A DNA stretch of 40,836 nucleotides from Pseudomonadota bacterium (GTDB lineage: Bacteria > Myxococcota_A > UBA9042). A program made the position numbers and the translations under genes. The notes under the pieces were generated by a model. That model made no database searches. It was given only the letters and a program-made list of their open reading frames with translations, and was not told where the DNA came from. Location: positions 1 to 40,836 of the forward strand of contig SXRM01000191.1 of assembly GCA_005792545.1 (NCBI GenBank). Direction: 5' to 3'. Positions 1 through 40,836 of this stretch are shown here, one piece after another (the first letter of the stretch is position 1; every line of letters begins with the position of its first letter).

Positions 1-393
1 ATCGGCGACGCCTACATGGCCGCTGCGGGTCTGCCCGATCCGCGCCCGGACCACGCCGAGGCGGTCGCGGCGATGGCGCTCGACATGCTCGAGTCGCTGT
101 CCCGCGTGCAGGCGCCGCTCGGAGCCAAGCTGCAGATGCGCATCGGCATCCACACCGGGCCGGTCGTGGCCGGCGTCATCGGCAAGCGCAAGTTCATTTA
201 CGACCTGTGGGGCGACACCGTCAACCTGGCTGCGCGCATGGAGTCGCATGGCGAAGCCGGCCGCGTTCACGTCACCGCAGCGACGGCCGACCATCTGCGC
301 GACAGCTTTGATCTGGAAATGCGTGGCCTAGTGGCCATCAAAGGCAAGGGCGAGGTCGAGTGCTACTGGCTGCGCGGACCCAGGGCCAGCTGA
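1..393 (+). CDS. Class III adenylate/guanylate cyclase, C-terminal part (5' truncated by window)
   Basis: The frame is open from base 1 and ends at TGA 391-393, leaving 130 residues of the catalytic C-terminus of a class III nucleotide cyclase, which makes cAMP or cGMP from ATP or GTP. The visible fragment has IGDAYMAAAGLP, then RIGIHTGPVVAGVIG, then IYDLWGDTVNLAARMES, the hallmark core of the family. The Asp in YDLWG sits where adenylate cyclases carry their adenine-recognising Asp, and the Asn and Arg of VNLAAR occupy the transition-state positions. The first metal-binding Asp and the partner Lys lie upstream of the window, so substrate choice and sensor domains cannot be judged. The start is missing because of the window edge. 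It is convergent with the small lipoprotein gene that ends 13 bases downstream. Confidence 0.93.
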   Translation: MGDAYMAAAGLPDPRPDHAEAVAAMALDMLESLSRVQAPLGAKLQMRIGIHTGPVVAGVIGKRKFIYDLWGDTVNLAARMESHGEAGRVHVTAATADHLRDSFDLEMRGLVAIKGKGEVECYWLRGPRAS

Positions 394-406
394 AGCTGCA
401 GTCACC

Positions 407-688
407 TCAAAGCTTGCCGCAGACCCCGACGCCGTGCGGGCTTTTCGGTCCCGAACACTTGCAGCCCACCGCGCAGCTGTCGGTGCTGCAGTCGACACCA
501 ACCTTGGGGCTGGTGCCCTTGTGCACGCACTGGTTGGCGACGCAGTCGTTGTCCCAGCAGGCGTGCGGGGCCTTCTTGGCGCAGTCTGCCGGCGTTGCGC
601 AGTAGTCGGCCAGTTGCTTGTCGTCGAGTTCGGCGGGCAGGCACGCCGTCAGGCAGGCGACTGCGCAGAAAATCAGACACGTTCGCAT
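407..688 (-). CDS. Small Cys-rich lipoprotein
   Basis: A 93-residue protein beginning MRTCLIFCAVACLTAC. This is a short lipoprotein signal peptide with a good lipobox (L-T-A-C), so the mature protein should be lipid-anchored. The mature part has about ten cysteines in a CxxxxxC..CxxxxC..C pattern (CATPADC, HACWDNDC, QCVHKG), like the Cys-rich segments common in myxobacterial lipoproteins and in the larger lipoprotein at 25662-27254. The ATG was chosen over an upstream in-frame start because it follows a GGGAGG ribosome site and overlaps the stop of the preceding gene in the arrangement TGATG. This indicates translational coupling with the membrane-hairpin protein at 688-1485. Function unknown. 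Confidence 0.75.
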   Translation of the reverse strand: MRTCLIFCAVACLTACLPAELDDKQLADYCATPADCAKKAPHACWDNDCVANQCVHKGTSPKVGVDCSTDSCAVGCKCSGPKSPHGVGVCGKL

Positions 689-1485
689 CAGAAGCCTCCC
701 ACAACGGCCACGCCACCGCCTTGTCCGTGCCACTGCGGCGACAACTGCCAGTGCGCAGCAGACGCTGCCGAGGCGGGCGCCGACGCTTTGCCAGACTGCC
801 AAACGGCCAGCGCGCCCAACACTACGCCGACGCCGACAACGCCAGCCCCCGACCAGTAGAGCGTACGTCCCAGCGCCACCTGGTCTTTGTAGCCCTGGTG
901 CGCACTGACGTTGACCAGGTTGTGGTCGGTCGCCGCGCTGTTGGCCGTCAGCCAGCCGTAGCCGAGCGTACCGCCCCCGACTACCACGCAGCCCACCGCC
1001 GCCAAGGTCAGGTTGCGCGCCATGCGTGCGTGGTCTTTGCGCTCGTGCTCTGCCGCAGCAGCGTTGCGACGCTCCGTCTCGTCGTGGGCAGCGCGCGCTG
1101 CCGCGTCCTGTTCTGCCTTGGTAGCCGCAAGTTTGGCCGCTGTTTCCAGGCGCTCGTAGGCTTTCGCGAATTCGCCGTGTAGCGCCGCCGGGATGTCGCG
1201 CGGCAGCACCACTTGGATGATCTGCCAGGCGTCGGGGACGCGCCCCAGCTTTTCAAGCGCCAGTGCCTTGAGAAACAAAAAGCGGGCTTGCTTGCGCTCG
1301 ACATAGCCGTCTTCGGCGGCCTTCAAGGCATCCGCTGCGCGGCCCTCCTCAAGTGCCAAGATGCCGGCCTTGAAGTGGTGGTCGCCATCGGCGCGCGCAG
1401 TCGAGGTCAGCAGAGCGAGGCAGAGCAGCAGCGGCACTGCCCATCGGCAGTACAGTCGAGGTCTTGAGAGGCTTCGGGCAATCAT
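688..1485 (-). CDS. Exported TPR-like protein with C-terminal membrane hairpin
   Basis: A 265-residue protein with a signal peptide (hydrophobic segment about residues 15-31, ending T-A-R-A before DGDHHF). A helical TPR-like region follows (about 35-120; pattern AGILALEEGRAADALKAAEDG), then a charged Ala/Glu/Lys coiled-coil stretch (120-157). Two predicted membrane helices (about 158-180 and 207-229) are separated by a polar loop, and there is a Gly-rich last segment. The same closing module (helix, polar loop with a Y-x-D-x-A type motif, helix, short beta-like tail) ends the proteins at 27361-28980 and 31673-32953, so the three look like one architectural family. It heads a two-gene operon with the lipoprotein at 407-688 through a one-base stop/start overlap. 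Role unknown; a scaffold in the envelope is the most one can infer. Confidence 0.8.
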   Translation of the reverse strand: MIARSLSRPRLYCRWAVPLLLCLALLTSTARADGDHHFKAGILALEEGRAADALKAAEDGYVERKQARFLFLKALALEKLGRVPDAWQIIQVVLPRDIPAALHGEFAKAYERLETAAKLAATKAEQDAAARAAHDETERRNAAAAEHERKDHARMARNLTLAAVGCVVVGGGTLGYGWLTANSAATDHNLVNVSAHQGYKDQVALGRTLYWSGAGVVGVGVVLGALAVWQSGKASAPASAASAAHWQLSPQWHGQGGGVAVVGGF

Positions 1486-1504
1486 GACGGTACCTCGGCG
1501 CTAT

Positions 1505-1644
1505 ACAGGTATCGCGTTGACCCGAGGTCATCGGCGATTGCTGTTCTTGCTTACTCAGTGGGTCGCAAACTCGCGGCTTTGCAAGCCGACTCGTCGCTCC
1601 TGCTTTGCCGTAGGTTTGATCTCGCCTTGAGGCGATTCTGTACA
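1505..1644 (+). repeat. Dispersed intergenic repeat, copy 1
   Basis: About 138 bases closely matched, in opposite orientation, by 18207-18342, and over a shorter core by about 31575-31640. It holds two small hairpins kept in copy 2: TGACC-CGA-GGTCA near the left end and CGGCTT-TGC-AAGCCG in the core. The loop of the core hairpin changes to GGT in copy 2 while its stem is intact. Copy 1 is flanked by a direct TACAGGT at 1504-1510 and 1641-1647, which may be a target duplication. The core reads GTGGGTCGCAAACTCGCG before the hairpin. It lies between divergent genes. Confidence 0.75.
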
Positions 1645-1791
1645 GGTTGCCACGGGTCCGGACGCGCGGCAACCGCGGGCGACTGCGGCGAGTGATGCGT
1701 TTCACCACAATGCTGCGAAACGCAACACATCGGCACGGCCTGTCAAACCGTGAACATGAGCATAATCATGGTGTTGTGAGGTCATGGCGCG

Positions 1792-1810
1792 TTGGCACGG
1801 CTCTTGCAAT
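1792..1810 (+). promoter_or_regulatory. Sigma-54 (-24/-12) promoter of the DUF2330 gene
   Basis: TTGGCACG-GCTC-TTGCAAT matches the sigma-54 consensus (TGGCACG-N4-TTGC[A/T]) at every key base. The invariant GG (1794-1795) and GC (1806-1807) are separated by exactly 10 bases. Transcription would begin near 1819, about 50 bases before the ATG at 1869. Sigma-54 promoters need an enhancer-binding activator; no site for one was identified with confidence in the 150 bases upstream. Confidence 0.8.
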
Positions 1811-1868
1811 CTGCTGTGACGTGCCGTAGCCTCGCTGCGGCGGGACGAATACTGACTTGGAGGACCCC

Positions 1869-4049
1869 ATGCACCCCTTCGCAATTCGGCGCACCCTGCG
1901 CCTGGCCCTCGGCACCACGGCTGTCGGCCTGTTGACCTCGCTGGCATTGCCGCAGCAAGCCTTGGCGTGCGGCGGTTGCTTCTCGCCGCCATCGCCGACG
2001 CCGGACCAGACCGTGGTTCAGGACGCTGAGCGCGTGCTGTTCGTGCGCGACGAAAAGACCAAGAAATCGATTGTGTGGGTCGAAGTGCGCTACAGCGGCC
2101 TCGCCAAGGACTTTGGCTGGGTACTGCCGGTGCCCAAGCTGCCGACCGTCGGCGTCGGTTCGCGCATCGTCTTTGACGCGCTGGACAGCCGCATGCGCAT
2201 GCGCTACTCGGTCAAGCAGCGCCCGCCGGAGAACTGCCGCGATCCGTACGAGGGCTGCAAAGAGCAGATGGAGTGGAATTCGTCGGCTGGGGGCGGCGGC
2301 CCACCCCAATCGAGCGCCGACGCGGGCAGCACTGGCACCAAGAATCCCGGCAGCCCCGAAGTCGAGGTGCTGGCGGCCGGTACCACCGGGCCCTACGACT
2401 ACGTCGTCATCAAGGGCAGCGACGCGGCCAAGCTCAGTCAGTGGCTGAACGACCGCGGCTACGCCACGCCCAAGAAGGCTACGCCCATCATTCAGTCGCA
2501 TGCAGAGAAGGGCGACGTGTTCGTGGCCATCAAGCTGTCGAACGGGCAGGGCGTTGAGGCGATCCGTCCGGTCACCCTGGAGATGGACGACGCCGAGGCC
2601 TGCGTGCCGCTGCGCCTGACCTCAATTGCCGCGTCGGAAGACATGGCGGTCGTCGTCACCATCGGCGGTCCTGGCCGTGCCGTCGTCAAGAACCACTTTG
2701 ACATCGTGCCCAATCCGATGCGCATGAATCTGGTCGGCGACTTCCAGTACCTGCCGTGCGCAGACAAGGATCACTTTGACTGCCGCATCCCCAAGAATAT
2801 GGCGCAGGTCATCGCAACCGGAATTGACGAGGCTGCCGGCCACGCGTTCGTGACCGAGGCCGCGCAGTCGGGCGCTTCGCTCAAAGAGTTGTCGCCGCTG
2901 CAGAAGTTTGATTTGCAGAAGCTGGCGGCGCTCAAGAACTACGATCAGCTGGCCAAGTACCTGCCGCAGAGCCAGTTGCCGATTAATGATGAGATCGCCG
3001 AGATTTTCGAGCCCGTGCTCAACCTCAAGAAGAACTTTCCGAAAATCGCGCCGGTGCAGATGCTGGCCAACCTCAAGTCGTGTGGCACGTACTGGACGAT
3101 GGCATTCGGTCCGCCGACCTGCGACTTCCCGGCGCAGGGCCTCAAGCTCAGCCACGAAGACCTGCAGGCGATGACGTTTGACGGCGTGGCGCTGGGCAAG
3201 GCCATGAAAGAAGGGATCATCGACCCGTTGTTCACGGTCGGCAGTCTGTTGGGCGAGTCCGGCAAGGTCACGCGCCTGTCGATGCGCATCTCGCCCGAGG
3301 AGATGGACCGCGATCCAGTGTTTGGCTACAACCCCAGCCTGCCCGACGTGTCTGCCGATCGCCAGATCGAGACCAACCAGGTGTGCCCCAATGGCTGGTA
3401 CCCCTGGTACGACAGTGGCGGCGGCGAGCAGAACCACTGGCGGATCAGCATCGACGGCCTGGGTTCCTGGGTGTTCACCGGCACCAACAACGCCACCGAT
3501 GTCCGCTTCAAGGACGCCCCGGCTGCGCTATACACCTACCTGCAAGACGAGACGGGCAACCCGATCGGCATCGCCAAAGGTCAGGTTGCGGTCGTGGACC
3601 AGGCGATCATCGGTGCCAAGCCCGGCAAGCCGAGCCTGCCCAAGGACCTGGTGCTGACGCCGCCGTCGCCGTGGCTGCCGCCCAAGTCTGAGCCCATCTT
3701 CACCAAGATCGGCCCGTGGAAGAAGCCAGGGAATTGGTGTACGCCCAAAGAGGGCTGGGTCGATGGCCAGCTGCCGCCCAAGCAGACCGCGGTCGGCAGC
3801 GATGCGGGCGCAGACAGCAGCACCGGCAGCGCGGATGCGGGCACCAGCGGTCACGTGCCGGGCGTCGATGCCATCAGCGGCTGGGACGACGCCCAGGTGC
3901 CGCCGACCAAGCCGACGCCGAGCACGGGCACGGCCAAGAAAGACAGCATGTGCTCGGCTGGCGCCGCACCGCAAAGCGGCTGGCTGGCACTGGTGGCGGC
4001 GCTCGCTGGGGTGGCCGCGCTGGTGCTGCGGCGGCGCCGCCAAGCCTAG
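1869..4049 (+). CDS. DUF2330 exported protein with MYXO-CTERM-like tail
   Basis: A 726-residue protein. The ATG at 1869 was chosen because GGAGG (1859-1863) lies 5 bases upstream. A signal peptide ends A-L-A before CGGCFSPP. The DUF2330 signature follows: the Cys-Gly-Gly-Cys start, VVQDAERVLFVRDE, WVEVRYSG, DFGWVLPVP. That family is frequent in Myxococcota and has no known activity. The last 35 residues form a C-terminal sorting-type signal: one Cys in DSMCSAGA, a hydrophobic helix, then RRRR, as in MYXO-CTERM proteins, which are thought to be cleaved by a rhombosortase-like protease and moved to the surface. A low-complexity Asp/Ser/Gly linker (about 640-690) precedes it. It is driven by the sigma-54 promoter at 1792 and followed by a terminator. 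Confidence 0.88.
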   Translation: MHPFAIRRTLRLALGTTAVGLLTSLALPQQALACGGCFSPPSPTPDQTVVQDAERVLFVRDEKTKKSIVWVEVRYSGLAKDFGWVLPVPKLPTVGVGSRIVFDALDSRMRMRYSVKQRPPENCRDPYEGCKEQMEWNSSAGGGGPPQSSADAGSTGTKNPGSPEVEVLAAGTTGPYDYVVIKGSDAAKLSQWLNDRGYATPKKATPIIQSHAEKGDVFVAIKLSNGQGVEAIRPVTLEMDDAEACVPLRLTSIAASEDMAVVVTIGGPGRAVVKNHFDIVPNPMRMNLVGDFQYLPCADKDHFDCRIPKNMAQVIATGIDEAAGHAFVTEAAQSGASLKELSPLQKFDLQKLAALKNYDQLAKYLPQSQLPINDEIAEIFEPVLNLKKNFPKIAPVQMLANLKSCGTYWTMAFGPPTCDFPAQGLKLSHEDLQAMTFDGVALGKAMKEGIIDPLFTVGSLLGESGKVTRLSMRISPEEMDRDPVFGYNPSLPDVSADRQIETNQVCPNGWYPWYDSGGGEQNHWRISIDGLGSWVFTGTNNATDVRFKDAPAALYTYLQDETGNPIGIAKGQVAVVDQAIIGAKPGKPSLPKDLVLTPPSPWLPPKSEPIFTKIGPWKKPGNWCTPKEGWVDGQLPPKQTAVGSDAGADSSTGSADAGTSGHVPGVDAISGWDDAQVPPTKPTPSTGTAKKDSMCSAGAAPQSGWLALVAALAGVAALVLRRRRQA

Positions 4050-4070
4050 GGGTTCCAGGTAGTTCAACGG

Positions 4071-4117
4071 CGCCCGCGGCGACCTGGCAATGGGTCGGCG
4101 CGGGCGTCGGCGTTTTT
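4071..4117 (+). terminator. Probable intrinsic terminator after the DUF2330 gene
   Basis: Left arm CGCCCGCGGCGACC (4071-4084) pairs with right arm GGTCGGCGCGGGCG (4093-4106) in a 14-base stem with one mismatch and an 8-base loop. Five T's follow at 4113-4117. The T run is displaced 6 bases from the stem, so efficiency is uncertain. It separates the DUF2330 gene from the next one. Confidence 0.6.
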
Positions 4118-4141
4118 GCGACAAAGCCGTAACAGTACGCC

Positions 4142-4159
4142 TTGGCTGTCGCATTGCGG
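4142..4159 (+). promoter_or_regulatory. Candidate sigma-54 promoter upstream of the giant lipoprotein gene
   Basis: TTGGCTGTCGCATTGCGG has the GG (4144-4145) and GC (4156-4157) of a -24/-12 element at the required 10-base spacing, with TGGC and TTGC intact. The ACG after TGGC is not conserved. A start near 4168 would leave a leader of about 57 bases. It is weaker than the site at 1792 but suggests the two adjacent genes share sigma-54 control. Confidence 0.45.
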
Positions 4160-4224
4160 CCCCATGGGCGATCTGGCTATGCTGACGGACTACGCCGCCA
4201 CGCCCTTGCGGCCAGGATCGCACC

Positions 4225-7200
4225 ATGAGGACCGCTCGCACCGGCATCTATTCGCTATGCGCCATTGCTGTTCTTGCCAATGGCTGCGGTGACGACGTGC
4301 CCCTGGAAAAACCGGCCGCGGTCGATGTGACCGCCAACGTTGACACGGCGGGCGGCGGCGTCGAGGCATTGAGCCAAGACGACAGTGTCGCCGAAGCTGC
4401 GGCTGCCGAAGACGTCGCTGCGGAGACCACGGCGCTGGACACTGCGGGCGTCGACGCCAACGCGGCCAGCGTGCCTTGTGAAACCAACGAACAATGCCCG
4501 TCCGGCGCCTGCCTGCTGACCCCCGAGGGCAAGCTGTGCGCCATCCCGTGCATCGACAAGTGCGCGGCCGACTACGACTGCAAGCAGACCGGCGGCGCTG
4601 ACGTGCAGTTCGTATGCGTACATCAGGCGCCGTACCGCTGCACGGTTTGCAAGACCGACGCCGAGTGCGACGGCGGCAAGAATGGCAAGAAAGGCGTGTG
4701 CGTCGACATGGGGCAGGGCGCGCATTGCATGCAAGACTGCGCGGACGGCGGCGCGTGCATCGGCGCGGGGTTCCAGTGCCAGAAAGCGCCCAGCGGCCAG
4801 CAGGCTTGCGTTCCGCCGGGCGGCAGTTGCCCGTGCCCCGACGGCAAAGTCGGCGCCTGTGCTGCGACCAACGCGTTCGGCACCTGCAAGGGCACCCACA
4901 TCTGCTCTGGCGGCAAGTCGGGCGCCTGCAACGCGCCGGCGGCCGCAAGCGAGACGTGCGACCTGCAAGACAACGACTGCGACGGTCAGATCGACGAGAG
5001 CGTGGTTGAGGGTGAGTGCGACCTGGTCAATGTCTACGGCACCTGCAAGGGCAAGACCCTGTGCGTCGCCGGTAAGTCTCTGTGTCAGGGCACCAACGCC
5101 GCGGCTGAGGTCTGCAACGGCATCGACGACAACTGCTCGGGCACGACCGACGAAGGTTCTGCCGACAGCGATGGCGATGGTGTTGCCGACTGCGTAGACA
5201 AGGACGACGACCAGGACGGCGTGCCCGACGACGCCGACAACTGCGCCCTGGCTCTGAACACAGCGCAGACCGACACCGACGGTGACAAGCAGGGCGACGC
5301 CTGCGACGACGACGACGACAACGACAAGGTCAGCGACGCACAGGACAACTGCGCGCTTTACTTCAACGCGACCCAGACCGATACCGATGGCGACGGCAAG
5401 GGCGACACGTGTGATTGCGATCTTGATGGCGACGGCGCCGGCAACACCGGTAGCGGTTGCACGCCCGAGACGGCACCGGACAACTGCCTTGTCGCCGCCA
5501 ACGCCGACCAGCTCGACAGCGACCAGGACGGCAAGGGCGACGCCTGCGACGACGACGACGACAACGACAACGTCAAAGACGCCGACGACAACTGTCCGCT
5601 TGTCGCCAACACCGACCAGGTCAACACCGACAAAGGCGCGTTTGGCGACGTCTGCGACGACGATGACGACAACGACGGTGTCCTGGACTCCGCCGACAAT
5701 TGCCCGCTGTTTGCCAACCCGACGCAGACCAACTTTGACGGCGACCAACAGGGCGACGACTGCGACGACGACCTCGACGGCGACAACGTCGCCAACACCA
5801 TCGATAACTGCCCTGGCACGCCCAACCCTGACCAGGTCGACGCCAACACCAACAAAGTCGGTGACGCCTGCGAAAACGACTGGGACAGCGACACCATCGC
5901 CAACGACAACGACAACTGCCCGTGGACGGCCAACGCCAGCCAGGTCGACACCGACGTCGACAAAAAGGGCGACGCCTGCGATTGCGACGCCGACGACGAC
6001 GGCGTGGCCAACCTCGCAGCGGATTGCTCGCCGCCGGCCAAGGCCGACAATTGCACGCTGGTCGCCAACAAGGGGCAGGAAGACTTGGACAAGGACGGCA
6101 AGGGCGACGCCTGCGACGCCGACAAGGACGGCGACGGCGACCCCGACAGCTCGGACTGCAAGCCGCTCGACAAGGCCATCTCGCACAGCGCCAAAGAGGC
6201 GTGCAACGGCAACGACGACGACTGCGACGGCCAAACTGACGAGCAAGATGCCGCCGGCTGCAAACCCTACTACTACGACGGCGACGGCGACGGCGCTGGC
6301 GTGACGCTGGTCAAGTGCCTGTGCAAAGCCGCAGCACCCTACAGCGCGGCGGTAGCCGGCGATTGCAACGACCAGAATGACGACATCTTTCCGGCGGCCA
6401 AAGAGGTGTGTGCCAACGGCCAGGACGACAACTGCAACGGCAGCGAGAACGACGAGAACGCCATCGACTGCAAGGTCTACTACCTGGACAAAGACGCCGA
6501 CGGCGCCGGCGCGGCCACCAGTAAGTGTCTGTGCACCCAGGCCGGCGACTTCACCGCCAAGGGCAAAGGCGACTGCAACGACGCTGACGCCGCCATCAGC
6601 CCGGCGCAGACCGAGCAGTGCAAAGACAGCAAGGACAACGACTGCAACGGCCAGACTGACGAGGCCGGCTGCAAGGGCTGTACGACCTACTACAAGGATG
6701 CCGACGGCGACGGCTTCGGCGTGGTCAGCGACACCAAGTGCCTGTCGGGCGCGGGCAGCGGCTATACGGCGCTCAAGTCGGGCGACTGCAACGACGCGGA
6801 CAAGACCGTGTCACCAGTCGCCACCGAAGCCTGCAACGGCAAAGACGACAACTGCGATGGCGGTATCGACGAGACCGGGGCGACTGGCTGCAAAGCGTAC
6901 TACCAGGACGAGGACAAGGACGGCTTTGGCACCGGCGTCGGTCAGTGCTTGTGCAAGGCCGCGGGCCTGATGACCTCGGTGACGCCGACCGACTGCAACG
7001 ACAAGGACCTGGCCGTCAACCCGAGCAAGGCCGAAGTGTGCGGCAACGGCAAGGACGACAACTGCAAGGGCGGAGAATCCGAAGAAAACGCCGCCAGCTG
7101 CAAGGCGTATTACCTCGACGGCGACGGCGACGGCGTGGGCGTGGCAACGAGCAAGTGTTTGTGCGCGCCGCTCGGCCAGTACAGTGCGACCGGCCAGGGC

Positions 7201-10200
7201 GACTGCAATGACGCCGACAAGGCCATCGCGCCCAACCTGGCGGAACAGTGCCAGGACAAGAAGGACAACGACTGCGACAAGCTGGTCGACGAAGAGAACT
7301 GCCAGGGCTGCGTCACCTACTACAAAGACGGCGACGGCGATGGCTTTGGTCTGACCACCGACAAGAAATGCCTGACCGCGGCGAGCTTGCCCTACGCGGC
7401 CACCCAGTCCGGCGACTGCGCCGACGGCAACAAGCTGGTCAACCCCAAGGCACCCGAAGTGTGTACCACGGTCGGCGTCGACGACGACTGCGACGGCAGC
7501 ACCGACGAGGCAGGCGCGGGCAACTGCAAGAACTTTTACACCGACGGCGACAAGGACACCTTTGGCGTCGGCACGGCGCAGTGCCTGTGCGCAGCGACTG
7601 GCATCGTCACCGCCAGCAAAGACGGCGACTGCGACGACAAGGATGGCAACGTCAACCCGGCTAAGCCCGAAGTGTGTGGCAACGGCAAAGACGACAACTG
7701 CGCGGCCGGCGAGAGCGACACCGGCGGCCAGGGCTGCGTCAACTATTACAGCGACGGCGACGGCGACGCCTATGGCACCGGTAGCGCCAAGTGCATTTGC
7801 GCGCCGTCCGGGGCATTTACGGCCAAGCTGGGTGGCGACTGCGCCGATGGCGACGCTTCCATCAACCCCGGCCAGGTCGAAAAGTGCTTGGATACCAAGG
7901 ACAACAACTGCGCCGGCGGCACCGACGAGGCCGGCTGTCAGGGCTGCCAGAACTACTTCAAGGACGCCGACCAGGACAACTTTGGCCTCGACGCCGACAA
8001 ACAGTGCCTGGGCAAGTCGGCGTACCCGTACACCGCGTTCGTGGGCGGCGACTGCAACGACGACCCGGCCAAGGGCGGCGCCAACGCCAAGCCGGGCTCG
8101 CAGGAGCTGTGCAACAGCATCGACGACAACTGCGATGGCCAGACCGATCCGACCGGCACCAGCGGCTGCCAGAACTTCTACCCGGACGGCGACAAAGACG
8201 GCTACGGCGCCCAGGTCAGCGCGCTGTGTCTGTGCAAGGCCTCGACCACCTACACCGTGACCGTCACCGGTGACTGCAACGACGGTGCGGCAGCGGTCAA
8301 CCCCAAAGCCACCGAGGTCTGCGACGGCCAGGACAACAACTGCAATACCCAGGTCGATGAAGGCGTGCAGAAGACCTTCTACAAAGACGAAGACGGCGAC
8401 GGCTACGGCGGGCCGACCTCGCAAATCGCCTGCACCGCGCCGAGCGGCTTCGCGGCAAGCGCCGGTGATTGCAACGACTTCAACAAGAAGATCTACCCCA
8501 AGGCCCCCGAGGCCTGCAACGACATCGACGACGACTGCGACAGCCAGATCGACCAGGGCGTCGCCACCCAGGCCATCTACAAAGACAACGACGGCGACGG
8601 CTTTGCTGCGCTCGGCGCCAGCACGCAGAACAAGTGCAACGTGCCGGTCGGCTGGACCATTGCCAAGGACATCAACGGCGACAAGAAGAACGACTGGGAC
8701 TGTGTCGACAGCGACTCTGCCGTGTACCCTGGCGCCCCCGATCTGTGCGGCGACGGCAAGGACAACGACTGCAACGGCTCAGCCGACAAGTTGTGCTATT
8801 CCGAGTGTGCCGGCACCTGGCCCTTCAAGCTGCAGTTCGCGTCCGGCAACGCCTCGTCGCGCCTGGTGGACACCGACGGCGATGGCAACTACGAGGTGCT
8901 TGTCCAAGACAGCTTTGGTTTCGCCATCTTGAACACGATCGGTCAGCCGATGTACAACTACAGCAAAGAGTCCTACAACTTCTCGCGCAACACCGCGACA
9001 ACTGCCGATGTCGATACCTACGACGTTTACGGCGCGGGCATCCAGAAAGTGGAGATTGTCACCGGTAACGGCAGTCGAGCGCGCATCTACAAGGTGCTCG
9101 ACGACAGCACCGTGCAAGTATTCGAGAATCCCACCGAGCAGGTCTTCGACGCGACCAAGCATCTGGTCGCGGACATCAACTACGACGGTCAGCCCGAACT
9201 CATTTACCAGAACTGGTGCGACAAGACCGCGGGCACCAAGCTGTTCCGCTTCGACAAAACCAAGGGCACCGTCGATCTGGTCAGCAAAATCCCGGACCCG
9301 GACGGCGTTTGCCAGTATTACGGCCGGACGCTCACCGACCTGAACGGCGACGGCGTCGCAGAACTGCTGGTCAGTAACGGCTACCCGGGCGACGGCATGG
9401 CGTTGTCGACGGGTACTTGGGGTGGCCACCTGTTCGCCTACAAGTGGACCGAGGTACCCAAGGGCATGGTCGCCGACTACTGCACCCCGGCCGGTTCGTG
9501 CTTCAAGACCGACATCGCCAACTTGTTCGGCATCTACGGGACCAACAACGTTTTGCGCATCGGCAACAACATCGTGGCGCAGATGGTCTACTCCGCGACC
9601 AAGGTCAACGGACAGCCCAACGTCACGCAGTCGCAGTACTGGACGTTTGACCTGGCCGGCAAGCCGCTGCCCGGATCGCCGACGTCGACCGTGGTGCCGG
9701 TTTTTGCGCCAACTGACGTCGATGACGACGGCGTGGTCGAAAACGTCGGCTCCGTGCAAGACATGGGCCTGTTTGACGTCAACGGCGACGGCTTTCCAGA
9801 TCAGCTGAGCAGCGGCGGCTCCGAGCTGCGGCTCAATCTGTGGGATCCCGCCAAAAAGGCCTTCGTCGAGCACGTGCCTAGCCGCCTGGCCGTCACCGGC
9901 ACCGCGATTTCGCTGCGCAGCGCTTGGGACATCAATGGCGACGGCACCTTGGAGGTGACCTCGGCCGACAGCGCCGGTAAGGTGTACTGCCACACGCTCG
10001 GGCCATCGACCTGGAACAAGAAGTCGGTGTTGCCGCCGCACCTGCCGATGTACCAGCGCACCAACCAGTGGGACAACTATGAGCCCAACGGCGGCGCCGA
10101 CACCAACGGCGACGGCGTGCCCGATCAGGTCATCCGCGTCGCCTCGGCCATGACCCGCCGGGGACACTTCTACAGCTACCTGTCGAACGCCGCCGACCAG

Positions 10201-10506
10201 GACTTCTACCAGGTCGACACCGCCTGGGGTGGCAGCATCTGCTTGCAAGCGCCGCAGAACCGGGCCTATACGCTCAAGGTCTACGCGCTGGCCGACAAGA
10301 TCAACAACGCCACCAAGGTCGCAGGCGCCGACGGCAAACCGGACGGCTTGCTGTGGACGGGTACCACGCCGACCGGCAGCCAGGTGTGCTTCAGCGGCAG
10401 CAGCACGGTGCCGACCCGGCATGGCGAGTACAAGTTCATCGTCGGTGTGTCGAGCTCGGTGGGATCGTCGGCGTACTGGCCGTACTGGCTGCACATCAAT
10501 AAGTAG
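4225..10506 (+). CDS. Giant lipoprotein: thrombospondin type 3 repeats, MopE-type metal-binding repeats, FG-GAP/VCBS-like propeller
   Basis: A 2093-residue protein. Residues 1-21 form a lipoprotein-type signal with Cys in LANGC; the lipobox is not ideal. A Cys-rich region (about 90-300) is followed by about nine thrombospondin type 3 repeats (315-655; D-x-D-x-D-G and DNC, with runs of consecutive Asp), which bind calcium in other proteins. Residues 660-1530 hold twelve and a half MopE-type modules, each C-N-G-x-D-D-N-C-D-G ... D-G-D-G-x-G ... C-x-C ... GDCNDxD ... P. Copper or calcium is the ligand in characterised relatives. From about 1525, D-x-N-x-D-G-x-x-E motifs (for example VDTDGDGNYEV, LTDLNGDGVAEL, WDINGDGTLEV) indicate an integrin-like beta-propeller. 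It is probably an extracellular surface or adhesion protein; ligand and partner are unknown. Confidence 0.9.
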   Translation: MRTARTGIYSLCAIAVLANGCGDDVPLEKPAAVDVTANVDTAGGGVEALSQDDSVAEAAAAEDVAAETTALDTAGVDANAASVPCETNEQCPSGACLLTPEGKLCAIPCIDKCAADYDCKQTGGADVQFVCVHQAPYRCTVCKTDAECDGGKNGKKGVCVDMGQGAHCMQDCADGGACIGAGFQCQKAPSGQQACVPPGGSCPCPDGKVGACAATNAFGTCKGTHICSGGKSGACNAPAAASETCDLQDNDCDGQIDESVVEGECDLVNVYGTCKGKTLCVAGKSLCQGTNAAAEVCNGIDDNCSGTTDEGSADSDGDGVADCVDKDDDQDGVPDDADNCALALNTAQTDTDGDKQGDACDDDDDNDKVSDAQDNCALYFNATQTDTDGDGKGDTCDCDLDGDGAGNTGSGCTPETAPDNCLVAANADQLDSDQDGKGDACDDDDDNDNVKDADDNCPLVANTDQVNTDKGAFGDVCDDDDDNDGVLDSADNCPLFANPTQTNFDGDQQGDDCDDDLDGDNVANTIDNCPGTPNPDQVDANTNKVGDACENDWDSDTIANDNDNCPWTANASQVDTDVDKKGDACDCDADDDGVANLAADCSPPAKADNCTLVANKGQEDLDKDGKGDACDADKDGDGDPDSSDCKPLDKAISHSAKEACNGNDDDCDGQTDEQDAAGCKPYYYDGDGDGAGVTLVKCLCKAAAPYSAAVAGDCNDQNDDIFPAAKEVCANGQDDNCNGSENDENAIDCKVYYLDKDADGAGAATSKCLCTQAGDFTAKGKGDCNDADAAISPAQTEQCKDSKDNDCNGQTDEAGCKGCTTYYKDADGDGFGVVSDTKCLSGAGSGYTALKSGDCNDADKTVSPVATEACNGKDDNCDGGIDETGATGCKAYYQDEDKDGFGTGVGQCLCKAAGLMTSVTPTDCNDKDLAVNPSKAEVCGNGKDDNCKGGESEENAASCKAYYLDGDGDGVGVATSKCLCAPLGQYSATGQGDCNDADKAIAPNLAEQCQDKKDNDCDKLVDEENCQGCVTYYKDGDGDGFGLTTDKKCLTAASLPYAATQSGDCADGNKLVNPKAPEVCTTVGVDDDCDGSTDEAGAGNCKNFYTDGDKDTFGVGTAQCLCAATGIVTASKDGDCDDKDGNVNPAKPEVCGNGKDDNCAAGESDTGGQGCVNYYSDGDGDAYGTGSAKCICAPSGAFTAKLGGDCADGDASINPGQVEKCLDTKDNNCAGGTDEAGCQGCQNYFKDADQDNFGLDADKQCLGKSAYPYTAFVGGDCNDDPAKGGANAKPGSQELCNSIDDNCDGQTDPTGTSGCQNFYPDGDKDGYGAQVSALCLCKASTTYTVTVTGDCNDGAAAVNPKATEVCDGQDNNCNTQVDEGVQKTFYKDEDGDGYGGPTSQIACTAPSGFAASAGDCNDFNKKIYPKAPEACNDIDDDCDSQIDQGVATQAIYKDNDGDGFAALGASTQNKCNVPVGWTIAKDINGDKKNDWDCVDSDSAVYPGAPDLCGDGKDNDCNGSADKLCYSECAGTWPFKLQFASGNASSRLVDTDGDGNYEVLVQDSFGFAILNTIGQPMYNYSKESYNFSRNTATTADVDTYDVYGAGIQKVEIVTGNGSRARIYKVLDDSTVQVFENPTEQVFDATKHLVADINYDGQPELIYQNWCDKTAGTKLFRFDKTKGTVDLVSKIPDPDGVCQYYGRTLTDLNGDGVAELLVSNGYPGDGMALSTGTWGGHLFAYKWTEVPKGMVADYCTPAGSCFKTDIANLFGIYGTNNVLRIGNNIVAQMVYSATKVNGQPNVTQSQYWTFDLAGKPLPGSPTSTVVPVFAPTDVDDDGVVENVGSVQDMGLFDVNGDGFPDQLSSGGSELRLNLWDPAKKAFVEHVPSRLAVTGTAISLRSAWDINGDGTLEVTSADSAGKVYCHTLGPSTWNKKSVLPPHLPMYQRTNQWDNYEPNGGADTNGDGVPDQVIRVASAMTRRGHFYSYLSNAADQDFYQVDTAWGGSICLQAPQNRAYTLKVYALADKINNATKVAGADGKPDGLLWTGTTPTGSQVCFSGSSTVPTRHGEYKFIVGVSSSVGSSAYWPYWLHINK
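5161..6190 (+). repeat. Thrombospondin type 3-coding repeat tract
   Basis: Tandem codon blocks dominated by GAC, coding for DNCP, TDTDGDGKGDACD and DDDDDND-like motifs, repeat with a spacing of roughly 36-40 residues. The Asp runs are encoded by consecutive GAC triplets, so the tract is prone to assembly error and slippage. It also creates a long false open frame on the opposite strand. Confidence 0.8.
6202..8317 (+). repeat. Higher-order tandem repeat: three-module (A-B-C) MopE units
   Basis: Counting from the first Cys of each A module, units begin at 6202 (C660), 6832 (C870), 7462 (C1080) and 8110 (C1296), giving spacings of 210, 210 and 216 residues. Each unit holds three different modules of about 70 residues. 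A has a G-x-x-G-C after the Asp loop, B has an acidic ES/SEN stretch, and C has KDNxC ... TDEAGCxGC. The order runs ABC-ABC-ABC-A, then two divergent modules and a partial one. Growth by duplication of a triplet unit is the simple reading. Confidence 0.8.
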
Positions 10507-10774
10507 CTGCGGTTTCCGCACGATCTCCGGCGCGCGCGCAACTCTGGCCGCGCGTCTGGGCGTCCGGTACCTTCTCGCTGAAAATCGCTTTCATCTCTGC
10601 AGCTTTCGAGCTTGCCGCGCTGGGCATCCGCCCTCAAAGCGACAGCCTTTGTCGGTCTGCGACGCCGCCCCCCTGGCATCGTCGGCGGCGCGGCGTATTC
10701 CTGTCAGACCGGCGGCGGCCGGCCGTCTGTGCTGGTGCCAGGCGACGTCCGCCCCGGCCAACCAGGAGGACCCC
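10507..10774. other. Intergenic region, 268 bases
   Basis: This holds no convincing gene. It ends in a strong ribosome site (AGGAGG, 10763-10768) for the ATPase gene. The frame of that gene is open upstream through this stretch, but the translation is Arg/Ala-rich and unlike a protein. No sigma-54 element at correct spacing was found and no terminator is clear. Confidence 0.6.
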
Positions 10775-12889
10775 ATGCCCGACTTTGACTTTGATGATGA
10801 GTGCTTTGGCCGTCGCCGTCGCCCCAAAAGCCGACGTGCGGACCTGTACCGCGACTTTGAGCGCGTTTATTGCTTGCGCGCGCTCGCCGACTGCATGTCC
10901 GACGAGTTCGTCGGGCCGGATGGCCCGCGCAACGACACGGTCCAATCAGCGGGCATCCAGCTGCCGCCGCGGTCGACCGTGCGGCGCATCCGCCAGCTTG
11001 CCCGCACTGCGCTGCAGACGGACGCAGGGCCAGATCCGCGAACCAGTCCGTTGTATCGCAATGCAGCGTTTTTCGCCGAATTCGTGGGTCTCGACGAGGT
11101 TGCGCGCGATGTACTCTGCGTCGCGATGTGTGCTTCGTCGGCGTTGGGCATTCACGATTGCCTGCGGTTCGCCACCAAGTCTGCGCGCGACCCACGCCAG
11201 GAAGTCGTGCGCCTGTGCGCAGGCTTGACCGACCACGACACCGAGGCCGTCGAGCGGGCACTTGCGCCCAAAGCCGCGCTGCTGGCCACCGGCATCCTGC
11301 GCTTTGACCCGACCGACCGATCGGAGCCGCCGCTGCGCTTGATGGCCTCGGCGGTGCGGGCGCTGTCGACACCGGCGGAGTCGCCTGAGGAGTTGATGGC
11401 GCGCCTCATCGAGGTGGCGCCGCCGCCGGAGCTGACGTCAGGGGACTTTGATCACGTGGCCCGCGACGTCCGGTTGCTGACCGCCTACCTGCGCGACCGG
11501 CTGGCACAGCACGCGCAAGGTGCCAATGTGCTGTTGCACGGGCCGCCCGGCACCGGCAAGACCCAACTGGCTCGGCTGCTGGCCAAAGAACTCGGCGTGC
11601 GCTTGCTGTCGGCCGCTGTACAGGATGACGACGACGATCCGCTCGATCGGCGCGACCGGCTGCGCAGCTTTCAGCTGTGTCAGGTGCTGCTGCAAAAGCA
11701 GACCCAGGCGCTCATCGTGTTCGACGAGATCGAAGACGCGTTTCCGGCCCGCAGCAAGGGTCTGGCGATGTTCGGCTTGGACGAAGACGCCTCGCCGAGC
11801 CAGCAAGACAAGGCCTTCCACAACCGCCTGCTGGAGCAAAACCCGGTGCCGGCGATCTGGATTTCCAACAAAGTCGACCAGCTGGACCCGGCCTTGGTGC
11901 GCCGGTTTGACCTCGTGCTTGAGCTTGCAGAGCCGCCGCGGGCAGCGCGCCTGCAGATGCTGGAACGGGCGATGCAGGCAGAGCCGGTGCCGCGCACCTG
12001 GCTGGAAAAGGCGGCGGACGACCCGACCTTGACGCCGGCAGATGTGCAGCGGGTGGCGCGGGTGGCGCGGGCGGTCGGCAGCGAAGCTAGTTCGATGACC
12101 GAGGCACTCGACTGGGCCTATGCCGGGCATCAGCGGATGCGTCGCGGCGCGCGGCCGGCTTACCAGTTGGACCACGGCACCTACGACCTGCAGTTCGTCA
12201 ACGCCGACCTGGATCTGCTGCAGCTGGTCGATCGGCTGCGCAGCAAGCCCCGTGCGACGGTGTGCATGGCGGGACCGCCCGGCACCGGCAAGACCGCGTT
12301 TGCGGCCTACCTGGCGCAGTCGCTGGGGGCGCCGTTTCTGCACGCGCGGGCGTCGGACCTGCTGGGCCCGTACGTGGGACAGACTGAGCAGAACATCAGC
12401 AAGCTGTTCACCACCGCGCATCGCCAACGGGCCGTGCTGCTCATCGACGAAGCCGACGGCATGTTGCGCGACCGCTCTGGCGCCCACCGCGGCTGGGAGG
12501 TGACGATGGTCAACGAAATCCTGTGCCAAATGGAGGCGTTCGATGGCATCTTGCTGTGCGCGACCAACCTTGTCGACACGCTGGACACTGCATCGCTGCG
12601 GCGCTTCAACCTCAAGGTGACGTTTCGGCCGCTGCGGGCGGAGCAGCTGGCGCTGGCGTTTGCGAAGACCTTGGCTGCGCTGGGTACCAGCGACTTTGCG
12701 CTCGACGCGCACTTGGAGCGGCGTCTGGCTGGTCTGCGCGAGGTGTGCCTGGGCGACTTGCATGCCGCACGGCGCCACCGCGAAATCGTCGCCGACCGCA
12801 CCTCAGCCGAGGAGCTCATCGACGCGATTGCCGTTGAAATTGCCGCGCGCGCGGGTCGCGGGGCCAAGTCGGTGGGGTTCTTGGCGTAG
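10775..12889 (+). CDS. Double AAA+ ATPase (CDC48-like arrangement)
   Basis: A 704-residue protein with two AAA+ modules in tandem. Module 1 has Walker A GPPGTGKT at 256-263, Walker B IVFDEIED with D317/E318, and an arginine-finger-type LDPALVRRFD. Module 2 has Walker A GPPGTGKT at 500-507, Walker B LLIDEADG with D558/E559, and LDTASLRRFN. Both modules keep the residues for ATP hydrolysis. The N-terminal 190 residues are helical, with no recognised domain, and start with an acidic MPDFDFDDE followed by a basic patch. There is no signal peptide, so it is cytosolic. The ATG at 10775 follows AGGAGG with a CCCC spacer, the same leader form as at 1869. Such two-ring enzymes usually unfold or remodel proteins; the substrate is unknown and the neighbours give no hint. 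Confidence 0.88.
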   Translation: MPDFDFDDECFGRRRRPKSRRADLYRDFERVYCLRALADCMSDEFVGPDGPRNDTVQSAGIQLPPRSTVRRIRQLARTALQTDAGPDPRTSPLYRNAAFFAEFVGLDEVARDVLCVAMCASSALGIHDCLRFATKSARDPRQEVVRLCAGLTDHDTEAVERALAPKAALLATGILRFDPTDRSEPPLRLMASAVRALSTPAESPEELMARLIEVAPPPELTSGDFDHVARDVRLLTAYLRDRLAQHAQGANVLLHGPPGTGKTQLARLLAKELGVRLLSAAVQDDDDDPLDRRDRLRSFQLCQVLLQKQTQALIVFDEIEDAFPARSKGLAMFGLDEDASPSQQDKAFHNRLLEQNPVPAIWISNKVDQLDPALVRRFDLVLELAEPPRAARLQMLERAMQAEPVPRTWLEKAADDPTLTPADVQRVARVARAVGSEASSMTEALDWAYAGHQRMRRGARPAYQLDHGTYDLQFVNADLDLLQLVDRLRSKPRATVCMAGPPGTGKTAFAAYLAQSLGAPFLHARASDLLGPYVGQTEQNISKLFTTAHRQRAVLLIDEADGMLRDRSGAHRGWEVTMVNEILCQMEAFDGILLCATNLVDTLDTASLRRFNLKVTFRPLRAEQLALAFAKTLAALGTSDFALDAHLERRLAGLREVCLGDLHAARRHREIVADRTSAEELIDAIAVEIAARAGRGAKSVGFLA

Positions 12890-12897
12890 CTGGTCTG

Positions 12898-13182
12898 TCA
12901 AAAGTCGAAGATGCTGTCATCCGCCTTGTTCGACGCAGTGCCGGCGGTGTCCAGAATCGTCAAGCCGTCTTTGCCGGGTGGCGGGGGGTCGCAGCCAGCG
13001 CCGCGCCGCTTCTTGTTTAGGCCGACCGCACCGTTCAACCAGAAACCAAATCCCCAGTTGAACGCTGCAATTGCGACTCGGTTCGCGCCGAGCGGCACGA
13101 TGGCGGAGACGTCGGCGTCATTGAGACCGTCTTTGGCCGTCCAGTTGACCAGCGCATCGCCGGTGCCGTCCAGCGGCTTGGT
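12898..13182 (-). pseudogene. Probable 3' remnant of a gene (about 94 codons)
   Basis: An open frame on the minus strand runs from just after an in-frame TGA (13183-13185) to TGA 12898-12900. The translation starts TKPLDGTGDALVNWTAKDG and continues PLGANRVAIAAFNWGFGFWLNG and a Pro-rich CDPPPPGKDG. It reads like protein but has no ATG; the only plausible start is GTG at 13098, giving 66 residues with no clear ribosome site. It is convergent with the ATPase gene (8-base gap), and its 5' part has been lost where the promoter of the CHAT gene now lies. It is either a decayed gene or a small protein starting at 13098; I could not assign a family. Confidence 0.4.
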
Positions 13183-13210
13183 TCACCCGCCCTTCGCCCT
13201 GGGCTAGACT
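13182..13210 (+). promoter_or_regulatory. Candidate sigma-70-type promoter of the TPR-CHAT gene
   Basis: TTCACC (13182-13187), a 17-base spacer and TAGACT (13205-13210) fit a housekeeping promoter with four matches in each hexamer. The start would fall near 13217, leaving a leader of about 28 bases that includes AAGG (13235-13238) ahead of the ATG at 13245. Confidence 0.4.
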
Positions 13211-13244
13211 GCACCGCCTGCCCCGCCACGGGCCAAGGCCGCAG

Positions 13245-16200
13245 ATGACCGGCAAGCCTCTGTCCTTCCCCATCATCAGGGCAACGCCCCTGTGGTTGCT
13301 GTTGCTGATTGGCGCGCAAGCAATGGCCGCAGATCCCCCCGCGCCCTTGCCCGCAGCCGCCACGCCGACCGCGCTGGAAGCCGGCATGGCTGAAGCTAAC
13401 CGCTTGCACGGCGAAGCGCTGAAGCTGGCCCAGGCCGGCAAGCTTGCCGAGGCGCTGGCGCTCTACCGGCAGATTCCGCCCATTCTCGAACGCATCCGCG
13501 GCCCCAACCACCCCGACGAGGCCCGCGCCTGGACCACGATTGGCTACCTGTACACCAAAGCGGGGGACCTGGCCGCGGCAGAGGCGCCGTACCGCAAGGC
13601 GTTGGCGATTCGCGAAAAGGCGTTCGGACTGGAGCACAGCGAGGTCGCGATTGCGCTGTCGAACCTGGCGACCTGGCACGAGGCGCGCGCCGATTACGCC
13701 GGCGCCGAACCGCTTTACCGTCGCTGTCTGGCGATTCTGGAAAAGGCGCTCGGCCCCGACCATGGCGAAGTGGCGATTGCGCAGAACAACCTGGCGCTGG
13801 TGCTGTTCACGCGCGGCGACCTCGACGGCGCGGAGGCGATGTTTCGCAGGGCCTTGGCGACACGCAAGAAGCTGCAGGGTCCAGAACACGCCGAAGTTGC
13901 GCTGAGCCTGAGCAACTTGGGGCGCGTGCTGGAGACCAAAGGGCAGTTCGCCGCCGCGCTGGCGCTGTTTCAAGAGGCCCTGGCCATTCGCGAAAAAGCC
14001 TTTGGGCCACATCACCTGCTGGTGGCGCGGATCCTCAACAACATCGGCGCCCTGGCCAAGACAACTGGCGACTACGCACAGGCCGAGCGGATGTTCCGCC
14101 GGGCGCTGGCGATTCGCGAAAAGGCCCATGCCGGCGATCATCCCGAGGTGGCGGAATCGGTCAACAACCTGGCGACGCAGCTGGAGTCGCAGGGCGACTA
14201 CGCGGGCGCTGAACCGCTGTATCGGCGCTCGCTGGCCATGTGGGAGCGCCGCCTCGGGCCCTGGCATCCCGACGTGGCCGCCAATCTCAACAACCTCGGC
14301 AACCTGCTGGAAGCCAAAGGCAACTACGCCGACGCCGAGGCATGCTACCTGCGCGCACTGGCCATCAAGGAAAGGGCCTTTGGCAAGGACCACGCCGACG
14401 TCGCACTGAGCCTGAACAACCTGGGTCGCATGATCCTGACCAAAGGCGACCTCGACAGCGCGCAGCCAGTGTTCGAGCGAGCATTGGCGATTCGCGAGAA
14501 GGCGCTGGGACCGGAACATCCCGAGACGGCGATTGCGATTGCCGACCTTGCGGCGCTGCACGAAAGCCAGGGCAGGGTGGCGCAGGCCGAAACGGGGTAT
14601 CGTCGGGCGCTGGGCATCCGCGAAAAAGCGCTGGGCCCTCGCCACCACGAAGTGGCCTATTCGCTGGGCCAGCTGTCGCACCTGTTGCAGGCCCGCGGCG
14701 ACTACGCCGGCGCCGAACCGTTGGCGCGGCGGGCGCTGGCTATTCAGGAAGCGGCACTGGGCGCTCAGCATCCGGATGTCGCGGCGAGCCTGCTGGACCT
14801 CGCCAGCGTGGTCGAGGCGCGCGGCGATCTGACGACGGCCCGACCGCTGCATGAACGGGCATTGGCCATTCGCGAAGCGACCTTTGGCGCTGGCCATCCC
14901 GCTGTCGCCGGCAGCTTGTCGGGACTGGCGGTCCTGCACCATGTCGCCGGGCATCCGCGCGATGCCTTGCCGTTGGCGGAACGTGCAGCGACGATTCGCG
15001 AGAGCCACCTGGCGACCGTGCTCGGCGGCGGCTCCGAGGCGCAAAAACTGGCCTACGTCGCTACGCTGGCCCGCGATACCGATCTAGTGGTGGCGCTCCA
15101 CGCCGACGGCATGCCCAATGACCCAGAAGCGGCGCGGCTGGCGGCCCAGACCGTCTTGCGTCGCAAGGCCCGGGCTTTGGACGCGATGACCGAGACGCTG
15201 GGCGCCATCCACCACAGCGGCGATCCGGCACTGACCGCCCAATTGGCCCGCTGGAAGGACCTGCACGGGCAGCACGCCACGCTGGTCCTGCGCGGTCCAG
15301 GGTCGCTGCCGCGGCCAGCCTGGCAGCAGCGCATCGCTGACTTGCAGACCCAGGCGCGCCAGATTGAAGGCGAACTGTCGGCCAAAAGCGCCCAGTTCAA
15401 GCGTTCGGCCGAACCGGTGACGCTGGCGGCCGTCCAGGCCGCGCTGCCCGCGAAAACCGTGCTGGTCGAATTGCTGGCGGTTCGGCGCTTTGACCCCAAG
15501 GCCGCGCCCCGTCAGCGCCTGGGGGCGGCTCGCTACCTGGCTTGGGTCATCGCCGCCGCTGGGCCGCCGCGGCTGGTGCCGCTCGCCAGCGTGGCCGAGC
15601 TGGATCCGCTGGCCGACGCCCTGCGCACCGCGATTGCGCGCCGCCGCCCCGACGACGAAGTAGCAGCCTTGGCGCGCAAAGTGGGCGCGGCGGTGTTGGA
15701 CCCGCTGCGGCCCGCGCTCGGCGATGCTTCGCATCTGGTGGTGTCGCCGGATGGGGCGCTGTCGCTCATCCCGTTTGCCGCGTTGATTGGCGCTGACGGC
15801 AAGGCCGCGGTCGAGGCGTTTGACATCACCTACGTGTCTTCGGGCCGCGACCTGCTGCGTTTGGCGACCCGCTCGACGCCGCGCGCGCCAGCGCTGGTGT
15901 TTGCCAATCCGGCCTACGACGACGCTGGCGACGCTGCGCCACCTAAGCCTGCGCCGGTCCGCCATCGGTCGCTGTCGCGCGACTTGGACCGCGGGTCGAT
16001 GGCGTTTTCGCCGCTGCCGGGCGCGGAAGCCGAGGCCAAGGCCATTGCGCCGCTGCTCGCCAGTTCGCAACTGCGAGTCGGTGCGGCGGCGCGCGAGACC
16101 GAGCTCAAAGCCGTGCATGGCCCCGCGATTCTGCACATCGCCACCCACGGCTTTTTTCTGCGCGACCTGCCCGAGAGCGCGTCAGGCCAGCCGGCCAGCC

Positions 16201-16709
16201 GCGGTGCCGCGGTTTTTGGCGACGATCCGATTCCGCTAGCTGCCCCGGCCACGGCAACTGCTAAGCCAGTCCGCTGGGAGAACCCGCTGCTGCGCTCCGG
16301 CATCGCCCTGGCCGGTGCCAACCAGCGCCGCTCGGGCGACGACGACGGCATCCTGACCGCGCTAGAAGCTTCGGGTCTGGATCTGTGGGGGACGCGCGCC
16401 GTGGTGCTGTCGGCTTGCCAGACCGGTGTCGGCGAGTCGCGAAGCGGTCAGGGCGTGTTTGGCCTGCGGCGCGCGCTGGTGCTGGCGGGTGCGGAGACGC
16501 TGGTCATGAGCCTGTGGGATGTCGACGACGACGCCACCAAGGACCTGATGGTGGCGTGGTACAAGCGGATTCGTGCGGGCGAGCCGCGTGGCGCCGCGCT
16601 GCGGGCGGTGCAGTTGGAGATGCTGCGCGGCAAGCGCGGCGGTGGCCAGTGGCGGCACCCGGCGCTGTGGGCGGCGTTTGTGGCGATTGGCGATTGGCGG
16701 GGGTTGTGA
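13245..16709 (+). CDS. Exported TPR-CHAT protease
   Basis: A 1154-residue protein. A signal peptide (hydrophobic WLLLLIGAQAMA, cleavage about residue 29) is followed by twelve TPR units of exactly 42 residues (about 86-589; pattern NNLA..L...GDYAGAEPLYRRALAIREKALGPEHPEVA), kinesin-light-chain style. A helical linker then leads to a CHAT caspase-like domain (about 800-1154). The catalytic pair is visible: His968 in HIATHG and Cys1058 in LSACQTG, followed by GVFGLRRALVLAGA and SLWDVDDDAT. CHAT proteases cleave target proteins, and the TPR superhelix normally senses a partner, as in Csx29 of type III-E CRISPR, where the protein is cytosolic. Here the signal peptide puts it outside the cytoplasm. 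The ATG at 13245 has AAGG 6 bases upstream. It stands alone, convergent with the next gene. Confidence 0.9.
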   Translation: MTGKPLSFPIIRATPLWLLLLIGAQAMAADPPAPLPAAATPTALEAGMAEANRLHGEALKLAQAGKLAEALALYRQIPPILERIRGPNHPDEARAWTTIGYLYTKAGDLAAAEAPYRKALAIREKAFGLEHSEVAIALSNLATWHEARADYAGAEPLYRRCLAILEKALGPDHGEVAIAQNNLALVLFTRGDLDGAEAMFRRALATRKKLQGPEHAEVALSLSNLGRVLETKGQFAAALALFQEALAIREKAFGPHHLLVARILNNIGALAKTTGDYAQAERMFRRALAIREKAHAGDHPEVAESVNNLATQLESQGDYAGAEPLYRRSLAMWERRLGPWHPDVAANLNNLGNLLEAKGNYADAEACYLRALAIKERAFGKDHADVALSLNNLGRMILTKGDLDSAQPVFERALAIREKALGPEHPETAIAIADLAALHESQGRVAQAETGYRRALGIREKALGPRHHEVAYSLGQLSHLLQARGDYAGAEPLARRALAIQEAALGAQHPDVAASLLDLASVVEARGDLTTARPLHERALAIREATFGAGHPAVAGSLSGLAVLHHVAGHPRDALPLAERAATIRESHLATVLGGGSEAQKLAYVATLARDTDLVVALHADGMPNDPEAARLAAQTVLRRKARALDAMTETLGAIHHSGDPALTAQLARWKDLHGQHATLVLRGPGSLPRPAWQQRIADLQTQARQIEGELSAKSAQFKRSAEPVTLAAVQAALPAKTVLVELLAVRRFDPKAAPRQRLGAARYLAWVIAAAGPPRLVPLASVAELDPLADALRTAIARRRPDDEVAALARKVGAAVLDPLRPALGDASHLVVSPDGALSLIPFAALIGADGKAAVEAFDITYVSSGRDLLRLATRSTPRAPALVFANPAYDDAGDAAPPKPAPVRHRSLSRDLDRGSMAFSPLPGAEAEAKAIAPLLASSQLRVGAAARETELKAVHGPAILHIATHGFFLRDLPESASGQPASRGAAVFGDDPIPLAAPATATAKPVRWENPLLRSGIALAGANQRRSGDDDGILTALEASGLDLWGTRAVVLSACQTGVGESRSGQGVFGLRRALVLAGAETLVMSLWDVDDDATKDLMVAWYKRIRAGEPRGAALRAVQLEMLRGKRGGGQWRHPALWAAFVAIGDWRGL

Positions 16710-16741
16710 GCGGCGAAGGCCCAAGCCACGGTCGCGACTGC

Positions 16742-17401
16742 TTAGCCCCTGCGCCTCTCCAAAAACGCCACCATCAAGAACGCCAAGATGAGGTTCATGG
16801 TCTCGCGCGGCCCAACCGGTTGCACCTGCTCGATTTCGAAGCGGCCTTCAAGAAACGCCGGCTTCTTGGTCAACCGCAGCATGCCCTGGTCGCCGCGGCT
16901 GGCCAGGTACTTCGGGTTGAACAGCCACACCGTCAGCAGCCCCAAAATGGGCACCTCGCCGAGTAGCCCGTCAAAGAACTTGGCCATCGGATTTTCTTCG
17001 CGAATCGCGAACTCGGGCGCCGGTTCGCCGGGATTGAAGACGTCGTAGTGCGCCTTCCAGATCGACCGCCAGCCTTTGCGCGCCACGGCGCCGATCGCGC
17101 CGCCCCAGGCGTCGGTAAAGTCGTAGCGCGCCGACCAGTCGATGACTTTGTTGGCGCGGATGTCGCACAGCCGCGTCTGCTGGCTGTCGTCGCGGAACAC
17201 CTCGATGTGCTCCCTGAGCTTGAACAGCTTTTGCCGCACATGCAGGACCGGCTTGCCAGTGGCGTCGATGACGTCGATGCGCGGCGCAAACGTGAACACG
17301 CGAAACCGCAGCGTCAACGGAAAGGCGATGCCAGTGAGGTAGGGCGCCAGCGCGTCGGCCTCAGCGGTCCGGTTGGCGCTGGGCGGGGCGTAGGGATTCA
17401 T
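16742..17401 (-). CDS. LURP-one-related / Tubby-like protein with C-terminal hydrophobic tail
   Basis: A 219-residue protein. The ATG at 17401 is preceded by GGAGG with a 4-base gap. After a short Pro-rich start (MNPYAPPSANRT), residues 25-195 look like the LURP-one-related / phospholipid-scramblase-like beta-barrel fold: FRVFTFAPRIDVIDATGKPVLHVRQKLFKLREHIEVF, then DWSARYDF, a central hydrophobic LLGEVPILGLLTVWLF, and a closing FEIEQVQP. The final 19 residues (NLILAFLMVAFLERRRG) form a hydrophobic stretch ending in arginines, like a tail anchor. Bacterial members have no agreed function; lipid or membrane association is inferred. It lies 95 bases downstream of pdxH on the same strand and could share its transcript. 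The family call is from the sequence pattern only. Confidence 0.6.
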   Translation of the reverse strand: MNPYAPPSANRTAEADALAPYLTGIAFPLTLRFRVFTFAPRIDVIDATGKPVLHVRQKLFKLREHIEVFRDDSQQTRLCDIRANKVIDWSARYDFTDAWGGAIGAVARKGWRSIWKAHYDVFNPGEPAPEFAIREENPMAKFFDGLLGEVPILGLLTVWLFNPKYLASRGDQGMLRLTKKPAFLEGRFEIEQVQPVGPRETMNLILAFLMVAFLERRRG

Positions 17402-17496
17402 CTTGCCTCCTGGGCTTGATCTCGGTTTGGGTAAGCGCAGGGCGATGGTGCGCGCGCTGGGCGACGGGGTCAATCCTGAGGCTGGGTCGCAACGGC

Positions 17497-18141
17497 CTAC
17501 GGCGCCAAGCGCCGCCGCGTCCAGCCCTCGGTTGTTCGGGTGTACAGCAGGCGATCGTGCAGGCGACTCGGCCGGCCCTGCCAGAACTCGATCGACGCCG
17601 GCAGTAACCGCCATCCGCCCCAGTGCGGCGGCCGCGGCACGTCAGCGTCGCCAAAGCGAGCCAGCGCGGCATCGACGCGCCCTTGCAGATCCGCCCGGTC
17701 GGCCACCTCGCGGCTCTGCGGTGAGGCCCACGCGCCAATCTGGCTGTCGCGCGGGCGACTGGCGAAGTAGGCGTCGCTGTCGGTCGCTGAGAGTCGCTGC
17801 ACCTGACCCTGGATCCGCACTTGCCGCTGGCGCGCTGGCCAAAAGAACAGCAGCGCGGCCTTGGGATTGGCCTTCAGCTCCTGGCCCTTGGCGCTCTCGT
17901 AGTTGCCAAAGAACACGAATTCGCCGGCCTCGACACCCTTGAGCAAGACCGTGCGCGCATTGGGCTGGCCGTCGGCGGACGCGGTTGCCAGGGTCATCGC
18001 GATGGCGTCAAAGCCACAGGAGTCCAACGCCTCGCGCAGCCAGTGGTCGAAAAGCACCAGCGGCTCATGCGGCGCATTCGATTCGCGCAGTTCGTCGATG
18101 CCGTAATCTTCGCGAATACTTGCCAGGTCACTCGGTTGCAC
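17497..18141 (-). CDS. pdxH: Pyridoxamine/pyridoxine 5'-phosphate oxidase
   Basis: A 214-residue protein, the normal length for PdxH, the FMN enzyme that oxidises pyridoxamine or pyridoxine 5'-phosphate to pyridoxal 5'-phosphate, the last step of vitamin B6 cofactor supply. Visible family motifs are REDYGIDELRESNAPHEPLVLFDHWL, DGQPNARTVLLKG, FVFFGNYESAKGQELKANP, AALLFFW and the C-terminal PHWGGWRLLPASIEFWQGRPSRLHDR, which binds FMN and substrate and ends in a conserved RLAP-type tail. The GTG at 18141 was preferred over the upstream in-frame ATG at 18207 because it has GGAG 5 bases before it and gives the usual family start. The longer frame runs up to the edge of repeat copy 2. Cytosolic. 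Confidence 0.93.
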   Translation of the reverse strand: MQPSDLASIREDYGIDELRESNAPHEPLVLFDHWLREALDSCGFDAIAMTLATASADGQPNARTVLLKGVEAGEFVFFGNYESAKGQELKANPKAALLFFWPARQRQVRIQGQVQRLSATDSDAYFASRPRDSQIGAWASPQSREVADRADLQGRVDAALARFGDADVPRPPHWGGWRLLPASIEFWQGRPSRLHDRLLYTRTTEGWTRRRLAP

Positions 18142-18206
18142 GTCGTCTCCACGTCGGACCCGCCGGCCGAACAGTAGCGCGCGGACGGCGGGGCGGGCAA
18201 GGCCCA

Positions 18207-18342
18207 TAGAGAATCGCCCTGAGATGAGAGCAAGCCTGCCGTAAGAAAGAAGCGACGAGTCGGCTTACCAAGCCGCGAGTTTGCGACCCACTGAGCAAGC
18301 AACAACAGCAATCGCCGATGACCTCGGGTCATCGCGATCCTG
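18207..18342 (-). repeat. Dispersed intergenic repeat, copy 2
   Basis: In reverse orientation to copy 1, this matches it over about 136 bases with few gaps. Both the CGGCTT-GGT-AAGCCG hairpin and the ATGACC-CGA-GGTCAT hairpin are intact. It fills most of the gap between the octaheme cytochrome stop (18348) and the pdxH start (18141). Both copies would give a similar peptide in one frame, but most differences change amino acids, so the element is probably not coding. Confidence 0.75.
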
Positions 18343-18347
18343 TGAAG

Positions 18348-19811
18348 CTACTTGTGGCCCCCAGCCGCGGGCGGCTCGTTTTTGGGGCCCTTGCCCAGGA
18401 ACCACTGGTGATCCGGGCTGTTGAGCACCTCGTCGATCTTGGCGTGCAGCGCCTGGGCCTTGGCAGCCTTGTTGGCGTCGGTGCTGCCCTTGAACTTCTC
18501 GACCAGCTCGTTCAGCAGAGGAATGAAGTGGCCGTAGAAGTTGCGCGCGATCTCGTACGTGCCGTGCCAGTGGGTGTAGTCGGGGGCCATCATCGACGCG
18601 CCGTGGCGGGCGCGCCGGCCCTCGTGGTGCCAGATCTCGTACCACACGAAGTCGATCATCGACGAGAAGCCGGGGCCGAGCAGCGGCTTGGCCAGCTCGT
18701 GCAACGCCATGCCAGGCTTGGCGAACTTCTCGTTGTAGAGCGTAATCGTCGCGTCGTACTGCGTATAGAACGAGTCGGCCCAGGTCTCGTTGTGGCAGGC
18801 CGTGCAGACGTCTTTCATGTTGGCGCGGCGCTTTTCCCAGCCGACCTTGGCGCCAGCGAGACCCATCTTGGCGTCGGCGACTTCGGGCCGGACCGACAGC
18901 ACCGGGCGGTTGTTCCAACTGATGCGCATGCCGATGTCGTGGGTCACCGGTTGCTTGCGCGTGGCCGACATGTGGCAGGTAGCGCAGGTTGGCGCCGCGG
19001 TGTAGTCCTCGCCGACCACCCACTTGGCGCTGTTCAGGTTCATCTTGTCGACGTTGGCCGAGTAGGCGATGCCGTGCTTGCTCTCTTCGTAGATCTCCTT
19101 TTGAGGATGATCGGGTCCGAGGTGGCACTTGCCGCAGGTGTTGGGCTGGCGCGCTTGGGCGGCCGAGAAGTCGTGGCGCATGTGGCAGGCGCTGCACGAT
19201 CCCTCGGTGCCGTCTGGGTTGATGCGACCCACGCCACTATTGGGCCACGACGCGGCGTCGAGCTTGCCTTCCTTGCCCACCTTGACCGGCGAGCCGTGGC
19301 ATTGCCAGCAGCCGTTGACCGCCGCCGCCGAGTTACCATTGGGAAAGCCTGGGGTCTTGAAGGCACGATTGCCCTGCACGACTTCGGCCAGGTGGTTGTC
19401 GATGGACCCGATGATGCGGCCGGCCTTGCTGTGGCGCGACCCGGCGAACTCTGCCACCTCGCGTTCGTGGCAGCGCGCGCAGTCCTTGGGCGTGACCAGC
19501 ACGGCGATGAGCAGGCCGTTGTGGTCGAAGGCGTCGACGTCGCCTTTGTCGGCCTTGTGGCATTCGTAGCAGCCGACGTTGGCGCGGTAGTGCTTGCTCT
19601 GGCCCCACTGCTGATAGATGCCGGGAGAGTCGCCGCGGTGGCAGCCGAGGCAGTCTTTGGTTTCGGCGCTGATCGCAGCCGGCAAGCCGCTTTGTGACCC
19701 TGCGGTTTTCGCCGCGGGCTTGTCGGCGGGCTTGTCGGCGGCGCGGACCGGGACGGCCAGCATCGTGGCGGCGAGCACCGCGGTTGGGCATCCAGACAGC
19801 AGTTTGCGCAT
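18348..19811 (-). CDS. Octaheme cytochrome c, hydroxylamine oxidoreductase type
   Basis: A 487-residue periplasmic cytochrome. A signal peptide ends about residue 24 (PVRA before ADKP). There are eight CxxCH haem sites: 54-58, 81-85, 111-115, 168-172, 206-210, 226-230, 276-280 and 336-340. The spacing and the haem-free C-terminal part with WYEIWHHEGRRARHGASMM and PDYTHWHGTYEI match the hydroxylamine oxidoreductase (HAO) family, in which haem 4 is catalytic. Members oxidise hydroxylamine in ammonia oxidisers, or reduce nitrite or hydroxylamine in others; the direction depends on a Tyr cross-link to haem 4 that cannot be placed reliably without an alignment. The ATG at 19811 has GAGG 6 bases upstream. 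No partner cytochrome or quinol dehydrogenase is adjacent. Confidence 0.88.
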   Translation of the reverse strand: MRKLLSGCPTAVLAATMLAVPVRAADKPADKPAAKTAGSQSGLPAAISAETKDCLGCHRGDSPGIYQQWGQSKHYRANVGCYECHKADKGDVDAFDHNGLLIAVLVTPKDCARCHEREVAEFAGSRHSKAGRIIGSIDNHLAEVVQGNRAFKTPGFPNGNSAAAVNGCWQCHGSPVKVGKEGKLDAASWPNSGVGRINPDGTEGSCSACHMRHDFSAAQARQPNTCGKCHLGPDHPQKEIYEESKHGIAYSANVDKMNLNSAKWVVGEDYTAAPTCATCHMSATRKQPVTHDIGMRISWNNRPVLSVRPEVADAKMGLAGAKVGWEKRRANMKDVCTACHNETWADSFYTQYDATITLYNEKFAKPGMALHELAKPLLGPGFSSMIDFVWYEIWHHEGRRARHGASMMAPDYTHWHGTYEIARNFYGHFIPLLNELVEKFKGSTDANKAAKAQALHAKIDEVLNSPDHQWFLGKGPKNEPPAAGGHK

Positions 19812-20216
19812 GAAGAACCTCAAGGAACGGCCGGCGGGCCGGAGAGCAACCCGGACAACAGCTTCACCGCGCCCAAGCACGGATTCAGTAGATGGAGATG
19901 TCCGGTGAGTGAGCGCGATGTTCCTGCTGGCGAAGCCTGAGGCTGTCGGCACCTGCCGCCAGCGAAGCGGAAAGGGCAGTGCGCGTGCACGGAGAACATC
20001 CAACAGGCCGCCGTTTGGCAGCCGCGCCGGCAGCGAAACGCCGGCCTGCGAATGGTGCGCTGCGGCGTGGTCGGGTTCAACAACTCAGGCGATAAAAATA
20101 TCGATTGTCTGTCACGGTTGTGTCAGCGGCCTGTCGTGCAATCCCACCTTGCCAATCCGCGCACGCGCCCCTAAAATCGCGCCCCCTTTTGGCCGCCCAG
20201 GCTCGGAGACTTAAGC
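19812..20216. other. Divergent intergenic region, 405 bases
   Basis: This lies between the octaheme cytochrome (minus) and the cyclophilin operon (plus). The cytochrome frame stays open leftwards into it but without protein-like content. An AT-rich island at about 20089-20110 (GATAAAAATATCGATTG) stands out in GC-rich surroundings and probably marks promoter DNA. No sigma-54 element at exact spacing was found. No gene is supported. Confidence 0.55.
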
Positions 20217-20786
<570 letters not shown>

Positions 20787-20812
20787 GCCAGCTGGCCCGC
20801 CCGGAGATGCCC

Positions 20813-21454
20813 ATGAAGCCAATGGTCCTAACCGCCGCCGCGGCGATTTGCGCGCTGGCGGGCGCGTGCAGTGAGCCCACCGATTGCAGTCGCGAACCAA
20901 GCCGGTGCCTCGCGCCTGCACATCTGGTTGGTGCCGTCGTGCCTGTCGCGCCAGCACAGGTCCAGGCGACAGTGGAGCCGCGGATCGCGACGGGCAGGCC
21001 GCTCAAGATCCGGGTCGGCGACCGCGAAATCGAAGTGCCGCAGGGGCGACCTGCGATGCCGCCCGGCGACACCATGGCCGCCCGTCGCCGACCAACCGCA
21101 GCGCCGGCACCTGCGGAACCAGCTGCCCAGGCCGATGACCCGCGGGCAAAGGTGCTGAGAGAGTTGCTGGCGTCGGCGCTTCCGGCGATCGCGGCGCGCG
21201 ATTTCAAGCAGTTGGCAACGGTGTGCTCCAAGCGCTTTGCCATCCAGCTCAAGGACATCGAGGCCAACCACGCCGAGCGGTTCTGGCGGCATCTCAGTCG
21301 CTTTCCAACGGTGTTGGGCTCGAGCGACGTGCGGTTCCGCATCGAGGCGGGCGAGGGCGATGGCCGAACCCAAGGGGTGGTTGCCGCCGGCGGCGCCGAG
21401 CTCAAGCCCATCCTGGTGCAAGACGACGGCCAGTGGAAAATCGATCGCTTCTAG
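20813..21454 (+). CDS. Lipoprotein of unknown function
   Basis: A 213-residue protein beginning MKPMVLTAAAAICALAGAC, a lipoprotein signal peptide with the modified Cys at 19. The ATG at 20813 was chosen over 20807 because GGAG (20803-20806) is 6 bases before it. A Pro/Ala-rich linker (about 85-110) leads to a compact alpha+beta C-terminal domain (about 110-213: VLRELLASALPAIAARDFKQLATVCS ... LKPILVQDDGQWKIDRF). Its ending, a strand pair with DDGQWKIDRF, resembles NTF2/SnoaL-like folds; this is weak inference. It is second in the cyclophilin operon with 26-base gaps on both sides. Confidence 0.8.
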   Translation: MKPMVLTAAAAICALAGACSEPTDCSREPSRCLAPAHLVGAVVPVAPAQVQATVEPRIATGRPLKIRVGDREIEVPQGRPAMPPGDTMAARRRPTAAPAPAEPAAQADDPRAKVLRELLASALPAIAARDFKQLATVCSKRFAIQLKDIEANHAERFWRHLSRFPTVLGSSDVRFRIEAGEGDGRTQGVVAAGGAELKPILVQDDGQWKIDRF

Positions 21455-21480
21455 ACGCGCAGCGCGCGTTGAGGTACCCC

Positions 21481-22476
21481 ATGCGTCTCCGTTTGATCGT
21501 GTCCTTGGCTGTGGTCATTGCCGGTGCCAACGCCTGCAAGAAGAAGGAAGCGCCAGCGCCGGCGCCCGCCAAGGCTGCTGCAGCTGAGGCACCCAAGGCT
21601 GAAGCCGCGCCCGCTGACGTCCCAGCCGCGGCCTCGCCTACCTCTGCTCCGGCCGCTGCAACCGCGGCAGATGCCGAGCCCAAAGAGGCCGACCTGTCGA
21701 AAAACGCCTGGAACCTGCCGCCGCGCGGCACCAGCGCCAAAGACGGCGACCGCTGCTATGTGCTCATGGCCGGGCGCGACCGCACCTACGCCGATGCGCG
21801 CAAGCCCTACAACCTGTTTGCGCAGGACATTGGCGAGGTCAAAGGCGACGCTGTCACCATCAAGGAGCTGACCGGCGGCACCTACAAGACCACCGGCCTT
21901 TTCGTCATCGCCGCTGGCAGCCAGCCGGGAGAGCTCGCGGTGGGCGACATGGTGCTGGCCGAGTGGGCCAGCGAGCTCAAGCACGCTGTGGTGACCAAGG
22001 TCGACGGCGAGAAGATCACCGTTCGCTACACCGACCTGCCCGACTCGTGGCCTGAAGTGCAGCTGGTCAAGGTGCTGTCGCCGCGCGAGGTCACCAAGCA
22101 GAAAGAGGGCCTGCAGCCCGGCAACTTCGCGATCGGCAAGGGGGAGCAGGGGCGCGACGAGCTGCTGCTGCTCATCGCGGAGTCCGGCGACAACTGGCTG
22201 GTGCGCAAGTTCTCCCACCTCGTTGCCGTCGCCGCCAAAAGCGACCTGCGGCCGATTGCGCTCAAGCCCGCACTCAAGGCCGGTCAGTTGGTCGAGGTGC
22301 CGTGGGTTGGCCAGATGTATCAGGGCAAGGTCGTCAAAGTCGCCGGTACCCGCGTCGAGGTGCGCGCCGAGGGCGTGGCGACCAAGGAGCCGGTGGTCGC
22401 GTCGCTGGGTCAGGTCGCGCCGGTTGAGCCCAAGGCCAAGGCCGACGACAAGGCGGCTGCCAAGCCGGGCAAGTAG
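21481..22476 (+). CDS. Lipoprotein with two Tudor/SH3-like segments
   Basis: A 331-residue protein. The signal MRLRLIVSLAVVIAGANAC gives a modified Cys at 19, followed by KKK and a long Ala/Pro/Lys-rich tether (about 22-75). Two similar beta-rich segments resemble the small-barrel Tudor/agenet pattern G-D-x-V-x-A-x-W ... V-x-x-V-x-G-x-x-x-x-V-x-Y: LAVGDMVLAEWASELKHAVVTKV and LKAGQLVEVPWVGQMYQGKVVKVAG. In cytosolic proteins such barrels bind methylated peptides or RNA; here they would be in the envelope, so the likeness may be structural only. The ATG at 21481 is preceded by GAGG. It is last in the cyclophilin operon and convergent with the CHAT fusion gene 15 bases away. Confidence 0.75.
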   Translation: MRLRLIVSLAVVIAGANACKKKEAPAPAPAKAAAAEAPKAEAAPADVPAAASPTSAPAAATAADAEPKEADLSKNAWNLPPRGTSAKDGDRCYVLMAGRDRTYADARKPYNLFAQDIGEVKGDAVTIKELTGGTYKTTGLFVIAAGSQPGELAVGDMVLAEWASELKHAVVTKVDGEKITVRYTDLPDSWPEVQLVKVLSPREVTKQKEGLQPGNFAIGKGEQGRDELLLLIAESGDNWLVRKFSHLVAVAAKSDLRPIALKPALKAGQLVEVPWVGQMYQGKVVKVAGTRVEVRAEGVATKEPVVASLGQVAPVEPKAKADDKAAAKPGK

Positions 22477-22491
22477 GCGCCGCGGCTCAGG

Positions 22492-25400
22492 TCATTTCAC
22501 GACCAGCATCACGGTCGCCATCGCCAGACCGCCGCCTTCGGGTTTGGGAAACAGCATCCGCCGAAAACGCTCGGTCACGCACTGCACCACGGGTGTCGCG
22601 GTCAGGGTCAGCTTCGGCGTGGTGACGGCGAGTACGGTGCCTTCGGGCGAGATCGCCAGCTGCACGCTGACCATGCCGCTTGCGTTGGTGCCGCGCACTG
22701 CCTCCCGCTCAACACAATACCGCAGCTGACCCAGGTTCCGCATCACGATTCGGCGGACGACTTCAGGCGGCAAACCGCCGCTGACCTCGACGCTGCCGAG
22801 CACGACACGCGGGGCCTCAACCTCGCTATCGCCGGCGCCGGCCTTGCGTAATGCCAGGTTGGCGTCGCCGTAGTAGACATACGCCAGGTAGGTCGGATCG
22901 CCGGTCGCCGCAAAGCGCGCGCGCACCTGGCGGACTGCTTCCGAGACCAGGGCTCCGTCTCTGGACAGTGCCGACTGATAGAACGCCGCCGCCGCCTCTG
23001 ATGCCGCTTTGTCGCCCAACGGCCACAGGCCGCCGATGTAGCCGCTGGCACCGGTCTCGAGCACCGCCGGTCCCCAGCCGTCGACAAAACCGGCGGTGCG
23101 CTCGGCGCGGCCGATTTCGCAGGCGTTGAAGAACACCAGCGGGTGCGCGCCGCCCCAGTTGCCCGACAGGCCCTTCCAAGCCAGCAGCGGCAGTTCACGG
23201 TCGGCGAGCTTGATGGTGAACTCGGGCGAGGCTTTGTCGGCTTGCGCGCTGGCCTGGCCGTGGCCGGCGAAGTGCACCAGGCTGACCGACGTGGCCTGCT
23301 TACCCGCAACCAGGTCCTTGACCGCAGCGAAGTCGCCGGCCAGCTTGCGAAACCGGTTGGTGCTCGCACCGGCGATCGCCTTGAGTTCGGCCTCTTGGGC
23401 TGGCAGGGATGCCGCGGCCTGGTAGCTCGGCGCCACCACGTACACGCCAGCGACCTCCAGCTGGGGCGGTGGGCGACTGAGCACCTGGGTACCAGCGGTG
23501 ATGTGCCAGCGGGCGATCCGGTAATCCACGCCAAGAAAATCGGTCTCGCCCCCGCCCGGCTTGGGTGCGACCAGCAGCTCCCACGGCAACCGCGGGTTGT
23601 TGGTGTAGATTTGGATGGCGCGCAGGTTGCCGCCGAGCTGGCCGAGCAGCGTCGCCAGTGCCTGCTTGAACAACAGCGGCGTAGCGTTGGCGTACAGCTC
23701 CTTGCCGAAGCCCCGCAGCATCAGCCGCGTTTCCTCTGCGCGATCGATCGGTTGTGCCGCCGCGGGTTCCGTGCCGAATGCCTCCGCGCCTCGCGAGATG
23801 CGCTGCACGAAGCGAGCGTATTGAGCGTCCAAGCGTTGCCCAAGGTCGGCCGGGAACCGCTCGAAGCCTGCGCTGGGCTGCAAGTGCGGGGACTGCACCA
23901 GGATTTGCGCTTCGTCGGGGCGGCTGGGATCGCCGCCCTGCAAGACCCACAGCGTGAGATCCGGCACCGGATCGGCGGCGGCAACATTGGCGGCGACGCC
24001 CTGCACGGCCGCGGGTTTCGGTCTGGCTTGGGGCGCAGCGGGCGCAGTGCTGGCGGCGGCCTCTGCCGGTGCGCCCACCGCGATGGGTTTGCTGACCTTG
24101 GCTAGGAAGCGCCCCTTGAACCAGAACGTGACGAACACATCCGGTGTTCGACCAGAGAGCGCCGCCCGGGCGCGCAGTTGGAACAGCGCCGGCGTCGAGT
24201 CGCCGATTCTGGGCAGGCTGACCTTGGCCATGCTGTCGCCGAGCACATCAAAACCGGGCGCCGCCAGCGCCACGTCGATGGACCACGGCCCCGGCGTGTC
24301 GTCGAGCTCCATCTGCAGCTTGCCCTCGGCGGTTGCCGCGCCCTGCTGGACTTTGACGTCTTGGACCACTTTGAGCTCGGTCAGCGACACCTGTAAGGCA
24401 AAGGTCTGACCGACTTCCGCGCGGTCGGGCGCTTCGAGCGTCGGAAAGCGCTCGACGGGAGTCGGCTTCTTGCGCGCTGGTCCGCGACCGGCGAGGCCGC
24501 CTGCGCCGCTGCCATAGCCACTGCCACTGCCGCCGCCAGCGCCCTTTCCGATCGTGCCCAGGTTGCCAAGGCCGATGGTGCCCTCGCCGCTGCCGCCACC
24601 GCCCTTGCCGGTGCCGCTTAGGCCCAGGCCACCCGAGCCAAGGCTATCGCCGATTTTCTTGTCGAGATCGGGATCGGTTTTGTCTTTGGGGCTGCCACCC
24701 TTGGCACCGCCCGTCGCATTGGCCGAATCGCGCTTGGTCGTGGTGACGGTGGCGCTGCCGCCAGTGCCGGGTGGTGGCGGGGGCTTCTTGGCGTCACCGC
24801 CTTCATCTGGTGGTGGTGGCGGCGGCGGCCCTGCAGACGGCGCTGGCATCACCGGCACTCGCGCAAGAACGACGCCGGCCCGCTTCGTTGCATCCGCCAC
24901 CGGTTCGACCGGTACCAATTGCAAACCGCTGGCGCGGACGCTCTGCTCGACCTCGCCCACCTCGATCTTGCCGTCGGCATTGCGGTCGCCTGGGCCGGTC
25001 AGGGCTACAAGCGCGCTCCACGCTAGCCGCCCGGTCGTCGCTGGCGAAACCACCGCCTGGCCCACGATCGCGCAATCACCGGCACATGCAAGGGGTTGCA
25101 CCCCACCCGCAGCTGGGGCGTCGATGACAGCCACTAGCGGCCCCGCCTTGCGGGCGCGCGCAAGCAACTCCGCAAAGGCATAGGGTTGGGCGGCGCCGGC
25201 GGCCCCAGCTGGCGCGAGAATCAGCTGCCAAGCGCCATCCGCACCGGCACTGCCGCGCGCCAGCACCACGATCCACAGCCGGGCTGGCCGCAAGGCAACC
25301 AGGCGATCCAGTTCCGCGGTCAAGGCTGGCTGCGTCGCCTTTGCGCCAACCACCAGCGCCAGCCGTTCGGACTGAACGCCCTTGCGCAGCAACCAATTCG

Positions 25401-25623
25401 CCCAACCAGCGGCCAGCGCCGCGCCTTGGGCGGCAAGTGGATCGTCTGCAGTGTAGGCCGCAACGAGGAGCGCCGCGTCTGCTTGGGCGTCGGCAACCAG
25501 CGCGCGCGGCGGTTCGGGCACGGCAAACCGTGGGGGTGGCTCCTGACCTGTGACGTCGAGCGCCAGTAGCGACACGGCTACGCCGAACCAGCGGGCCAAG
25601 CGGTTCATCGGCGTCAGAACCAT
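22492..25623 (-). CDS. Pseudo-caspase / EF-hand / Gly-rich / CHAT protease / AgmX-PglI-tail fusion
   Basis: A 1043-residue protein with an N-terminal signal-like segment (RLARWFGVAVSLLALDV). Residues 35-230 resemble a caspase (C14) fold that has lost its catalytic residues: LWIVVLARGSAGADG where the His-Gly would be and VAVIDAPAAGG where the DxCxSG would be. A perfect EF-hand loop follows (D213-R-N-A-D-G-K-I-E-V-G-E224), as in many bacterial caspases. A Pro- then Gly-rich linker (about 255-400; LGLSGTGKGGGGSGEGTIGL, YGSGAGG) is the type found in AgmX-like proteins. A CHAT domain has His788 (VHFAGHG) and Cys835 (FFNACEIG), so it may be active. The last ~90 residues (RNLGQLRYCVERE, FPKPEGGG) match the AgmX/PglI C-terminal domain. 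The ATG has GGAGG 6 bases upstream. It is in an operon behind 25662-27254. Confidence 0.85.
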   Translation of the reverse strand: MVLTPMNRLARWFGVAVSLLALDVTGQEPPPRFAVPEPPRALVADAQADAALLVAAYTADDPLAAQGAALAAGWANWLLRKGVQSERLALVVGAKATQPALTAELDRLVALRPARLWIVVLARGSAGADGAWQLILAPAGAAGAAQPYAFAELLARARKAGPLVAVIDAPAAGGVQPLACAGDCAIVGQAVVSPATTGRLAWSALVALTGPGDRNADGKIEVGEVEQSVRASGLQLVPVEPVADATKRAGVVLARVPVMPAPSAGPPPPPPPDEGGDAKKPPPPPGTGGSATVTTTKRDSANATGGAKGGSPKDKTDPDLDKKIGDSLGSGGLGLSGTGKGGGGSGEGTIGLGNLGTIGKGAGGGSGSGYGSGAGGLAGRGPARKKPTPVERFPTLEAPDRAEVGQTFALQVSLTELKVVQDVKVQQGAATAEGKLQMELDDTPGPWSIDVALAAPGFDVLGDSMAKVSLPRIGDSTPALFQLRARAALSGRTPDVFVTFWFKGRFLAKVSKPIAVGAPAEAAASTAPAAPQARPKPAAVQGVAANVAAADPVPDLTLWVLQGGDPSRPDEAQILVQSPHLQPSAGFERFPADLGQRLDAQYARFVQRISRGAEAFGTEPAAAQPIDRAEETRLMLRGFGKELYANATPLLFKQALATLLGQLGGNLRAIQIYTNNPRLPWELLVAPKPGGGETDFLGVDYRIARWHITAGTQVLSRPPPQLEVAGVYVVAPSYQAAASLPAQEAELKAIAGASTNRFRKLAGDFAAVKDLVAGKQATSVSLVHFAGHGQASAQADKASPEFTIKLADRELPLLAWKGLSGNWGGAHPLVFFNACEIGRAERTAGFVDGWGPAVLETGASGYIGGLWPLGDKAASEAAAAFYQSALSRDGALVSEAVRQVRARFAATGDPTYLAYVYYGDANLALRKAGAGDSEVEAPRVVLGSVEVSGGLPPEVVRRIVMRNLGQLRYCVEREAVRGTNASGMVSVQLAISPEGTVLAVTTPKLTLTATPVVQCVTERFRRMLFPKPEGGGLAMATVMLVVK

Positions 25624-25661
25624 GGTGAACCTCCGGTCAAATTCGGCCTGAGCTGTTGCGG

Positions 25662-27254
25662 CTACTTGACCGTCCCGACGAGCACCGCACCCAGCGCCGA
25701 GAAGCGGATGCCGATGGACGCGGATTCCTTGCCGCCGTCGCCGTCTACATCGATGTCGAGGACCAGAATCTGCGCGATGAGGTCCAGGACTTCTTTCTTG
25801 CTCAGCCCAAGGCCGGCAAACAGGCTGGCGTCCACGGCGTTGACCATGTCCAGCACGGCGGTCTGCGGCACCGCACCACCTAGCACGCCCTGCAAGCTGA
25901 CGATGGTCTTCTTGTCGGCGGCGAACTCGACAGTGCCGTGAATTCGGGCGCCTTTGACATACAGCGTGGCGTCCTTGGCCCCGAGCAAGTCGGCGTCCAT
26001 GGCGAACACGGTGTCCTTGGTGCCCGCCGTGACCTTGCCGTCCTTAACCGTGGCGTCGCTGAACGAAAACTTGGGCTTGCATTGCGCGGTCAAGGCGGAC
26101 TGGCCGACCTGCCACTTGCAGACGTCGCCATTGAGCTTGCAGTTGGCCTGCTTGGATTCCTGCGCCATCTCGGCGTAGTAGAGGTTCAAAGTGAATGGAA
26201 CGCCCTCGCCGACGTAGCCCGCGAATTCGGCGACGAACGTCAGCGTGCCCTCGTTGACGCCATTGATGAGCGGCGTGTTGAGAAAGCCCGCGAGCACTGC
26301 TGCGCTGTTGTCGATGCCGTCGGCGCAGTTGCTTTCCGGTGCGCAGGTCTTGGGGTTGCCGTCGACGTCAATGCCCTGGCCGGTCTTGCCCGAAGTGCCG
26401 ATAAGAAACTGTGTGAGCTTGCCGGCGGAGGCCCCGAACAGCAGGTCGCAGGTCGGGCACATCGCGGTCTTGATGCCGACACAGACGCCCCCCGTGCAGG
26501 CGTCGGGCATCGTGCAGGCGACGCCGTCGTCGCAGTTGGCTTTACTGAGCGCATGCACGCAGCCCATGCCGGCCTTGCACGAGTCGATGGTGCATGCGTT
26601 GCTGTCGTCGCAGCCCAGCTTGCCGCTGCCGGCCTTGCAAATGCCGTCCGCGCACACGTCGCCGGTCGAGCACGGATCGCCATCGACGCATGGACCTACG
26701 GCGACCACGGCCTTGCACCCGGCTTTTGCATCGCAACTGTCGGTGGTGCAGGCGTTTTTGTCATCGCAGACGGCAACGGTGCCCGTGCAGGCGCCGGCTA
26801 GATCGCAGACGTCGCCTTTGGTGCAGGCGTTGCCATCGTCGCAGGCCGTGGCGGCAATGCTGAAATCGACCGCGGACTTGCTGGCGCTGCACACGCGGCA
26901 GGGGTCGCCGGCTTTGGCGGCGCCGTCGGCCACACAGCCGCCGCCTGCGACGTTGCACCAGCCCGCTTGGACCTTGTGATCGCAGGTACCGCCCGTGCCA
27001 CAGCTATCGGCCGTGCACGCCAGGCCATCGTCGCAGGCCTTGGGTGTGCCAGCGCAGCCTGCCGCGCCGCATTGATCGCCGGTGGTGCACAGATTGCCGT
27101 CGCCGCACGGTTTGCCAATGGTCGACGAACTGCAAGCGGTGCCGCTATCGGCCCCGGCGTCGCTCTTGGCAGCGGGACTCGGCCCTGGCGCGTCCGCGCA
27201 GGCGACAGCGGCTGCGAGGAATAGACACAAAATCAGGTGGTTGAATCGGTGCAC
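25662..27254 (-). CDS. Cys-rich repeat lipoprotein
   Basis: A 530-residue protein. The start is GTG at 27254, preceded by GGAGG with a 5-base gap; this gives a clean lipoprotein signal (HRFNHLILCLFLAAAVAC). Residues about 45-300 are tandem Cys-rich units of the form CDDGNACTKGDVCDLAGACTG, each about 40 residues with six or more Cys, a Dickkopf-like pattern widespread in myxobacterial surface proteins. A separate C-terminal domain (about 300-530) has GIDVDGNPKTCAPESNCADG, a beta-rich body and a near-terminal LDIDVDGDGGKES Asp loop that could bind calcium. It lies 38 bases upstream of the CHAT fusion on the same strand, so the two are probably co-transcribed and may act together at the envelope. 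Ligand unknown. Confidence 0.82.
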   Translation of the reverse strand: MHRFNHLILCLFLAAAVACADAPGPSPAAKSDAGADSGTACSSSTIGKPCGDGNLCTTGDQCGAAGCAGTPKACDDGLACTADSCGTGGTCDHKVQAGWCNVAGGGCVADGAAKAGDPCRVCSASKSAVDFSIAATACDDGNACTKGDVCDLAGACTGTVAVCDDKNACTTDSCDAKAGCKAVVAVGPCVDGDPCSTGDVCADGICKAGSGKLGCDDSNACTIDSCKAGMGCVHALSKANCDDGVACTMPDACTGGVCVGIKTAMCPTCDLLFGASAGKLTQFLIGTSGKTGQGIDVDGNPKTCAPESNCADGIDNSAAVLAGFLNTPLINGVNEGTLTFVAEFAGYVGEGVPFTLNLYYAEMAQESKQANCKLNGDVCKWQVGQSALTAQCKPKFSFSDATVKDGKVTAGTKDTVFAMDADLLGAKDATLYVKGARIHGTVEFAADKKTIVSLQGVLGGAVPQTAVLDMVNAVDASLFAGLGLSKKEVLDLIAQILVLDIDVDGDGGKESASIGIRFSALGAVLVGTVK

Positions 27255-27360
27255 AGGGACCTCCGTATCGCGCATAGTAGCGCAACGTCGGCCGATCTGG
27301 ACATTGGCGGTGCGCTGGCTACGCTGTGTCTTGTGCGGCACTTGCCGCGGCGCGGTAGCC

Positions 27361-28980
27361 GTGCAATCAACCCAACGAACTGTCTGGACAATTGCCGTGG
27401 TGTCCGCACTGGCGGTTGGGCTGCTGAGCACTGCCGCGCGCGCCGAGGAAATGGCCGCCGAGCGTGCCTATGCAGCCTCGCCGCGCGCGGATCTGGCCGA
27501 ACAAGTCGCACGGCATTACCACGATCGCAACCAGCCGGTGCGGGCCATCAACTGGGCAGAGCGCATGGTGCGATCGCCTGGCGCGACTGCGGCGCAAGGG
27601 GCGTGGGCCGCCAAGCTGCGGGCGCAGCTCAAGTGGAAGCTGGGAGACCTGGGCTACGGCGAAGTGCGCATCGCCGTTCGGCCTGGTCACGCGATTGTCA
27701 GCATCGACGGCAAGGACATCTTGCCGCACGTAGCGCAGCACGCGGTGTGGCTGACCGAGGGCGCGCACCTGGTCTCAGCCGACGCCCCGGACTTCGCCCC
27801 GGCGGAGACCGGCATCAACATCGTGCGCAACGAGAAGGCCAACGCCGAACTGGTGCTGGTGTCGACCAAGGCGCCAATTGTGGTGGTGCAGGCCGTGCCT
27901 GAGTGCGATGTGCTGGTGGACGACAAGCTTGCAGGCAAGAGCCGCCAGCGCCGATTTCCCATTGCTGCCGGCAATCGCAAGCTGATGTTTCGTGCCGAGG
28001 GCCACGTGCCGCAGTTGCGCACGATGACGCTGGTCGCTGGCGAGGAGTACCTGGTCGAAGTGCGTCTGCAGCGCGTGTCGAACGAACGAGACCATCCCAA
28101 AGTCGCGGTAGTGGACCGCGAAGTCACTGAGCTTGAGCGCGCCGAGACCGGGGAAGCGGGGCCCAACATCGCCCATGCGCCAGACGTTGACTCGCCGCTC
28201 GACGGCAAGCGCAATGCCAGGGTCGACGTCAGCCGCGATGCCGGCGGCGGCACGGTCGGCGGCAGCCGCAAGGCCGGAGTTGAGTTGGGCGGCCGGCTCG
28301 GATCCGGTAGCGGCGGCGGTGGCGGCAACGTCGCGCCCCCGGTCGCGATCGGCGCTGGCGGCGCAGACAACCCTTCTGCACCGATGTCGGCAAGAACCAA
28401 AGGGTTGTTGCTTGCGGTGCCGGGGCTCTTGGCGATGGGCGGCGGCGCGGCTTACGTGGTGATGAGCGCCAATGCCGCAGAGAAGGTCAATCAGGAGTTG
28501 CCCTATGGCGACCCGAACTACGACGCCGCCTACGACAAGGCCGCCAAAGGCGCGCTCATTGGCTACGGTGCCCTGGGTGGTGGCGCGTTGTTGACTGGTG
28601 CGGGCGCGTGGTACCTCATCGGCAAGGGTGGTGTCGGCAAGCAAGGGCGTGGCGTGTTGCTGACCGGCACCGGCCTCGCAGCGGCTGGCGTCGGCGCTTG
28701 GATGTACTTGGGCGCGTCGAGCGTGCTGTCCAGTGCCGCTGAGTTCGCGTCGGTGCACCCTGAGTACCAGCGCCGGATGGACCTGGGCAAGCGCGACACG
28801 CTGTATTCGCAGGTGACAATGGGAGCGGGCGGGCTCGTCGCGCTTTTGGGCGTCTGGCAGCTTGTCACTGCGCCCAAGTCCACTGGTCAGGCGGAACTGG
28901 AAAGGCCTGGACTGGCCTGGTCCTTGATGCCGGTCGTGACCAGCCGGCAGACGGGGGCGGCGTTTAGTCTCGCTTGGTGA
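27361..28980 (+). CDS. PEGA-domain membrane protein
   Basis: A 539-residue protein when started at GTG 27361, which gives a normal signal peptide (TVWTIAVVSALAVGLLSTAARA before EEMAAER). The ribosome site is weak and an earlier start is possible. Residues about 30-95 are helical and TPR-like. Two PEGA-like beta segments follow (about 98-168, YGEVRIAVRPGHAIVSIDGK; 170-240, PIVVVQAVPECDVLVDDKLAG). A Gly-rich linker (about 300-340) leads to a membrane part made of two copies of a helix-loop-helix hairpin (about 345-520), each loop carrying a Y-x-x-A/R-x-D/K motif, and a short tail LMPVV...FSLAW. The tail and hairpins match those of 688-1485 and 31673-32953. It is divergent from the Cys-rich lipoprotein gene across 106 bases. 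Confidence 0.78.
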   Translation: MQSTQRTVWTIAVVSALAVGLLSTAARAEEMAAERAYAASPRADLAEQVARHYHDRNQPVRAINWAERMVRSPGATAAQGAWAAKLRAQLKWKLGDLGYGEVRIAVRPGHAIVSIDGKDILPHVAQHAVWLTEGAHLVSADAPDFAPAETGINIVRNEKANAELVLVSTKAPIVVVQAVPECDVLVDDKLAGKSRQRRFPIAAGNRKLMFRAEGHVPQLRTMTLVAGEEYLVEVRLQRVSNERDHPKVAVVDREVTELERAETGEAGPNIAHAPDVDSPLDGKRNARVDVSRDAGGGTVGGSRKAGVELGGRLGSGSGGGGGNVAPPVAIGAGGADNPSAPMSARTKGLLLAVPGLLAMGGGAAYVVMSANAAEKVNQELPYGDPNYDAAYDKAAKGALIGYGALGGGALLTGAGAWYLIGKGGVGKQGRGVLLTGTGLAAAGVGAWMYLGASSVLSSAAEFASVHPEYQRRMDLGKRDTLYSQVTMGAGGLVALLGVWQLVTAPKSTGQAELERPGLAWSLMPVVTSRQTGAAFSLAW

Positions 28981-29033
28981 ACGCATCGGGCGGATTCGCG
29001 CGCCGACGCGGCTTTGACTTATCGCCCTAGTGT

Positions 29034-31493
29034 TTAGGGTCCGAAGCCACTGACGCTGACCGCCACGCTCTGCGTGCCCGACCCGACCTGGCCCAGGCTG
29101 TTACTGCCCCAGCACAGCGTCTTGCCGCCGGCCGCGACGGCGCAAGTGTGCATGTAGCCGGCGGTGATGGCCGTCGTATTGCCCTGCAACCCCACCACGC
29201 CGCCAGGTGTGTGGCGACCCTTTGAGGTGCCGTCGCCCAATTGGCCCTTGTCGTTGCCGCCCCAGCAGCGCGGTGTGCCCTTGGTGGACAGCGCACAGGT
29301 GTGGTACCAGCCGAGCGCCATCGTTTGGGTGGGCTCGAGCAGCCCGGCGACGGCAACCGCTTTGCCGACGACGCCGCCGGCCGCCACGCCGACCTGGCCC
29401 TGGTTGTTGTGACCCCAGCAGTGAATCGCCCCGTCGGCGGCCTGCGCGCATGCGTGCTCGCGGCCCAGCCACAGGCCTTTCCAGCCAATGCCGGCCTGCG
29501 CGGGTGTGGGCTTGACGATGGCAGGTTCAGCGCTGCCATTGAGCGCGCCGTCGCCGTTGTCGCCCCAGCACCAGATCTCGCCCGGCAACGTCAGTGCGCA
29601 GGTGCGGTCGCCATTGGCCGTGACGAACTTGAAGGTGTTGGCTAGTACGCCGGTGACCACGGTCGGCGCGCTGGTGCCTTGCTTGGTGCCCGTGCCAAGC
29701 TGGCCATAGTCGTTGTTGCCCCAGCAGAGCAGGGCGTCGCCAGGTACCAATGCGCATGTGTGGCGGTGACCCGTCGCGACGATGACGCCGGCGGTGGTGG
29801 CCTTGGGCGGCAAACCGGCGATGCTGAACGGCGTCGGCGACGAGCCCTTGCCCGCCGCGCCCAGTTGACCGTCGTTGTTGTCGCCCCAGCACTTGACCGC
29901 GCCGGCACCGTACCAGCCGCAGTTGTGGTAGCCGCCGCCCTGCAGGGTCTGGATGCCGAGCGGCACCAGAGCACTGGACGTCGGCGTCCACTGGACCACG
30001 GGTGACGGATTGCCGCCTTGCTGAAAGCCGTTGTCTCCCCAGCAGTTCAGGTCCGTGGCCTTGCTGCCGGCACACGTGTGGTACGCGCCAGCGGTCAGGA
30101 ACGCCGCGCCGACCAGCGGCAGCACCACCGGGTCCAGCTTGGCGGTGGCCAGACCGTTGCCGAGCTGGCCGTTGGCCGAGTCGCCCCAGCAGCCAAGGCC
30201 ACCGTTCTTGGTCATGGCGCAGGTGTGCCAGGCGCCGGCCGAGAGCTGGGTCAGCAGCTTGGGCAGGCCGCTGACTTCGATGGGCGACGCGCTTTTGACG
30301 CTGCCGCTGGTTGCCAGCTGGCCGTGGCTGCCGTCGCCCCAGCACATCGTGGTGTCGTCTTCCATCAGCGCGCAGCTGTGGGCCGCTCCGCATGCGATGG
30401 CCATGATGGCGCCGAGCGGCGTCTTGGCTTTGACGGCGGTGACCTTGCTCGACAGGTCGCCAAAACCCAGCTGGCCGTCGTCGTTGGCGCCCCAGCACCA
30501 CACCGAGCCGTCGTTGACCAGCACTGCGCAGGCGTGTTGGGCGCCGACTGCCAACGCTGATGCCGGACCTGGCAAGCCTTTGACTTGCACCGGCGCGTGT
30601 TGTTCGCCGGGTGTGCCGCCGAGCTGCCCCTTGGCGTTTTCGCCCCAGCACAAGACCGAGCCTTTGTCTTCGCGACCGCAGGTAAAGTACTTGCCCGCCG
30701 CGATTTCCTTCCAGAGCAGGCCGCCGCCGACCGCGACGGGCAGGTCTTTGCTAGCGGTACCACCGTCGCCCAACTGGCCGTAGCTGTTGTCGCCCCAGCA
30801 CCAGGCCTTGCCGGCCTTGTCGACGGCGCAGGTGTGGCCCAGGCCCGTGGACAGGCTGCGAACGCCGGGGCCGAGGTTGGTTTGCGTCTGCGGTGCCTCG
30901 GTCTTGGATTTCTTGCCGAGCGCCAGCTGGCCGTCGTCGTTGCGGCCCCAGCACGCGATATCGCCGTTGGCCATGGCCGCACAGGTGTGGAAGCCGCCGG
31001 CGGCGACGTGCGCCACTTTGCCGGTCGGCAGGGCGACCGCGGTGGGCATCTCGATGGCGTCGTTGCTGGCCGTGGTGCCGCACTGGCCAAACGAGTTGTC
31101 GCCCCAGCAGCGCACGGTGTTGTTGGCAGCGATGGCGCAGGTATGGCGGTCGCCGGCTGCGAGGCCTTTGGCTGTCTTGGCGCAGACATCGGCCGGTGCA
31201 CAGGCGGGGGCTGCATCGACTTCGGCGGCGGCATCGGCGGTTTCGGGTTTGGCGTCCGTGACGGCGGCGCCGTCGCCAGCGACCTCTGCGGTGGCTGGGT
31301 TGGCGTCGGCGCCTGTCGCGGCGTCGTCCTCGACGTCGTCGCCGTTGGCGATGGTGAGGTCGCCGGTGTCTTTGGGCTTGATGATTTTGATGCAGGCCTT
31401 GGTGTCGCTGCCTGAGAAGCACGCCGGATCGGGCAGGACCAGCGGCGTGCAAGCGGCGATGGCCAGTAGCGCCAACGCAGCGACTGGCTGCAC
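29034..31493 (-). CDS. RCC1-repeat lipoprotein with fourteen blades
   Basis: An 819-residue protein when started at GTG 31493, giving MQPVAALALLAIAAC, a lipobox (A-I-A-A-C) after an unusually short, uncharged n-region. No better start exists nearby; a TTG inside repeat copy 3 is the alternative. An acidic Ala/Asp linker (about 45-104) leads to fourteen RCC1-type units (about 105-815), each G-x-x-H-T-C-A ... C-W-G-x-N-x-x-G-Q-L-G. As one RCC1 propeller has seven blades, fourteen units predict two complete seven-bladed propellers. Nearly every unit keeps a Cys pair (HTC and CWG) that could form a disulfide in the oxidising envelope, unlike cytosolic RCC1. The function is unknown; protein binding is likely. 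Confidence 0.85.
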   Translation of the reverse strand: MQPVAALALLAIAACTPLVLPDPACFSGSDTKACIKIIKPKDTGDLTIANGDDVEDDAATGADANPATAEVAGDGAAVTDAKPETADAAAEVDAAPACAPADVCAKTAKGLAAGDRHTCAIAANNTVRCWGDNSFGQCGTTASNDAIEMPTAVALPTGKVAHVAAGGFHTCAAMANGDIACWGRNDDGQLALGKKSKTEAPQTQTNLGPGVRSLSTGLGHTCAVDKAGKAWCWGDNSYGQLGDGGTASKDLPVAVGGGLLWKEIAAGKYFTCGREDKGSVLCWGENAKGQLGGTPGEQHAPVQVKGLPGPASALAVGAQHACAVLVNDGSVWCWGANDDGQLGFGDLSSKVTAVKAKTPLGAIMAIACGAAHSCALMEDDTTMCWGDGSHGQLATSGSVKSASPIEVSGLPKLLTQLSAGAWHTCAMTKNGGLGCWGDSANGQLGNGLATAKLDPVVLPLVGAAFLTAGAYHTCAGSKATDLNCWGDNGFQQGGNPSPVVQWTPTSSALVPLGIQTLQGGGYHNCGWYGAGAVKCWGDNNDGQLGAAGKGSSPTPFSIAGLPPKATTAGVIVATGHRHTCALVPGDALLCWGNNDYGQLGTGTKQGTSAPTVVTGVLANTFKFVTANGDRTCALTLPGEIWCWGDNGDGALNGSAEPAIVKPTPAQAGIGWKGLWLGREHACAQAADGAIHCWGHNNQGQVGVAAGGVVGKAVAVAGLLEPTQTMALGWYHTCALSTKGTPRCWGGNDKGQLGDGTSKGRHTPGGVVGLQGNTTAITAGYMHTCAVAAGGKTLCWGSNSLGQVGSGTQSVAVSVSGFGP

Positions 31494-31574
31494 GGCCCAC
31501 CAGGGCAGCCGTTGCGTGGCGATGCGGCAGGCTGGGCTTAGGGCCCCGCCAGGAACTACTCGTTCTTTTCGGTG

Positions 31575-31640
31575 CCCGTTTGCTGGTTGGGTGGGTCGCA
31601 AGCTCGCGTCTTTGCAAGCCGACTCGCCGCTCCCGTGTAT
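31575..31640 (+). repeat. Dispersed intergenic repeat, copy 3 (partial)
   Basis: GTGGGTCGCAAGCTCGCG followed by TCTTTGCAAGCCGACTCG is a close match to the core of copies 1 and 2. Similarity fades on both sides. The core stem has one mismatch here (CGTCTT against AAGCCG). It lies between the RCC1 lipoprotein start and the stop of the TPR membrane protein. Confidence 0.65.
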
Positions 31641-31672
31641 CCACAGCGATCGAGTAATATTGGACAGGCTCC

Positions 31673-32953
31673 TTACCACCGCCACCCCACGACCACGCCG
31701 TTGGTCATCGGCAGCACTTGCACCGCTGCGGGGGCCGTCTTCGGCGCGCGAAGCTGGCCTAGCACCACACCCGTCACCGCCGTCACGCCACCCGTGATAG
31801 CCAGGCCCCAGCCGGCGCTCTGCAGCGTGGCCGCCGACTGCGCGCGGTCCTGGGCCTCGGCATACGTGAAGGGAATGGCCTTGGTCTTGGCGTTGGCAGC
31901 CAAGTGCCCGTGGGTCTGCGTGTCGAGGTTGCGCTCCTGGACCATCCCGACCGTCACCAGGGCCGCTCCGACTACGCCCAGTGCTGCGCCGCCGTACAGG
32001 GCGGCGCGCGGCGCCCACTCGGGGATCGGCAGCGGTGCTCGGGCTGGCTCCGGGTCTGGCGGCGGGTTGCGGCGGCGTTGCTCGGCCAGGCGCTCGGCCT
32101 CGGCGCGCTGGCGCTCGCGCTCCTTGGCTTCGATCTCGTGCTGGAATTGCTGGGCTTTGCGCTCTGCGTCGTCTTCTGCCGCGCGGGCCGCGTCCTCCAC
32201 CGCTTTGCGGGCCGCGTCTTCGGCCGCTTTGCGTTTGCGCGCTTCGTCCAGGGTTTTGAGTCGCTCGGCTTCGGCGCGGCGTTCTGCTGCGGACCTCGCA
32301 GGACCCACGGATCCGATGGCCTTGATGCGCTGCAGTGCGGCTTTGTGCTCGGTCGATCCGGCTGGCGCGAGGCGTGACACCGTCTGGTAGCACTCTGCGG
32401 CCTCGGGCTTCATGCCGGCGCGATCAGCGAGCTCCGCCGCAAGCAACCACGCTTCGACGTTATCCCACAGGATGTCGGCGGCCGTGCGGGCATGGCGGTA
32501 GCCCAGCGCCGGGCTTGGCGATTCGGCGGCGCGGCGCATCAGCCGCTTGGCGCGATCGACCTGCACCTCGCGCAGGTGGGTGCGGGCCAGCGCCACTTTG
32601 TCGGTGCCGCCGCGCGGGTTGCGCAAGAACTCCTCGTAGCGCTCGGCCGCTTCGTCGAGCAGGCCCGCCCGCTCGCTCGCCCGCGCTGCGCTGTACAGCC
32701 ACTCGCCGCGGGTCGGCTCGCTCTGAAAGGCCTGCCAGAAAAGCCCCGCCGCGGTATCGAACTCGCCCCGGTCGTAGGCGGCCTTGGCGCGGGCGGCCAT
32801 CTTTTCGCCATTGGGGTCAGCCACGGCAGTCGTCGGCGCAGCACACAAGGCACACAGTGTCGCAAAGCCCGCCGCGCGCACCACCGCGAATGCGAGGACT
32901 GGAACAAGGGCAGGGCGGCGGGTGGGCGGCAAGGCGTGCTCGGCCGCGAACAC
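31673..32953 (-). CDS. TPR / coiled-coil protein with C-terminal membrane hairpin
   Basis: A 426-residue protein from GTG 32953 (a TTG at 32992 is possible; neither has a good ribosome site). A signal-like segment (about 15-46, ending APTTAVA) precedes TPR-like helices (about 50-215; AAYDRGEFDTAAGLFWQAFQ, AGLLDEAAERYEEFLRN, AGMKPEAAECYQTV). A long charged coiled coil follows (about 220-290; Ala/Glu/Arg/Lys-rich), then a Pro-rich hinge, two membrane helices (about 313-338 and 377-401) with an intervening loop containing FTYAEAQDRAQ, and the tail VQVLPMTNGVVVGWRW. The last parts match the module found in 688-1485 and 27361-28980. It is upstream of the RCC1 lipoprotein on the same strand, separated by repeat copy 3. 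Probably an envelope scaffold; no enzyme motif is seen. Confidence 0.78.
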   Translation of the reverse strand: MFAAEHALPPTRRPALVPVLAFAVVRAAGFATLCALCAAPTTAVADPNGEKMAARAKAAYDRGEFDTAAGLFWQAFQSEPTRGEWLYSAARASERAGLLDEAAERYEEFLRNPRGGTDKVALARTHLREVQVDRAKRLMRRAAESPSPALGYRHARTAADILWDNVEAWLLAAELADRAGMKPEAAECYQTVSRLAPAGSTEHKAALQRIKAIGSVGPARSAAERRAEAERLKTLDEARKRKAAEDAARKAVEDAARAAEDDAERKAQQFQHEIEAKERERQRAEAERLAEQRRRNPPPDPEPARAPLPIPEWAPRAALYGGAALGVVGAALVTVGMVQERNLDTQTHGHLAANAKTKAIPFTYAEAQDRAQSAATLQSAGWGLAITGGVTAVTGVVLGQLRAPKTAPAAVQVLPMTNGVVVGWRW

Positions 32954-32998
32954 GCGGCGCGAAATGGTGCCTTGGCGCGCGCCCCTGGGCAAGGATCG

Positions 32999-33223
32999 AA
33001 GGGGGGCTTTGTTCAGATCTTAGAACGCACAGGGGAATTGTTGGGGCTCGCGATCGCGGTGGTCCTCTGCGGCCGCACGTTGCGCATCTGGATTCAGGGG
33101 CGCCGATCGGTTTGCGCGTGCCCGCTAGCGTGCCAAGCATAAAGGGGGGCTTTATTCAGATCTCAGAACACACAGGGGAATTTTGGGAGGTCGCGATCGC
33201 GCTGGGTCACTTCGGTCGCGCGT
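32999..33223. repeat. Pair of direct repeats (about 60-80 bases each) with hairpins
   Basis: Copies at 32999-33080 and 33142-33223 align without gaps at an offset of 143 bases. About 7 of the first 60 bases differ; similarity drops after CGCGATCGCG. Each begins with a G-run hairpin: ATAAAG-GGGGG-CTTTAT in the second copy, and a shorter CGAAG/CTTTG version with one G-T pair in the first. Shared text includes TTCAGATCT, ACACAGGGGAATT and CGCGATCGCG. The second copy runs into the stop of the NlpC/P60-like gene (33207-33209). This and the surrounding 32954-33206 contain no supported gene. Confidence 0.7.
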
Positions 33224-34073
33224 AGCCCATCAGGCATTGGCCAGTGGTCCACGGGTCCGGTGAGCCAGGCCAACGCACTAGCCGGGTGTTGATGACCTCG
33301 GCAGCGCCGTCGCGGATGACCAGTGGCCGGGTAGGGTCGACGGCCATGCGGCGGACCTTGCCGGCGCGATGGGCGATGAACAGCACGTGCGCGGCGTGGG
33401 ACTTCTCGACGACGCCGACCAGGGTGACCCCGTCGTCGGGCTTGCCGTTGCCGTTCAGGTCGGCGGTGTCGCGGAAGAACACCAGGTCGCCGGCACGCGC
33501 GCTGGATTTGCCGACGCGGCTGTCGTCGAGCTTGACCCACAGTGCGGCCGCGTAGGGCTGTTTGCTGTCGACGGCGATGTCCTGGCCGGCGGCGCGCAAG
33601 ACGTGGGCGACGAACGCGCGGTCTTGCAGGCCGCTGGTGCCCAGGAGCGCTTGGGCGGCCTCGACGCGTTGGGCAGCGCGCACGTCTTCAGTGTTCTGGG
33701 GGGGCGGCGCGGAGGCCGGCGCGGCTGGCGGTTGCGGTTTGGTTACGGCGAGCGGCGGTGTCGTTTGGGGGTCGGCTTGTGAGATCCGCTCCGGCAGCGG
33801 CGGGGGCGGTCGTTCGCCAGAGGTTGGGCGCGGCCGGGTGGCTTCGGGCGGTGGCGTCGGCGAGGCCTTGGCGATTTGGTGGGGCCTGCTTGCAGGCCGC
33901 GGCTCGGATTGAACGAATGGCCTGGTCTCGGGCACGAAGTTCAGGTCGCTGCCCGCCCACACGTAGTCGCGCGGCACCTGCGGAGCGGCACCACAGGCGG
34001 TGAGCGCCGCGGCGAGGGCCGGGGCGGCGCTGGCCAGGGCGACGGCGCGGGTTGTACGATTCGGCGGCGCCAT
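33207..34073 (-). CDS. NlpC/P60-like lipoprotein lacking catalytic residues
   Basis: A 288-residue protein. The ATG at 34073 has AGGGG 4 bases upstream and gives a lipoprotein signal with modified Cys27 in ALTAC. A Pro-rich tether (about 54-128) leads to a domain with the layout of an NlpC/P60 or CHAP peptidoglycan hydrolase: ALLGTSGLQDRAFVAHVLRAAG, SARAGDLVFFRDTADLNGNGKPDDG, GVTLVGVVEK, VLFIAHRAGKVRRM. In active relatives the first motif is D-C-S/T-x-F and the second T-H-V-G-I-V. Here Arg152 replaces the Cys and Leu218 replaces the His, so it is probably a pseudoenzyme, perhaps binding peptidoglycan or regulating a hydrolase. The assignment rests on motif order. Confidence 0.65.
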   Translation of the reverse strand: MAPPNRTTRAVALASAAPALAAALTACGAAPQVPRDYVWAGSDLNFVPETRPFVQSEPRPASRPHQIAKASPTPPPEATRPRPTSGERPPPPLPERISQADPQTTPPLAVTKPQPPAAPASAPPPQNTEDVRAAQRVEAAQALLGTSGLQDRAFVAHVLRAAGQDIAVDSKQPYAAALWVKLDDSRVGKSSARAGDLVFFRDTADLNGNGKPDDGVTLVGVVEKSHAAHVLFIAHRAGKVRRMAVDPTRPLVIRDGAAEVINTRLVRWPGSPDPWTTGQCLMGYARPK

Positions 34074-34203
34074 CGGCCCCTGGGCTGGCATCGGCCAGCG
34101 GCCCTCAGGATCGGGCACGCGGGCGTCTGGTCAAGAAAATTGCTGGCGGCAGGCTGTGGTGAATCGACGGCGGCCGGCGGCGTTGCGGCGGTGGAGGTGT
34201 TCG

Positions 34204-35796
34204 ATGTTGCGGACTAATCAGAAAATGGACTTGGGGGCACGCTGCCCTCAACCCCCTGCGCGCGGCCGCCTGAGCGGCCGCCAGTCCGCCAGCGCTCGCG
34301 GTTTTCACCCCTGCGGAGGCGAAAAACCGCTTCTCTGGCGGACTGGTTGGCAGATTTTCACGGTCTGTGCGCTGCTGTGCGCGGGTGCGCTGCCGGCGTG
34401 CGTCATCAATAACCACGGCGGCGGGACGCCGTCGCTCATCGTGCGCTGGACGACGGTGCAGGGCACGTGCGCGTCCCTGGGCATCGCCAGCGTTGAGGTG
34501 TCGATCGTGCGCAAAGGTACGGTTACCCATACGGTCAGCGGCCCGTGCGCGAGCGGCGAGGCTGAGGTCCTGGTGCCGATGGGCACGTACGACGTCCAGG
34601 CTGTCGGCCGGAGCAGCAATGGCCAGGCCGTCACCGCCACCGAATCGGTGGTCGTCGCGGTCAAAGGCAGCGGCCAGACCGAGGCGCCGACCTTCAAGCT
34701 GCAAGCCAAGCCGGCCTCGGCCCTGGCGTCGTTGGCGGTTGGCTGGACCGTGTTAGGGCAGGCTGCGAGCAGTGGTTGCGCCAGCACCGGCATCGCCAAG
34801 GTCACCGTGAGCGTCTTCGACAAGACGCAGACGACGGTCCTCGGCAGCGCCACCGCCGACTGCAAAGTCGGGCAGGTGCTGGTGGGCAGCTTGCCGATTG
34901 CGAGCGGCGTGTTCCTGCAGCTCGACGGCTACACTGCTAACGATCAGGCTGGCAAGCCGAGCTACGGCAACCCCAAGCTGACCGGCGAGTTCAGCTTGAC
35001 CGCCGGGACCACGACTGCCGTCAGCACGCCCATCGATCTGGTGCTGCTTGGCAGTGCGCCGGTGTCGGGCAAGGGCAACGTCAGCGTGACCTGGACCGTG
35101 CAGGGTGAGGCGGCCGCCACCGGCTGCGCCAAGCGCGGCATTACCGACGTGCAGGTGCGCGTGCTCAACGACAAGCGTGCGGAGCAGGCGCTGGCCACGG
35201 TCGCGTGCAAGGATGGTGCTGCCACCGTCGCTGGTGTGCCGGCCGGCAGCGGTTACGTGCAGATCGACGCGGTCGGACCGGCTGCGCCAGCCAGTTGGGG
35301 CACAGTCAACCTGGCTGGGCCGTTCGTGCTCAAGGACGGGCAGGTGGTGTCGCCGCCCAAGGCGTTGGACCTCGGCCAGCGGACCGTCGTGAGCCTTGAC
35401 TGGGTCTTTGAGTCCGGCAGTTGCGCGTCGCATGGCATTCAGACCATGTTCGTCGAGGTGCGCGATGGCGCCGACAAGGTGGTCATCCCGATGAACGACC
35501 CTTGGGCCGGCAAGCCCTGCGATCTGTCCGCGGTGGCGTCGTACGATGCGCGCGTGCTCGATTTCGGGTTTGCGCAGCCGCAGTGTGCGATTCCGCCGGG
35601 CGCAAAGGGGTTGGTGGTCTGCAACGTGTCCGGCGACAAGATCGGGCTGCACGTGACCGGCGCGGACGGCAAGCTCAAGGCTGTGGTCGGCGGCAGCATG
35701 CAGATTGCGCCGATCGTGGCCGGGACGCACACCGCGCTGCCGGTGCAGCTCAAGCTCGCGGCTTGCTCGGCCAGCAATCCCTGCAAGACGCCGTGA
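34204..35796 (+). CDS. Lipoprotein with four repeated beta domains; signal peptide carries an insertion
   Basis: A 530-residue protein. The ATG at 34204 is preceded by GGAGG (34193-34197) with a 6-base gap. The signal peptide is odd: MLRT is followed by 43 residues rich in Arg, Pro and Gly before the hydrophobic segment GWQIFTVCALLCAGALPAC. Removing the 129-base insertion (34216-34344) would rejoin MLRT directly to GWQIFTV, a textbook lipoprotein signal. The mature part has four related beta domains of about 110-125 residues, each starting with W-T-x-x-G-x-x-x-x-x-G-C-A-x-x-G-I-x-x-V-x-V-x-V (about residues 80, 178, 297 and 400) and holding a conserved Cys pair. No family was recognised. It is convergent with imuB 21 bases away. 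Confidence 0.78.
   Translation: MLRTNQKMDLGARCPQPPARGRLSGRQSASARGFHPCGGEKPLLWRTGWQIFTVCALLCAGALPACVINNHGGGTPSLIVRWTTVQGTCASLGIASVEVSIVRKGTVTHTVSGPCASGEAEVLVPMGTYDVQAVGRSSNGQAVTATESVVVAVKGSGQTEAPTFKLQAKPASALASLAVGWTVLGQAASSGCASTGIAKVTVSVFDKTQTTVLGSATADCKVGQVLVGSLPIASGVFLQLDGYTANDQAGKPSYGNPKLTGEFSLTAGTTTAVSTPIDLVLLGSAPVSGKGNVSVTWTVQGEAAATGCAKRGITDVQVRVLNDKRAEQALATVACKDGAATVAGVPAGSGYVQIDAVGPAAPASWGTVNLAGPFVLKDGQVVSPPKALDLGQRTVVSLDWVFESGSCASHGIQTMFVEVRDGADKVVIPMNDPWAGKPCDLSAVASYDARVLDFGFAQPQCAIPPGAKGLVVCNVSGDKIGLHVTGADGKLKAVVGGSMQIAPIVAGTHTALPVQLKLAACSASNPCKTP
34216..34344 (+). mobile_element. 129-base in-frame insertion made of three hairpins, with 7-base flanking repeats
   Basis: GCGGACT occurs at 34209-34215 and 34338-34344. 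The segment between them plus one copy is 129 bases, exactly 43 codons without a stop. It folds as three hairpins: TTGGGGGCA/TGCCCTCAA (34231-34251), GCGGCCGC-CTGA-GCGGCCGC (34262-34281), and a long one pairing 34282-34292 with 34335-34345 (11 of 11) and 34298-34305 with 34323-34330 (8 of 8). The right arm of the long hairpin contains the flanking heptamer. It looks like a small non-coding palindromic element inserted into a signal-peptide codon region. Confidence 0.6.
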
Positions 35797-35817
35797 CGGT
35801 CGCGCCGTACGGTGCGC

Positions 35818-37383
35818 CTAGCCGACCTCGCCCGTCTGAAACCACAGCCGTCGCACCTCGTCGTAGAACACCCACAGCAGGTCGCCGCGTTCGGTCAACG
35901 CGTAGTAGTAGTCGCGCTGGACTTGGCGCACCCACCACCCGCCGCTCAGCCGAAACGGCCCCCACAGACGCACCACCGCGCCCATGCGCCAGTCGCTCAG
36001 CAACCAGCCGTCAGGTTCGCGTTTGGGGCGGGTCGGCAGGCGCAGGGGCGACGATCGCAGTCGCCGCACCAACTGTTGCTGCGGCGCCGGCTCTGGCGGC
36101 TTGGGCGAGCACAGCGTCTGCGCGGGCAGCAACCGCACCTGGGCTTCGGGCAGGTGGCAGGGCTGCAGGCTCGCCACCACCACCGCATCGTCGCCGAGCG
36201 CCGCGCGCAGCTGGGCCAGGGCCTCGCCGCCCTTGGTCAGATCGCGGCGGGTCAGGCCACCGGCCTCAGCTAGCAGTTGCCATAGGCGCAGTTGGCTGGC
36301 GGTGGCCGGCTGCGTCTCGGCGCGCAGCGTCATGCGTTCGGCGCAGGCGGGCAGCCGGGTGGCGTCCAAGCGAATGCGCAGCAGATCCAGCCACTGCGGT
36401 TCGTACAGCGTCGGTTCGGCCGCGCGCACGGCCATGTCGACCACCGGAGCCGCCTCGCGGTAGCCGGGATCGTCGCGCTTGCGATCGCGGTGGGGGCGCT
36501 CTAGTTCCAAGCGCAGGTGCAGCACGGCCACGCTCTGGCGCTGGTCGGCGACCCGGCGCAGCAGTTCGACCAGCAGGCCCTTGGCGACGAAAAGCAGGCG
36601 GTCGCGCTGGTCGTCGGGCGGCGTGATGTCGCGCGCCAGCTCGAGCGGCTGCGCGGGCAGGTGTGGTCGAAGCGGCTCAGCCAGGCGATCGTTCGCGCGC
36701 TGGTACAGCGACCACACCGGCTCGCCATGGCGCTCGCGCAGGCCCTCGGCCGGCAGCGCCAGAAACTGGCCGAGCGTGTGGATGCCGAGCAGCGCCAGCG
36801 CGTCGCGGGTCGCCGGCGGCAGCCCGAGCGCAGCCCCCAGGCTCGCCAGTTGCACCCGGCCGACCAGGCTCGCTTGTCGCTCTGGCGAGTCGATGACGTG
36901 TACGCCATGGAAGTGCCGCGCCACCGCGTAGGCCGCAAAGCGTGCGTAGCCGACGACCACCGCCGCCCGCATCTGCGCCGTCCGCAGCGCATCGGCTACC
37001 GCGTGCGCCCACACCTGCAGATCGGGCCACAGCGTCGTCAGGCCGGCGGTGTCGAGCCAGAACACCCCCGGCTCCTCGCTGCTCGGCTCGACGCGCGGCG
37101 AGAATTGGCGCAGCAGCTCCGAGAGCTCCATGGCTGCCAGCGCCTCGTCGCGGGCTTCGACCACCCCCGCGCGCAGGTCGGCGCATAGGGTCAACGCCGC
37201 GGCATAGCGCATGCCCGGCAAGATGCGCGCCGTCCGCGCCAGCCGGTTGACCTCGCGCACCAGGCCCTGCGGCCGATCCTCCGCCACCACCACCGCCGGG
37301 TTTTCCAGGCAGTCGGGCATGCGGCGGCCCAGCAGCTGCAGCGGAAAGTGGGGCAGCACGACGCAGGCCAGCGGTGCACTCAC
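35818..37383 (-). CDS. imuB: ImuB, inactive Y-family DNA polymerase of the mutasome
   Basis: A 521-residue protein. GTG 37383 overlaps the imuA stop (GTGA), so it is translationally coupled; an upstream in-frame ATG would overlap imuA by 240 bases and is unlikely. It begins SAPLACVVLPHFPLQLLGRR, the ImuB N-terminus, and has Y-family palm/fingers text (VVVGYARFAAYAVARHF, then LGLPPATRDALALLGIHTLGQFLALP, the helix-hairpin-helix). It ends with the ImuB tail FRLSGGWWVRQVQRDYYYAL ... RRLWFQTG. The metal-binding acids of active polymerases are not kept: the first site reads VVLPHF and the second WLDTAGL. This is normal for ImuB, which bridges ImuA, the beta clamp and DnaE2 in SOS mutagenesis. DnaE2 is not in the window. 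Confidence 0.92.
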   Translation of the reverse strand: MSAPLACVVLPHFPLQLLGRRMPDCLENPAVVVAEDRPQGLVREVNRLARTARILPGMRYAAALTLCADLRAGVVEARDEALAAMELSELLRQFSPRVEPSSEEPGVFWLDTAGLTTLWPDLQVWAHAVADALRTAQMRAAVVVGYARFAAYAVARHFHGVHVIDSPERQASLVGRVQLASLGAALGLPPATRDALALLGIHTLGQFLALPAEGLRERHGEPVWSLYQRANDRLAEPLRPHLPAQPLELARDITPPDDQRDRLLFVAKGLLVELLRRVADQRQSVAVLHLRLELERPHRDRKRDDPGYREAAPVVDMAVRAAEPTLYEPQWLDLLRIRLDATRLPACAERMTLRAETQPATASQLRLWQLLAEAGGLTRRDLTKGGEALAQLRAALGDDAVVVASLQPCHLPEAQVRLLPAQTLCSPKPPEPAPQQQLVRRLRSSPLRLPTRPKREPDGWLLSDWRMGAVVRLWGPFRLSGGWWVRQVQRDYYYALTERGDLLWVFYDEVRRLWFQTGEVG

Positions 37384-38327
37384 CCGATCCCCGCTGGCCC
37401 CGAACGCGGTGCCTCGTCGTGCCAGCCCGGCCCGCGCCGTTTGTCTTTGCGCACCGCCACGTGCAGGGTAAAGGCGCCGGGGGCGGTCATGGTGCGCCAC
37501 GCCTCCAGCCGCAGCGACACCAGCGAGCCAAGCGCGCCGCCGGCCTCGCCCGCTCCCTGGTCGGCGTGCGCGTCGTCGGTGTAGGGGGCGCTCAGGAACA
37601 CGAGCGCGGCCTCGTGGCGCTGGCACAGCCCGAGCAGGCGCCCCATCGCCCCGTCGCCCGGCGTCGGCGTGCGAGCGGGCCAGTCGGCGATGACCAGCCC
37701 AAATGCCCCTGAGCGCAGCAGCACGTCGGCCGCTTGCAGGACCTCAGCGGAATGGGCGGCGCGCACCAGGGGCAGAGCGGCCAGATCGATGCCGGCGGCG
37801 CGCAGGTCTGGCGCGAAGGGGATCCGCCAAGCCCGCGGCCCCACGGGCGGCGCGCGCGGCACTCGGCGGGGGGGCTCGTGGTTGATATTTGTCAAGTCGT
37901 CGGTTGGGTGGTCTGTGCGCGCTTTTGTGCGCGCTGCACCGCGCACAGCAGTTGTTGCCGCCTCGCCGTCGCGCGCTTCGCCGCACAGCACCCAGGCTGC
38001 GGTCTCGCCCGCGCGCTGCGCCTCGGCCACCAACCCTGCCGCCCAGGTGGTGCCGGCCCACGCCGCCAGCAGCGAGCTGTTGTTGCCATACGGTGATCGA
38101 TCGTGCCCGTGTGGAGCCGCCACCTCGACCAGTCGGCCGACCAGCTCGGGCAGCGCCAGTGGCGATCGGTCGACGGCGGTGGACGCTTCGGGCAAGCGCA
38201 AAGCTGTGCGCAAGCCGCCGTGGTGCGCCGAGATGCCTTTGCGCTGCAGTGCGCCCGCGAGTTGGTTGCGCAACTGCTGGAGCGTCTCGGTTGCGGGCAG
38301 GTCATGGAGGCGGACGGGGGCGCTCAT
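37380..38327 (-). CDS. imuA: ImuA, RecA-like mutasome protein
   Basis: A 315-residue protein resembling the degenerate RecA fold of ImuA: an N-terminal helix (LQQLRNQLAGALQRKG), LPELVGRLVEVAAPHG, WAAGLVAEAQRAGETAAWVL, then AAGIDLAALPLVRAAHSAEVLQAADVLLRSGAFGLVIADWP, MGRLLGLCQRHEAALVFLS and SLVSLRLEAWR. No intact Walker A motif is seen, as expected. A poorly conserved, Arg/Pro-rich insert lies at about 130-165. In characterised systems ImuA acts with ImuB and DnaE2 in damage-induced error-prone synthesis. The ATG at 38327 has no Shine-Dalgarno sequence and would sit at the predicted transcription start of a LexA-operator promoter, so the mRNA may be leaderless. imuB follows with a 4-base overlap. 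Confidence 0.88.
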   Translation of the reverse strand: MSAPVRLHDLPATETLQQLRNQLAGALQRKGISAHHGGLRTALRLPEASTAVDRSPLALPELVGRLVEVAAPHGHDRSPYGNNSSLLAAWAGTTWAAGLVAEAQRAGETAAWVLCGEARDGEAATTAVRGAARTKARTDHPTDDLTNINHEPPRRVPRAPPVGPRAWRIPFAPDLRAAGIDLAALPLVRAAHSAEVLQAADVLLRSGAFGLVIADWPARTPTPGDGAMGRLLGLCQRHEAALVFLSAPYTDDAHADQGAGEAGGALGSLVSLRLEAWRTMTAPGAFTLHVAVRKDKRRGPGWHDEAPRSGPAGIG

Positions 38328-38333
38328 GCAGTT

Positions 38334-38361
38334 AATTTACTGAACATGCGTTCAGTGTCAA
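38334..38361 (-). promoter_or_regulatory. LexA-controlled promoter of imuA-imuB
   Basis: On the minus strand: -35 TTGACA (38361-38356, perfect), a 16-base spacer that is itself the palindrome CTGAACGCATGTTCAG (38355-38340), and -10 TAAATT (38339-38334). The other strand reads CTGAACATGCGTTCAGT, which fits the published Myxococcus xanthus LexA consensus CTRHAMRYBYGTTCAGS at all but the last base. LexA bound here would cover the spacer completely. The start point is predicted at about 38327, the A of the imuA ATG. Confidence 0.85.
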
Positions 38362-38435
38362 CATGGACCCTGCCTTTGTTCAGATCAATGATAATGTTGA
38401 TGTTTTAGATGAGTGGTCGATCTGGCCCGCGAGCG

Positions 38436-39941
38436 CTACCCGTCCACGACGACCAGCACAGGCGCCGCAGCCGGGTCGAGCCAGCGAAGGACGGTCAATA
38501 GCTCGGACCGGCCGAACGCAATGCAGCCGGCGGTTGCGGAGCCGTCCGAAAGATGCACGAAGATCGCGCTGCCAGCGCCCGCAACGACCGGGTCCGAGTT
38601 GTGCTCGACGACCAGCGCGAGGTCGTAAAGGCCGTCCGATCGCGCCAGAACCTCCGCATGAGCGCCGGCGATCTCGGTCGAAGTGGCCCAGCGGTTGTAA
38701 TACGGCGAGCTTGGGTCATCCACCCAGCGGTCAGCTTCGCCTGAGACCCGCCAGGACCAGCGCACTCCCACCGGCCGATGACCGCGCCCGAACGCCGTGC
38801 CCAGCCGGAACACGCCCATCGGCGTCTTGCCATCGCCGTCGCGCTTTTCTGCTGTCCGCCGGTGCAGGCCACGGCCCCAGGCTACGCCACGAACACCCAA
38901 ATCCACAGCCAGAACTTCGCCGGCCCGATGCCACCTGTCGCCACGCACGTGCCAGCGCTGCAGTTCGCCGCGGCTTGAACCCGCCCCAGCCGCACGAACG
39001 ACCAGCAACTGGCGCGTGCTTTCGGGCGGTTGCCAGTCCATGCGACTCAAAACTGCAACCAATTCGCCATCGTCGGTCGGCGGCACTCGAAAGCGATGGG
39101 TGACAGGCACCGACGGCAACAGGTCCATTTCGCTGGTGACATAGCCATCAGTCCAGCTGTTGATGAGGAGCGGCCGTCCACTCGGCCCCAAGCGGTCCGA
39201 GACGATGCCAATGTGGTCCGGCCCAGGCCGCGCCAAGGTATCCAGGAACACGACGTCGCCCGGCAACCAGTCGTCCAAGCGCGCAGAGTCAGTGGCGCGC
39301 GCCAACCAATGACGCCGGAACCACGGCAGAATCGTGCGCACCCGCCGGTGGTCGATGTTCGGATTCGCACGGCTCACCATCGGGTACGCGCCGGGAGCGC
39401 GGGCAATGTCCTCGCGCACCAATTTCTGCAAGTCGAATCCCGCGTTGCGCAAGGCGCGGATCACCACATCCGTGCAAACGCCCTCACCGCGCGGCACGTC
39501 GCCGCCTGGGTATACCAACGACCGGTACGGGCTGCCGTAGGGCGCCGCATCCAGCGCCGTCTTCTTGCCGCCGCGCACGATATCGACCTGGTCGGGCCAG
39601 CCATCGCGATCGGCGTCGCCAAACGCAGGGCAGGCAGCCAAGCGCGCCTCGCCCGGTCGCGCGGCAGGCGCCGCAAGGGCCGCGCCAAGGATCGCTTGCC
39701 AGCGTCGTCCGCCACCATCGCGACACACGGAGCCAGCCAGCCAGGGCGGCGGCGCCAGTTCAACGCGAGGATCGAGATCGGCGAATACACCGCGATCTGC
39801 TGGCGCGGAGGGTTCGATGGCGTGCGCATTCCCTGCGGAAACGCAAACCAAACCTGATACACGGCCCAACCACGCGAACCACCCAAGGCGACCACACACG
39901 AACAGCCTCACAGCCGCGCATGCGGCGGGGATTCGACGCAC
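38436..39941 (-). CDS. DUF1287 / L,D-transpeptidase (YkuD family) fusion, exported
   Basis: A 501-residue protein from GTG 39941, with AAAGG upstream. A long signal peptide ends about residue 41 (GNAHA before IEPS). Residues 105-275 form a DUF1287 domain, a papain-fold-like family: YPGGDVPRGEGVCTDVVIRALRNAGFD with Cys156, PNIDHRRVRTILPWFRRH, GDVVFLDTL and PDHIGIVSDR with His243. Residues 345-501 form a YkuD-type L,D-transpeptidase domain of the COG3786 kind: EKRDGDGKTPMGVFRLGTAFG, VVEHNSDPVVAGAGSAIFVH and SATAGCIAF with catalytic Cys473. Transpeptidases of this class cross-link or modify peptidoglycan in the periplasm. The two domains are usually separate proteins. The start lies 19 bases after the rarA stop, suggesting an operon. 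Confidence 0.85.
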   Translation of the reverse strand: MRRIPAACAAVRLFVCGRLGWFAWLGRVSGLVCVSAGNAHAIEPSAPADRGVFADLDPRVELAPPPWLAGSVCRDGGGRRWQAILGAALAAPAARPGEARLAACPAFGDADRDGWPDQVDIVRGGKKTALDAAPYGSPYRSLVYPGGDVPRGEGVCTDVVIRALRNAGFDLQKLVREDIARAPGAYPMVSRANPNIDHRRVRTILPWFRRHWLARATDSARLDDWLPGDVVFLDTLARPGPDHIGIVSDRLGPSGRPLLINSWTDGYVTSEMDLLPSVPVTHRFRVPPTDDGELVAVLSRMDWQPPESTRQLLVVRAAGAGSSRGELQRWHVRGDRWHRAGEVLAVDLGVRGVAWGRGLHRRTAEKRDGDGKTPMGVFRLGTAFGRGHRPVGVRWSWRVSGEADRWVDDPSSPYYNRWATSTEIAGAHAEVLARSDGLYDLALVVEHNSDPVVAGAGSAIFVHLSDGSATAGCIAFGRSELLTVLRWLDPAAAPVLVVVDG

Positions 39942-39960
39942 CAGCCCTTTAACGGGTCCG

Positions 39961-40836
39961 CTAGCCGCGCCCTCGAATCCGAGTCAGCCGGTCGCCAATC
40001 TCGCGCTCAAAGCCGCGGTCCGATGGCTGATAGAACTGCACACCGTCCAGTTCTCGCGGCAGGTGGCGCTGCCCAGACACCCCGCCTGGTGCGTCGTGGT
40101 CGTACTGGTAACCCTCGCCATAGCCCAACGACGCCATCAAGTCCGTTGACGCGTTCAGGCTGTGCGCTTGCGGTGCCAGCGAACCCGTCGTGCGTGCTGC
40201 GGCCATCGCCGCGTTGAGCGCAACGTAACAAGCGTTGGACTTGGGTGCGGTGGCCAGGTAGACAACCGCCTGAGCGAGCGCCAATTCACCTTCCGGCGAC
40301 CCCAACCGCTCATAGGCTTGCCAAGCCGCGACGCACACTTGTAGCGCCTGGGGGCTTGCCAGCCCCACGTCCTCGACCGCCATGCGCGTCAAGCGTCGCG
40401 CGATAAACCCAGCGTCCTCGCCGCCATCCACCATCCGACAGAACCAGTACAGCGCGGCATCCACGTCGCTCGCGCGGACCGCTTTGTGCAGTGCGCTCGC
40501 GAGGTTGTAGTGCGCTTCGCCAGCCTTGTCATATACCGGCCGTCGCCGTTGAACCATCCGCAGCATCGCGGTGGCGTCGAGCGAACGACCCTCCGGCACC
40601 TGATTGCACAGTTGCTCTGCAAGATTGATAAGGTAGCGGCCATCGCCGTCCGCAAGAATTCGCAGCTGCCTCCGAGCGTCATCGTCCAGGGGCAGGACCC
40701 GGCCCAGCCGCGCCTCTGCGCGCGCGAGCAGCAACTCCAGCGCGGCGTCGTCCAAGCGGCGCAACACGAGCACCGCGCAGCGCGACAACAACGCGGCGTT
40801 CAGTTCGAACGACGGGTTCTCCGTCGTGGCGCCGAC
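39961..40836 (-). CDS. rarA: RarA (MgsA) replication-associated AAA+ ATPase, C-terminal part (5' truncated by window)
   Basis: The frame is open to the window edge, giving 291 residues. The visible start GATTENPSFELNAALLSRC is the sensor 1/arginine-finger region of RarA, a clamp-loader-like ATPase that acts at stalled replication forks and is conserved from bacteria to WRNIP1 in eukaryotes. The helical lid (LLARAEARLGRVLPLDDDARRQL, DGRYLINLAEQL) and the tetramerisation domain follow: YDKAGEAHYNLASALHKAVRASDVDAALYWFCRMVDGGED, FIARRLTRMAVEDVGLASPQAL, YLATAPKSNACYVALNAA and the closing GYGEGYQYDHDAPGG ... FYQPSDRGFEREIGDRL. Walker motifs lie outside the window. It precedes the transpeptidase fusion gene by 19 bases. 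Confidence 0.95.
   Translation of the reverse strand, partial: VGATTENPSFELNAALLSRCAVLVLRRLDDAALELLLARAEARLGRVLPLDDDARRQLRILADGDGRYLINLAEQLCNQVPEGRSLDATAMLRMVQRRRPVYDKAGEAHYNLASALHKAVRASDVDAALYWFCRMVDGGEDAGFIARRLTRMAVEDVGLASPQALQVCVAAWQAYERLGSPEGELALAQAVVYLATAPKSNACYVALNAAMAAARTTGSLAPQAHSLNASTDLMASLGYGEGYQYDHDAPGGVSGQRHLPRELDGVQFYQPSDRGFEREIGDRLTRIRGRG

Follow-up and report, generated by a model that had tools for sequence, protein, structure and literature searches.

The gene described here lies in a 40,836-nucleotide stretch of DNA (referred to as a whole as the window) from a lake-type bacterium of myxobacterial kind, and it raises the question of what a single, apparently exported chain does with two caspase-type domains, one of them dead, and with the C-terminal tail of the AgmX/PglI family. 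The best-characterised CHAT proteases are intracellular, with roles in defence or, in the case of separase, in cell division. Each part of the protein (Table 1) belongs to a known family; among the genomes searched, the combination was found in one genus only. The explanation preferred here, which is given roughly an even chance of being correct, is that of an exported CHAT-type cysteine protease placed in the envelope by an AgmX-type Gly-rich block and a two-cysteine tail (SS-tail), to which a dead caspase with an EF-hand was added late.

Table 1. Features of the gene and its predicted product (positions in the window)
Feature	Position	Strand	Basis or remark
Whole gene	22492..25623	(-)	1043 aa ORF; alternative start 25608
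Apparent signal peptide, residues 1-27	25543..25623	(-)	By eye: basic n-region, hydrophobic core, Gly-Gln
Pseudo-caspase domain, residues 41-212	24988..25503	(-)	Profile matches to intact Myxococcota caspases, alignment, fold search
Arg123, catalytic His site of pseudo-caspase	25255..25257	(-)	Alignment
Pro170, catalytic Cys site of pseudo-caspase	25114..25116	(-)	Alignment
EF-hand loop DRNADGKIEVGE, residues 213-224	24952..24987	(-)	Alignment with caspase relatives and homologues
Pro/Lys-rich linker, residues 256-330, fast evolving	24634..24858	(-)	Between-species rates
Gly-rich AgmX-type block, residues 331-376	24496..24633	(-)	79-93% identity between species; pattern as before the tail in L004, L125, L085
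Beta-sandwich (Ig/macroglobulin-like), residues 391-517	24073..24453	(-)	AlphaFold pLDDT ~80; Foldseek to complement C3 and CARDB folds
CHAT domain, residues 678-926	22846..23592	(-)	PF12770 E 2e-20; conserved in 7 homologues
His788 of CHAT, presumed catalytic	23260..23262	(-)	Invariant in homologues
Cys835 of CHAT, presumed catalytic	23119..23121	(-)	Invariant; sole Cys outside two conserved pairs
AgmX/PglI SS-tail, residues 944-1043, Cys970 and Cys1015	22495..22794	(-)	NF033768 E 8e-17; pLDDT 70-90

The true start of the protein may be the second methionine (25608). Regional dN/dS against the homologues in two species of the same genus (G002 and G005) was below 0.4 in nearly all regions of the 1043-residue ORF, all such values being approximate because dS was near or above 1 in the relatives compared. 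Five cysteines are present in the proteins of the window organism (G000) and of G002, namely the pairs 180/184 and 970/1015 plus Cys835, as would be expected in an oxidising compartment where a single catalytic thiol stays free; lipobox-type N-termini were found in the homologues of G017 and G321. The AlphaFold model of the full chain had a mean pLDDT of 50, with the N-terminal domain, beta-sandwich and tail usable and the CHAT domain essentially unmodelled (pLDDT mostly below 50), and the Foldseek matches listed for this model were beta-sandwich proteins. A PDB sequence search with the 1043-residue protein found no structure. A Cys-rich repeat lipoprotein gene (Dicty_CTDC; 25662-27275, reverse strand) lies 38 nt upstream and was considered as an operon partner, but was rejected as it is kept beside the CHAT gene in G002 only; the neighbours differ in G005, G007 and G017, so that no conserved partner gene was found.

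The domain reading of the original prediction was right throughout. The homologue search recovered the full order (pseudo-caspase, EF-hand, Gly block, beta-sandwich, CHAT, SS-tail) in only three species, all of one genus. Among 379 genomes, a sample of the phylum in which unlike CHAT subfamilies could be missed, only 4 chains joining CHAT to the tail were found, all in one genus, and the unit common to all members of the family, beta-sandwich plus CHAT, was present in 8 of the 379. The full architecture was found in one public record (VGRO01000166.1, from a deltaproteobacterial MAG whose isolate name hints at a water-column sample from 65 m), and no paper joining 'CHAT domain' and 'AgmX' was found in the literature searched. 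A maximum-likelihood tree of the beta-CHAT core was rooted on G321, the most distant member (578 residues, lipoprotein-like and without further recognised parts), and gave the topology ((((G000,G002),G005),G001),(G007,G017),G321) with support of 97-100. On this tree the architectures run from an exported or lipoprotein beta-CHAT chain, through the addition of the Gly block and tail, to the addition of the pseudo-caspase, which is missing in G001, a sister species of the same genus; G004 carries yet another N-terminal region. The simplest history would have the Gly block and tail gained at both sides of beta-CHAT within the genus, and the pseudo-caspase after the split from G001.

A Pfam scan of residues 35-235 gave no match, Peptidase_C14 included, and homology to the caspase fold was instead established through a Myxococcota subfamily. 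A profile built from three sequences (the domains of the window, G002 and G005) matched caspase-like proteins across the phylum with a best E of 2.5e-7 per genome (E of ~1e-11 in a small ORF set). Alignment with 13 intact relatives showed matching strands and helices, with the strand before the His site reading W-[IVF]-V and the EF-hand following the Cys site. Among 10 of these relatives scanned with Pfam, Peptidase_C14 scored 21.5 in L115 and 20.5 in L114 against a cut-off of 21.4, the other 8 giving no match. The His site is G-H-G in 13/13 relatives as against A-R-G in the window and G002 and G-P-G in G005, and the Cys site is D-[AST]-C-F in 13/13 as against D-A-P or D-V-P in the pseudo-caspases (D-A-P170-A in the window); the residues required of an active caspase are thus replaced by Arg123 and Pro170, as had been claimed. 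Nor did residues 35-230 model as some other fold: although the model of the N-terminal domain was weak (built from two sequences, those of the window and L034; pTM 0.56), caspase-1, caspase-11, procaspase-1 and Dronc were among its best Foldseek matches, all with E above 0.001 and with other folds mixed in, which supports a caspase fold without proving it.

The predicted EF-hand was found directly after this domain, where the loop DRNADGKIEVGE fits the canonical DxNxDGxIxxxE. The ligand positions are conserved in 3/3 pseudo-caspase homologues, despite no more than 38% identity of the domain between G000 and G005. The Pfam EF-hand model fell below its cut-off in G005 and was not listed for the window protein, and the 22-residue EF-hand stretch had a dN/dS of 0.87 against G005; calcium sensing by the loop is no more than plausible. 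The Myxococcota caspase and EF-hand proteins (L103-L117) are of the same subfamily and also place the EF-hand directly after the caspase domain, but differ in their intact dyad and in their fusion partners (FGE-sulfatase, Sel1 and beta-barrel). Bacterial pseudo-orthocaspases, which are mainly alphaproteobacterial and cyanobacterial, have Tyr/Ser, Tyr/Ala or Phe/Ser at the dyad (PMC6426788); they share with the window domain a p20-like domain with lost His and Cys, whereas the present group has Arg/Pro or Pro/Pro, is apparently exported, carries an EF-hand and is fused to CHAT.

The pseudo-caspase is the fastest-evolving folded part of the chain. In the closest pair its dN was 0.33 compared to 0.05 for CHAT (~5 times faster). 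Its dN/dS ranged over 0.26-0.39 compared to 0.05-0.12 for CHAT, and its identity with G005 was 32-38% compared to 77-79%, comparisons which for the pseudo-caspase rest on only three sequences. These rates, the different replacement of the His site in G005 and the loss of any Pfam match to caspases would all be expected if the domain were the relic of a caspase gene fused at the front of the chain, now dispensable and drifting. This alternative is considered rather improbable, as dN/dS is still well below 1 and the reading frame is kept in all three species together with the fold-type residues, the EF-hand loop and a new C-x3-C pair. Fast evolution together with the kept EF loop and C-x3-C pair is better fitted by an arm binding a partner or substrate, or by an inhibitor, than by a conserved switch.

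The second caspase-type domain was confirmed as CHAT with His788 and Cys835 at the claimed positions (Pfam PF12770, 73.8 bits against a cut-off of 24, residues 678-905). Both residues are invariant in 7/7 homologues reaching them, one of which belongs to another class and is 33% identical. Within the chain, purifying selection was strongest in CHAT and in the segment preceding it (dN/dS 0.04-0.05, closest pair). With CHAT the most constrained folded part and its dyad invariant, a protease is the best reading, its activity being inferred. Most CHAT proteins are not known to have been assayed, and this one has no solved relative by sequence, so that a structural or binding role (e.g. as adhesin or scaffold) might be proposed in place of proteolysis; the invariance of His and Cys as far as the homologue of another class, and the position of Cys835 as the lone unpaired cysteine, make such a role unlikely. 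The His-Cys dyad and fold family are shared with the CHAT proteases, among them the TPR-CHAT protein (Csx29) of Craspase, in which the dyad is H585/C627 (PMC9729208); in contrast to the latter, the window protein is apparently exported, lacks TPR, has a beta-sandwich before CHAT and has no CRISPR partner that could be seen. A second CHAT protein is encoded 6 kb away (13245-16709, forward strand; TPR-CHAT, CHAT E of 1e-75) and also begins with an apparent signal peptide; exported CHAT proteins are therefore not unique to this gene in the genome.

The C-terminal ~90 residues belong to the AgmX/PglI family, as predicted (NCBIfam NF033768, 61.2 bits against a cut-off of 40, residues 953-1033, with both cysteines present). 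The Gly block and tail adjoin in ordinary AgmX-type proteins, the gap being 26-46 residues in L003 and L004 of the same genome and in L085, and are split here by ~560 residues in which the beta-sandwich and CHAT are found. The GxGxxGxGxGGGG pattern of the block is also present in L004, L085, L125 and L128. Block and tail co-occur in 4/4 complete genus members with the gene (G000, G002, G005 and G001; the chain of G004 is cut by a contig end and was left out of this count) and are both absent in 3/3 outside the genus (G007, G017 and G321), of which G007 shows a short run of Gly and Ser matching GltG weakly. Among more distant members the block has changed less than CHAT (93% compared to 63% identity, G000 against G001), which argues for a constrained element and not filler. 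The presence of the tail alone says little on function, since such tails are frequent in these genomes, with 4-11 family matches in each. A VIT-domain protein with a lipoprotein-like start (L125:2063-5791, G004:C212) carries a Gly block and SS-tail in mid-chain, with more sequence after them.

It had been proposed from these features that the pseudo-caspase is a calcium sensor switching CHAT, and that the tail couples the chain to a proton-motive-force motor or to TonB-like transport. The canonical EF loop kept in 3/3 homologues, and a tail family common to GltG and GltJ, of which GltG binds AglR in two-hybrid assays (PMC3169522), speak for this proposal. The AgmX/PglI proteins of that type (GltJ/GltG, NF033768) have the Gly block and two-cysteine tail in common with the window protein, but are transducers with a membrane-spanning helix (PMC5349195). 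No transmembrane helix other than the apparent signal peptide was seen by eye in the window protein, which makes motor coupling unlikely; it also lacks the cytoplasmic FHA/zinc domain, scored 86 bits against a cut-off of 650 for the GltG equivalog, and so does not match a motor-coupled transducer with a single transmembrane helix and a cytoplasmic domain. Coupling to a motor or transport system is further disfavoured by the apparent signal peptide at the start of the chain and by the occurrence of the same block and tail on the exported lipoprotein L125. As to the switch, the CHAT unit occurs without a pseudo-caspase in G001, where the tail is present, and in G007, G017 and G321; absent in a sister species, and changing so much faster than CHAT, the pseudo-caspase is not a conserved controller, and the proposal is regarded as very unlikely. 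Still less credence is given to a reading in which protease and pseudo-protease of the caspase clan form a pair within one chain outside the cytoplasm, calcium on the dead caspase gating CHAT allosterically and the Gly block and SS-tail providing a link to an energised envelope machine.

Under the preferred reading of an envelope-placed protease, the chain would be exported by Sec and form disulfides in the cysteine pairs 180/184 and 970/1015, so that Cys835 alone would remain as a free thiol. The CHAT domain would then cleave an envelope or extracellular protein through His788 and Cys835, and the Gly block and tail would hold the chain in place, or extend across the cell wall to outer-membrane partners, without motor drive. 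The pseudo-caspase, with calcium bound, might bind a partner or substrate or partly shield the CHAT site, and would not be an indispensable switch. The stepwise lineage from enzyme core to envelope module to dead caspase is a natural test series for the AgmX/PglI module outside the gliding motor, as well as for the effect of joining a dead caspase to a live enzyme of the caspase fold in a single chain.

In G002, an exported-looking protein (L118:238-3072, G002:C299) combines an intact caspase (PF00656, 53 bits) with a C-terminal end that weakly matches the SS-tail (27 bits, below cut-off); caspase fold and SS-tail may have come together on more than one occasion. At L101:5057-8046 (G129:C329), an AgmX-tail gene lies directly upstream of, and on the same strand as, a caspase-like gene whose product weakly matches a beta-barrel at its C-terminus; as the only such neighbour pair among the relatives fetched, it was too little to establish a linkage between intact caspases and AgmX-tail genes. 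Elsewhere in the window, a 2093-residue lipoprotein-like chain (4225-10506, forward strand) carries 13 MopE-type metal-binding motifs with thrombospondin-3 and FG-GAP repeats, and an RCC1-repeat protein with a lipoprotein-like start is encoded at 29034-32393 (reverse strand).
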